Assembly (NCBI GenBank): GCA_020723405.1
Contig: DYIY01000015.1
Coordinates: forward strand, 25,039 to 68,117
DNA length: 43,079 nt
Reading direction: 5' to 3'
Source: Thiobacillus denitrificans
GTDB taxonomy: Bacteria > Pseudomonadota > Gammaproteobacteria > Burkholderiales > Thiobacillaceae
Shown here: positions 1-43,079 of the stretch, in pieces
How positions within the stretch are numbered: position 1 is the first letter of the stretch
Layout: each line of letters starts with the position of its first letter
Notes under the pieces: generated by a model
Database searches by the model: none
The model's input: only the letters and a program-made list of their open reading frames with translations
Told to the model about the DNA's origin: nothing
Program-made: the position numbers and the translations under genes

Positions 1-32
1 TCTCCCTGGGAGAGGGGTTGGGGTGAGGGCGG
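1..32. repeat. REP-like palindromic repeat, cut by the window edge
   Basis: The first bases form a near-perfect hairpin (TCTCCC-T-GGGAGA) followed by GGGGTTGGGGTGAGGG. This hairpin plus GGTTGGGGTGAGGG tail is a familiar dispersed repeat in proteobacterial genomes. Read leftward, it lies inside the 5' end of the hsdR reading frame and stays in frame, encoding the tell-tale peptide PSPQPLSQ. The left part of the element is outside the window. Confidence 0.6.
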
Positions 33-95
33 CTTGGCCGGTCCGGAGAGCAGGTCGTGGAGGTAGGCTTCGACGGTGTTGGATTCGTTAAACAT
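1..95 (-). CDS. hsdR: Type I restriction endonuclease subunit R, N-terminal fragment (partial)
   Basis: A minus-strand ATG at 95-93 overlaps the hsdS stop codon by 8 bases (ATGTTTAA). It opens a frame beginning MFNESNTVEAYLHDLLSG, which resembles the N-terminus of HsdR, the ATP-dependent translocase/nuclease subunit of type I restriction enzymes. Only about 31 codons are present before the window edge. After LLSG the frame enters a REP-like repeat and reads PAKPPSPQPLSQG, so the extreme N-terminus seems to carry a repeat-derived insertion. Position directly after hsdS and translational coupling support the call. Whether the rest of the gene is intact cannot be seen. Confidence 0.72.
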   Translation of the reverse strand, partial: MFNESNTVEAYLHDLLSGPAKPPSPQPLSQG

Positions 96-1266
96 CGAAC
101 TCTCCCTTGAGCACATTCTGTCGAGCAGCAGCGAATTTAAGCAGGGTGTCATTCTTCCGGGTGATTACGGAGCGAATCCCCCGGCTTATGTCATCAAGTT
201 CGTCTGCGAGTTCGATCTGTTGGTCCAGATCACATGCAGGGATCGTCACCTTTCGAAGATCGCCCAAGTTAATCCCCTGCACTGCAAGTCCCATCGTGTT
301 GGCTATTACTTGGGACACTGCGTTTGGCGACTCCAGCATGTAACGCACATAGCGCGGATCAAAATTGGAACCAATCGTTAGTCGAGCCGTATCCTGAGTG
401 ATCTGTGCGCCTTCGAGCGCATCTGGCACAAATGCCATACGCCCAACTGTTCCTCTAATGGAGAAAAGCAAGTCACCAGGGAGCAACCTTGATCGCCTGT
501 AATCTTTCTCGATCTCGGGTGATGTCAGCAGCAAGTTATCTTCAATAACAACGCCGTCAGGAAAATCCCTGACTTTGATGACAGGAATACCCCCCTCATA
601 GGGCAATCCGGGCTTCACAATCCCGTACGTGATCGGTCTGCCATCTGCTACGACAGAATCAAGAGTGACTGTGCTGTTTTTCCTGATTGCTTCCGCTCTA
701 TCGAACAGAAGCGATTTGCGAAGCATCCTGGACGATGTCTCCAGATTCTGAAGCGCGCCCAAAGTGCCCATATAACCTTGGAGAACGGCAACCAGTCGGT
801 GTTGCTCCTCCACCGGCGGCAGAGCAAATTCAAACCCCGCCAAACTCGTCCAATTGGTTCGCGGGCTCAAACTCCCCGCCGAAGTCCCCACCGCATGCTC
901 GAAGAACGCATCGGTCTGGCAGATGAACGGCAGCAATTCCGGCAGCAGGACGTTCGCATCCTGGCTTTCCAGCACGTAGATATCGCCCGAACACACCCCG
1001 GCAAAATCGGCCACCGCCACCTTGCGCTGATAGGCCCGGCGCTTGCCGAACAGCACCTGCCCCGGCTGGAACAGGCTGGTGAAGGTCACCCCGTCCGCCA
1101 CGTTGCCCCAACTACGAACACGCAGATCGCCGGGCTCCAGATGTTCCAGTCCGACATAGCGCTCAATCCCCTCGGCCAGCGGATCAGCACAGCGCGCCTT
1201 GGACAGGCGCACCACCTCGCCAAACTTCACCTTGCGCCAACTGGGTTTCATTCCGGCCTCATTCAT
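88..1266 (-). CDS. hsdS: Type I restriction-modification specificity subunit S
   Basis: This 392-residue protein has the length and layout of HsdS, which sets the DNA target for both methylation and cleavage. A first target-recognition domain spans about residues 10-150. A central conserved region follows with ALPPVEEQHRLVAVLQGYM and a helical stretch to about residue 200. The second target-recognition domain runs from about 200 to 345, and the C-terminal conserved helix (DQQIELADELDDISRGIRS) ends at KGEFDV. Its ATG overlaps the end of the antitoxin gene by 8 bases and its stop overlaps hsdR by 8 bases, so antitoxin, S and R form one coupled transcript. Two different recognition domains would suit two different HsdM partners. 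Confidence 0.93.
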   Translation of the reverse strand: MNEAGMKPSWRKVKFGEVVRLSKARCADPLAEGIERYVGLEHLEPGDLRVRSWGNVADGVTFTSLFQPGQVLFGKRRAYQRKVAVADFAGVCSGDIYVLESQDANVLLPELLPFICQTDAFFEHAVGTSAGSLSPRTNWTSLAGFEFALPPVEEQHRLVAVLQGYMGTLGALQNLETSSRMLRKSLLFDRAEAIRKNSTVTLDSVVADGRPITYGIVKPGLPYEGGIPVIKVRDFPDGVVIEDNLLLTSPEIEKDYRRSRLLPGDLLFSIRGTVGRMAFVPDALEGAQITQDTARLTIGSNFDPRYVRYMLESPNAVSQVIANTMGLAVQGINLGDLRKVTIPACDLDQQIELADELDDISRGIRSVITRKNDTLLKFAAARQNVLKGEFDV

Positions 1267-2380
1267 CGTGATCCCATGTGTAGCGCACCTTCAATTCGTT
1301 CAGGTAGCTCTGCCAGGGCTCCAACTGCTCTTTCTGCATGCGCCCCAGCACGATGCCGGGGGCGATGCCGAGTTGCTGGGCGTAGGCGCGGATGGCCGGC
1401 TCGGTGCGGTCCAGCAGGGGGAGTTGTTGCGCGGCTTCGGGAGGAATCAACCAGTCGCGGGCGAAGGCGTCCGCCTCGGCTTCCAGCTTGCCATCCAGGC
1501 CATCCCGGGTGACTTCCAGGAACATCATGCGTTTCTTGTGCAGCAGCAGGTGTGCAGCTTCATGGAAGAAGGTGAACCAGAAGTGGTCGTTGGATTTGTA
1601 ACGCAGGCTCAACATGAGCAGGGCCTTGTCGTTGCTCAGCCAGCGGGTGGCACCGCTGGCGGGGCAGCCTTTCGGCGCCGGGCAGACCACCACTGCAACG
1701 CCGGCTTCTGCGCAGCGGGAAATCAATCGGGGCAGGAATACGGCCGGGTCGGCTTCCTGGGTCAGCGCCCGGAGTTCCTCCAACAAGACACGGAAATGTG
1801 AGGCGTCATAGGGCTGGCAGCCCAGTTCACTCGCGACCTTTTCTCCCTGGCGCAACCAGGCGGCGACCGGGCCGATGGCTTTCTCGAAGACCGGGGAAGC
1901 CCGGTAGGCGACGGGCAGCGCGCCATACTGGTTTTCCCAGGCGTTCACCGAGGCCACGCCGAAATAGCGCAGGCATTCCGCCACCTGCTGGCCCTTGTGC
2001 TTGAACGCGTTGATCCACTTGAAGCGGATCATTTCCTTCAGCGGGAGTTGCTTGAGCCAGTCCTTGTCGGCTTCCAGGGCGTCGAGTTCCTCGGCGCGGG
2101 CAATGGCTTCCCGGTACAGAGCTTCGCGGTTGAGCCAGAAGCGCGCGTTGCTGCCCAGCACGAATTCCAGTTTGAGCGCGGTGTCCTGGTTGATGGGTGC
2201 CTTGCCGTTGATGAGCAGGCTGATGTGTTTGGTGGTGTAGCCGGTGCGCTGGGCCAGTTCCCGCTGGCTCCAACCTTTTTCTTCCAGCAGGTCGGCGATG
2301 GTGTCGCCGGGCGGCGAGACCCAGTCCGGGGTAAAGGTGTCCGCCATGGCGGCGGCTTCCGGGGCGGCGTGTTCAATCAT
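1259..2380 (-). CDS. XRE-family antitoxin fused to an ImmA/IrrE (M78) metallopeptidase domain
   Basis: The 373-residue protein has an N-terminal helix-turn-helix at about residues 25-80 (GWSQRELAQRTGYTTKHISL, HigA-like). Its C-terminal half contains the zinc-peptidase motif HEAAH at about residues 272-276, followed by LLLHKKR, typical of the ImmA/IrrE M78 family. Such fusions act as antitoxins and transcriptional repressors beside HigB/RelE-type toxins. Here the gene follows the toxin with an 8-base overlap and runs into hsdS with another 8-base overlap. The HTH probably binds the palindrome at 2714-2730 and so could repress toxin, antitoxin, hsdS and hsdR together. Whether the peptidase domain is active, and on what substrate, cannot be read from sequence. 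Confidence 0.88.
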   Translation of the reverse strand: MIEHAAPEAAAMADTFTPDWVSPPGDTIADLLEEKGWSQRELAQRTGYTTKHISLLINGKAPINQDTALKLEFVLGSNARFWLNREALYREAIARAEELDALEADKDWLKQLPLKEMIRFKWINAFKHKGQQVAECLRYFGVASVNAWENQYGALPVAYRASPVFEKAIGPVAAWLRQGEKVASELGCQPYDASHFRVLLEELRALTQEADPAVFLPRLISRCAEAGVAVVVCPAPKGCPASGATRWLSNDKALLMLSLRYKSNDHFWFTFFHEAAHLLLHKKRMMFLEVTRDGLDGKLEAEADAFARDWLIPPEAAQQLPLLDRTEPAIRAYAQQLGIAPGIVLGRMQKEQLEPWQSYLNELKVRYTWDHDE

Positions 2381-2702
2381 GGTAGTCCCCCACGTAAACG
2401 ATTCGAACGCTGGTCACTTGCGTCCAGGCGATGGCGCCATCCTGCGTTGTCGGTATCGGTTCATCGGCGGCCTCGAACACGAGACGGGTGCCTCCCTGCA
2501 AATCCAACGCGAACTGGCCGAGGCGATCACCCTTGAGGGGGTGGGGCCTGCCTGCTGCCAGGTCCGATAAACGACTCGCGGCCATCAAATCCGATAGCCG
2601 CGTTCTCAATTTGCGTGCGCAGGGTGCGCCAAGAACCTTGTTCATCTCCTTCTGCTCCTGGCAGAGCTTCTTGAGGTCGTCTGATGCAAACGATATGTGC
2701 AT
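2373..2702 (-). CDS. HigB/RelE-type toxin (plasmid-maintenance killer family)
   Basis: This 109-residue protein has the RelE/HigB pattern: an N-terminal strand (HISFASDDLKKLC), a charged helix, then a conserved core with GDRLGQFALDLQGGTRLVFE and a final strand VRIVYVGDYHD. Family members are ribosome-dependent mRNA interferases. The toxin-before-antitoxin order is the usual HigBA arrangement. The ATG at 2702 has no clear Shine-Dalgarno sequence, so initiation could be weak or near-leaderless. The stop overlaps the antitoxin ATG by 8 bases. It lies between the modification genes and hsdS/hsdR, an unusual place for an addiction module. I cannot assign catalytic residues with certainty. Confidence 0.82.
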   Translation of the reverse strand: MHISFASDDLKKLCQEQKEMNKVLGAPCARKLRTRLSDLMAASRLSDLAAGRPHPLKGDRLGQFALDLQGGTRLVFEAADEPIPTTQDGAIAWTQVTSVRIVYVGDYHD

Positions 2703-2713
2703 TCTAGTTTGCG

Positions 2714-2730
2714 TTTACCAGATTGGTAAA
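2714..2730. promoter_or_regulatory. Palindromic operator of the toxin-antitoxin-hsdS-hsdR transcript
   Basis: The sequence TTTACCAGATTGGTAAA is a perfect 7+3+7 inverted repeat ending 12 bases upstream of the toxin start codon. A further TGGTAA half-site follows at 2731-2736. Size, symmetry and position fit an operator bound by the XRE antitoxin in the next gene. Binding itself is inference. Confidence 0.6.
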
Positions 2731-2932
2731 TGGTAAGTTTGTTGTTGAGGATGCCAGTTCGCTTCCTGTCGTGTTCCGGCAACCCGACTTCCCTGCTACC
2801 TCACTGGATGCGCGCCGGTGAGGGATATCTACAGCGCTTCCGATTTTTGGAACTTCTCCCTCCCTGCGTAGGTGAAATATGCGGCTGTCCGCTGGCTCAG
2901 ACACTGTCACCCACTTCAATCAGGAGAGCACC

Positions 2933-3106
2933 ATGAACAAGCACCAGAGTCGTACCGCTCCATCCAATCCAACTACACCATCCGATGCTTCACGTGTCCA
3001 GAGCACTGTCGCCCGTGTCAGCAAAGGGGCGGTGCCCAAGGGTAGCCATGTCGGACGCCTGCAACGCGCTGCGGCACGCAACTTTGGCAAGTCCGGCGGC
3101 AAGTAA
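2933..3106 (+). CDS. Small basic hypothetical protein, 57 residues
   Basis: ATG at 2933 is preceded by a good ribosome-binding site (CAGGAGAGCACC). The product begins MNKHQSRTAPSNPTTPSDAS and contains the segment SRVQSTVARVSKGAVPKGS, ending in the basic stretch RLQRAAARNFGKSGGK. Similar short proteins with a Ser-Arg-[VI]-Gln-Ser core and a lysine/arginine-rich end are common as hypotheticals on plasmids and genomic islands; that comparison is from memory. It has no membrane segment or known domain. It is followed 23 bases later by another small gene and is oriented opposite to the hsd genes on either side. Confidence 0.7.
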   Translation: MNKHQSRTAPSNPTTPSDASRVQSTVARVSKGAVPKGSHVGRLQRAAARNFGKSGGK

Positions 3107-3129
3107 GCAACGGTCCAAGGAGAATTTCC

Positions 3130-3279
3130 ATGTCCAAGCAAGACGACCTCGACAACCATAGCAATCAGCTCAACCCGAACAACGACGAATACTGGGAGTC
3201 CCGCGGCTGGGATGACCGTCCTGACGATTGGGAGGAACGGGCGGAATCCGGCAATGTGCTTCCCGACGACGATGATTAG
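3130..3279 (+). CDS. Small acidic hypothetical protein, 49 residues
   Basis: The ATG at 3130 has an AAGGAG ribosome-binding site. The product starts MSKQDDLDNHSNQLNPNNDE, continues YWESRGWDDRPDDWEERAE and ends in DDDD. It is very acidic, whereas its upstream neighbour is very basic. Short proteins with the HSNQxNPNNDxYWxSRG pattern are recurrent hypotheticals on mobile elements, often beside a basic partner. The pairing suggests a complex, but no function is known to me. Its stop codon overlaps the convergent stop of the gene at 3276-4424 by 3 bases. Confidence 0.72.
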   Translation: MSKQDDLDNHSNQLNPNNDEYWESRGWDDRPDDWEERAESGNVLPDDDD

Positions 3280-4424
3280 ATCTCGTTGAAGCAAGCAGGC
3301 CAGGGGGATGCGCCGAACACGGTTCCCTTGGCCTTCAACGCCTCCAGATGTTCGGCCCACCATAGCAGGTAGATGTCCTCAAACAGCAGGATCGATTTTT
3401 CCTTGCTGGTCGTGCTGTTCTGTACCAGCAGGGACTGCCAGAACATTGTGGCGGCAAATATGGGACTGGGTTCCGGCCAGTGTATGGGGCCGTTTGCACT
3501 TTCGCGATCCGGGCATAGGTGCTTCCAAAGTTGCACGAAGTCACGTTTGGTAAAGGATTTGGTACCGTCGCGCCAGTTCACCAGATTCTGGTAGGGTTCA
3601 TTGGCATCTAGGGCAATGCGACGGACTTTCGGAATCTGATCAGGCCAGTCGTTCTTGCGGACGAATACACCCAGGCAGGCAATCAGGTCTATGAGCCGGC
3701 GGACGGGGTAAGCAAACATCCCCCTGCGTTTTGTGATCTGCCCTTCACAGGGTACGGCGGCCTTAGGGTCGAGTCGGGGAAGCACCATGGCAAAACATGA
3801 ACGTGGTGCACGATTCGGGAAATACCGGGAATAGAACTCCACGTCCCAGTGGGCGAGCAAGGAGAACAGGGTGTTCATGATTGCTGCTCGCAATGGCTGG
3901 TCCGCATCCGTCCACTCCTGCGCCATTCGCAAGGATTCCAGCAATGGGGGTGTCCCTGGCAGTTTCCAATCCGCAGCAGTCTGGGCAAAGTGGGCCAGGC
4001 TGACGACCGGACTGTTCAGCAGCATCTCCTTGAAACCTGCCAAATCGCTTCTTTGGCGTGCCTCCGCGAGGCTCGTGCTCAATCTGTCTATGGCGATAGC
4101 CAATTCGAGTGTGTGCGGAAATGCGATATAGCCTTCGATCTGACAACTGTAGACAAGATCGGAATAGAACATCCCCGGCGTACTGATTCCAGGAAGCTGT
4201 GCCAACCAGAATTCAACTTCTTCCTTGGAAAATCCCTGCTCAATGCGTAGTTGTTTGACGTAATCCCTCGAATGCTGCTGGGCTTTCTTGATCGTGCCGG
4301 GCGAGAAATCGTTCTTCTTGCGCAAGGTCCGGTCGCTGATACCCGTAATCTCTGAAAGAACACTCGGCAATGCACGACCTTCGGCTTGTTCCAGAAAACG
4401 CAGCATCGGAAAAAGATTAAGCAT
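3276..4424 (-). CDS. Unrecognised protein coupled to hsdM, 382 residues
   Basis: I do not recognise this family. The chosen ATG at 4424-4422 overlaps the upstream hsdM stop by 8 bases (ATGCTTAA), which decides the start over longer alternatives. The product begins MLNLFPMLRFLEQAEGRALP and appears soluble and largely helical, rich in Trp and Phe. Residues about 20-60 (SVLSEITGISDRTLRKKNDF) could form a small DNA-binding-like helical bundle. There is no nuclease or NTPase motif I can see. It is transcribed with the two methyltransferase genes and is the last gene before the inserted small plus-strand pair. It might be a regulator or accessory subunit of the type I system; that is inference from position only. 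Confidence 0.75.
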   Translation of the reverse strand: MLNLFPMLRFLEQAEGRALPSVLSEITGISDRTLRKKNDFSPGTIKKAQQHSRDYVKQLRIEQGFSKEEVEFWLAQLPGISTPGMFYSDLVYSCQIEGYIAFPHTLELAIAIDRLSTSLAEARQRSDLAGFKEMLLNSPVVSLAHFAQTAADWKLPGTPPLLESLRMAQEWTDADQPLRAAIMNTLFSLLAHWDVEFYSRYFPNRAPRSCFAMVLPRLDPKAAVPCEGQITKRRGMFAYPVRRLIDLIACLGVFVRKNDWPDQIPKVRRIALDANEPYQNLVNWRDGTKSFTKRDFVQLWKHLCPDRESANGPIHWPEPSPIFAATMFWQSLLVQNSTTSKEKSILLFEDIYLLWWAEHLEALKAKGTVFGASPWPACFNEI

Positions 4425-5937
4425 TGCTGGCGTTTTCTTCGACCAATCCGTCCAGAGTCTCCACCAAGGCGTCCATCTGCAGCCAGAAAGCACGGCCGTC
4501 GCTTTGCCATTGCGCCCAGGCGACGTCCAGGGTGGCGGGCGGGTCTCCCTCTGCGCCAGCCTTGGGGGGGGCGGGGAGTTTCTTGACGTACAGGGGGATG
4601 GACAGGTTGGCGTTGTTGCCGGCGATCTGCTCCAACGTGGCGACGGCTGCGAAACCCGCCTCAGGGGTGAAGGTCTGGAACGCTTGCAGGATGCGTTGCT
4701 GGTGCTCGGGCTTGAGGAAGCTCTGCGCCCGCTCGCGGGTAACTTCGTTCAGCGCATCGATGAACAGCACCTTGCCTTTGCGCGCCGCCGCCTTGCGTCG
4801 GTTGCAGACGAGGACGCAGGACTCCATGGGGGAGTTGTAGAACAGGTTGGGACCGAGGCCGATGACCGCTTCCACCCAATCCAGTTCGAGCATCCGGGCG
4901 CGCATGGTTTGTTCTTCGTTGCGGAACAGGACGCCGTGGGGCCAGAGGATGGCGCAGCGGCCCTTGTCGCTGAGGCTGGCCAGGATGTGCTGCTGGAAGG
5001 CGTAGTCGGCCCGGCCCTGGGGCGGAATGCCGAGAAAGTTGCGGCCCCATTTGTCCTGCACCCAGGCTTCCCGGTCCCACTGTTTGATGGAGTAGGGCGG
5101 GTTGGCGAGGATGACGTCGAACTGGCGCAGGCGGTCACCTGAGAGGTGCCGGGGGGCGGCCAGGGTGTCGCCCCGGATGATCTGGAAGTCTTCGACGCCA
5201 TGCAGGAACAGGTTCATGCGGGCGATGCCGGAGGTGATGAGGTTGCGTTCCTGGCCGTAGAGCTTGAGGGTGCGGTATTCGCCGCCGCTGCGTTTCACTT
5301 CCGCCAGGGCGGAGATGAGCATGCCGCCGGTGCCGCAGGTGGGGTCGTAGATGGATTCGCCGGCCTGGGGGGCGAGCAACTGGGTCATCAGGTGGACGAC
5401 GGTACGGTTGGTGTAGAACTCGGCGGCGGTATGGCCAGAGTCGTCGGCGAACTTCTTGATGAGGAATTCGTAGGCGTTGCCGAGCTCATCCTCGGGGACG
5501 TTGGCGACCGAGAGCGTTTGCGTCGAGAAATGCTCGATCAGGTTCTTGAGGGTTTCGTCCGGCAGCCGCTCGCGATTGGTCCAGGGGGCGTCGCCAAAGA
5601 TGCCGGCAAGCAGATCGGGGTTGGCCGACTCCAATTGCCGGAGGGCCGACTGGATAGCCATGCCGACATTCTTCGGCACCTGGCGCACGTCGTTCCAGTG
5701 CGCACCCTGTGGAATCTGGAAGCGGTGGTTCTCGGCGAACTCGGCGTAGGAGAGGTCGCCTTCGGAGTCAATCAGCGCCGCTTGGTATTCCTCGTCCCAA
5801 ACATCCGAGATGCGCTTGAAGAACAGCAGCGGGAAGATGAACTGCTTGTAGTCGCCGGCGTCAACCAGGCCGCGCAGGAGGACGGCTGCGCCCCAGAGGT
5901 AGGTTTCGAGTTCTTGCTGGGTGATGCGGTTAGCCAA
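4417..5937 (-). CDS. hsdM: Type I DNA methyltransferase subunit M with NPPY motif (predicted m4C)
   Basis: This 506-residue HsdM has the helical N-terminal domain (ETYLWGAAVLLRGLVDAGDY), the SAM-binding motif DPTCGTGGM at about residues 196-204, and catalytic motif IV as NPPY at about 276-279. Established work on type I systems with two M subunits (Morgan and colleagues, 2016) links NPPY to N4-cytosine methylation and NPPF to N6-adenine methylation. The other HsdM here has NPPF. The start is a TTG at 5937 (I do not see an ATG at this position), backed by a strong GGGAGG ribosome-binding site inside the end of the preceding zinc-ribbon gene. The stop overlaps the next gene. Activity and cytosine specificity are predicted, not shown. 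Confidence 0.92.
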   Translation of the reverse strand: MANRITQQELETYLWGAAVLLRGLVDAGDYKQFIFPLLFFKRISDVWDEEYQAALIDSEGDLSYAEFAENHRFQIPQGAHWNDVRQVPKNVGMAIQSALRQLESANPDLLAGIFGDAPWTNRERLPDETLKNLIEHFSTQTLSVANVPEDELGNAYEFLIKKFADDSGHTAAEFYTNRTVVHLMTQLLAPQAGESIYDPTCGTGGMLISALAEVKRSGGEYRTLKLYGQERNLITSGIARMNLFLHGVEDFQIIRGDTLAAPRHLSGDRLRQFDVILANPPYSIKQWDREAWVQDKWGRNFLGIPPQGRADYAFQQHILASLSDKGRCAILWPHGVLFRNEEQTMRARMLELDWVEAVIGLGPNLFYNSPMESCVLVCNRRKAAARKGKVLFIDALNEVTRERAQSFLKPEHQQRILQAFQTFTPEAGFAAVATLEQIAGNNANLSIPLYVKKLPAPPKAGAEGDPPATLDVAWAQWQSDGRAFWLQMDALVETLDGLVEENASNA

Positions 5938-6142
5938 ACTTTACCTCCCGACGCTTGATGCGCCACTCGTGGCCGCAGCTCGTGCATTTTCGTTCTGGAT
6001 CCTCCAGGTCGATGCAACAACCCCCCAGGGCGATTTCATTGCGCTTGGCCATCTCGAATGCCTCTTGGCTGGGCATGCCATAGAGGATTTGGACGCCGGT
6101 CTTCTGCTTACATGCAGGGCAGCGATATTTCTGGGTGCTCAT
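5930..6142 (-). CDS. Small zinc-ribbon protein between the two hsdM genes
   Basis: The 70-residue product starts MSTQKYRCPACKQKTGV and has a second metal-binding knuckle, CTSCGHEW, near residue 55, with an additional Cys pair (GGCC) around residue 42. CPAC plus CTSC is a classic four-cysteine zinc ribbon. The ATG overlaps the stop of the upstream hsdM as ATGA, and its own stop overlaps the TTG start of the downstream hsdM by 8 bases, so it is translated as part of the M block. Zinc ribbons often bind nucleic acid or protein. A role as an assembly or regulatory factor for the heterodimeric methyltransferase is possible but unproven. Confidence 0.8.
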   Translation of the reverse strand: MSTQKYRCPACKQKTGVQILYGMPSQEAFEMAKRNEIALGGCCIDLEDPERKCTSCGHEWRIKRREVKFG

Positions 6143-7671
6143 TGCAGCCACCCTCCCTCTGTCATGACCTTGTCCAGCCGATCCTCGGCTTCCCGGCAAC
6201 GGGCCAGCGCTTCCTTGAACGCGGCGATGGCCTCTAGCAGCGGGGGAATATCTTCCTGCAAGGGCGGCAACACGTAGCGGGAGATGTTGAGGGTCCAGTC
6301 CTCGGACTTGATCTCGTCGATGCCGACGATGCGCACGGCGTCCGGCACATCCTCGAATTTCTCGAACCAGTTCTGGATTTCCTGGGTGTGTTCAGGCTCA
6401 AGGTAGTTTTGCGCCCTGCCCCGGCGGAAAAGGCGTGAGGCGTCGGCGATCAGGACACGGCTTTGCCGCTGGGCGGGTTTTCGCTTGCGCAGGACCAGGA
6501 TGCAGGCGGCCAAGCCGGTGCCGTAGAACAGATTGGGGGCGAGGCCGATCACCGCTTCGATGAGGTCCATCTCCAACAGCTTCTGACGGATACCTCCCTC
6601 CGCGCCCTTGCGGAACAGCGCGCCCTGAGGGAGCACCACGGCCATGCGTCCGCTAACCCCGGCCATGGACTTGACCATGTGCTGCACCCAGGCAAAGTCG
6701 CCGCTGCTGGAAGGCGGCAGGCCGGCGAAGTTGCGGCCGAAGGAGTCGTTGACCCACATCTCCTCACCCCATTTCTCCAGGGAGAACGGGGGGTTGGCGA
6801 TGACGCAGTCGAACTGGGCGAGACGGTCGACCTCGAAGAAGGCCGGATTGCGCAGGGTGTCGCCACGTACGATCTGGAAGTCCTCGATGCCGTGCAGGAA
6901 CAGGTTCATGCGGGCGATGGACGAGGTGGTGAGATTCTTTTCCTGACCATAGAGCCGGCCCCACAGCCGCTTTACGTCGCCGTGCCGATCCTTCACGTGC
7001 TGGACGGCGGCGAGCAGCATGCCGCCGGTGCCGCAGGCGGGGTCGTAGATAGTCTCGCTCTCCCTAGGGTCGAGCATGTCGATCATCAGCCGAACCACGC
7101 TGCGCGGGGTATAGAACTCGCCGGCCTTCTTGTTGGTGGCGTCGGCGAACTTCTTGATCAGGTATTCGTAGGCGTCACCCAGCACGTCCGAGGTGATGTT
7201 CTTGTTGCCGAAGGAAATGCGCGAGAAATGCTCAATTAAATCCTTGAGCAGAGCATCGGAAAGCCGGTCCTTGTTGGTCCACTGGGCATCACCGAAGACG
7301 CCATACAGGGTGTCCGGGTTGGCCTTCTCGATTTCCCGCATGGCGCGCTGGAGGGCATTGCCGACGTTGGTCGCTACGGCGCGAACATCGTTCCAGTGGC
7401 AGTCATCCGGAATCTGAAAGCGATGGGATTCGGGAAACCACGCCAGTGCTTCGTCACCGGTATCGTCGACAATGTCGTCGTATTCCTCGTCCCAGACATC
7501 GCATATCCGCTTGAAGAACAGCAGAGGGAAGATATAAGTCTTGAAATCGGCAGCATCCACCGGGCCGCGCAGAATATTGGCGGACTCCCAGAGGTGAGAT
7601 TCAAGATGCTTGAGTGAGATGGCTTGGGCGGACAAGTGTTTATCTATTGTTATTTCACACGTGGATGGCAT
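6139..7671 (-). CDS. hsdM: Type I DNA methyltransferase subunit M with NPPF motif (predicted m6A)
   Basis: From the ATG at 7671 the protein has 510 residues. It shows the HsdM N-terminal helical domain (LESHLWESANILRGPVDAAD), SAM-binding motif DPACGTGGM at about residues 209-217, and catalytic motif IV NPPF at about 291-294, the normal adenine-N6 form. An upstream ATG at 7704 is possible, but the residues it adds do not look like HsdM. It is the first gene of the leftward hsd block and diverges from the small membrane-protein gene at 7763, so the promoter lies in the roughly 90 bases between them. The next gene starts inside its stop codon (ATGA). With the second, NPPY-type HsdM it probably forms an M1M2S heteromer. 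Confidence 0.93.
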   Translation of the reverse strand: MPSTCEITIDKHLSAQAISLKHLESHLWESANILRGPVDAADFKTYIFPLLFFKRICDVWDEEYDDIVDDTGDEALAWFPESHRFQIPDDCHWNDVRAVATNVGNALQRAMREIEKANPDTLYGVFGDAQWTNKDRLSDALLKDLIEHFSRISFGNKNITSDVLGDAYEYLIKKFADATNKKAGEFYTPRSVVRLMIDMLDPRESETIYDPACGTGGMLLAAVQHVKDRHGDVKRLWGRLYGQEKNLTTSSIARMNLFLHGIEDFQIVRGDTLRNPAFFEVDRLAQFDCVIANPPFSLEKWGEEMWVNDSFGRNFAGLPPSSSGDFAWVQHMVKSMAGVSGRMAVVLPQGALFRKGAEGGIRQKLLEMDLIEAVIGLAPNLFYGTGLAACILVLRKRKPAQRQSRVLIADASRLFRRGRAQNYLEPEHTQEIQNWFEKFEDVPDAVRIVGIDEIKSEDWTLNISRYVLPPLQEDIPPLLEAIAAFKEALARCREAEDRLDKVMTEGGWLQ

Positions 7672-7762
7672 TCTCGCACCAACATGGCTCGAAATATGCA
7701 CCAAAGTGGCCTATACAAACCTGTGAATAGGCACATTCGAGCGGCAAAAACCGTAACAGAAA

Positions 7763-8176
7763 ATGGACATGAAAACTGATCTGATGATTGCAATTGGCCA
7801 GGTATTTCGTCGCCGCTGGACGCTGCCGATTCTGGTGGCCTGTGCCTGGACCGCCATCGTGACCCTCTATGTCCTCGTTGGACTACGACCCCACGGTTAT
7901 ATCGGTAACGAGACCGGGGCCCTTTGGACTTGGCTGGGTTGGATGGCGGGTGGCGGCATTTTACTGGCCTGGGTGATGCGGAAGTTCCTGTTCGACACTT
8001 CATCCTGGCAACGGACTCGAATGGGTAGATTGCGCGCACACGCTCAGGCGAGTGGTGATGTGGTGATAGATGCGTCGGCGCAAGGGCATGCCGACAACCG
8101 TGAAGAATGCGGCCTTCGGATGGGCGTCGCCGGCTTCGGCTATTACTGCGGTGCGGTCAAGACCGACGACGATTGA
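7763..8176 (+). CDS. Small membrane protein, unknown function
   Basis: The 137-residue product has two hydrophobic segments, at about residues 21-41 (LPILVACAWTAIVTLYVLVG) and 53-70 (ALWTWLGWMAGGGILLAW). A basic loop and a polar tail of about 65 residues follow, ending GYYCGAVKTDDD. I do not recognise a family. It is convergent with traG, whose stop lies 8 bases away, and diverges from hsdM. ATG at 7763 (MDMKTD) and at 7769 are both possible starts; neither has a strong ribosome-binding site. Its position at the distal end of the transfer operon suggests it belongs to the mobile element. Confidence 0.6.
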   Translation: MDMKTDLMIAIGQVFRRRWTLPILVACAWTAIVTLYVLVGLRPHGYIGNETGALWTWLGWMAGGGILLAWVMRKFLFDTSSWQRTRMGRLRAHAQASGDVVIDASAQGHADNREECGLRMGVAGFGYYCGAVKTDDD

Positions 8177-8184
8177 TCGTAGTC

Positions 8185-11100
8185 TCAGTCCCTGTCCTTG
8201 ATGGTTTTTGACCGGGCCTCGATGAACTCCGCCACGCCTTTGATCTGACGTTCGCTGGGCTGCAGCGTGCCGCCCAAGTGCTCGATCTGGGCACGGACGG
8301 TGGGATCGGTTGCAGCCAGTTGATGGATACGATCCATAACCTCCTCCGGGCTCTTGGGAGCCATGATGCCCAGGGCGGTTCGCAGTGGAGCCAGCGGGCC
8401 GTGTTCATCCTTGACCGCCTGGCTAGCCAGGATAGCGACGCCAGCCTGGTATTGCTGCCCTGCCTTGCTGGCCTGGTACTGGCTGAATGCAGCCTGCTCA
8501 TCGGCGCTCACCCGGGCGATGGCGGGTTTGAGATCGGGGGTTGATTCGGGCGATGCCGGTTGCCGCCCTTGCACATACTGCTCGTGGGCGGCATGCCGGG
8601 TGTCCAGCTCCGACCATCCCTCGGTCAGCAGCCTGTTGCGGTCCCCGACCCCTTGTGCGAAGACGTCGTCCGCTGCGCGGGGTGGAGCGATGGTGCCGTC
8701 CTGGGTGATGTTGGCCTGGCCTTCGCCGCTGGCCTCCCACACGGCGCGGGCCTCGTTAACCAGGGTACGGAACCTGGCGGGATCGGTCTGGCGAATGTCG
8801 GCCAGGGCGGCGGCGCCGATGCCCTGGCCGGCCGCGTAGGCCTGCACCCAGGTGTCCAGGTCGTGGCGTGCCTGGTCCTGGGCGGAACGGCCCAGTTCAC
8901 GGCCCTGCGTGGCGCTGTCGCGCAGCGCCCCCTCCATGCTCCTCGCCTCCTGCACCGTGAAGCCCCGGTCCAGACGCGCGCTGAAGTCCTCGGCCGCCGA
9001 TCTCACGCCTCGATCGCCGGACTGCGCCGAGACGGAACGGGAGGCCTGACGTAACACCTCGGCCGCTTGTTCCCGGTTGAATCCGAAACGATTGTTGGCC
9101 CCGGTGGCCGCGGTATAGGCCAGCTCCGCCACGCCGGCGGCGTCGATGCCGATCCCGGCCTTCGGACCAAATGCGCCTTTCTCGCCCAAGGTAGTGACTG
9201 GCTCGGGCTGCATGCCGGCTGGCAGCCCCGGAACGAGGCTGGTTCCACCCGGCTTCGTCGCAAGGTTGGGATTGTGGGTTTGGCTCCGGCCGCCGACCGT
9301 CCCGGCCTGGGCGTCGAAACCGGCGCCGCTCTTGAAAGCGGCTTGTTCCTTCTGGGCGGTCCGTTCCTCGGCACGGCTTTCCGTACCCGCCTGCCCCTGG
9401 CTACCCGCCCCCCAGCTCTGGCCATACCCGGACCGGGTTTGCCAATCCCGATTCACCGCCTGGGTCAGCTCGCGCATGAAGCGGGCACTGTCCGACTCGC
9501 TGTAGTGACTGCCGTCGGCCTTGGTGACACTGCCGCTATACACCTGCCCGGCGGTGGCGCCGTGTTCGCTGCGGTTGGTGTTCGCCGTACCGGTGCCGGC
9601 GCTGGCGGACAACACACCGCCCAGACTGGAAGGAGTGGCCTGGACCACCGGCATGCCGGTGGCGATCGTATCCGCGTCCTGGCGCACCGAACCGGTGGCC
9701 TTGGTGGTTTCGCGCAGGCTCGGGTCCGTATGCCGGTAGCCGCCCGCTGCCCCACTATCGATGCTCGGCCGGGTGCTCCAGCTGTTGGCCGTCGAGGTAC
9801 GGGCCGCAAAGGTGTCGTATCGGACATTGCCCATGCCCAGGTTGCCCAGTCCTGCCTCGCCGCCAGCCTTCTGGGCAGCGCTGGTGGCCGGGGCCATGAG
9901 CTGGCTGGCTAGGCCGGACATGGCCACCTCGCCACCCTTGAGGATGGCGTAGGCCATCACCGGGATGAGGAGCGAGAACATCCCCGCCACCGCCTCATCC
10001 CGCAGCAGGGTGTCCTCGATGTTGATGCTGTTGAGCAAGCTGAGGCCCGGCCCAGCCGGCACGCCCGCCAGGCCGCCGATCAGGCCCGACGAGACCCCGG
10101 GCGCGGCGGCCAGATGGGCGACGTATGACGTGACCGCATACAGTACCGGCCACAGCTCGATCCACACCATGGCCATGACGTAGGACTTGAGCACGACTCC
10201 GCCCTTGTGGCCGGCCATCAGCACCAGGATCAGCACGATGGGGAAGATGGCGATGACGATGATCTGCACCACGTTGCGTATCTTGGGCAGGGCACCTTCC
10301 GCTACCGCCGCCATGGTCAGGTAGGCGGAATTGGCGGAGGCCTGGGCCTGGCTCTGGGCGATGGCCAGTTGGGCGGCCGAGGTGTTCTCCACGGCGGCGG
10401 CCAGGGAGCCGGGTGCGTCGCGCCAGAAGTTGACCATGATGGCCTGGCGCACGAAGTCGAGGGAAGTGGCCGTGGAGACCCGCATGAGCACATCAGCCGC
10501 CGCCGGAATCTGGGCCGCCAGCAACCCGTTGAGCGCGGCCGGCGCGGCGGTCATGGCCGCGTTGGGATTGATCAGCCGCGCCATGTCGAGGTGGGCGGCC
10601 TGCAATGCTGCGGGCAGCCGGGTATTGAGGTTGGTGTAGCCGTCCGGGCAGGTCATTGTGCCGCCATCGATCCACACAGCACGGGCAGGGTTGGTGTCGC
10701 CCATCTCTCCCCAGATGTCCTCGGTCTTCATGAGGGTCTCCAGGTTCTTGTAACCGGTGAGCAGATCGGGCGCCACGCAGGTCTTCACATACTCCATGAG
10801 GTCGTTGTTGAAACCCACGTCCAGCAGGTGCGAGGCCATGGCGCCGCGGAGAATGCGGCTGCCGAACAGCATGCCGTTGCCGGTGAAGCGCACTTCCTGG
10901 GGCAGAGCGAAGACCGTCTCGAAACTGCGGGTGAGCCAGTCGCCCGTCTTGCTCGTGGCATGGGCGAAGAAGGCCAGGCCCAGGGGCACGTTGGCCACCA
11001 CCCTGGGCGCGCCCGCCGCGGCGGTGCGGTCGACGATGAGCACGTCGTCCTTGGGCAGGAACAGCACCCCGTAGAAGAAGGTGAGGAAGAAGATCCACAC

Positions 11101-11274
11101 CATGGGCTCTTCCGCCCGCAGCCGGGCCACGGCCGTGCCCATGACCACGATGAAGCCCAGCAGGACCAGGGTGAAGGTGAGGGTGGCGTAGGCGCTGGCG
11201 TTGGAGATGGCGGCCACCCCATTGAAGATGGCCTCCAGTTGCTCCGTGTTCCAGTAGGCATAGACCTCCCACAT
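8185..11274 (-). CDS. traG: Conjugal transfer protein TraG, mating-pair stabilisation
   Basis: This 1029-residue protein has the TraG layout. Membrane segments occur near residues 33-52, about 335-353 and about 361-387, with further hydrophobic stretches to about 455 (including GMFSLLIPVMAYAILKGGEV). A long Gly/Ser/Ala/Gln-rich hydrophilic C-terminal domain of over 500 residues follows. In F-type systems the N-terminal part of TraG acts in pilus assembly and the periplasmic C-terminal part in mating-pair stabilisation and entry exclusion. It is the last gene of the tra operon, directly after traH, with only 10 bases between them. Its length is in the usual range for the family and no frameshift is visible. 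Confidence 0.93.
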   Translation of the reverse strand: MWEVYAYWNTEQLEAIFNGVAAISNASAYATLTFTLVLLGFIVVMGTAVARLRAEEPMVWIFFLTFFYGVLFLPKDDVLIVDRTAAAGAPRVVANVPLGLAFFAHATSKTGDWLTRSFETVFALPQEVRFTGNGMLFGSRILRGAMASHLLDVGFNNDLMEYVKTCVAPDLLTGYKNLETLMKTEDIWGEMGDTNPARAVWIDGGTMTCPDGYTNLNTRLPAALQAAHLDMARLINPNAAMTAAPAALNGLLAAQIPAAADVLMRVSTATSLDFVRQAIMVNFWRDAPGSLAAAVENTSAAQLAIAQSQAQASANSAYLTMAAVAEGALPKIRNVVQIIVIAIFPIVLILVLMAGHKGGVVLKSYVMAMVWIELWPVLYAVTSYVAHLAAAPGVSSGLIGGLAGVPAGPGLSLLNSINIEDTLLRDEAVAGMFSLLIPVMAYAILKGGEVAMSGLASQLMAPATSAAQKAGGEAGLGNLGMGNVRYDTFAARTSTANSWSTRPSIDSGAAGGYRHTDPSLRETTKATGSVRQDADTIATGMPVVQATPSSLGGVLSASAGTGTANTNRSEHGATAGQVYSGSVTKADGSHYSESDSARFMRELTQAVNRDWQTRSGYGQSWGAGSQGQAGTESRAEERTAQKEQAAFKSGAGFDAQAGTVGGRSQTHNPNLATKPGGTSLVPGLPAGMQPEPVTTLGEKGAFGPKAGIGIDAAGVAELAYTAATGANNRFGFNREQAAEVLRQASRSVSAQSGDRGVRSAAEDFSARLDRGFTVQEARSMEGALRDSATQGRELGRSAQDQARHDLDTWVQAYAAGQGIGAAALADIRQTDPARFRTLVNEARAVWEASGEGQANITQDGTIAPPRAADDVFAQGVGDRNRLLTEGWSELDTRHAAHEQYVQGRQPASPESTPDLKPAIARVSADEQAAFSQYQASKAGQQYQAGVAILASQAVKDEHGPLAPLRTALGIMAPKSPEEVMDRIHQLAATDPTVRAQIEHLGGTLQPSERQIKGVAEFIEARSKTIKDRD

Positions 11275-11284
11275 CGCCGGTGCC

Positions 11285-12736
11285 TCACTTCATCTTGCGC
11301 AGGGCGTGGGCGAAGCGCAGGTTGGCGGCCACGCTGTCGGACAGGTTGCCGAACAGGGATTTCTCCAGGAACTGGATTTCCGCCATCAGGTTGTAGATGC
11401 CGGAGGCCTTGGCCGTGAGCACGGCCTTCTCGCTGTAGACGCTGCGGCGCCAGTCCCTGGCCTTGTCGATGAGGATGCGCAATTCCCTGGCTTCGGCCTC
11501 GGTGGCCACCTTGGAGCGGGTCTCCAGGGCCTTCTCCACCTCGTCGAGCGCCTTGAGCATGAAGGTGGCGGCCAGTTCCGCGCCGATCACATCGGCGTTC
11601 TTGACGATCTGTTCGTGGGCCACCGACTCCGTGGGCAGGGAAGCGGCGCTGGCCAGGATCTTGTACACCGGCACGCTGGTGGCGTTGATGAAGTCGATCT
11701 CGCCGGCATTGAGCGCCGGCCCCCGGTCGCGGATCTTCTCGTAGATGGCGAGCATGTGGTCGTAGGCGATCTTGGAGAAGGGCTCGCTCTCGAAGGCCTC
11801 GGTGCCCAGTACCGTGCACTCGTCGGGGCCGTTGCCGTCGTTGCAGGTGAAGATCTGGGGCTTGGCGTTGGCATCGCTGCCGTCCACGTTGCCCAGCAGG
11901 CGCTTGAAGCTGATCACGGGCTCGTAGAACCCCGGGTCCGGGGTGCCGTCGTCGTGTTTCCGCACCACCACCGCGCCCAAGGCGGACATGACCATGCGCC
12001 GCTCCTTCTCGTTGAGGTAGCCGGACAGGCTGCCTTTGCTGAGCGCCCGCCAGACCAGGTTCCCTTCCACCAGGATATTGGCCAGTTCCGGTTGGCTGGC
12101 CTTGAGCGCATCGGCCTTGGCGGCCACCTGGCCGCTGTCCCCGAACAGCTTGGTGCGCACCTGGGACCAGTCGTCGTAGAGGCCGGCGGCGGCCGCGCCC
12201 AGGCCGGTGTTCACCTTGTTGGCCTCCATCCACTTCTCCACGCCGCTGGCGGCCATCAGGCCCTTGGCCGCCTCGCAGGAGTTGATGCCCATGGCGTTGA
12301 CGTCCTGGGCGATCTTGTTGAGGTACTTGATGGCCTCCATGATGTCCGGCGCCATGGATTGCAGCGCTGTCATGAAAAACAACCCCAGGGCGTTCTGGCC
12401 GATGTTGCGCAGCATGGCCACGAACTGGTCCACATTGATGAAGGAGAAGGCCCCGGCGAAGGCGTCGATGCCGCCGCAGCCGCCCCGCAGCGAGGGCGCC
12501 GCCGCGGACAGCAACTGGTAGTTGCGGCTGGGGGTGCGCAGGAACAGGCTGCCGCCGGTATAGAGGTTCATGGCCTGCCCCTCGTAGGCGGCGGGACCGG
12601 ACACGTTGTTGTAGGCGGAAACCGAGTTGTAGAAATCCTCCAGCCCTCCGCCCGTGGCGGCGGGGGCGGCCAGCCCCAGGGTCAGCAGACAGGCGAGGGT
12701 GAGCCGGTTCAATCGCGGGATAGATGGACGGGTCAT
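11285..12736 (-). CDS. traH: Conjugal transfer pilus assembly protein TraH
   Basis: The 483-residue protein starts with a signal peptide (hydrophobic core LTLACLLTLGLAAPAAT) and continues into the TraH family sequence. This includes GGCGGIDAFAGAFSFINVDQ and FFMTALQSMAPDIMEAIKYL, followed by a long helical C-terminal half. TraH is a periplasmic/outer-membrane-associated component that works with TraF, TraW, TraU and TrbI in F-pilus extension and retraction. It lies between traF and traG, the standard order. The length is close to that of known TraH proteins. Confidence 0.94.
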   Translation of the reverse strand: MTRPSIPRLNRLTLACLLTLGLAAPAATGGGLEDFYNSVSAYNNVSGPAAYEGQAMNLYTGGSLFLRTPSRNYQLLSAAAPSLRGGCGGIDAFAGAFSFINVDQFVAMLRNIGQNALGLFFMTALQSMAPDIMEAIKYLNKIAQDVNAMGINSCEAAKGLMAASGVEKWMEANKVNTGLGAAAAGLYDDWSQVRTKLFGDSGQVAAKADALKASQPELANILVEGNLVWRALSKGSLSGYLNEKERRMVMSALGAVVVRKHDDGTPDPGFYEPVISFKRLLGNVDGSDANAKPQIFTCNDGNGPDECTVLGTEAFESEPFSKIAYDHMLAIYEKIRDRGPALNAGEIDFINATSVPVYKILASAASLPTESVAHEQIVKNADVIGAELAATFMLKALDEVEKALETRSKVATEAEARELRILIDKARDWRRSVYSEKAVLTAKASGIYNLMAEIQFLEKSLFGNLSDSVAANLRFAHALRKMK

Positions 12737-12746
12737 GGCGTATTCC

Positions 12747-13565
12747 TCAAAAACTGTCCCCCGGCCGGGTCCGGGTCAGCACATGGATGCGCTGGACGAT
12801 CTCATCCGCCGAGAGCATCCCCTGGCCCAGGGGAATGGGTACGTTGCCGGTGGTGGCGTCACGGGGCATCAGATACAGAGCGGGCACGGTGGAGACTCCA
12901 AGCAGCCGGGCGATCCCGTTATCCGGCCGGGGCGAGGGATAGCCGGGCAGCCCGCCCCCATCCAGGCTGATCGGGAAAACCTCCACCCCGTAGGCCGATT
13001 CCAGATACTTGAGCACCGGCGCCAGCTGATGGCAGTAGGGACAGTCGCCACGCAGGAAGAAGTAGAGCCCATGGCTGCGCATGGCCTCCGTGACCGCCGC
13101 CCCCTCGTCGGCCTGGCGTTGAGTTTTCCAGTTCTGGATGGCGGCATTGTGGGTGGGCCGGCGCAGGCTGTAATCGAGCTCGGGACTGGCCCAGACCACC
13201 CGCCGGGCCACGTCGGCGAACACCGCCCCCTTCTCCATGACGAACTGCTGCGCATCCAGGAAACGGCGCACGTTCTCGGGCGTGGGGGTCATCACCGCCA
13301 CCTCCTTGAGCCGGTCCAGTTCTTCCCGGATCGCGCGGACGCTCTTCAGCGCCCGGATATCGCGTGGCTTCGGCTTGTCCGTTGCCGGTTTGCTTTCCGG
13401 CGGGAGGGGTGGATCCGGGGGATACCATTGGTAGGCGCGCTCGGGATCGCTCCAGATGGAGCTTTCCCACCAGGGGGCAGGAAAATTCCCTTCATCCGCC
13501 TGGGCGCCCATGGCCAATGTCCACAAAAGCACCACAAGACCCCATCCAATCCTGGCAGTCCTCAT
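12747..13565 (-). CDS. traF: Conjugal transfer protein TraF, thioredoxin-fold pilus assembly factor
   Basis: The 272-residue product has an N-terminal signal peptide (IGWGLVVLLWTLAMGAQA) and a C-terminal thioredoxin-like domain with the redox motif CPYC at residues 175-178 in FLRGDCPYCHQLAPVL. A cis-proline-type segment, VSTVPALYL, occurs near residue 230. TraF of the F plasmid lacks the CxxC pair, but many relatives on IncA/C- and SXT-type elements retain it, so this copy may be an active periplasmic thiol oxidoreductase serving the cysteine-rich TraN, TraU and TraH proteins. Its ATG overlaps the stop of the preceding gene as ATGA. Confidence 0.92.
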   Translation of the reverse strand: MRTARIGWGLVVLLWTLAMGAQADEGNFPAPWWESSIWSDPERAYQWYPPDPPLPPESKPATDKPKPRDIRALKSVRAIREELDRLKEVAVMTPTPENVRRFLDAQQFVMEKGAVFADVARRVVWASPELDYSLRRPTHNAAIQNWKTQRQADEGAAVTEAMRSHGLYFFLRGDCPYCHQLAPVLKYLESAYGVEVFPISLDGGGLPGYPSPRPDNGIARLLGVSTVPALYLMPRDATTGNVPIPLGQGMLSADEIVQRIHVLTRTRPGDSF

Positions 13566-13951
13566 GGTTGGCCTCCTGGTTCAACAGGCAAGGCGCCATC
13601 ACTGGAAGCGGGCGGTCGTCCCCCCTCGCACCAGTTGAGGGCGAACTCCGTATGACGATCCCTGGGCGTGGTTTCATTGGGCGGGATCACCTGGCGCTGG
13701 TCGAAGCTCACCTTCAGCCGGGCACACCCCGGATCCCTCAGCCGATGGAGCCGATGCACCGAAACCCGCACCGGCTGCTCGATCACCTGCTCTCGCATTC
13801 GCGCGGCTACCTCACCCGCCAGGATCGTCGAGGCCTGGCCCACGATTCGCGCCCGCTCCATGAGTGGGGCCAATTCGCCCGACAGCTTCATGCCCTGGGA
13901 GGCTGCCAATACTGGCCAGAGCAGGATCAGGATGAAGTCGGCCCGCTTCAT
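13562..13951 (-). CDS. Small secreted protein of the tra operon
   Basis: The 129-residue product starts MKRADFILILLWPVLAASQG, a short signal peptide. The body contains helical ERARIVGQASTILAGEVAAR and a β-rich segment with SVHRLHRLRDPGCARLKVSF, ending in a proline-rich tail. The start is fixed by the ATGA overlap with the traN stop codon, and its stop overlaps traF in the same way. I do not recognise a named family. Position and export signal suggest a periplasmic accessory of the type-F secretion channel specific to this element family. Confidence 0.75.
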   Translation of the reverse strand: MKRADFILILLWPVLAASQGMKLSGELAPLMERARIVGQASTILAGEVAARMREQVIEQPVRVSVHRLHRLRDPGCARLKVSFDQRQVIPPNETTPRDRHTEFALNWCEGGRPPASSDGALPVEPGGQP

Positions 13952-15219
13952 GGATTGGCGGGGTAGTAACCCCGGGTGGGATCGCTGACGATCCGGTTCT
14001 GGATCGCGGTACTGATGGCCGAGGTGTCCAGGGACGTGGCCTGGATCTCGGCATAGAACTCGGTCAGGTCCATCTGGCCGAAATCCAGCGACTGCAACTG
14101 CTCCGAGGTGAAGCCCGAGCAATCGGGCGACTTGGCGCCGCCCCAGCTCTTGCCGATCTGGCCGCGTCCTTCCTCGTTGATGATCCTGGCGAGCCGGGAA
14201 TTGAAGCAGCAGTAGCTTTCCTTCTTGGTCACGCAGGCGCCCAGGAATTTGCTGGAGCAATAACTGCCCAGGTAGTGGCAGAGCTTGTTGCTCTTGCGCA
14301 TGGCCACCATCTGGTCGGACTCATCGCAGGACAGCAGGGCATCCAGGACGAACTGGATGGCGATGCTCACGGCAAAGCTCACCGGGTCGAAGGCCACCAC
14401 GAAGTTGCCGGTGTCGAGCAGGGTGATCGCCGAGGAGGACAGGGAAGCGGCGTTGAAGGTGCCGGTGAAGCCGTAGTAGCTGAAACTGGGATTGATGGAC
14501 AGGCCCGCGTCGGCGCCATAGAGCCCCTTCATCACCCAGTCCGCCGCGTCGCTGTTGAACAGGGCGTCGTACATGTAGGTGGAGCGGGCGTAGTCGTAGC
14601 CCATGCCGGCGGCCTCGGTCACCGCCTTGAAGGCCTGGGCGTTGGTCGGGGCGCCGCCGGATTTGGCCTTGCAGCAGTTCACCAGGCCGAACAGCTTGTG
14701 GGAGCACTTCCCGGCGCGGCCGTTGAACAGGGTGAGGGCGTCCTCATCGAGATACATCCCGGCTTCGCGCAGGGCCTCCATGGCGGTCACCACCTGGGCG
14801 AAGTCGGCATCGTTGGCATGGCCCGCATCGAAACAGTTGCCGTCCAGGCAGAAGGTCTGGGTGCCGCAATCGGCCACGGTCGAGGTCTCGGCCGGGGTCA
14901 CCACGCACTGGAAGCGGTTCTCGTAGTAGGAGCAGCCGGTGTCCGAGGTCTCCACACAGGTGGAGGAGATCTGCCCGCAGCCCCGATCGCGCAGTTCATC
15001 ACATTCGCTGGTGTCCATGGCGCCGGACAGGCAGGTGTAACGGGCCTCGTACTTCCAGCAGTCCCGATGGACCGGATAGCCGGAGATGGTCTTGGTGGAA
15101 GGCCCGTCGAGGCAGACCTCGGATAGCTGTTCACACTCGCTGGCCTGGGCCGTGACGGCCAGGCATGCCGGCAGCAGGAACATCAGCACGAACCTGAGCG
15201 CGCCCCCGATCCGGCTCAT
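13948..15219 (-). CDS. traN: TraN C-terminal half, mating-pair stabilisation protein (separate secreted protein)
   Basis: This 423-residue cysteine-rich protein has its own signal peptide (FVLMFLLPACLAVTAQA) and contains the diagnostic C-terminal TraN block: KKESYCCFNSRLARIINEEG, then IGKSWGGAKSPDCSGFTSEQ and LQSLDFGQMDLTEF. TraN is the outer-membrane protein of the donor that stabilises the mating pair by contacting recipient surface receptors. Known TraN proteins are normally single chains of about 600 to over 1000 residues. Here the gene begins inside the stop codon (ATGA) of another secreted cysteine-rich protein that looks like the N-terminal half. The two would have to meet in the periplasm or outer membrane, perhaps through disulfides. 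Confidence 0.88.
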   Translation of the reverse strand: MSRIGGALRFVLMFLLPACLAVTAQASECEQLSEVCLDGPSTKTISGYPVHRDCWKYEARYTCLSGAMDTSECDELRDRGCGQISSTCVETSDTGCSYYENRFQCVVTPAETSTVADCGTQTFCLDGNCFDAGHANDADFAQVVTAMEALREAGMYLDEDALTLFNGRAGKCSHKLFGLVNCCKAKSGGAPTNAQAFKAVTEAAGMGYDYARSTYMYDALFNSDAADWVMKGLYGADAGLSINPSFSYYGFTGTFNAASLSSSAITLLDTGNFVVAFDPVSFAVSIAIQFVLDALLSCDESDQMVAMRKSNKLCHYLGSYCSSKFLGACVTKKESYCCFNSRLARIINEEGRGQIGKSWGGAKSPDCSGFTSEQLQSLDFGQMDLTEFYAEIQATSLDTSAISTAIQNRIVSDPTRGYYPANP

Positions 15220-16481
15220 TTCGTCCTCGCCTCCAGCGTGACACAGCCATCGGACCAGGCGTCGGACGTGGCATGGGTGATGTGCTGCCGCTGGAATTTC
15301 AGTGTGGCGCTGGGGACGATGGCCTCACAGTTCAACCAGCCCACAGGGCCGTTGTCGCTCCAGCCGCCATCGTCGCAAAGCATCTGGGTGGTGGACGCAG
15401 GGCCGACATAAGTGGGACAGGACCACCAAGTGAGCGCCGTGTAGCAACCGTCCTGGTAGACCGAACAGCCGTAGGCCTCGGCTTCCTGGCGGGTGATCTG
15501 GCCCGCGGGACAGGTGGCGATGGCAGCCAGCCTCTTGGTGGAGGCCACGACTTCCAGTACACAATCGATCTGGCCGGACTGGCAGCCTCCCCGGATATAG
15601 AGATGGTTCCAGACCCAGGCGCCGTAGTCGCCGTAGATCTCTTCCCAATTGGCGCGATAGGCGCTGACAGCCCGGTAGGGCAGCAAACCGAGGTTGGGCT
15701 TGATCCGGGGACCACATCCCGATGCCCCATACGAACGTTCTTTGACCAGAGTCACTGCGGCGATATAGTGCTTGGTCTGGTCGAATGAGTCACACCTGAC
15801 CTTCAGGGCCCCCGGCCCATACCACCAGTCCGGGCCGTCATCCTTGTCGCAGTGGTTGATTCCCGGCAGATAGGCCGCCACGTCGGTGCCGGTGACGCAA
15901 CTGGCGGTTTCAGTCACCGTAACGGTGAGCACTTTCTGGCAGACCTCCTCGCCCAGGGTTTTGAACTCGTTGCACACCTCCTCCTCGTAAGTGGCGGGCC
16001 GGGTGACGGTGGTGGTCCCGCATTCCCCGTAGGCGCCACCGAAGGCCCCGGCCACACTGGCGGGGTCCGCCTTCACCGCCGCCCCCTTCACCAGGATGGG
16101 ATCGGCGGGAACGATGGCCAGGGGTGGCCGGGCCGCTCGGTTGTTGGCCAGATCGTTGATGGCATCGCATTCCACCTGCTGCCGGGCATCGGCGTAGTGA
16201 GCCGTTGCGCACTCGGTCACACGGTTGCCGCCGGGGGTGCGCGGATCGCCGTTGCCACCCTCGTACAGCGCGGAATGGGCGTGGCTCGAGTCGTGGTGGG
16301 GAACCTGGGCGGCGGCGTTCGCACCGCTGATGGCCCCCTTCACCGCTTCGGCCCCCTGGGGCGATTGGCCGAAGACCTTGCCGGCCTCGAAGGCCTGGGC
16401 GGGTGTCATGTCCGCCCAGACGTGGGGAAGGTTAAGCAGTAGGCTCCAGAGGAGAAATCTGGCGCGCAAACCCATCCTCAT
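15216..16481 (-). CDS. TraN N-terminal-half-like secreted cysteine-rich protein
   Basis: From the ATG at 16481, which overlaps the trbC stop as ATGA, the product has 421 residues. It begins with a signal peptide (FLLWSLLLNLPHVWA) followed by DMTPAQAFEAGKVFG, a typical start of mature TraN. It then shows many spaced cysteines and tryptophans resembling the variable middle region of TraN. The C-terminal TraN block is missing and is instead encoded by the next gene, which has its own signal peptide. This could be a natural gene fission or an element-specific two-component TraN. No frameshift signature is needed, because the second gene has a complete export signal of its own. Confidence 0.78.
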   Translation of the reverse strand: MRMGLRARFLLWSLLLNLPHVWADMTPAQAFEAGKVFGQSPQGAEAVKGAISGANAAAQVPHHDSSHAHSALYEGGNGDPRTPGGNRVTECATAHYADARQQVECDAINDLANNRAARPPLAIVPADPILVKGAAVKADPASVAGAFGGAYGECGTTTVTRPATYEEEVCNEFKTLGEEVCQKVLTVTVTETASCVTGTDVAAYLPGINHCDKDDGPDWWYGPGALKVRCDSFDQTKHYIAAVTLVKERSYGASGCGPRIKPNLGLLPYRAVSAYRANWEEIYGDYGAWVWNHLYIRGGCQSGQIDCVLEVVASTKRLAAIATCPAGQITRQEAEAYGCSVYQDGCYTALTWWSCPTYVGPASTTQMLCDDGGWSDNGPVGWLNCEAIVPSATLKFQRQHITHATSDAWSDGCVTLEARTK

Positions 16482-17158
16482 GGCTTTCCCCTCAACCGGG
16501 CCAGGCGTGCCTCCGCCACCGCCGCCAGGGGATGGTCCGCCCGGGCCATGCGTTCCAGGACGTCGTCCAGACCGGCGTCGCCGGTGATGCGCAAGATCTC
16601 CGCGCAGGCGGTTGCCTCTCCACAACCCCCGGCCTGGCCCAGCAGGTACACCGGTACCGCCTCGATCCGGTGGCGGGCGAAGGCCTCGGGATCGAGGGTG
16701 GCCCGGGCACCTCGTTTCGCCAGGGGCTCGAAGGCGGCCAGGGTCTTGCGCAAAGACCCCTCCTTGGGTCCCCGGAACACCAGCACCGCCCCCGCCTTGC
16801 CCGCGTCCGACGCCAGCCGCTCCAGGCTGGGCCCGGGCATGGTGAAGGAGACGAAGACCAGCAGATCCGGACCGGCACTGCCCAGGGCTGGCCGTGTTTG
16901 CCGGTAGCGTTGCGCCACCGCCAGGGGGTCGGTGCCCGAGCCCGGACTGGCTCCGGGCTCGGGCACCCGGGGCATGGACTGCATCGGCCGGTCTGGATCG
17001 GCTTGGAAGCTCTCCTCGGCCCGGCGCATGAGCAGCTCGCCGCGCGCCTTCTGCCGGGCCATCTCGGCCCGGATCGCTCCCTCGTTAGGCAGGCCCGGGG
17101 GCGCCCCCCAGGCGGCCAGGCTAAGGAGCCAGGCTGGCAGGAGAGAACACCGACGCAC
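16478..17158 (-). CDS. trbC: Type-F conjugative pilus assembly protein TrbC
   Basis: The 226-residue product starts at a GTG within the end of traU (38-base overlap) and opens with a signal peptide (CSLLPAWLLSLAAWGAPPG). The C-terminal two thirds match the TrbC family: LLVFVSFTMPGPSLERLASD, then AGAVLVFRGPKEGSLRKTLA and IEAVPVYLLG. This is a thioredoxin-like fold without an active-site CxxC. TrbC interacts with TraW in the periplasm and is required for pilus assembly. The gene is followed by the first traN-like gene. Confidence 0.9.
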   Translation of the reverse strand: MRRCSLLPAWLLSLAAWGAPPGLPNEGAIRAEMARQKARGELLMRRAEESFQADPDRPMQSMPRVPEPGASPGSGTDPLAVAQRYRQTRPALGSAGPDLLVFVSFTMPGPSLERLASDAGKAGAVLVFRGPKEGSLRKTLAAFEPLAKRGARATLDPEAFARHRIEAVPVYLLGQAGGCGEATACAEILRITGDAGLDDVLERMARADHPLAAVAEARLARLRGKP

Positions 17159-18155
17159 AGCAGTTCCTCTTTCGGTAAATCAGATAGGCGAAGTCCTCGC
17201 CCCGGTAGGGAAACTCCTTCCCCGCCCCCCAGATCGCCGTGGTCCGCCCGTAGGGCTGGCAGCACTTCCCATCGATCTTCCCGGTCTGGGGCACGGGATG
17301 GAGCATGGCCATCTTGTAGTTGCGCTTGTCCATCAGCGGCTGGGGGTAGTAGCCGCACTGGCCCCGGTTGCCAGAAGCGCCCCAGACCAGCAATTCCCGG
17401 TGCATCTTGGCGGTCATGCGCTGGGCGATAAGGGTGGAGGCCTGTACGCCGCCGATATGGGCCGCCACGTTGCCATTGAGCGGGTACATGGAGCCCTGGC
17501 AGCCCGCGCACCAGTAGAGCTCCGACAACGGAAAACCCGCCGTGGCCGCCACGCAGTCGGCGGCGCACACCGCCTGGGCGGCGGGGTTGGCGAACAGGGC
17601 GACGTCCGGGTTGAGGATGAAGGTGAGCTCCGACTCGTTCCAGAGGGGGTCCACCTCGGTGATGTAGGCGATGTCCAAACCGCCCGGCTCCAGGCAGTCG
17701 GATTCCAGCAGCACCTCCAGCAGGTAGAGCACCGGGAAGGTGTACCAGTGGGCCTGGTAGAAGCTGGAACCATGGGAATCGTGGGTGCCCTTGCCGCGCC
17801 CGTGGGCGGGGGCGTGGATGCCCAGATCCAGTGACAGGCCGCCCAGGGAGGGGAAGCAGTAGGGATGGCGCACCACCTCGGCGATGCGCACCGGCTCCCA
17901 GAAACCGATGGAGATGCCGATTCGGGGCGGATTGGCGCAGCCGCAGATGGCGTCACCCGGGTTGCCGCCATTGTCTTCCTGGTCCATGGAGAAAAGCTTC
18001 GCGCCCCCCAGGGTCAGGGGCAGCATGCAGGACCAGCAGATGTCGGTGATGGGGTTGGGAAACTTGCCCGGACAGGTGGGGCCGGCCCAGGCGGGCAGTG
18101 CCAGCATGCAGCCTGCCAACAGACCGGCCATCCGACGAAGCCAAGGGTGGGCCAT
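17121..18155 (-). CDS. traU: Conjugal transfer protein TraU
   Basis: The product of about 344 residues has a signal peptide ending near LALPAWAGP and the strongly conserved cysteine-rich TraU sequence. Examples are CPGKFPNPITDICWSCMLPL, a GDAICGCANPPRIGISIGFW segment, HPYCFPSLGGLSLDLG and GKCCQPYGRTTAIWGAGKEF. TraU is a periplasmic protein needed for DNA transfer more than for pilus production. The ATG overlaps the traW stop as TGATG; a GTG one codon upstream is an alternative start. The many cysteines fit the presence of DsbC and CPYC-type TraF in the same operon. Confidence 0.94.
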   Translation of the reverse strand: MAHPWLRRMAGLLAGCMLALPAWAGPTCPGKFPNPITDICWSCMLPLTLGGAKLFSMDQEDNGGNPGDAICGCANPPRIGISIGFWEPVRIAEVVRHPYCFPSLGGLSLDLGIHAPAHGRGKGTHDSHGSSFYQAHWYTFPVLYLLEVLLESDCLEPGGLDIAYITEVDPLWNESELTFILNPDVALFANPAAQAVCAADCVAATAGFPLSELYWCAGCQGSMYPLNGNVAAHIGGVQASTLIAQRMTAKMHRELLVWGASGNRGQCGYYPQPLMDKRNYKMAMLHPVPQTGKIDGKCCQPYGRTTAIWGAGKEFPYRGEDFAYLIYRKRNCCASVFSPASLAP

Positions 18156-18766
18156 CACGCGCCCACCTTCAGCTCATCGATGCGCAGCATGCGGCCTTCC
18201 TGGGTGACCCGAGCCGGCACCTGGCGGATGCCCAGACGTTGCACCAGCAGTCCTTGCTGGTCGTAATACACCCGCAGGTCATGGCGCTTCATGAAGTCGA
18301 TGAAGCTGCCGCCGGTGAGGATCAGGTACGCCCGGCCCTGGTGGCGCTGGCGCAGGGCCAGGGCCAACCTGGTTTGTTCCCGGTCGCGGGCGTCGAAAAA
18401 GATCAGCGGCTGGGACAGGGAGACATAGTCCAGGGGATTGACCCGGGTGCCGGCGGCCACCAGGACCTTGCCCTCGTGATCGCGTACCGCTTCCAGCGCG
18501 GTGACCGTGGGATCGAACAGGAAGCTGCGCGGCGTGTTTGTGCGGGCCAGCCCTGCCACCGGCGCGGGCGACTCGATGGCCCGGCGCGAGCGGGCTGCGA
18601 ATTCGGTCTGGATGCGGGCCAGTTCGCCGCTGGCCTGCTTCTCCTCCAGCCGGGTCTGGATGAGCGCCAGCAGGTCGGGCTCCGCCACCGGCCAGACCGG
18701 GCCCACCCGGCCCAGGTCCAGAGCTTGCACCGGCGCGGCGAGCAGCAGAGCCGCCACCCAGACCAT
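18155..18766 (-). CDS. traW: Type-F conjugative transfer protein TraW
   Basis: The ATG at 18766 is preceded by an AAGGA ribosome-binding site at good spacing and yields a 203-residue protein with a signal peptide (MVWVAALLLAAPVQA). Longer starts upstream lack this. The mature protein shows TraW features: the early segment GPVWPVAEPDLLALIQTRLE, RSFLFDPTVTALEAVRDHEG, and the block FFDARDREQTRLALALRQRH leading to AYLILTGGSFIDFMKRHDL. TraW is a periplasmic partner of TrbC in F-pilus assembly. It lies between the signal-peptidase gene and traU, the usual place. Confidence 0.92.
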   Translation of the reverse strand: MVWVAALLLAAPVQALDLGRVGPVWPVAEPDLLALIQTRLEEKQASGELARIQTEFAARSRRAIESPAPVAGLARTNTPRSFLFDPTVTALEAVRDHEGKVLVAAGTRVNPLDYVSLSQPLIFFDARDREQTRLALALRQRHQGRAYLILTGGSFIDFMKRHDLRVYYDQQGLLVQRLGIRQVPARVTQEGRMLRIDELKVGA

Positions 18767-18776
18767 GAGCCGTCCT

Positions 18777-19337
18777 TCAGAAAACGCCATAGGCCCTGCC
18801 CAGGATGCGTTCATGAGCCACGTAGCCCGTTGCCGCATAGCGGGAGTCCAGGGAGTCCCGGTGTGGGGCGTACAGGTAATAGTGCCCGGCCGGAACCGTC
18901 CCCGGCTGGTTGGCCGTCAGCGTCTGCCCCAGCCGCGACACCGCCTTTGCCCGCCCCACGTACTCGCCATTGACGTAGAAATCCCGGCCGAATGTGCTCA
19001 CCTTGTCACCCGGCAAGCCCTTCACCACCTTCAGGAAAACCGCCCCCTCCGGGTAGATGAGCCCACCCTGCCAGCGCCAGGCCACCAGATCGCCTCGCTT
19101 CAAGCTGCCTGGCGCGGGTGTGGCCTTCTCCACCAGCACCAGATGCCAGGGCATGCTCTCGGTGAGCGTGAAACGCAGCCAGTAGTAGTGGCTGAAGATG
19201 AAACCGGCGCAGGCGACCAGACCGAAGGCGCCCCAGGCGACGGGATGGCGCCGGATCGCGGACCAGACCAGGCTGGCATACGCCTTCAGGCCCACCCTGG
19301 GCCGCAGGGCGAGGATGAGGCGCTCAATCCGGGGCAT
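18777..19337 (-). CDS. S26-family signal peptidase of the conjugation system
   Basis: The 186-residue protein has one membrane anchor near residues 33-49 and a compact S26 peptidase domain. The likely nucleophile is Ser61 in LTESMPWHL. The general base is Lys103 in FLKVVKGLPGDKV, matching the (Y/F)xK-x3-GLPGD box of LepB. The C-terminal box DSLDSRYAATGYV fits the conserved DSxDSRxxG motif. Conjugative relatives (TraF of RP4, TrhF) process pilin or other transfer proteins. Here it probably cleaves the TraA pilin precursor. It overlaps trbI at its start and precedes traW. Confidence 0.9.
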   Translation of the reverse strand: MPRIERLILALRPRVGLKAYASLVWSAIRRHPVAWGAFGLVACAGFIFSHYYWLRFTLTESMPWHLVLVEKATPAPGSLKRGDLVAWRWQGGLIYPEGAVFLKVVKGLPGDKVSTFGRDFYVNGEYVGRAKAVSRLGQTLTANQPGTVPAGHYYLYAPHRDSLDSRYAATGYVAHERILGRAYGVF

Positions 19338-19725
19338 GGACGAGCTCCCGAAGTCGGGGCGTCAGATCCTCGGCGCCCGCCACCACGGCATCGGCCACCA
19401 GGATGACGCAGCCGCATTCCCGGGCCAGGCGTTGTACTGCCCGGTTCAGGCCCTGGCCGGCGTGGGTGGCTTCATCGAGGGCTGCCTGGGTTTCCCCCTT
19501 GGCCACCCGCTCGGCGAAACCGCGCTGGGTTTCCGCCACCACGCTGGCCAGGTCCACCCGACCGAAGCGGGGCACTGGCGGTGGCAGAAGGAAGTGGTAG
19601 GCGGCCAGCAGGCCCGCGCCGACGGCGAAGGCCAGCGCCGTGGCCAGGCCCCAGCCGATACCGGTGTTTGCGTGCACTGCTTCCGGCCCGCCGGAATCAG
19701 TAGGCACGACCACGTCCTCAGCCAT
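19324..19725 (-). CDS. trbI: Type-F conjugative transfer protein TrbI
   Basis: The 133-residue protein has a short cytoplasmic N-terminus, one membrane helix at about residues 23-46 (IGWGLATALAFAVGAGLLAA) and a periplasmic helical domain. The later segment GCVILVADAVVAGAEDLTPR matches the TrbI family of inner-membrane proteins that influence pilus outgrowth and retraction. The start overlaps the traC stop by 8 bases and the stop overlaps the S26 peptidase gene by 14 bases. The location directly after traC is the expected one. Confidence 0.87.
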   Translation of the reverse strand: MAEDVVVPTDSGGPEAVHANTGIGWGLATALAFAVGAGLLAAYHFLLPPPVPRFGRVDLASVVAETQRGFAERVAKGETQAALDEATHAGQGLNRAVQRLARECGCVILVADAVVAGAEDLTPRLRELVHAPD

Positions 19726-22294
19726 GGGCCAGCCCCCGTTCCTTCAACACCGCCCGGATGGCCTCGTCCATGTTCAGCCCCGCGCCGGTCTTCTCCCGGA
19801 TGGCATTGAAGTCCTCGGCCCGGGTGGAGGCGAGCATCAGGGAATAGGGATCCAGCACCAGGCGGCCGATGCCGTGTCCCACCGGGCTGTGCACGAAAAC
19901 CTCCGAATACGCCCCCGCCTCGGTGTGCAGGGTCTCCAGCAGGTTGCGCATGCCCGCGCTCACCGCCAGGCGGTTGTTCTTCTCCAGGGCCAGCAGGGAT
20001 TCCGGCTTCTGGCGCAGCATGAACATCCAGTCGGCGTTGTTCAGCGCCGCCGTGGCCGCCTCGTTGCGGTAGTAGTCGTCCACACCCTGGGTGCCGGTGA
20101 CGAAGGCGCCGTTGTACTTGCGCGCCCGCCGGTAGCCCGCCTCGATGAACCCGCCGCTGGTCCCGTTCATCAGGCTCCAGGCCTCGTCGATGACGACCAG
20201 CTTCCTGCGCCCGTCGGAACGGTTGAGTGTGATCTCGTTGGTGATGAGGTACATGAGCAGGAGCAGGATCACCCCTTGCAGGTCTTTCTTCGATTCCAGC
20301 TCGTCCAGTTCCAGCACCACCAGTTCGGCGTCGAAGCGCACGTTGGCCGGCCCCTCGAACCAGCGGCCGTGGGCGCCGTCCTGGGTGTAGGGGAAGAGCT
20401 GGATGCCCATGTTGCGCACCCGCACGTCGCATTTGCCCTCGTCGTCCTTGCAGGCGGTCTTCAGGTGCTCGGCCAGTTCCGTCAGGGTGGGCAGCCGGGA
20501 CTGGCCTTGCGCCTGGTACCAGACCTGACGCAGGGCGATGTCCAGCTGGGACATCTCGTACTGGGGCAGGGGCTCCTGGGGCGAGATCATCTGGGCGATG
20601 ACTGGTTTCAACATCTCCATGTCCTCGTCCAGGTCCGTGACCAGGGAGAAGGGATTCAGGGACAGGTTGGAGGCGGGGGTGAACTCCAGGTACTGGCCAC
20701 CCAGGCGCCGGCACAGGTTCTCGTAGGAGCGTCCGGCGTCGATCACCCAGACCCGGGCGCCGCTGCCCAGGTAGCCCAGGGCCAGCTCGTTCATGAACAC
20801 CGACTTGCCCGAGCCGGAGGTGCCCACCACGCAGGCGTTGAAGTTGCCGGAGGGGTTGGCGAACAGGTCCACCCCCAGAGCCTGGCCGCGCCGGCCGAAC
20901 AGGGCCATGACCGGCTCCCCCAGGCCCGCCCATTCGCCGATGACCGGGGCAAGATGGATCGCATTGGCCGAGGTCTTGAGGCTCTCTCTTCCCGCCCGTT
21001 TCGCCTCCCGCTGGAGCGAAGGGGTATAGGCCATGGGCAGGCCCAGCATCAGGCTTTGCAGGTTGAGGAAGGTATCCGACTGCAAGTCGAAGCCGAGGCC
21101 GCGCCACACGCCCCGCGCCGCCAGTTCGTCCCTGGCGGCGTGAGACGGCAGGGAGAAAAGGGTGAGCTGGTGATACAGGTACACCAGGGACCCGGCTCCG
21201 GAATAGGCGGCCATGGCCGTATCCCAGTCCAGCTTCTGTTCCTGCCAGTCCGGCATGAAGGCGGCCAGCTTGCTCTGGGCCGCCTGGGTGGCCCGCGCCG
21301 CCTTGAGGGTGGCGAAGGAACGGGTGGATTCGTAATCCGGGATGCGCAGCCCCAAGGTGATGAGAAAGGGGCAGGAATAGGCCTGGGAACCCTGGACGAA
21401 GTCGCCGATCAGGCCGCCCATGGCGGCCAGCTCCATGGTTCGGGGATAGTTGCGCACCGACAGGCAACGCACCACCGCCTCGGCGCTGTCGGCGGGACTG
21501 CCCACCACCAGGCCGTCGCGAGTGACCCGGGTGAGGGTGTCCAGGGCCAGGATCTGGTCGCCGATCAGGCGGCCATCGTCGTAGGCCAGGCGCTGGGCCT
21601 CGCCCTTCAGCAGCCGGTTGGGGTTGAGCACCTGGGCGCACCAGTGGATCAACTCGTCCGGCCCCCACTCGCCCGCGTACAGATAGGCCCCCTTCAGCAC
21701 CGTGGCCAGGGCCTCGCGCAGGGTCAGGGCGTTCTCCAGGGCATCCCGATCGGCCATGCCCTCTGCGGGCAGGGTTACCGACAGGGCGGCCAGGAAGTGG
21801 CGTGGCATCCAGGGCAGGCCCGGGAAAGGGGGATGGATCGCGGCCCGGGCCAGATGGGCGGCCCGGCGCCGGGCGGCCTCGGTGTGGAGCCCACCGACGG
21901 TACGCAATCCCCGGTATCGGTCGAGGAAGTCGTGGATATCCGGCGTGCCCAGGAGATGGAATTGCAGGCTCGCCCCGGTGGGTAGTCCGTTGAAGATCGA
22001 CTTGAGCACCGAGGCCATGCGCGCGTCGGCGCCGGTCTGGGGATGCAGGGCCAGCACGAAGCCCACCGCCTCCACCGGGTCCTGGCCGTTGCGGCGTGCC
22101 CCCGGCGGACGTTCCAGCAGGAAAAGCCGCTCCTCCGGCAGCCAGCCGGAATAGGGCAGCCAGTCGGCCAGGCGGTCGAAGCTCGGCATGGGCGAGGGCT
22201 GGGCCAGGGTTGAGGGCAGATAGGCCGAGTCCGAGAAATCGGTCCGCGCCGGCCGCCAGAGCCCGCGCAGGAAGGCGAAGGTGTCAGCGCTCAT
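19718..22294 (-). CDS. traC: Type IV secretion ATPase TraC (VirB4 family)
   Basis: At 858 residues this is a full-length TraC. The nucleotide-binding domain carries Walker A GTSGSGKS at about residues 490-497 and Walker B LVVIDEAW near 695-702. It is followed by the VirB4-typical NGTSGGFIEAGYRRARKYNG and GTQGVDDYY segments. The N-terminal half is the TraC-specific region (LADWLPYSGWLPEERLFLLE). TraC is the cytoplasmic/inner-membrane motor that energises pilus assembly. Its ATG lies 11 bases inside the end of traV. Confidence 0.96.
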   Translation of the reverse strand: MSADTFAFLRGLWRPARTDFSDSAYLPSTLAQPSPMPSFDRLADWLPYSGWLPEERLFLLERPPGARRNGQDPVEAVGFVLALHPQTGADARMASVLKSIFNGLPTGASLQFHLLGTPDIHDFLDRYRGLRTVGGLHTEAARRRAAHLARAAIHPPFPGLPWMPRHFLAALSVTLPAEGMADRDALENALTLREALATVLKGAYLYAGEWGPDELIHWCAQVLNPNRLLKGEAQRLAYDDGRLIGDQILALDTLTRVTRDGLVVGSPADSAEAVVRCLSVRNYPRTMELAAMGGLIGDFVQGSQAYSCPFLITLGLRIPDYESTRSFATLKAARATQAAQSKLAAFMPDWQEQKLDWDTAMAAYSGAGSLVYLYHQLTLFSLPSHAARDELAARGVWRGLGFDLQSDTFLNLQSLMLGLPMAYTPSLQREAKRAGRESLKTSANAIHLAPVIGEWAGLGEPVMALFGRRGQALGVDLFANPSGNFNACVVGTSGSGKSVFMNELALGYLGSGARVWVIDAGRSYENLCRRLGGQYLEFTPASNLSLNPFSLVTDLDEDMEMLKPVIAQMISPQEPLPQYEMSQLDIALRQVWYQAQGQSRLPTLTELAEHLKTACKDDEGKCDVRVRNMGIQLFPYTQDGAHGRWFEGPANVRFDAELVVLELDELESKKDLQGVILLLLMYLITNEITLNRSDGRRKLVVIDEAWSLMNGTSGGFIEAGYRRARKYNGAFVTGTQGVDDYYRNEAATAALNNADWMFMLRQKPESLLALEKNNRLAVSAGMRNLLETLHTEAGAYSEVFVHSPVGHGIGRLVLDPYSLMLASTRAEDFNAIREKTGAGLNMDEAIRAVLKERGLAHG

Positions 22295-22886
22295 CGTCCT
22301 CGGCCGGTTGGGGGGCGCGTGCCGATTCCAGCACCGTGTCGCGGGCGTCCTGGCGGGTAGTTTCTCGATGGGTGGCGGGGTCCGCAGTCCGGGTACCGGC
22401 TGGCGCAGCGATGGGCGCCGCCTTTATGGGTGCAATCGGCGCGAACTGGCTGCGGATCACCGCCTCGGTATGGCCCAGTTGCCACGCGCCCCGGTGCCAC
22501 ATCACATAGAGATAGGCCTGGTCATGCAGGTCCCCGTCCTCGTCCACCCAAGGGGCGAGCCAGAGCCGCAGCACCCTGGGTGGAGACAGCAGGGGCGTGC
22601 CGGCGGCCGACGCGGCGCTGGCGGGGGGTATCGCGCCGTAAGGCCTGGGTAGATCTGCCGAGTGTTTCGAGTCGGTGCCGGTGGCGGATTCAGGCGCCGC
22701 GCTTTGGGGGCTTTCTTCCCGCATGGCCGGCAGTGTTCCCGCCACGGTATTGGCATACACCCCGGAAACGGAGGTGCAGACCACCCCATCCGGTGCCCGG
22801 CAGGCGAACTCGCTCTTACCTTCCAGGCCGGCCATGTTGGCGCAGGCCGATAGGGCGGGGAGCAGCAGCACAATGGCCCGTCTCAT
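22284..22886 (-). CDS. traV: Type IV conjugative transfer lipoprotein TraV
   Basis: The 200-residue product begins MRRAIVLLLPALSACANMAG, a lipoprotein signal with lipobox LSAC, and continues GKSEFACRAPDGVVCTSVSG, the hallmark of TraV. TraV is the outer-membrane lipoprotein that with TraK and TraB forms the envelope-spanning core complex. A proline/alanine/serine-rich linker follows, then a C-terminal segment with WLAPWVDEDGDLHDQAYLY. The start is fixed by an ATGA overlap with dsbC. Confidence 0.92.
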   Translation of the reverse strand: MRRAIVLLLPALSACANMAGLEGKSEFACRAPDGVVCTSVSGVYANTVAGTLPAMREESPQSAAPESATGTDSKHSADLPRPYGAIPPASAASAAGTPLLSPPRVLRLWLAPWVDEDGDLHDQAYLYVMWHRGAWQLGHTEAVIRSQFAPIAPIKAAPIAAPAGTRTADPATHRETTRQDARDTVLESARAPQPAEDDER

Positions 22887-23632
22887 GGCCGCTTCTCCTC
22901 GGCGGTGGGTTTCCGATCCCCTTCCCCCAGGAAATCCTCGATGCGCCGGGCGGGCGCAGCCCCCGCCAGGTGCCGTCCCCGGACATCGAACAGGGCGGGG
23001 GTGCCCTCTACCCCCAGATTGCGGGCCAGCGCGATGTTGCGGTCGATGGGATGGGCACACTCGGCGGCGGGGGGTGGTGCCTTGCCCTCCAGCATCAGCA
23101 CCTGCCAGGCGGCGGCCCGGTCCGGGGCGCACCAGACGGCGATGGCCCTGGAACGCGCCTGGGGATGTAGTTCCGCCAGGGGATAGAGGAAGGTGTGAAC
23201 GGTGACGTTGTCGAGCTTGGCCAGTTCCTGCTCCAGCTTGCGACAGTAGGGACAGTCCGGGTCCGAGAACACCGCCAGCACGCGGGAGCCGTTGCCGCGC
23301 ACGGTGGTGATGGCGTCCGCCAGGGGCAGGTTGGCGAAGTCGATGCGCCGGGCCGCCTCCAGGCGGTCCGCCGTCAGGTCGCGCTGTTCCCGCATGTCAT
23401 AGAGGTGGCCGAACAGAAAGTGGCGTCCATCGCCGCCCACATAGGCCAGGTTGCGGCCCATGGTGACCTCGTAGAGGCCGGGCATCGGAGTCGGGCGGAT
23501 GTCCCGGAAGCTCGTGGCGGGATAGGCGGCCTTGAGGGTGGCCTCGATGCGGGTGACCGGGTCCGGGTCGGAGGCCTGGACCGGGCTGGCCAAAGCCAGG
23601 CCGGTGAGGAGAATCAGGGTTGCGTGTTTCAT
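22883..23632 (-). CDS. dsbC: DsbC-type periplasmic disulfide isomerase
   Basis: This 249-residue protein has a signal peptide (LILLTGLALASPVQA), a DsbC-like N-terminal dimerisation domain (residues 25-95) and a thioredoxin domain with the active site CPYC at residues 127-130 in FSDPDCPYCRKLEQEL. A VEGTPALF cis-proline loop follows. Plasmid- and ICE-borne DsbC proteins assist folding of the cysteine-rich transfer proteins TraN, TraU and TraH, all encoded here. It lies between traB and traV, as in SXT- and IncA/C-type elements. Confidence 0.93.
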   Translation of the reverse strand: MKHATLILLTGLALASPVQASDPDPVTRIEATLKAAYPATSFRDIRPTPMPGLYEVTMGRNLAYVGGDGRHFLFGHLYDMREQRDLTADRLEAARRIDFANLPLADAITTVRGNGSRVLAVFSDPDCPYCRKLEQELAKLDNVTVHTFLYPLAELHPQARSRAIAVWCAPDRAAAWQVLMLEGKAPPPAAECAHPIDRNIALARNLGVEGTPALFDVRGRHLAGAAPARRIEDFLGEGDRKPTAEEKRP

Positions 23633-23635
23633 GAT

Positions 23636-24904
23636 CTATCGCGCTCCATAGCGTTTGCCGGTCTCAAAGGGAACGCCCGCCGAGGCCTCGCCCATGGGCA
23701 ACATGGCGCCCTTGGTGATGACCACGTCCACCAGCCGGCCGGCATCCACCTCCACCACCGGGTAGAGCTTCTCGGCCAGGGAGATGTAGTACTGGGCGAG
23801 GCGGTCCATCGCCTTGCCCACCCCTGAGGAGATGCCGGCCTTGAACTCCTCCCCCGACTTCACGGTGCTGGTGGAACCCAGGGGCGAGGTGGTGGTGGTG
23901 GTGGCGCTCTGCTGGAAGGCCTGGCCCAGGCCGGAGCCGATGCCGGCGATGAGGGCGTTGGCCAGCACCTGGCCCTGCTTGGTGATGAGCCGGCCCATCA
24001 CCCCCGCCTTGCCGTCCTCCCCGGCCACATAGCCCTTGATGGGCAAGTCCAGGGATTCGCCCCGGGGTGAGACGCAGGACAGGGACTCGGTGCGGATGTA
24101 GGCCCGCTCGGAGGAGAGGTCGCCATAGCCGGAACCGACGATGAGGCAGTCCTTCGCCTTGAGCCGGAACTGGTTGGGCAACTGGGCGTGGTCCACCAGG
24201 CGCAGCAGGACGGGATGGGGGTTGCTCTGGGCCTGGCCGCCGGTGGGGGCGTTGAGCCCGGCCAGCAGCACCGCCCGGACGAAGGAACCGGAGGGCAGGT
24301 AGGTGCCGGGGGTCTTGGCCGCCTGCCGGTCCTTGTTGGCGGTCGGCTCGGTTGCCGGCCGGGCATCTGGTGCCGGCCCCATCTCGCCGGACTCGATGCC
24401 CCTCTCCAGGATGGCAGGGGAAACCCCCAGCGGGGCCGGCTGGCCCGGCACCGAGATGGGTGGCGGCAGGGGTACCACCGAGACCGGCCGGGTGGGGGCC
24501 AGGGGCGGAGGCGGCGGCAGCGAAGGCAAGCCCGGTGGAAATCCGGGTACTTTGGACACCGCGTTTTTCTCCGCTTCCTGGCGCTTCATCAGGTCGTTGA
24601 GCTCGGCCAGGGAACGTTCCAGGCGGTCGATGCGGGTGCCTTCCTGGCCGCGCCAGGCATCCTTGGGATCCACCCCGGCACCGGCCGGTGCCACCGCCAG
24701 AGGGACGGGCTTCTCCGGCAGGCCGGCGCCGGTTTGGGACTTGCCCGCCCGCATGAAGGCCACCAGGCCGATCAGGCCCAGACCCACCACGATCAACACC
24801 CCGCCAGCGATCAGGGCCTGCCGGCGCCGGATGGCCGCCGCGGCGGCGGAGAGCATGGGCCTGGCGCCCCTGCCGGCTCGATCGTTCTTGCCGTCGAGGA
24901 TCAT
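23636..24904 (-). CDS. traB: Type IV conjugative transfer protein TraB (VirB10-like)
   Basis: The 422-residue protein has a cytoplasmic N-terminus, one membrane helix at about residues 33-52 (LIAGGVLIVVGLGLIGLVAF) and a coiled segment around 80-100 (RIDRLERSLAELNDLMKRQE). A proline-rich periplasmic spacer follows, and then a C-terminal β-domain with LPSGSFVRAVLLAGLNAPTG and KDCLIVGSGYGDLSSERAYI. This is the VirB10/TraB scaffold that joins the inner and outer membranes. The ATG overlaps traK as ATGA. Confidence 0.94.
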   Translation of the reverse strand: MILDGKNDRAGRGARPMLSAAAAAIRRRQALIAGGVLIVVGLGLIGLVAFMRAGKSQTGAGLPEKPVPLAVAPAGAGVDPKDAWRGQEGTRIDRLERSLAELNDLMKRQEAEKNAVSKVPGFPPGLPSLPPPPPLAPTRPVSVVPLPPPISVPGQPAPLGVSPAILERGIESGEMGPAPDARPATEPTANKDRQAAKTPGTYLPSGSFVRAVLLAGLNAPTGGQAQSNPHPVLLRLVDHAQLPNQFRLKAKDCLIVGSGYGDLSSERAYIRTESLSCVSPRGESLDLPIKGYVAGEDGKAGVMGRLITKQGQVLANALIAGIGSGLGQAFQQSATTTTTSPLGSTSTVKSGEEFKAGISSGVGKAMDRLAQYYISLAEKLYPVVEVDAGRLVDVVITKGAMLPMGEASAGVPFETGKRYGAR

Positions 24905-25635
24905 TCGTCGCCCTCCCGCTGGCGGATCACGAACACGCGGGTGGCTTCACCGGGATTCAGGGCGTGGTTCTCCACCCCCACGGCGAGCACGCCGGGACGG
25001 AAGAGCTCCGCTTCGGCCACCCGCAGTTCGGCATTGCCCGTGTTGGTGAGCTGGAACAGGTCGGCCACCACCGTAGTGCCCAGCCAGGAGCGCTGATGCA
25101 CGAAGTGGCTGCCCTGCCACAGGCGCAGGGTCTCGCCCCGCTCCCGCACCTCCATGTCGCCGGGCAGGGTGTCAGTGGCCATCATCAGAGCCAGGGACTT
25201 GACCATGCGTTGCCTGGAGTCGGCCTGCTCGGCCACTGAGGGTTTCGCCACCCGTCGTGCCGGGTCCTTCAGGATCAGGCTCTCGGAGGGCATGTCCACG
25301 GGCTGGAGCGTCAGGGCATAGGTGGCGCCCGAGTCGGCGGTCAGGAACAGGGAGGCGGGCTCGCCCCGCTCCAGAGGCCGCACGTAGATCTGGCCGGTGC
25401 GGGCGTTTTTCTCGATGGCGAGCCGCCCCTTGAGGGCGTGCCAGGACTGGATGCGGCCCTCCGAGAGGGCGATGCGCGTCAGCTCATCAGCCGCGATGCG
25501 GGCGAAGGCGGTCTCGCCGTCGCGCACCGGCAGGACCTGCAAGGCCCAGGCCGGCGGCAACAGGCCGCCGAGCACGAGGAAGCTAGCGGCCAGCAGCCGA
25601 AGCTCAACGGTCAACAACTTGGCCGAAGGGATCAT
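24901..25635 (-). CDS. traK: Type-F conjugative transfer secretin TraK (VirB9-like)
   Basis: From the ATG at 25635, which has an AAGGAG ribosome-binding site, the product has 244 residues with a signal peptide (LLAASFLVLGGLLPPAWA). The mature part, LQVLPVRDGETAFARIAADE, and the β-rich segments TGQIYVRPLERGEPASLFLT and VVADLFQLTNTGNAELRV match TraK, the secretin-like core protein bound by TraV and TraB. A longer upstream start at 25683 would remove the signal peptide from the N-terminus and is not preferred. It overlaps the end of traE by 32 bases. Confidence 0.92.
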   Translation of the reverse strand: MIPSAKLLTVELRLLAASFLVLGGLLPPAWALQVLPVRDGETAFARIAADELTRIALSEGRIQSWHALKGRLAIEKNARTGQIYVRPLERGEPASLFLTADSGATYALTLQPVDMPSESLILKDPARRVAKPSVAEQADSRQRMVKSLALMMATDTLPGDMEVRERGETLRLWQGSHFVHQRSWLGTTVVADLFQLTNTGNAELRVAEAELFRPGVLAVGVENHALNPGEATRVFVIRQREGDE

Positions 25636-26194
25636 CTTGCGAGGTCTCCTTGAGGGTGGTGACGACGGTGCGCCCGCCGTCATAGCGGAAGGCCACCAGC
25701 ACGGTGAGCGCCCGGGGTGGCGAGGCCTTGTCGGTCACGTAGGTGGTGAGTTCACCCTGCACCGCCAGACGCAGTTCGTCGGACTTGTCGTGCAGGACGC
25801 TTCTCGGGGAAAACAGGGTAGCGACCTGGTCGCGCTTCACTCGCTCGGCCGCGAGGCGGCCAGCCTTCTCCAGGGCGCCATGGGCCTCGGGCGCGGTGTA
25901 CTTCAAGAGGGCTGCATTCTGGAAATCGACGGAAGACGGCGTGACGTTGTAGGCCAGTTGCAGGACGAACAGGGCCATCTGGTCCAGGTAGTCGCGTGAC
26001 ACCCGGTCAGCCTCCACCCAGAAGCCCCGCTCGATCTGGGGCGGCAGGAAGGTGATCCGGTCCCGATCCTGATGCAGGAAGACGTGCAGAGCCAGCAGCA
26101 GGCTGGTGGCCGACAGCACTGCCAGCAGCAGTTGCACGGCCCGGCCGATGCCGGTGCGGGCTTCCAGGTCGGCGCTGATCTTAAGGGGGTTCAT
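25604..26194 (-). CDS. traE: Type IV conjugative transfer protein TraE (VirB5/VirB8-like)
   Basis: The 196-residue product starts MNPLKISADLEARTGIGRAV, has one membrane anchor near residues 20-40 (LLLAVLSATSLLLALHVFLH), and then the TraE family signature with FLPPQIERGFWVEADRVSRD and YLDQMALFVLQLAYNVTPSS. TraE is an inner-membrane protein with a periplasmic VirB8-like domain needed for pilus assembly. The start chosen lies 13 bases after traL, and the C-terminus overlaps the start of traK. Confidence 0.93.
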   Translation of the reverse strand: MNPLKISADLEARTGIGRAVQLLLAVLSATSLLLALHVFLHQDRDRITFLPPQIERGFWVEADRVSRDYLDQMALFVLQLAYNVTPSSVDFQNAALLKYTAPEAHGALEKAGRLAAERVKRDQVATLFSPRSVLHDKSDELRLAVQGELTTYVTDKASPPRALTVLVAFRYDGGRTVVTTLKETSQDDPFGQVVDR

Positions 26195-26207
26195 GCCTGC
26201 TCCGGGT

Positions 26208-26489
26208 TCATCCGATGAACTCCCGCAGGTGGGACGGCGACGTGCGGCTGAACCCCGAGCCGAAGGGCAGATGCCAGTAGGCCCAGTGCAACAGGTAGCG
26301 CCGGTGCCGGCCACCGGTGAACTTGCCGAGGGCATGGGCCAGCGTCAGGCCGGCGGCAATCCAGGTGATGGGATCCTTCAATAGGATGCCCAGGAAGACG
26401 AAGGCCACGAGCAACCCCACCTGGCTCGCGTCCCACATGAGGATGCGGGCGGGCTCGTCCAGGCGGGTGGGGATGCGGGTGTCGCCCAT
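26208..26489 (-). CDS. traL: Type IV conjugative transfer protein TraL
   Basis: This 93-residue protein begins MGDTRIPTRLDEPARILMWD and has two adjacent membrane segments (about 24-38 and 42-56). A basic stretch with GRHRRYLLHWAYWHLPF follows. The RLDEP start and the double hydrophobic hairpin are the TraL/VirB3-like signature. It acts in the inner membrane with TraC during pilus assembly. It lies between traA and traE in the standard order. Confidence 0.92.
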   Translation of the reverse strand: MGDTRIPTRLDEPARILMWDASQVGLLVAFVFLGILLKDPITWIAAGLTLAHALGKFTGGRHRRYLLHWAYWHLPFGSGFSRTSPSHLREFIG

Positions 26490-26503
26490 GGCCTTCGTCG
26501 GAC

Positions 26504-26794
26504 TTAAATGACCGCGCCGATGATGCCGGTAATCAGGCCCGCACCCAGGGAGAACAGGATGGCGAACACGATGGAGGTCAGCGCCGGCATGGCGGTCACC
26601 CGGGCCAGGCCCACCACGGCGCCGATGATCAGCGCGCCGATGGAGATGGTGATGGCCAGGTTGCCGGTCGCCCAGTTGGTGACGCGGGCGGACAGGGCGG
26701 CGAACTCCGGGTCGGCTGGCACGCCGGCCAGGGCCGGGCCGGCGCCGATGACCAGGCCGCCCAGTAGCAATGCGAGTTTGTGGGTGAGTTTCAT
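26504..26794 (-). CDS. traA: Conjugative pilin precursor TraA
   Basis: The 96-residue protein has a signal peptide (LALLLGGLVIGAGPALAG) with cleavage likely after ALA. The mature part has two hydrophobic helices, at about residues 43-65 (GNLAITISIGALIIGAVVGL) and 70-95, separated by a short loop. This is the F-type pilin arrangement. The ribosome-binding site AGGAA lies 10 bases upstream of the ATG. A 13-base direct repeat sits in the leader between this gene and its upstream neighbour. TraA would be processed by a signal peptidase and polymerised into the sex pilus. Confidence 0.88.
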   Translation of the reverse strand: MKLTHKLALLLGGLVIGAGPALAGVPADPEFAALSARVTNWATGNLAITISIGALIIGAVVGLARVTAMPALTSIVFAILFSLGAGLITGIIGAVI

Positions 26795-26825
26795 GAAAGA
26801 AGATTCCTGTGGAAATGAAGGGGTG

Positions 26826-26854
26826 GTCTCGTCGTCTCTGCGTCTCGTCGTCTC
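26826..26854. repeat. 13-base direct repeat upstream of the pilin gene
   Basis: GTCTCGTCGTCTC occurs twice, at 26826-26838 and 26842-26854, separated by TGC. The pair lies in the 64-base gap between the 74-residue protein gene and traA, about 30 bases upstream of the traA ATG. It could be a regulator-binding site or an mRNA leader element that adjusts pilin expression. No function is established. Confidence 0.55.
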
Positions 26855-26858
26855 GGAA

Positions 26859-27083
26859 TCAGCCGGTATCCAGGTCCAGGCGCACGATGTCCTTCACCAG
26901 GGCCAGAAAGCCCGCCCGGGCCACGGCATCGGTGAGGCAGTACTCGATGGCGGCGGTGGCCAGGCGCCGCTCCTGGTTGAAGTCGCGCTCCGGCAGGGCC
27001 TTGCGCAGTTCCTGCAGGCGCCGCTTGGTCTCTTCACGGATCAGCACGGATTTGTAGCCCGGCTCCCATTCCCGCTCGCTCAT
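26859..27083 (-). CDS. Small hypothetical protein upstream of traA
   Basis: The 74-residue product begins MSEREWEPGYKSVLIREETK and continues RRLQELRKALPERDFNQERR, then AIEYCLTDAVARAGFLALV. The pattern of a short strand (YKSVLIREE) followed by a charged helix and a second helix recalls ribbon-helix-helix or antitoxin-type DNA-binding proteins. I cannot confirm that. It lies between the OmpA-like lipoprotein gene and the pilin gene, where a local regulator of the transfer operon would be plausible. Confidence 0.65.
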   Translation of the reverse strand: MSEREWEPGYKSVLIREETKRRLQELRKALPERDFNQERRLATAAIEYCLTDAVARAGFLALVKDIVRLDLDTG

Positions 27084-27109
27084 GTGTGCCCCCTGGCGCC
27101 ATGCGCCAT

Positions 27110-27121
27110 CCCCCCGGGGGG
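27110..27121. repeat. CCCCCC/GGGGGG palindrome in the gap before the 74-residue gene
   Basis: A 12-base perfect palindrome (six C then six G) lies in the 73-base gap between the OmpA-like lipoprotein gene and the 74-residue gene. No T-run follows it on either strand, so it is not an intrinsic terminator. It may simply stabilise or space the transcript. Confidence 0.4.
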
Positions 27122-27156
27122 AAGTTCGCGTTGCTTCGGGCGGCCGGGCGCAACGC

Positions 27157-27741
27157 TCATGGGGTGGGCCTCATGATCAGCAGATCCAGGTCGGTGCGAC
27201 GTGCGGGGGGATGCATCGGGGGGGGCGCCTCGATGCAGCACTCGGCCTCCACCCGGACGATCCGGTCCTCCGGGATACCCAGGTCCAGCAGAGCCTGGCG
27301 GACGGTCTCGGCGCGGTGCAAGGCCAGCCGATGGTTGAAGGCGGGATTCCCCACCCGGTCGGTGTGGCCGGTCAGGGCGATGGCACGGGCCTCCAGCAGC
27401 AGGGGACGCAGGCTGTCGAGGGCCTGCCGTTCCCCGGCGGTCAGCCGTGACGAAGCAAAGGGGAAGTGGACCGCGCGGGTGATGCGCTCCTCCTGTGGGG
27501 GAGGTAGCGGCTTCGGCTTGGGTTTCTCGACGAGCCGGATGGGCGGCGGCACGGGCGCCTGCACCTTGCGCGTGGGCGTCGGGCAGTCTGCGCATAGCCG
27601 GAACACCGCCTCCCGGCCGTGGCCGGTCTGGGCAATGCCCAGGTAAGCGGGAGCGGGCATGCTCGACACGCCAGCCACCGGCTCCGCCGGCTGGACCGAG
27701 CACCCGACGAGTAGGGCGCAGCAGGCCAGTGCGGCTCTCAC
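27157..27741 (-). CDS. OmpA-like peptidoglycan-binding lipoprotein of the transfer operon
   Basis: A GTG at 27741 overlaps the transglycosylase stop as GTGA and starts a 194-residue protein. Its N-terminus VRAALACCALLVGCSVQ has a lipobox (LVGC). A proline/lysine-rich linker (VEKPKPKPLPPPQEE) leads to a C-terminal OmpA domain with VHFPFASSRLTAGERQALDS, then ALTGHTDRVGNPAFNHRLAL and HRAETVRQALLDLGIP. OmpA domains bind peptidoglycan, so this lipoprotein could tether the secretion channel to the cell wall. Starts further upstream lack the lipoprotein signal. Confidence 0.85.
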   Translation of the reverse strand: MRAALACCALLVGCSVQPAEPVAGVSSMPAPAYLGIAQTGHGREAVFRLCADCPTPTRKVQAPVPPPIRLVEKPKPKPLPPPQEERITRAVHFPFASSRLTAGERQALDSLRPLLLEARAIALTGHTDRVGNPAFNHRLALHRAETVRQALLDLGIPEDRIVRVEAECCIEAPPPMHPPARRTDLDLLIMRPTP

Positions 27742-28193
27742 CGCAGCGCCCTCCCGATGGCCCGGTACACCTTCCAAGCGTAATCCATGCGGGCCTTGCG
27801 GCAGGCGGCACCCTTGAGCCGGGTGCAGGCGGCGTTGTAGGCCCCCACCGCCTCCCAGCCATTGCCGTGCCGGTCGATCTTTTCGCGCAGGATGCGCGCG
27901 CCCACGAGAATGCTGGTGCAGGGGTCCCACAGATGCTCGGGGGCCACCCCCAGTTTCGCCAGGGCCGGCAGGTTGCGGGAGTTGATCTGCATGAGCCCGA
28001 TGTCATAGGAACCGGTGTGCCCCATGTGGCCCAGGTTCAGGGCGGCCGGATCGAGGCCGGACTCCACCACGGCGATGCCGTAGAGCAGCCAGGGTTCCAC
28101 GCCATGGGCCCGGGCCGCCTCGTCCCAGCAGGCCGAGGCGCCGTTCGCCAGCGCCAGGGTCAGGCACGCGGCCATGCGAACGAACCAGTCCAT
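27738..28193 (-). CDS. Lytic transglycosylase (VirB1-like), first gene of the tra operon
   Basis: The 151-residue product has a short signal peptide (MAACLTLALANGASA) and a complete SLT/lysozyme-like domain. The catalytic glutamate is Glu44 in YGIAVVESGLDP. The motif YDIGLMQINSRNLPALAK and the closing AVGAYNAACTR follow. VirB1-type enzymes open the murein for assembly of type IV secretion channels. It is the promoter-proximal gene, so the operon promoter should lie just upstream (28194-28236), between it and the leftward-facing terminator. Confidence 0.9.
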   Translation of the reverse strand: MDWFVRMAACLTLALANGASACWDEAARAHGVEPWLLYGIAVVESGLDPAALNLGHMGHTGSYDIGLMQINSRNLPALAKLGVAPEHLWDPCTSILVGARILREKIDRHGNGWEAVGAYNAACTRLKGAACRKARMDYAWKVYRAIGRALR

Positions 28194-28235
28194 ACTGATT
28201 GAGTTTGAGGGTGCACTTTGATCTTCCTGGCCACC

Positions 28236-28262
28236 GGAGAAAAAGAGCCCCCCGAGGGGGGC
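28236..28262 (-). terminator. Intrinsic terminator of the leftward rhodanese-exbBD-tonB transcript
   Basis: Read on the minus strand, GCCCCCC-TC-GGGGGGC forms a perfect 7-base-pair stem, followed by TCTTTTTCTCC. This is a textbook Rho-independent terminator for transcripts arriving from the tonB side. It separates that operon from the tra operon. Read on the plus strand the hairpin has no T-run. Confidence 0.75.
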
Positions 28263-28801
28263 GCGAAGGAGGAGGTCACAACGGGGAGGAAGACTAGGCG
28301 TGGGGGATCAGGCCGTCGCCCCGAAAAGGGAAATGGATTCTTCGCGTTATTTCGAGACGGAGCAGGAGGGCCGTGCTAATGCCGGGGCAAGAGCAACCCA
28401 CCACCGTGGGTCGGATGCAGGTCAACCATCACCGCCGGCAAAGGAAGCCGAAAAGGCTGTCAAACGAGAAGGGGAAGGGCCCTACCCAAAGGGCCTGCCC
28501 TCATGGCCGGGCAGGGGGAAAGGGTTCAAGGGGGAAGGGGCCGAGCTGGAAGGGGAAGGGTAAAGGTAAAGGTAAAGGGGCAAACGTTGTGCCCTTCGCG
28601 AACGTCAGCTTCCCAATTCAGTGCCAGTCAGCCTCAATTTATCGACCCCATCTGTTTTTCTCCTCTGGCGTTTCAATTCCCGTTCTTACTCCTGGATCGT
28701 GCTCGCCGTGGAGGTAGGGTCGCACGCGGCCTGGGATGCCACCTCCGTCGCTTGCGGCGCGGCTTCGGCGGCAGGCTGGGCGGTGTACCCCGTCCTCCCG
28801 A
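28263..28801. other. Non-coding, purine-rich and hairpin-rich intergenic region
   Basis: No convincing gene is present; the longer open frames have compositionally biased Gly/Lys/Glu products and no ribosome-binding site. The region contains a 6-bp stem at 28396-28411 (ACCCAC/GTGGGT), a TGCCC/GGGCA stem near 28495-28515, a strongly G/A-rich tract at about 28460-28580, and three tandem GGTAAA hexamers at 28559-28576. It lies upstream of the transfer operon. An origin of transfer or a regulatory region is possible; I see no recognised nic site. Confidence 0.45.
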
Positions 28802-29671
28802 TCAACGGCCCCAACGGTTGCGTTCGATCTGGCGATGCAACTCGGTGTCTTCTTCCTCGAAGCTGGCTTCCACCTCGCTGGGATGGCAGTCGGGGGAGCG
28901 TTCCTCGCGGACCTGGGCCGGTGGGATGGAAGGCGGCGGTGGCGAGGCGCCATCCCAGGCAAACGGGTTCTTGAACTGGGGCGGGTCCGGCAGGCAGTCG
29001 TACTTGTAGGACGGCGGCCAGCCCGTCTCGTAGGGTAGGAAGGAGATAGTCTGCTCGAAAACCAGGGGCTTGCCGGTGGGCGTGGGCGGCAGCGGGGGCA
29101 TGTTCCGGATCGCCTTGTGGGCAAGCTCCGAGGCCTTCGCCGAGGTGGACCACAGTTCTTCCGCCTGGGCCAGGGTGCCGTCCGGGTTGATGGTGATGCG
29201 GAAGCGGACCTGCCCCTGGTCCGGGCCCGCCACGGCGGTGCCCATCTGGCTTCGCACCTGCTGGCCCCAGGCATTGCGGTAGCGCTTGCTGTTCTTCAGG
29301 GTGTAGGTGGATGCCAGCTGCCATTCCTCCGCGCTGGGCGCGGGTGGCGCCGCCAGGGAGGCGGGCGTCTTGGGCGCCTCGGCCCGCGTTGGCTCGGGCT
29401 GGGCCTCGTCCCGGGGCGGTGGGGGCTCGCGCCGGGGTTTCTCGATCTCTTCCGGCGGCGGGGGCGGCAGTTCGATCAGTTGGGCATCGAGAGGGGAGGA
29501 TTCAGGCGGGCTTGGCCGTTCCACGGGCATGAACAACGCCCCGGCCCAGAGGCCTAGCAGGCCGACGAGGACGGCGCCGGGCAGGGTGATGGGCAGGCGC
29601 CGCCAGGGGCTGTCCAGGCGCCAGTCGAAGCCGGCCTCGGTGGCCAACGAGTTGGCCGCCTCATCGGCCAT
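28802..29671 (-). CDS. tonB: TonB-like energy transducer with C-terminal extension
   Basis: The 289-residue protein has one membrane anchor at about residues 30-50 (LPGAVLVGLLGLWAGALFMP) and a proline/glutamate-rich spacer (IELPPPPPEEIEKPRREPPP). A TonB C-terminal-like domain follows, with GQVRFRITINPDGTLAQAEE and PLVFEQTISFLP, to about residue 212. TonB transmits proton-motive energy from ExbB/ExbD to outer-membrane receptors. The last roughly 75 residues (YKYDCLPDPPQFKNPFAWDG onward) are an unusual proline-rich, acidic extension. The start overlaps exbD by 11 bases. Confidence 0.82.
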   Translation of the reverse strand: MADEAANSLATEAGFDWRLDSPWRRLPITLPGAVLVGLLGLWAGALFMPVERPSPPESSPLDAQLIELPPPPPEEIEKPRREPPPPRDEAQPEPTRAEAPKTPASLAAPPAPSAEEWQLASTYTLKNSKRYRNAWGQQVRSQMGTAVAGPDQGQVRFRITINPDGTLAQAEELWSTSAKASELAHKAIRNMPPLPPTPTGKPLVFEQTISFLPYETGWPPSYKYDCLPDPPQFKNPFAWDGASPPPPSIPPAQVREERSPDCHPSEVEASFEEEDTELHRQIERNRWGR

Positions 29672-30089
29672 GCTGGACGGCGATGAGGAAATGCTTCGCG
29701 CCAGCTTCCCTGGCCTTGATCATGGCCTGGACGATGACGCCGTTGGTGGCCGCGTTGTCGGCGGCGATGACTACGCTGGGGTCGGCGGGGTTCAGCAGCG
29801 TTTTCAGGGTGGGGGCCAGGCTATCCAGGGTGACTGGCGTCTTGTCCAGGAACAGCTTGCCGTCCGGCGTCACCGTCAGGGTCACCGGCGGTTTCTTCTC
29901 CATCGGCGCCGCCGCGCCCTGGGGCAGGTCGACCTTGACCGAGTTCAGCTGCTGCATGGCCAGGGAAGCTAGCATGAAGGTGGCCAGCAGGAAGAACATC
30001 ACGTCGATCATGGGGATGATCTCGATGCGGCCCCGCTTGGCCTGGCGCAGCCTACGCAGCTTCACGGCCGGCTCCGGCATCCTGGGCAT
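29661..30089 (-). CDS. exbD: Biopolymer transport protein ExbD
   Basis: This 142-residue protein has the ExbD layout: a basic N-terminus, a membrane helix containing the essential aspartate (IEIIPMIDVMFFLLATFMLA, Asp29), and a periplasmic domain with VTLTVTPDGKLFLDKTPVTL and VVIAADNAATNGVIVQAMIK. ExbD and ExbB form the proton-driven motor for TonB. It overlaps exbB by 38 bases; an internal ATG at 30080 is an alternative start. Confidence 0.92.
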   Translation of the reverse strand: MPRMPEPAVKLRRLRQAKRGRIEIIPMIDVMFFLLATFMLASLAMQQLNSVKVDLPQGAAAPMEKKPPVTLTVTPDGKLFLDKTPVTLDSLAPTLKTLLNPADPSVVIAADNAATNGVIVQAMIKAREAGAKHFLIAVQHGR

Positions 30090-30705
30090 CCAGGCGGATG
30101 TGATCCACCAGCCGGGTGCCCAGGCGCTCCATCTCGTCCAGGGTCTGGGCCTGGGCCCGGGTGAGGAAGTTGTAGCCGAACAGGGCCACCAGGGCGATGA
30201 GCAGGCCCAGGGCCGTGGCGATGAGGGCCTCGGCCACCCCGGCGGTGACGCCCCCCGGGTTCACCAGCCCGGCGGCACCGATGAGCTTGAAGGACTGCAT
30301 CATGCCCAGGATGGTGCCCAGCAGGCCCAGCAGGGGCGCGGCGGTGACCACCGTGTCCAGCACCCACAGGCCCCGGCCCAGGGATTTCTCGATCTGCTGG
30401 GCCTCGTCCCCGGCCCGGGATTCCACCCACCAGGCGGGCTTGGCGCGGTTGTCCATGATGACCCGGAAAAAGCGGCTGAAGTAGTTGCGCGGCCCCAGCT
30501 CGGTCAGGTGCCGGTCGAGGTCGTCCCAGCTGAAGCCGTAGGTTTCCACCAACTGGCGCAGGGCTTCGGGCAGCCGGGCGTGGCGGCGGTAGACGAGGGC
30601 CTTGTCCAGCATCACCACCAGAGCTGCCAGGGCCAGGGCGAGCAGCGGGTAGATGATGGCGCCGCCGTGTTTGAGCACCTCGATGGCGGCTTGCAGGTCG
30701 TGCAT
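30052..30705 (-). CDS. exbB: Biopolymer transport protein ExbB (MotA/TolQ/ExbB family)
   Basis: The 217-residue product has three membrane segments, at about residues 15-33, 105-130 and 148-175. The conserved MotA/TolQ/ExbB core is visible in LWVLDTVVTAAPLLGLLGTI, LGMMQSFK, and GGVTAGVAEALIATALGLLI. It supplies the proton channel for TonB energisation. The gene begins 41 bases after the rhodanese gene and is read in the same direction, so rhodanese, exbB, exbD and tonB probably form one operon. Confidence 0.93.
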   Translation of the reverse strand: MHDLQAAIEVLKHGGAIIYPLLALALAALVVMLDKALVYRRHARLPEALRQLVETYGFSWDDLDRHLTELGPRNYFSRFFRVIMDNRAKPAWWVESRAGDEAQQIEKSLGRGLWVLDTVVTAAPLLGLLGTILGMMQSFKLIGAAGLVNPGGVTAGVAEALIATALGLLIALVALFGYNFLTRAQAQTLDEMERLGTRLVDHIRLDAQDAGAGREAA

Positions 30706-30746
30706 CGTATTTCTCCGTCAGGAAAGGGTTGCGGGCATTCGCCGCG

Positions 30747-31199
30747 TCAGTGCCCCGCCGGCTTGCTGGCCAGTTCGTTGGCCTTGAAACCGCCCTTCTT
30801 CTTCCAGCCTTCCAGGCCGTCCTGCAGCACCTTGACGTTGTCCCAGCCCAGCAGGCGCAGGGCGAAAACGGCCTGGGCTGAAAGGGAGCCGGTGTTGCAG
30901 TAGTAGACCACCGTGCGGTCCTTGGGGATCTCGCCGCGCCGGGCGATGGCCTGGCGCCATTCGATGTTCACCGCCCCGGGGATGTGTTCCCTGGCGTACT
31001 GGGCGGCGTCGCGCGCGTCGATCACGAACACCTTTTTCCAGTCCTCGGCGGGAATCTGTTCCGGCCAGATGATGCTGGAGCCGTATTCAGTGAAGTCCAT
31101 GTATTCCTCCATGGACTTCACCACGGCGGGATTCTCGGCGGCGGGGGCAGCCAGGGGCAAAGCCAGGCCGAGGGCGAGTATCAGGGTGCGCAGTGTCAT
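30747..31199 (-). CDS. Periplasmic rhodanese-domain protein
   Basis: From the ATG at 31199 the product has 150 residues with a signal peptide (LILALGLALPLAAPAAE) and one rhodanese domain: VFVIDARDAAQYAREHIPGA, then VNIEW and the active-site loop VVYYCNTGSLSAQAV with Cys101. A WDNVKVLQDGLEGWKKKGG C-terminal motif follows. Exported single-domain rhodaneses bind or transfer persulfide sulfur, but the substrate is unknown here. It diverges from the arsenosugar-type operon across a 165-base gap and heads the exbBD-tonB operon. Confidence 0.88.
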   Translation of the reverse strand: MTLRTLILALGLALPLAAPAAENPAVVKSMEEYMDFTEYGSSIIWPEQIPAEDWKKVFVIDARDAAQYAREHIPGAVNIEWRQAIARRGEIPKDRTVVYYCNTGSLSAQAVFALRLLGWDNVKVLQDGLEGWKKKGGFKANELASKPAGH

Positions 31200-31317
31200 G
31201 TCGTTCCACTCCAAGCGTGGGATGAGTCCAAGGCCGGTCTCCAAGCCAGGCTGAGTGTCCCCGGCTCGGCGCCCCGTCGCCAGATTCAAAACTACCATTT
31301 GAAGCCCCCCATCTGGC

Positions 31318-31332
31318 CCACGGGGCCCGTGG
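31318..31332. promoter_or_regulatory. Inverted repeat in the rhodanese/arsS divergent promoter region
   Basis: CCACGGG-G-CCCGTGG is a perfect 7+1+7 inverted repeat about 33 bases upstream of the radical-SAM start codon. A TACTAT hexamer at 31337-31342 could be a -10 element. The repeat could be an operator or a hairpin in the leader. I see no typical ArsR-box sequence. Confidence 0.35.
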
Positions 31333-31364
31333 CCGCTACTATCGCCACGCAACCTGGAACCGCC

Positions 31365-32333
31365 ATGCTCGACACTCTGCCCCTGCTGACCCCCACCGAT
31401 TTCCCGGCCCTTACCCGGACGCGGCTGACTACCCTCCAGGTCAACCTGGGCTACCGCTGCAACCAGAGTTGTCTGCATTGCCATGTCAACGCCGGCCCCA
31501 AGCGCACAGAGGTGATGGACGATGCCCTGGTGGAATTGATCCCCCAAGTGCTGGCGGCACGTCGGCTGGTAACCCTGGACCTCACCGGCGGCGCGCCGGA
31601 GCTGCATCCGCGTTTTCGCTGGCTGGTGGACGCCGCCCGCGCCCTGGGGGTCAAGGTCATCGACCGCTGCAACCTGACCATCCTGTCGGAGCCGGGCTTC
31701 GACGACCTGGCCGAATTCCTCGTGGAACAGCGGGTGGAAGTGGTGGCTTCCCTGCCCTGTTACCTGGAAGACAACGTGGACAAGCAACGCGGCAAGGGGG
31801 TGTACGCGCGCAGCATCGCGGGGTTGAAACGGCTGAACAGCCTGGGGTATGGGCAAATCAGCAGCGGGCTTGCCCTCAACCTGGTCTACAACCCCGGTGG
31901 CGCCCAACTGCCGCCCCCCCAGGCGGGGCTGGAAGCGGCCTACAAGAAGTCGCTCCTGGACCGCCACGGCATCGTTTTCAACCGGCTTCTGACCATCGCC
32001 AACATGCCCATCCTACGTTTTGGCAGCACGCTCCTGTCGAAGGGCACGTTCGCGGACTACATGGCCCTGCTCAAATCCAGCCACAACCCCGCCAACCTGG
32101 CCGGCGTCATGTGCCGGGAACTGGTCAGCGTGGACTGGCGCGGCCGCCTGTACGACTGCGATTTCAACCAGATGCTGGGCCTGGTGGGAAACGGTCCTGC
32201 CACCCTTGCGGACCTGCTGCATGCCGGCCTCGACAATGCCCCCATCCGTGTCGCGCAGCACTGCTACGGCTGCACCGCCGGCCAGGGCAGCAGTTGCGAC
32301 GGGGCGCTGGGCGAGTCCGGGTGCGCTTCTTGA
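31365..32333 (+). CDS. arsS: Arsenosugar-biosynthesis-type radical SAM protein (ArsS-like)
   Basis: The 322-residue protein carries the radical SAM motif CxxxCxxC at Cys32, Cys36 and Cys39 in VNLGYRCNQSCLHCHVNAGP, and a DLTGGAPELHPRFRWLV GGE-type segment. The C-terminal cysteine-rich region (MCRELVSVDWRGRLYDCDFN and HCYGCTAGQGSSCDGALGES) binds auxiliary clusters. This is the ArsS-type family, proposed to transfer a deoxyadenosyl group to methylated arsenic. The ATG at 31365 lies after the divergent promoter. Its last bases overlap the GTG start of the flavoprotein gene. Confidence 0.88.
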   Translation: MLDTLPLLTPTDFPALTRTRLTTLQVNLGYRCNQSCLHCHVNAGPKRTEVMDDALVELIPQVLAARRLVTLDLTGGAPELHPRFRWLVDAARALGVKVIDRCNLTILSEPGFDDLAEFLVEQRVEVVASLPCYLEDNVDKQRGKGVYARSIAGLKRLNSLGYGQISSGLALNLVYNPGGAQLPPPQAGLEAAYKKSLLDRHGIVFNRLLTIANMPILRFGSTLLSKGTFADYMALLKSSHNPANLAGVMCRELVSVDWRGRLYDCDFNQMLGLVGNGPATLADLLHAGLDNAPIRVAQHCYGCTAGQGSSCDGALGESGCAS

Positions 32334-33808
32334 GCGACTGGCGAAAACCCCGTCGCTTCGACCGCAATCTGGTGGTTATCGGCGCGGGCGCCGGCGGCCT
32401 GGTGACGGCCTACATCGCCGCCGCCGTAAAAGCGAAGGTGACCCTCATCGAGGCCGGCCGCATGGGCGGCGATTGCCTCAACACCGGCTGCGTGCCCTCC
32501 AAGGCCCTGATCCGCGCCGCCCGCCTGCTGGCGGATATGCGCCGGGCGAGGGAGTTCGGCATCGTCCAGGAACCGCCCCGAGTGGATTTCGCCGCCGTCA
32601 TGGACCGGGTGCGCTCGGTGATCCGCCAGGTGGAGCCCCACGATTCTGTGGAACGCTATACCGCCCTCGGGGTGGAGGTGATCCAGGGCCACGCCCGGCT
32701 GACCTCGCCCTGGACGGTAGCGATCAATACCGACGAAGGCTCGCGTAGCCTCTCCGCCCGCGCCATCGTCCTGGCCACCGGCGCCGCGCCTGTCATTCCC
32801 GACATTCCCGGCATCGACACGGTGCGCCACGTCACCTCGGACACGGTCTGGTCCCTGGACACCCAGCCCGGGCGCCTGGCGGTGCTGGGTGGCGGTCCCA
32901 TCGGCTGCGAGTTGGCCCAGGCCTTCGCCGGGCTGGGCAGCCGGGTCACCCTGGTGGCCCGTTCCGGCCTGCTGGGCCAGGAGGATGTCGAGGTCGTCGC
33001 GCAGGTGGAGCAGGGCCTGGCCGCCGACGGCGTCCGCCTGCTCAAGGGGAGCGAGCCCCTGCGCTGCGAGACCGTTGACGGGGAGCAGCGTCTGATCGTG
33101 GGCGGCAAGGAGGGCGAAGAGGCCATCCCCTTCGAGGTTCTGCTCTGCGCCACCGGCCGCAAGGCGCGGGTGGAAGGCTTCGGCCTGGAGGACCTGGGCA
33201 TTCCCCTGACCCGCTCCGGCACCATCGAGGTCAACGAATACCTGCAAACTCGCCACCCCAGCGTCTATGCCTGCGGAGACGCCGCCGGGCCGTACCAGTT
33301 CACCCACGCTGCCGCCCACCAGGCCTGGTACGCGGCGGTCAACGCCCTGTTCTCGGGCCTGCTCGGCCTCATCGGCCGCTTCAAGGCCGACTACCGGGTC
33401 ATGCCCCGGGTCACCTTCACCCGCCCCGAGGTGGCGCGGGTGGGCCTCAACGAAACCGAGGCCAAGGCCCGGGGCATTCCCCATGAAATCACCCGCTACG
33501 ACCTGGCCGACCTGGACCGGGCCCTGGCCGACGGCGCTGCCCACGGCTTCGTCCAGGTGCTCACTCCGCCCGGCAAGGACCGCATCCTGGGCGTCACCAT
33601 CGTCGGCGAGCACGCCGGCGAACTGCTGGCGGAATTCACCCTGGCCATGAAGCACGGCCTGGGACTCAACAAGCTGCTCGGCACCATCCACCCCTACCCC
33701 ACCTGGAGCGAAGCGGCCAAGTACGCCGCCGGGGAATGGAAGCGCGCCCACGCTCCCCGCGGCCTGGTGGCCTGGTTGGAACGCTTTCACGCTTGGCGGC
33801 GGAAATAA
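32321..33808 (+). CDS. FAD-dependent pyridine nucleotide-disulfide oxidoreductase
   Basis: The GTG at 32321 gives a 495-residue protein. An FAD-binding Rossmann motif VVIGAGAGGLV is near residues 18-28 and the redox disulfide is in GGDCLNTGCVPSK (Cys52 and Cys57). The NAD(P)H-binding motif VLGGGPIGCELA, the FAD motif VYACGDAAG and the dimer-interface motif GTIHPYPTWSE follow. This is mercuric reductase-like, but it lacks the N-terminal metal-binding domain and the C-terminal cysteine pair of MerA. A true mercuric reductase function is therefore unlikely. It is a frequent companion of ArsS-type radical SAM genes. Confidence 0.88.
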   Translation: MRFLSDWRKPRRFDRNLVVIGAGAGGLVTAYIAAAVKAKVTLIEAGRMGGDCLNTGCVPSKALIRAARLLADMRRAREFGIVQEPPRVDFAAVMDRVRSVIRQVEPHDSVERYTALGVEVIQGHARLTSPWTVAINTDEGSRSLSARAIVLATGAAPVIPDIPGIDTVRHVTSDTVWSLDTQPGRLAVLGGGPIGCELAQAFAGLGSRVTLVARSGLLGQEDVEVVAQVEQGLAADGVRLLKGSEPLRCETVDGEQRLIVGGKEGEEAIPFEVLLCATGRKARVEGFGLEDLGIPLTRSGTIEVNEYLQTRHPSVYACGDAAGPYQFTHAAAHQAWYAAVNALFSGLLGLIGRFKADYRVMPRVTFTRPEVARVGLNETEAKARGIPHEITRYDLADLDRALADGAAHGFVQVLTPPGKDRILGVTIVGEHAGELLAEFTLAMKHGLGLNKLLGTIHPYPTWSEAAKYAAGEWKRAHAPRGLVAWLERFHAWRRK

Positions 33809-33822
33809 ATCAAGGAACCCCC

Positions 33823-34041
33823 ATGCGCTTCATCGACGACATCCCCCTGCCCCTGCTGATCGTGGTAACCCTTCTCATGCTCGGCGCCCCGTTCACGCCG
33901 GAACCCCACCTGGTGGAAAAGGCCCGCATGCTGGCCGAAGGCACCCTCACCCGCCCCATCGACATCTTCGACGTGTTCTGGCACCTGCTGCCAGGGGGCC
34001 TGCTGGCGCTGCGGCTGGCAAGGATGCGCCGGAAGGGATGA
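33823..34041 (+). CDS. Small membrane protein in the arsenosugar-type operon
   Basis: The 72-residue product starts at an ATG with an AAGGA ribosome-binding site and has one clear hydrophobic stretch (IPLPLLIVVTLLMLGAPF). A second moderately hydrophobic segment near the end (FDVFWHLLPGGLLALRLARM) precedes a basic tail. No named family is apparent, though similar tiny proteins (PFTPEPHLVEK motif) accompany this type of operon. The stop overlaps the next gene as ATGA, so it belongs to the operon. Confidence 0.75.
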   Translation: MRFIDDIPLPLLIVVTLLMLGAPFTPEPHLVEKARMLAEGTLTRPIDIFDVFWHLLPGGLLALRLARMRRKG

Positions 34042-34730
34042 ATGCCAGACCGGCCGCCATGCGCCTGTCCATCATCGTTCCCACCCTCGACGAGGCGGAA
34101 GGCATCGCCGCCGCCCTGGAGCCCCTGCAAGCCCCGCGCGCCGCAGGCCACGAGTTGATCGTGGCGGACGGCGGCAGCGCGGACGCCACCCCGGCCCTGG
34201 CCGCGCCCCTGGCCGACCAGGTCATTCAGGCGCCGCGCGGTCGGGCCCGGCAGATGAACGCCGGGGCCGCCGCCGCCAGCGGTAACGCGCTGTTGTTCCT
34301 GCACGCCGACACCCACCTGCCTGCCAATGCGGTGGAGGTCATCGGCCTGGCCCTGGCGCGGCATCCCTGGGGCCGCTTCGACGTGCGTATCGCGGGCCGT
34401 TCTCCCTGGCTCATGGTCATCGCGCGCATGATGAACTTGCGCTCCCGCCTCACCGGCATCGCCACCGGCGACCAGGGCCTCTTCGTCACCCGCGCCGCCT
34501 TCGAGGCCGTGGGCGGCTTCCCCAATCAGCCATTGATGGAGGACATCGAACTTTCCCGGCGCCTCAAGCGTCTCGGCCCGCCCGCCTGCCCGCGCGAGCG
34601 GGTCACCACCTCCGGCCGGCGCTGGGATACGCACGGCGCATGGCGCACCATCCTGCTCATGTGGCGCCTGCGCTTCGACTACTGGCGTGGCGTGCCGGCG
34701 GAACGGCTGGCGCGCCGCTACAACCGGTGA
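34038..34730 (+). CDS. TIGR04283-type family 2 glycosyltransferase
   Basis: The 230-residue protein begins with a GT-A fold: LSIIVPTLDEAEGIAAALEP, VADGGSADAT and the metal-binding HADTHLP. The acceptor region has GDQGLFVTRAAFEAVGGFP and MEDIELSRRLKRLG. This is the TIGR04283 group, associated with the second glycosyltransferase (TIGR04282 type) and with ArsS in predicted arsenosugar biosynthesis. An alternative start is the ATG at 34059 (MRLSIIVP). Its TGA overlaps the GTG start of the next gene. Confidence 0.88.
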   Translation: MNARPAAMRLSIIVPTLDEAEGIAAALEPLQAPRAAGHELIVADGGSADATPALAAPLADQVIQAPRGRARQMNAGAAAASGNALLFLHADTHLPANAVEVIGLALARHPWGRFDVRIAGRSPWLMVIARMMNLRSRLTGIATGDQGLFVTRAAFEAVGGFPNQPLMEDIELSRRLKRLGPPACPRERVTTSGRRWDTHGAWRTILLMWRLRFDYWRGVPAERLARRYNR

Positions 34731-35359
34731 AACCCACCCGCATCCTGATCTTCGCCAAGGCTCCCGTGCCGGGCCGGGTAAAGACCCGGCTAATCCCGGC
34801 CCTGGGGGCGGAAGGCGCGGCCTGGCTGGCGGCTCTGATGCTGGACCACGCCCTGGAACAGGCCCGCGCCGCCGGGATCGGACCGGTGGAGTTGTGCATG
34901 AGTCCGGAACCGGGCGGCGCCGATTGGCTGTCTTTCATCCTGCCGCCGGACATTGCCACAAGCGCCCAGGGCGAGGGTGACCTGGGAGAGCGCATGGCCC
35001 GCGCCGCGCAACGGCGCATCGACGGCGGTGAAATGGTGCTGCTGATGGGCACGGACTGTCCCGGCCTCGATGCCGAACGCCTGCGGAAAGCCGCCGCCTG
35101 CCTGCAAAGCCATGACGCAGTCATGTATCCCGCCGAGGACGGCGGCTACCCGCTGCTGGGCCTGCGGCAGTTCCATTCCGGCTTGTTCGCCGACATGCCG
35201 TGGAGTACCGATGCCGTTGCCCACCTTACCCTGGAACGTATGGCGAGCCTTGGCTGGCGAGTGTGGGTGGGCGAATCACTCAGGGATATCGACGAGCCGG
35301 GCGACCTGGCTTACTTACCGAAATGGCTGGACCAAACTGCTGTGATCGGCCCTTTCTGA
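34727..35359 (+). CDS. TIGR04282-type glycosyltransferase (DUF2064 family)
   Basis: The GTG at 34727 overlaps the preceding stop (GTGA) and gives 210 residues. The family motif FAKAPVPGRVKTRLIPALG is at residues 9-27, LLMGTDCPGLDAERLRKAA contains the conserved GTDCP, and DAVMYPAEDGGYPLLGL follows. The C-terminus has DIDEPGDL. The fold is like nucleotidyltransferase/GT-A enzymes. With ArsS and the first glycosyltransferase it would build a glycosylated product, possibly an arsenosugar. This is the last gene of the operon. Confidence 0.9.
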   Translation: MKPTRILIFAKAPVPGRVKTRLIPALGAEGAAWLAALMLDHALEQARAAGIGPVELCMSPEPGGADWLSFILPPDIATSAQGEGDLGERMARAAQRRIDGGEMVLLMGTDCPGLDAERLRKAAACLQSHDAVMYPAEDGGYPLLGLRQFHSGLFADMPWSTDAVAHLTLERMASLGWRVWVGESLRDIDEPGDLAYLPKWLDQTAVIGPF

Positions 35360-35769
35360 ACGGCTGCTAGCCAGGCTTCCATCAGGCGGCACCCGCCTTG
35401 TTGCAGTCAGCCAGCGGGGGCGATGTGAACTACCGCTGGTCGGCCTTAGCGGCCGGTGGGCTTCTTCGGTTACTCCGTCAGCAATAGGATAGATTGGTGC
35501 CTGATTCTTGATTATTCGTGGGGATTGGCCGCTATCGAGAACGATGCCGTCCGCGTACTATTCGGCAAAAACCAGCCGGCGGAGACGGTCGGCCATAAGG
35601 CACGTTGGCATGCCTGCGACCTTGCGGTGCAGAGCTTGCTTGGGGGCAAGTGTGTAGGCCACGGAAACCGTCGAGAACTGCTCGGAAGCGAGGATGGATT
35701 GTAGGTGGCGAGGCCATAAAACCGCAGGAATTTAGAAACCAGGAAGAGTTGGTAATCGCCCGATCTCTC
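35360..35769. other. Intergenic region before the four-gene cluster
   Basis: No convincing gene is present. A small hairpin AGGCGG-CAC-CCGCCT at 35384-35398, just after the glycosyltransferase stop, could end the upstream transcript, though no long T-run follows. The base composition drops in GC from here rightward. The promoter of the following cluster must lie here, but I cannot pick out clear -35 and -10 boxes. Confidence 0.4.
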
Positions 35770-36894
35770 ATGAAAAAGAGCAACCCGCCCTTATTTGAAC
35801 TGCATGAGGAATTGGACGAGAGTCTTAGACCTACGGTATCGGCGCTGGACAAGGCGCGGTTGACAGCTTTCTACCTGAGTCGCGATCGCCTTCTGGGTCT
35901 GCTGAATTCCCAGCGCCTGCCTGCGCACATTGTGGCGGCCCTTCAAGGCCAAGATGACCAGATGTCGGCGGCGATCCTTTCCAATGCAGTCGGCTCATAC
36001 CTTCTGCAGGCGATAGCCGGAGGTAGTGTGAAGACGCTGCCGCAACTTGCCTTTGAAGGTGGGCTGAAAGAAGGTGTTCCGTTCATCTACAACGGTCACG
36101 TCACTGGCAAAGGCTTCGCCGTTGCGAACAAAACCCCTGCTTTGAGTCTCACAGAGAAGCTTGACGAGCCACTTGCCGACAAGAAGCTTGTCTTCGAGTT
36201 TTCCAAGAACGGTCTAGTGAATGACACTGCGTACACCCGCATGTCTGGCTCGACGCGCCTGTTCGCGTTTGGCTACATCACTGGGATCGACGACGCCGTC
36301 ATCCGCGCCGTGCCTTACGTTGTGGGGGATTTGGTCGCAAGCAGCCATACGATGACCTCGCCATTCGTGCCGACGCTCGAACTGCGACCTGAGGAAATCG
36401 AGCAGTTCACCGGAATGGACGAGACCTGGTTTCCCTCCAAAGCCGAGTTCAAGCGCATGACCATGATCCCGGAACTGGCCGTCAAAGAGCTGATCTGTTG
36501 CCTGCTTGGCGAGCATTCAGTGCCCAGCGATTGGGGGGGAGAGGAAAGCGATGTGCTGTCGGCCAACTTGCTTGTTAATAGCCGCCGTCACACAGCGGCG
36601 TTCTTGCTCAAGGGGCCAGCACGGTTTCACCCGATGAGGCCAACTGACCTTGGAAAAAATGGCGACCAACTCTACCGCCTCTTCAACATTCCTGCCCAGA
36701 TCTACGTGGTTCAGCATTGCCATGATATTGGCGCCGCCGTCCGCAAGCAGGCAGAGGCGTTTGCGTTCGCACGAAGTTTTGTCGCCCCCTGCCAGATTGT
36801 TTTCATGGATGGCCTCACGACAGCGCGTCTGCTGCGGGCTCATGGGCGTTGGCCAGCGACAACGCCTATTTCGAGAAGAGGAAAGGCAGCATGA
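35770..36894 (+). CDS. Unrecognised first component of a putative four-gene defence system
   Basis: From the ATG at 35770 the product has 374 residues; the start is uncertain because no clear Shine-Dalgarno precedes it and an in-frame TTG at 35750 is possible. The N-terminal half is mixed α/β. The C-terminal part, about residues 262-374, has a distinctive conserved-looking block: TAAFLLKGPARFHPMRPTDL, GKNGDQLYRLFNIPAQIYVV, QHCHDIGAAV and VFMDGLTTARLLRAHG. The strand-K-loop-GDQ-strand order could be a degenerate restriction-endonuclease-like fold, but I see no full PD-(D/E)XK triad. Its stop overlaps the next gene as ATGA. Confidence 0.75.
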   Translation: MKKSNPPLFELHEELDESLRPTVSALDKARLTAFYLSRDRLLGLLNSQRLPAHIVAALQGQDDQMSAAILSNAVGSYLLQAIAGGSVKTLPQLAFEGGLKEGVPFIYNGHVTGKGFAVANKTPALSLTEKLDEPLADKKLVFEFSKNGLVNDTAYTRMSGSTRLFAFGYITGIDDAVIRAVPYVVGDLVASSHTMTSPFVPTLELRPEEIEQFTGMDETWFPSKAEFKRMTMIPELAVKELICCLLGEHSVPSDWGGEESDVLSANLLVNSRRHTAAFLLKGPARFHPMRPTDLGKNGDQLYRLFNIPAQIYVVQHCHDIGAAVRKQAEAFAFARSFVAPCQIVFMDGLTTARLLRAHGRWPATTPISRRGKAA

Positions 36895-37520
36895 CGGTTC
36901 GGTCACCCCATCGTGACGCCCTGCGAATTCTGTTCGTCTTGAGGGCAGGAGGTAGCCCCGTTGAGCCACCGGCAGCTGAGCATGCTCTCATCTTCAAAGG
37001 GGAAGCACGCTTACAAGCGTTCGACTTCTGGATGCGAAATCCAGACTATCTTGCGGCTGAGTTGCTTGATCTGTTCGCGGAGACAAAGGACAAGAACTAC
37101 TACGAAGCAGCGCAGGCGATCTTGGACGACGAGGAACCTGACCTTCGCCGCGTTCCGATGGTCCGGTACTTCTTTGGCGCCTACGAACGCCTGGATGATG
37201 CCTTGTCGCTACTGAGGTCACGGGATCTCGTTCGCATCACTGGCATCAAGGGAGCCAACAACAAGGTCTTGGAGACAGACTTCGTTCTTACGAAGACCGG
37301 CTATGACACTTGCTCGACCGCAGTATCGCAAGAGCCAATCCTTCAGTGGTACGCGGACAGGGCCGAGTTGGTAGCAAAGGTTGCCGGCACCATGGGCGGG
37401 ACAGCTTTGAAGCAGAAACAGTACAAGCGCGCGAGCTACGCGGAGACCAAATTGGGCGGGGTCATTCCTGCCATCACCGAAGATGTGCGAGTTCGCATAA
37501 CGCAGCTGCAATCCGACTAG
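36891..37520 (+). CDS. Putative middle component (winged-helix-like) of the four-gene system
   Basis: The ATG at 36891 overlaps the preceding stop as ATGA and has a strong AGGAAAGG ribosome-binding site, so it is preferred over 36849. The 209-residue product has DALRILFVLRAGGSPVEPPA, ARLQAFDFWMRNPDYLAAEL and VRYFFGAYERLDDALSLLRS. The late segment, VRITGIKGANNKVLETDFVL followed by TKTGYDTCS, looks like a winged-helix wing. Small helical proteins with this leucine-rich FDFWxRxP pattern resemble the middle components of ABC-three-component systems. The assignment is by pattern only. Confidence 0.7.
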   Translation: MTVRSPHRDALRILFVLRAGGSPVEPPAAEHALIFKGEARLQAFDFWMRNPDYLAAELLDLFAETKDKNYYEAAQAILDDEEPDLRRVPMVRYFFGAYERLDDALSLLRSRDLVRITGIKGANNKVLETDFVLTKTGYDTCSTAVSQEPILQWYADRAELVAKVAGTMGGTALKQKQYKRASYAETKLGGVIPAITEDVRVRITQLQSD

Positions 37521-37534
37521 CGATTGGGAGAAAG

Positions 37535-39502
37535 ATGGCGCAACCCAAAGAAGAATGGCTACAAGCGATAGCTACGAGGGCGGAAGCGGAGACTAGCGCA
37601 GTTGAGGGAGTCCTTTCCGCTCACCGAATTCAACCATCACCTGTACTCGCCCAGCCTCGCAGGCTTGTTCTGCGAGAGATCGAGTTTTCTGGCGCGAAGG
37701 ACGGCGTCGCGAACGCTGGCACTTTCGCGTTTTCATGGACGGCCCTTGATCACGGCCTGTGGGCTATGCTCTCTGAGCACAACCTACGGGGCAAGTCGAC
37801 CATCATCGAGATTGTTCGATGGATGATAAGAGGAAGACCGTCAAGCAACCTGCAAGACGATGTGAGGCGATGGGTTCATGCCGTGCGGCTTGGTTTTCTC
37901 CTTGATTCAGACGAATACGAGATCGTCGCCAATACCCAGGGCGAGCCCATCGGCAATCTCTACCGTATTCTTGCGCCCGGCGCTACTGGAGGCGATCCGG
38001 GGAGAACCGTTCTTGCCGACTTTGCGACCGATGGCGAGTTCGAAGCAGTCATGGCGGATTTCTTCATGCGCACGTTCGCGATGGATCCGATATCGAACTT
38101 GCGACAGGGAGGAGAGGACGGGGGGCAATCGGTAACGCATAGCTGGGTAGCCTTCTCAGGCGCCATGTTCATCGGCACCAACTACGAGGTACTTCTTGGC
38201 GATATGCCCGTTGCGACCGGTCTCACATCACGGCTGATGCAGATGTACCTCGGCGTCCCATGGGTTTCAACACTCGCTGCTGCGAAGACCGCGTGCCAGC
38301 TCGTTGAGCAAACGGTTCAAGCTTCTGTGCGAAGAAATGAACAGGGACATGAGGCGACCAAAGCACGCATTGCAAACATAAACGCCCAACTGGCAGAGAA
38401 ACGTGCTGAGCTAGCGAAGATTCCAAGCGATGAGGCCGTGCGCAACGCCATTGATACCGATGCGACCGAATTGGCCGATGTTCGTCGCCAAGAGCGAATC
38501 TTGGTCGAACGTGCGGAACGCGCCGTTGCCGCGCTCCGAGAACTAACCACCGTCCACCAGGAAGATCGGCGGGACCTCCAGACACACATGGATGCCATGT
38601 CCGCGATGGCAGTGTTTCGTCGCCTGGAACCGAAGTGCTGCCCTCGCTGCGATCACACGATTTCCAAGGCGAAGAAGGAACTTGAAAGTTCCACGCACTC
38701 ATGCTCTGTTTGTGGTGAGTCGATCACGAACTCCGAAGACGGCGAAGTGATCAAGGCTGAGTTGCAAGAACGGGTTGCGGCATCGGAGGCCGCAGTAGCA
38801 CGCGCCTTGGCCAAGAAAGACGAAGCGGAAAATGAATTGGCCGCCCTTCGAGGAAAAGCTGATCTCCTACAAAGTCGCCTTGAGTCGGCTTCTAAGGAGC
38901 TAGGTTCCGCAGTGCAGCGGCAAGAGGTCGCAATGGCCGTGGCGGTTCTGGAAGGCCGGTTGGAAGAAGCCTCTATAAGCCCAGTTGCGCAAGATGACGA
39001 CCGAAGCGGCGAACTGAAAATTTTGTCTGCTGTCGTTGCGGAAACGGAGGCTCGCGTTAAGGCCGTGCGGGACGGATTGCTCACCGATGTTTCAGCACGC
39101 TTGGTTGAATACGCCAAGGCCTTCGGAATGGAGAATCTGTCGGTAGCGTCACTGAAGGGAAACGCGACACTGTCGTTGGTTAAAGGGGGAGTACCCACAA
39201 GCTACAGCAAGGTGACGGAAGGCGAGAAGCTACGTCTGAAGGTGGCGGCCGTTCTCGCGATGATCGAAATTGCTGAAGCGCGGGGTATTGGTCGGCACCC
39301 GGGACTGCTCATGATTGATTCGCCCGCAGCCCAAGAGGTATCTCACGTGGACGTGGATCACCTTATTGCCGGGCTTCAGTCAGTCTTCACCAAACTACCG
39401 CATTTTCAGGTGTTCGTTGCCGGCATCTCATCCAAGGCGATAACCGATCACATACCGGAAACGCATCGTCGTGAGGTTGCCGGCAACGCCTTCCTATGGT
39501 GA
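37535..39502 (+). CDS. Rad50/ABC-type ATPase with two CxxC motifs, core of the four-gene system
   Basis: The ATG at 37535 has a GGGAG ribosome-binding site and gives 655 residues. A Walker A variant, EHNLRGKSTIIE, is at about 81-92. A coiled coil from about 265 to 350 leads to two CxxC pairs, CPRC near 369-372 and CSVC near 390-393, at the hairpin tip where Rad50 has its zinc hook. A second coil returns from about 405 to 500. The ABC signature is TEGEKLRLKVA near 561 and Walker B is GLLMIDSP near 590. The ATPase head is therefore complete but divergent. Such SMC/Rad50-like ATPases sense or clamp DNA in Lamassu/ABC-3C, Wadjet and related systems. Confidence 0.88.
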   Translation: MAQPKEEWLQAIATRAEAETSAVEGVLSAHRIQPSPVLAQPRRLVLREIEFSGAKDGVANAGTFAFSWTALDHGLWAMLSEHNLRGKSTIIEIVRWMIRGRPSSNLQDDVRRWVHAVRLGFLLDSDEYEIVANTQGEPIGNLYRILAPGATGGDPGRTVLADFATDGEFEAVMADFFMRTFAMDPISNLRQGGEDGGQSVTHSWVAFSGAMFIGTNYEVLLGDMPVATGLTSRLMQMYLGVPWVSTLAAAKTACQLVEQTVQASVRRNEQGHEATKARIANINAQLAEKRAELAKIPSDEAVRNAIDTDATELADVRRQERILVERAERAVAALRELTTVHQEDRRDLQTHMDAMSAMAVFRRLEPKCCPRCDHTISKAKKELESSTHSCSVCGESITNSEDGEVIKAELQERVAASEAAVARALAKKDEAENELAALRGKADLLQSRLESASKELGSAVQRQEVAMAVAVLEGRLEEASISPVAQDDDRSGELKILSAVVAETEARVKAVRDGLLTDVSARLVEYAKAFGMENLSVASLKGNATLSLVKGGVPTSYSKVTEGEKLRLKVAAVLAMIEIAEARGIGRHPGLLMIDSPAAQEVSHVDVDHLIAGLQSVFTKLPHFQVFVAGISSKAITDHIPETHRREVAGNAFLW

Positions 39503-41472
39503 CTGGCATGCATCCGATCGAAGCCGAACTCATAGAGGTCATGAAGAGTGGGCGAGACTGGCAGTTGGCAGATCTTGGGGGGGTCACGAAGCTCGCGCCA
39601 GCAGCACGATCGCTCGGCAGTTCGCCCATGATGCCCGAGCTGCTTCACCCGCTTGTGTTGGGGTGGAGCAATGCCAAGGCGGCTGATCGAGACGCGCACA
39701 AGGGTGTCCTGCACGATCTATTGGAGGTCGCGACAACTGACTTCGTACTCCTTGAGGCGGTCGATATCCTTGAACATCATCGGCCACTGCCGGACGACGG
39801 AGATGAGTGTTGCTTCATGCTGTTCCTGGCAAAGGCAGCAACCGGCGACCATTCGCTATCTGGGCTATCGCGCGGCGCAGCGCTTGATGGCGCGTTTCGC
39901 TGGGCCGGCGACAACAGACGCTGGCAGCTTCGCCTACTGGACTTCTTCCTCGGTCTTGCACCAGGCGACGACACAGAGTTCCTGCGACGGGCCGCCAAGA
40001 TTGTCGGCGTCGCTTTTTCGCACTGGCGCGACAAGGAACTAGTCGAGGTTCTGCGCAAACTCGTCCAACTCGAAGCGGTCCGGCCTGAGGCAGCTTTCGA
40101 GTTGGGGATGGCTACTCTTGCTGAAGCCATGGACAGAGTGGACAGCAACGCGGCAGCCACCGCCTTCCGTGAGGCTAGAGACTGGTTTGGTGAGTCCGAC
40201 GGAGTATCTGAGCACCGTCCGGAAGTCAGCTTGTACCTCGACGGCCTTGATCTACTCCTAAGCTTCCACAGCGGTGCTGCAAGCACATCGTTCGGTACCG
40301 TGAGCGACCGTGTTCAGCAGCACGCGTTCGAGCTGCACGCTTGGTCCGGAGGCTCCGGCCCTCCGTGGTTGGGGGCGAGACAGACCGAGGCGGCGTGTTG
40401 GAGCGTGTTGGCCAGTGCCGTAGCAGGACTGGCAGGCTCACTTGACGAACCGAGTTGGTGGGAACCGGCAGCTGTCATCGAAGAGGGGCTCCTGTCTGTG
40501 TACAGCGCGGGTCGATCGATCTTGCGTCGAGATCAGCACGGTGGCGTCGAAGCGATGGTCAGACCTCGAATACGCGCAAGTGTCGCCACGCAGGCCGGAC
40601 AGGCGCATCAAGTGCGCAGGTGGATCCAACAAAACGCGACCCATGAATGGGCCGCGGAAGCGCGAGATCTGATAGCACAGATTGATGCTTTCATTGAACA
40701 GTCAGGCAATCCGAAAAACCCTCCTGAGGCGGCGAGCGAACGGACCTCGCTCGCCGCAATCATCGCAAGGTCCAACATCCCGGAAGAACAGAGGAATGTC
40801 ATCGGTGTAGTCACGAACGCCGTGTCGTTGCAACTTGCCAATCTGACAAGCGCCGAAGTCGATGTCATCGAACGCTGCTGTAAGGAGGCACGGGGGCACA
40901 CCGACTACAGCGCGAATACGAACGGGACTTGTCTATTCGACACCGTGCTTCTCTGGTTGGTCCGTTTTGTTTTCAATCGCCTGGAATTGACTAAGGGCGA
41001 CGACCCAACTGGCGCCTACCTCTTCGAACGCGATGACGGTTCACTGCCTCACGAGAACGAACTACAGCAGGATTTTTTTCGCTGGGTGGCAACGTATGCA
41101 GCAGGGAGCGACCTTGAACCGACAAACATTGCGAGTGGCAGAGCCGATATACGCCTGAGATCTGGCCCCGAACGTCTCATTGTCGAGGTAAAGCGCGAGG
41201 AAACAGACTGCTCCTTCGATGCGCTCTTCAAATCGTATGCAGCACAAACAACGGACTACCAGAACATCAGCATCCGGCTGGGCGTACTGTTGGTGCTCGA
41301 TTTGGCGACACCGAACCGCGAAGGTACTCCGCATCTAACGAGCTTGTTTGAGATGCGCCACGTCCGCCGCAGCGGCGAATTCCAGTCACGGCTGATCTTG
41401 ATCGTCAAGGTTCCGGGCCGGCGCAAGAGGCCGAGCGACCTCACAAGACTTGCCAAAACAAACCGATCCTAA
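39496..41472 (+). CDS. Large protein with C-terminal PD-(D/E)XK nuclease domain, putative effector
   Basis: The ATG at 39496 lies inside the end of the ATPase gene (7-base overlap); an alternative is 39508. The 658-residue protein is mostly helical, with repeat-like helices over about residues 1-500. It ends with a restriction-nuclease-like domain: acidic residue in GRADIRLRSG (about 550), core RLIVEVKREE (about 562-571, the EVK motif), and a later helix with LFKSYAAQTTDY. That set is typical of Mrr/Cap4-like PD-(D/E)XK nucleases. It is the best effector candidate of the cluster, acting on DNA when the ATPase complex is triggered. The helical part may be the regulatory or oligomerisation region. 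Confidence 0.82.
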   Translation: MVTGMHPIEAELIEVMKSGRDWQLADLGGVTKLAPAARSLGSSPMMPELLHPLVLGWSNAKAADRDAHKGVLHDLLEVATTDFVLLEAVDILEHHRPLPDDGDECCFMLFLAKAATGDHSLSGLSRGAALDGAFRWAGDNRRWQLRLLDFFLGLAPGDDTEFLRRAAKIVGVAFSHWRDKELVEVLRKLVQLEAVRPEAAFELGMATLAEAMDRVDSNAAATAFREARDWFGESDGVSEHRPEVSLYLDGLDLLLSFHSGAASTSFGTVSDRVQQHAFELHAWSGGSGPPWLGARQTEAACWSVLASAVAGLAGSLDEPSWWEPAAVIEEGLLSVYSAGRSILRRDQHGGVEAMVRPRIRASVATQAGQAHQVRRWIQQNATHEWAAEARDLIAQIDAFIEQSGNPKNPPEAASERTSLAAIIARSNIPEEQRNVIGVVTNAVSLQLANLTSAEVDVIERCCKEARGHTDYSANTNGTCLFDTVLLWLVRFVFNRLELTKGDDPTGAYLFERDDGSLPHENELQQDFFRWVATYAAGSDLEPTNIASGRADIRLRSGPERLIVEVKREETDCSFDALFKSYAAQTTDYQNISIRLGVLLVLDLATPNREGTPHLTSLFEMRHVRRSGEFQSRLILIVKVPGRRKRPSDLTRLAKTNRS

Positions 41473-41827
41473 TTGATCCTCCGATCACAGGTACCTCTGG
41501 GATGCGCACCAAGGCGACCTCCGACAAACTTGGCGTGCCGTACCGACGAGTAGCAACTACCTCAGGGTGCGCCCGATCAACGTAATAAAGCAATGCCATT
41601 GGATCTGTGTGGCATTTGCGCGCCGGTGGGAGATGCCGCCATTGGAACGGTCTCGAGGCTGTGCGACAGGTAGCTGACCCATTGCTGCCTGATTGAATGT
41701 GATAGCCCAACGGCAACTTTGGCCGAGAAGTTCGCATAGGTCGTAAGACAGGTTTCAGAGCCCTGCAGCCGTTTGACTGGCATGATAGGGACGCTTGGCG
41801 GGCCGGTTTAGGTTCTGTGGGGAAGTG
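41473..41827. other. Convergent intergenic gap without a gene
   Basis: This 355-base gap lies between two convergent genes. The only longer frames (for example 41441-41737, minus) have no ribosome-binding site and no recognisable sequence. I see no clear terminator hairpin with a T-run and no repeat. Confidence 0.4.
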
Positions 41828-42907
41828 CTAGTCGGCCTTGTCGTCAGGCGGCTCGAAGAGCATCCGCTCGAACTCGCGTCCATTGAACTGATCAGTGTTG
41901 GCATTGCGCCTCCAGAAATCAAAGATCGACTCATCAGGACAGCGCTCTACGATGAACAGCGCCTTGGTGTTCTCCTCATCATAAGGAGCTTCTAATCCGA
42001 TGGCTGTGTCGGCGTCTCCCAGAACGACATAGTCGAACCGCTTAAGGTCATTCAGTACGGGCTGGACACGCCCACCCTCGAAGGGCAGGACGGCGCCGGG
42101 CACAAGCCCTACGCGAAAGATCTCGGGATGACAGAGTTCAAAGTGAACGACCTCTCCACGAGGCGCGTGGCGGTAGACGTGCTGGGAAGCAATGGCGCTT
42201 GCCGGCACCGAAACTTTCAGCGTAGCCCGTCGGTTCCAAGTGTTCTCACGATAAACGCGAATTGAAACTGCATCCGCCCAACTGCGCGCGTTCGTGGGCA
42301 TCAAGACGATCTGCTCATCTGACGCCATGGCGATGCGTTGAAGGTCATGTTTAGTTTGGATGTCTGGAAGGCTGGTGAAATAGGCATAGCCGACGTTCTC
42401 GAGCTTCTTTGTGCCCTGGACATTCCACTGCGAAGAACGGAAGTGCCCGCTTTCCTCAATAGCTTTTCGGTATTCCGGGGTCGTGTGGTGGAAGAGGTCA
42501 AGCAGTAAGTCATTGTCATCGCTGACGGTGCAAGTTCCTGTCGCAATTGCGGCGAGATCTGACGCTCCTGAGATGAAGCAGCTGTAGAGGTGGGAACCGT
42601 CCTCAAACTTGCGAACCAACTGGCCGGAAGTGAACTGAATCGACAAGCGAGGCGGCTCCTCACTGAGGTCTATCCAAAGATTGCAGATGGCAAATCCATC
42701 TAGATAATGCAGCAAACACGCCGTGAAGAACTTTGGTTGATACCATTTCCAGCCGCCGACTTCCGCGACTAGCAGCTCTGGCAGCAGGAGGCTAAAACCT
42801 TGTGCATGTATTAGCTTGAGCTTGATGAGCCCTTCGACTACGCCCTCTCTTGCTCGAATAGTCGACAGCCACTCCTGCTCTTCAGCATCTCCGATTGCAC
42901 TAGCCAT
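41828..42907 (-). CDS. Hypothetical protein with an ADP-ribosyltransferase-like (HYD1-type) motif
   Basis: The 359-residue product starts at an ATG with an AAAGG ribosome-binding site. The N-terminal 130 residues are of unknown type. At about residues 136-180 the sequence reads LLDLFHHTTPEYRKAIEESG, then HFRSS and GYAYFTSLPDIQTKHDLQRI. This recalls the LYHYT...YFTDLP signature of HYD1-type ADP-ribosyltransferase-fold toxins. The remaining 170 residues (RENTWNRRATLKVSVPASAI and further) are β-rich and may complete the fold or form another domain. It converges on the four-gene cluster. It could be an independent toxin-like defence gene; function is not established. Confidence 0.7.
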   Translation of the reverse strand: MASAIGDAEEQEWLSTIRAREGVVEGLIKLKLIHAQGFSLLLPELLVAEVGGWKWYQPKFFTACLLHYLDGFAICNLWIDLSEEPPRLSIQFTSGQLVRKFEDGSHLYSCFISGASDLAAIATGTCTVSDDNDLLLDLFHHTTPEYRKAIEESGHFRSSQWNVQGTKKLENVGYAYFTSLPDIQTKHDLQRIAMASDEQIVLMPTNARSWADAVSIRVYRENTWNRRATLKVSVPASAIASQHVYRHAPRGEVVHFELCHPEIFRVGLVPGAVLPFEGGRVQPVLNDLKRFDYVVLGDADTAIGLEAPYDEENTKALFIVERCPDESIFDFWRRNANTDQFNGREFERMLFEPPDDKAD

Positions 42908-42959
42908 AGCTCACCTTTCCTGACAAGCCGCATTTCGCGAACAGATTGACCCGCCCCCA

Positions 42960-43079
42960 ACGGGCGTGCCGTTTGACGGCACGCGCGTTCTGGATGCGAC
43001 TGCGATGGGTGAGCTGCAGCAATTGCCCGGCACGATGTGCATCGTGGGCGCAGGTGTGGTCGGCTGCGAATTCGCCACG
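42960..43079 (+). pseudogene. sthA: 5'-truncated pyridine nucleotide-disulfide oxidoreductase fragment (sthA-like)
   Basis: The frame ending at the window edge reads GVPFDGTRVLDATAMGELQQ, then LPGTMCIVGAGVVGCEFAT. This is the middle of a flavoprotein disulfide reductase, including the NAD(P)H-binding GxGxxG motif, and most resembles soluble transhydrogenase SthA. The FAD-binding N-terminal domain that should precede it is absent: an in-frame stop lies at 42921-42923 and the next 42908 bases encode unrelated genes. The gene is thus truncated at its 5' side, probably by island insertion or deletion. The 3' part continues beyond the window. Confidence 0.65.

Follow-up and report, generated by a model that had tools for sequence, protein, structure and literature searches.

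A Lamassu operon of Thiobacillus denitrificans headed by an accessory gene of an apparently unnamed nuclease-like family

The closest described systems and the layout of the locus

Lamassu systems have three components, among them a Rad50/SMC-like LmuB with paired cysteines and a nuclease-type LmuA. A review (PMC10586767) presents recognition of aberrant DNA, for instance DNA ends, as their likely mode of sensing; it also reports glutamate-to-glutamine loss in the LmuB Walker B motif, as a tendency rather than a definition, and it places the effector N-terminally (section 9). ABC-3C systems likewise combine an ABC ATPase, a small middle component and an effector protein. Part-trading between immune systems is described for HamM, a gated metallo-beta-lactamase-type hydrolase working with a trypsin-like protease that is fused to the partner; according to PMC12799240, this separate nuclease gene, which typically lies upstream, has been taken up repeatedly by Hachiman, AVAST, Lamassu and DRT systems.

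The window, the whole 43,079-nucleotide stretch of T. denitrificans contig DYIY01000015.1 analysed here, carries four consecutive plus-strand open reading frames (374, 209, 655 and 658 aa). ORF coordinates and junction sequence agree with the tight coupling given in the preliminary description, with an ATGA overlap between gene 1 and lmuC, a 14-base gap between lmuC and lmuB and a 7-base overlap between lmuB and lmuA.

35770..36894, plus strand: gene 1, a 374-aa accessory protein; an OB-like barrel is predicted in its N-terminal part (about residues 79-191) and a restriction-endonuclease-like domain in its C-terminal part (about 221-362), from an AF2 model, structure matches and 54 relatives
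36382..36891, plus strand: predicted nuclease-like domain of gene 1, residues 205-374, from an alignment of 45 rows and structure matches
36891..37520, plus strand: lmuC, 209 aa; PADLOC PDLC03872 LmuC, E 1.6e-79, residues 3-207 on profile positions 9-214 of 220
37535..39502, plus strand: lmuB, Rad50/SMC-like ATPase, 655 aa; PADLOC PDLC03864 LmuB, E 4e-218, full length (1-655)
39496..41472, plus strand: lmuA, 658 aa, C-terminal PD-(D/E)XK effector domain; PADLOC PDLC03853 LmuA, E 4.7e-207, residues 5-651

The reported setting beside a conjugative island and a restriction locus was also recovered: the ten neighbouring proteins scanned include two HsdM and one HsdS at 88-7635 (minus strand) and six conjugation-type proteins, TraG, TraH, TraN, TraC, DsbC-like and TrbI, at 8185-24904 (minus strand).

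A catalogued Lamassu core with an additional first gene

Judged by their profile matches, genes 2-4 are a Lamassu-family lmuC-lmuB-lmuA set already catalogued in PADLOC, and the Lamassu/ABC-three-component plan proposed previously is upheld by full-length matches of all three proteins. Gene 3 had been described as a Rad50-like ATPase with two CxxC motifs, and it does contain the cysteine pairs CPRC and CSVC, of which C372, C390 and C393 are invariant in 9/9 aligned LmuB; a profile search at E up to 0.01 found no PDB relative of this protein. The PD-(D/E)XK end ascribed to the 658-residue protein was likewise confirmed, as its C-terminus reads GRAD...EVK...Q with E541, D551, E564, K566 and Q584 invariant in 10/10 aligned LmuA. 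The operon differs from Lamassu by one extra gene, placed first. Its LmuA nuclease is C-terminal, whereas section 9 of the review has the effector at the N-terminus, and in its LmuB Walker B motif D595 is followed by S596 rather than by the glutamine reported there, with glutamate missing from this position in 9/9 LmuB (PMC10586767). Unlike ABC-3C, genes 1-4 have no Pfam CTD or MC match (E up to 1).

The locus had been put forward as a candidate uncommon four-gene defence system. We reject a new four-gene system because genes 2-4 are Lamassu and related lmuCBA loci are without gene 1. Gene 1 was not found in ten lmuCBA loci opened across the wider family, made up of six plasmid loci (0/6) and four of the five phylum LmuB loci opened beyond those of the window genome and genome G798; the fifth, L081, has no gene 1 either. 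LmuB relatives occur on 36 plasmid records and gene 1 relatives on two, and no record has both. Among the loci opened, lmuB is split into two ORFs in plasmid locus L007 and also lies in two ORFs in L081, which ends at a contig edge.

The arrangement is more than chance. A 5.6-kb block that starts within gene 1 and reaches the end of gene 4 is kept at 77-90% DNA identity (blastn) in three further assemblies, which carry the labels Halomonas, Pseudomonas and Dechloromonas. For the sequence next to the block, blastn found no match over 150 bases in these assemblies, and dN/dS of all four genes is 0.06-0.16 (window versus the Halomonas- and Pseudomonas-labelled copies). The label "uncommon" holds for the window's LmuB branch, present in 7/398 genomes of the phylum (E up to 1e-20) and in 1/369 of the class (E up to 1e-30), the latter being the window's own genome. 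Gene 1 occurs in 3/398 phylum genomes (E up to 1e-10) and in 1/101 relatives scanned, again the window's own genome only. Both genes occur together in 2/398 phylum genomes: the window's own and G798, a Pseudomonas locus already counted among the relatives as L014 (100% protein identity).

Gene 1 and its changing partners

Gene 1 had been called an unknown protein, and searches of Pfam, PADLOC, NCBIfam, PHROGs and PDB sequences indeed gave it no significant match; searches with the family alignment were equally uninformative. The family of nuclease-like proteins to which it belongs appears to be unnamed, and no published description of it was recognised in a literature search with subscription journals and most preprints outside its scope. 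In the AF2 model (pLDDT 87.7), the best structure matches of the C-terminal part, among 50 listed, are MspJI and AspBHI, at 14% sequence identity or less over the matches, and MspJI also leads a second structure search. MspJI is a modification-dependent restriction enzyme. AspBHI is termed modification-dependent in its PDB title. Gene 1 differs from both by an OB-like barrel at its N-terminus and by lacking the motif-III acid; the barrel resembles OB-folds, and no SRA domain is among the 50 matches listed.

E235, K239, D254, E258, D261, K281, D299, Q300, R303 and H316 are invariant in 45/45 aligned rows. As the relatives were found with two motif patterns, the DWGGE and VVQHCH columns owe some of their conservation to the search itself. 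Position 279 is occupied by L in 28 rows, A in 7, I in 7 and V, Q and M in one each, so that 44/45 rows lack the canonical motif-III acid; the D...(E/Q)-x-K catalytic motif is lacking in gene 1, although D261 and K281 are present throughout. Because position 279 departs from (E/Q)-x-K, the C-terminal domain is predicted to be restriction-endonuclease-like and is not filed as a canonical PD-(D/E)XK member.

Gene 1 resembles HamM as a separate nuclease-type gene, upstream in this operon, apparently gained repeatedly by unrelated immune systems including Lamassu. However, its model (OB-like plus restriction-endonuclease-like) differs from the HamM hydrolase with its partner-fused protease (PMC12799240), no MBL-type match was found at E up to 0.1 using 45 aligned members, and genes 1-4, including potential partners 2-4, have no Pfam peptidase match. 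The idea that gene 1 is a phage gene was set aside, as two scans of viral contigs confirmed no relative. One unannotated fecal phage record matches the C-terminal half of gene 1 (40% identity over 40% of the query), and blastn with gene 1 found nothing in E. coli genomes.

The family scan yielded 54 relatives, some of which adjoin Gabija, Septu, ABC-3C, type III restriction, SIR2-type and kinase loci. Neighbour scans of 30 chosen proteins (20 against Pfam and PADLOC, 10 against Pfam), with other loci assigned by sequence cluster, gave a partner for 19 relatives and none for 35, where no partner means none identified by either route. The 19 include eight kinase loci, which are not a catalogued system. 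Among the assigned loci, L040 shows the kinase and a short C4 piece only, L047 carries its C4 and C6 genes on the opposite strand, and L024 is a 3.2-kb contig. The actinobacterial C4 and C7 proteins have no PDB relative at E up to 1. Partners change among close copies, those 69-86% identical to the window's adjoining Lamassu, Gabija and ABC-3C; relative L012, for example, lies before an ABC-3C system with Pfam CTD10, MC6 and DUF2326. Gene 1 stands first in the Lamassu operon, with its ATGA junction to lmuC, and last in Gabija, Septu, SIR2 and kinase loci. Only 2-8 bases separate it from PtuB, from GajB and from the methylase of the type III system. A same-strand neighbour lies within 100 bases in 28/52 loci, a count in which the neighbour in L061 and L062 is gene 1's own second fragment and Lamassu locus L013 is missed through a spurious call; gene calls were script-made and left gene 1 uncalled in 2/54 loci (L029, L064).

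A quick tree with SH-aLRT support and without bootstrap comprised 45 rows, the window and 44/54 relatives, omitting ten broken, partial, uncalled or near-duplicate copies (L013, L021, L027, L029, L044, L060-L064; one Lamassu, one type III and one kinase among them). The Septu row L022 forms a long branch of unsure placement. In the window's 8-row set, four named partner systems each have an ABC/OLD/SMC-type ATPase (LmuB, GajA, PtuA, PDC-M68B).

The earlier view of a fourth gene outside the standard set is right for the Lamassu set, but not as a subunit peculiar to this system: because gene 1 is missing from the ten lmuCBA loci and its relatives stand beside unrelated systems, "transferable accessory gene" describes it better than "fourth subunit of a new system".

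Proposed working and significance

Gene 1 probably acts on DNA, the OB-like barrel of the predicted fold holding nucleic acid and the restriction-endonuclease-like domain cutting it. With about even confidence, we read the locus as a Lamassu lmuCBA that acquired a mobile accessory gene as its first operon gene, encoding a co-effector and second nuclease. In line with what has been proposed for Lamassu, LmuB and LmuC would detect foreign DNA and set the LmuA nuclease free; gene 1, its translation coupled to that of LmuC, would act on the same DNA. Binding and cutting of DNA by gene 1, its reliance on a partner and its part in defence are inferred, and among the roles considered we rate co-effector highest. 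Two others rank below it: a restriction enzyme that works alone, and action upstream of the sensor.

The first of these two, rather unlikely in our estimation, is a self-sufficient enzyme of type IV kind, in which the barrel reads modified or unusual DNA, the MspJI-like domain cuts, and adjacency reflects the clustering of defence genes with no partner needed. The leading matches to modification-dependent MspJI and AspBHI favour it, as do the 35/54 relatives without an assigned partner and the homologues on Gordonia and Rhodococcus plasmids, which have no lmuCBA nearby; yet the tight coupling to different operons and the four-gene block kept in three other assemblies exceed loose clustering, and the barrel is OB-like without an SRA match among those listed. 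Less probable again is that gene 1 nicks or trims phage DNA upstream of the sensor, without being an effector, and so supplies ends or structures to the Lamassu, Gabija, Septu and ABC-3C ATPases. The ATPase type common to the four partners and the recognition of ends suggested for Lamassu in the review (PMC10586767) fit this, but type III restriction, the SIR2/Dsr1-like pair and the kinase cassette are also neighbours, and these are not all DNA-end sensors. A nucleic-acid-binding regulator or immunity protein that no longer cuts and restrains the partner nuclease would explain the missing motif-III acid and the first position in the Lamassu operon, but is the least probable, as the invariance of E235, D254, E258, D261, K281, D299 and Q300 is unusual for a dead enzyme and gene 1 comes last in the Gabija, Septu, SIR2 and kinase loci.

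That members of the gene 1 family recur next to a number of unrelated anti-virus systems suggests that it is a portable part of immunity. More tentatively, and short of an even chance, it may found an unnamed family of portable immune nucleases, combining an OB-like barrel with a restriction-endonuclease-like domain, copies of which were gained separately by unrelated systems, including Lamassu, Gabija, Septu, ABC-3C, type III restriction and the kinase cassette, each sensor switching on its own. The idea is directly testable because copies so similar adjoin Lamassu, Gabija and ABC-3C, and gene 1 flags loci annotated only in part by a defence library such as PADLOC. If true, gene 1 would be a common plug-in part across bacterial immunity. 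It would give a second example, besides the HamM nuclease with its activation by a protease, of one part being exchanged between immune systems, and would suggest that these systems have an activation signal or a substrate in common.

The Lamassu core and its additional first gene

The preliminary description of four tightly coupled genes, with an ATGA junction between the first two, 14 bases between genes 2 and 3 and 7 overlapping bases between genes 3 and 4, agrees with the ORF coordinates and junctions. The genome containing the window comprises 4.15 Mb in 42 contigs, and the features of the locus and its surroundings are as follows.

35770–41472, plus strand: operon of four genes
35770–36894, plus strand: gene 1, 374-aa accessory protein with a predicted OB-like barrel and restriction-endonuclease-like domain
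Genes 2–4, plus strand: lmuC (209 aa), lmuB (Rad50/SMC-like ATPase, 655 aa) and lmuA (658 aa)
Upstream, minus strand: type I restriction genes, two HsdM and one HsdS (ten neighbour proteins scanned)
Upstream, minus strand: F-type conjugation region with TraG, TraH, TraN, TraC, DsbC-like and TrbI proteins (ten proteins scanned)
41828–42907, minus strand: 359-aa protein converging on the operon, without a convincing family match

Genes 2–4 gave near end-to-end PADLOC matches to LmuC (E 1.6e-79), LmuB (E 4e-218) and LmuA (E 4.7e-207), with almost no matches in Pfam and NCBIfam. The proposed uncommon four-gene Rad50-like system is thus a predicted defence operon with an extra gene, as suggested, but its core is already catalogued as Lamassu. 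According to PMC8565338, roughly one in ten of the Lamassu systems detected by PADLOC's authors has LmuC as an extra protein, and one LmuC-bearing system lowered plaquing of at least one phage. The LmuB branch is sparse (7/398 genomes of the phylum, 1/369 of the class). Across nine aligned LmuB proteins the cysteines at 372, 390 and 393 do not vary, and the Walker B motif is D-S. For LmuB, PMC10586767 reports that many members have a cysteine hook and that glutamine generally takes the place of the catalytic glutamate. Because five C-terminal LmuA residues (E541, D551, E564, K566 and Q584) are invariant in all ten aligned proteins, the main effector looks intact, with gene 1 no substitute for it. 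On a Janthinobacterium lividum plasmid, ~134 bases (L082, NZ_CP139977.1:32810-32944) with no annotated gene at the site are 85% identical to the lmuA 3' end, and are perhaps a remnant.

Association of gene 1 with Lamassu

In one lineage, gene 1 accompanies the Lamassu core. Window DNA aligns with loci of Halomonas sp. A40-4 (L011, 87%), Pseudomonas sp. EpS/L25 (L014, 90%) and a Dechloromonas MAG (L013, 77%) over a block starting at 35797–35866, near the gene 1 start, and ending at 41459–41472, at the lmuA end; the adjoining flanks gave no blastn match over 150 bases to these three loci, and HsdM sequence elsewhere is common to the window and L013. The block start falls within the first 10 to 33 codons of gene 1, and its first 10–30 codons therefore differ between copies. 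The predicted gene 1 model is least confident over the same codons. Codon comparison with L011 and L014 gave dN/dS values of 0.14–0.15 for gene 1, 0.06–0.07 for lmuC, 0.13–0.14 for lmuB and 0.15–0.16 for lmuA. The L013 copy of gene 1 carries scattered N and an in-frame TAG, compatible with either sequence error or decay.

Gene 1 is no general Lamassu component. Six plasmid loci with LmuB at 27–36% identity contain three genes only, without gene 1 (lmuB is split in one). Among the 398 phylum genomes, LmuB occurs in seven, gene 1 in three and both in two, namely the window's own genome and one that, on 100% protein identity, holds the Pseudomonas locus L014; gene 1 is missing from the remaining five LmuB loci, four with lmuCBA and one cut by a contig end.

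Partners and phylogeny of gene 1

A genome_contigs scan of 84,980 species genomes recovered 54 gene 1 relatives from Pseudomonadota, Actinomycetota, Nitrospirota, Bacteroidota, Planctomycetota and other phyla. Genes were called in the loci, neighbours clustered and 30 chosen neighbours scanned, which allowed a neighbouring operon to be assigned in 19 of the 54.

Partner operons assigned to gene 1 relatives
Lamassu beside gene 1: 3 loci
Type III restriction, methylase before and UvrD-like helicase after: 4 loci
Uncatalogued actinobacterial kinase-bearing cassette, whole or partial: 8 loci
GajA-GajB, 6-base gap: L015
PtuA-PtuB, 4-base gap: L022
ABC-3C system with CTD10, MC6 and DUF2326: L012
SIR2 and Dsr1-like pair: L046

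The other 35 had no partner assigned by the clusters and 30 scanned neighbours; some of them have suggestive neighbours, for example HNH (L054) and PLD-type (L033) proteins or, at L016, a large protein with a helix-turn-helix, and others look solitary. For an extra gene 1 copy in genome G645, the only cluster link is one protein related to an L027 flanking gene.

In the gene 1 tree (45 rows, SH-aLRT support), the window's copy lies in a five-row set (SH-aLRT 99) of three Lamassu copies, the window's among them, one ABC-3C and one Gabija copy. An eight-row set (SH-aLRT 99) also takes in one Septu copy, one with a helix-turn-helix neighbour and one to which no partner was assigned. Copies linked to type III restriction and those linked to the kinase cassette lie elsewhere, each group confined to one side of a branch. 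Nine partner labels require eight changes, the minimum possible, and therefore each association may have arisen once, gains being indistinguishable from losses in these sequences. The partner differs even among copies 69–86% identical to the window's. Gene 1 is a module.

The kinase cassette at L048:3030-9907 has up to five genes (403, 150, ~220, ~1030 and 456 aa), the last encoding a protein kinase, followed by the gene 1 relative; it recurs, whole or in part, at L040, L043, L044, L045, L047, L049 and L050. Scanning of the five L048 proteins gave strong Pfam and PADLOC matches for the kinase alone and weak ones for the 150-aa and 1030-aa proteins, and the cassette is possibly an undescribed defence system. 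At the type III loci L023:3035-13122, L026:2807-12808 and L027:2795-12808 (proteins scanned in L026, the others assigned by cluster), the methylase and restriction genes are adjoined by a relative of gene 1 and by a gene for a UvrD/GajB-like helicase, with a Bro-N/PDC-S13 protein also at L026. Gabija and a gene 1 relative lie near conjugation genes at L015:5961-18275, as do broken gene 1 copies at L061 and L062. Their conjugation genes share clusters C11, C12 and C13 with the window's F-type transfer region, so conjugative islands related to one another may carry these loci.

Possible role and significance of gene 1

The likeliest reading, which we put at about an even chance, is that gene 1 encodes a second DNA-acting effector, which would be licensed by the partner system or work beside it. 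A stand-alone modification-dependent restriction enzyme seems rather unlikely. Within the eight-row set that includes the window's copy, each of the four named partner systems has an ABC-type ATPase, in keeping with a sensitiser producing DNA ends that such ATPases detect, a role we nevertheless regard as improbable; a regulator that does not cut is the most doubtful.

The nearest published idea in the literature covered is a nuclease-protease pair which, according to PMC12799240, was acquired repeatedly by Hachiman, AVAST, Lamassu and DRT. The evolutionary logic of this HamM-type pair (a gated nuclease with a trypsin-like protease), as outlined there, is like that of gene 1, but the predicted fold differs and no Pfam peptidase domain matched the four genes of the window's operon. 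The general idea of domains shared across defence systems appears in a perspective (PMC10952713), and the gene 1 protein is absent from the passages of a BREX survey (PMC12839542) treating OB-folds and accessory effectors. Our literature search found no description that we recognised as the gene 1 family, which does not prove its absence in print. The preliminary observation is confirmed and its interpretation partly supported: the locus combines a catalogued Lamassu core with an uncatalogued, portable accessory gene, and it is gene 1 that gives the finding its value.
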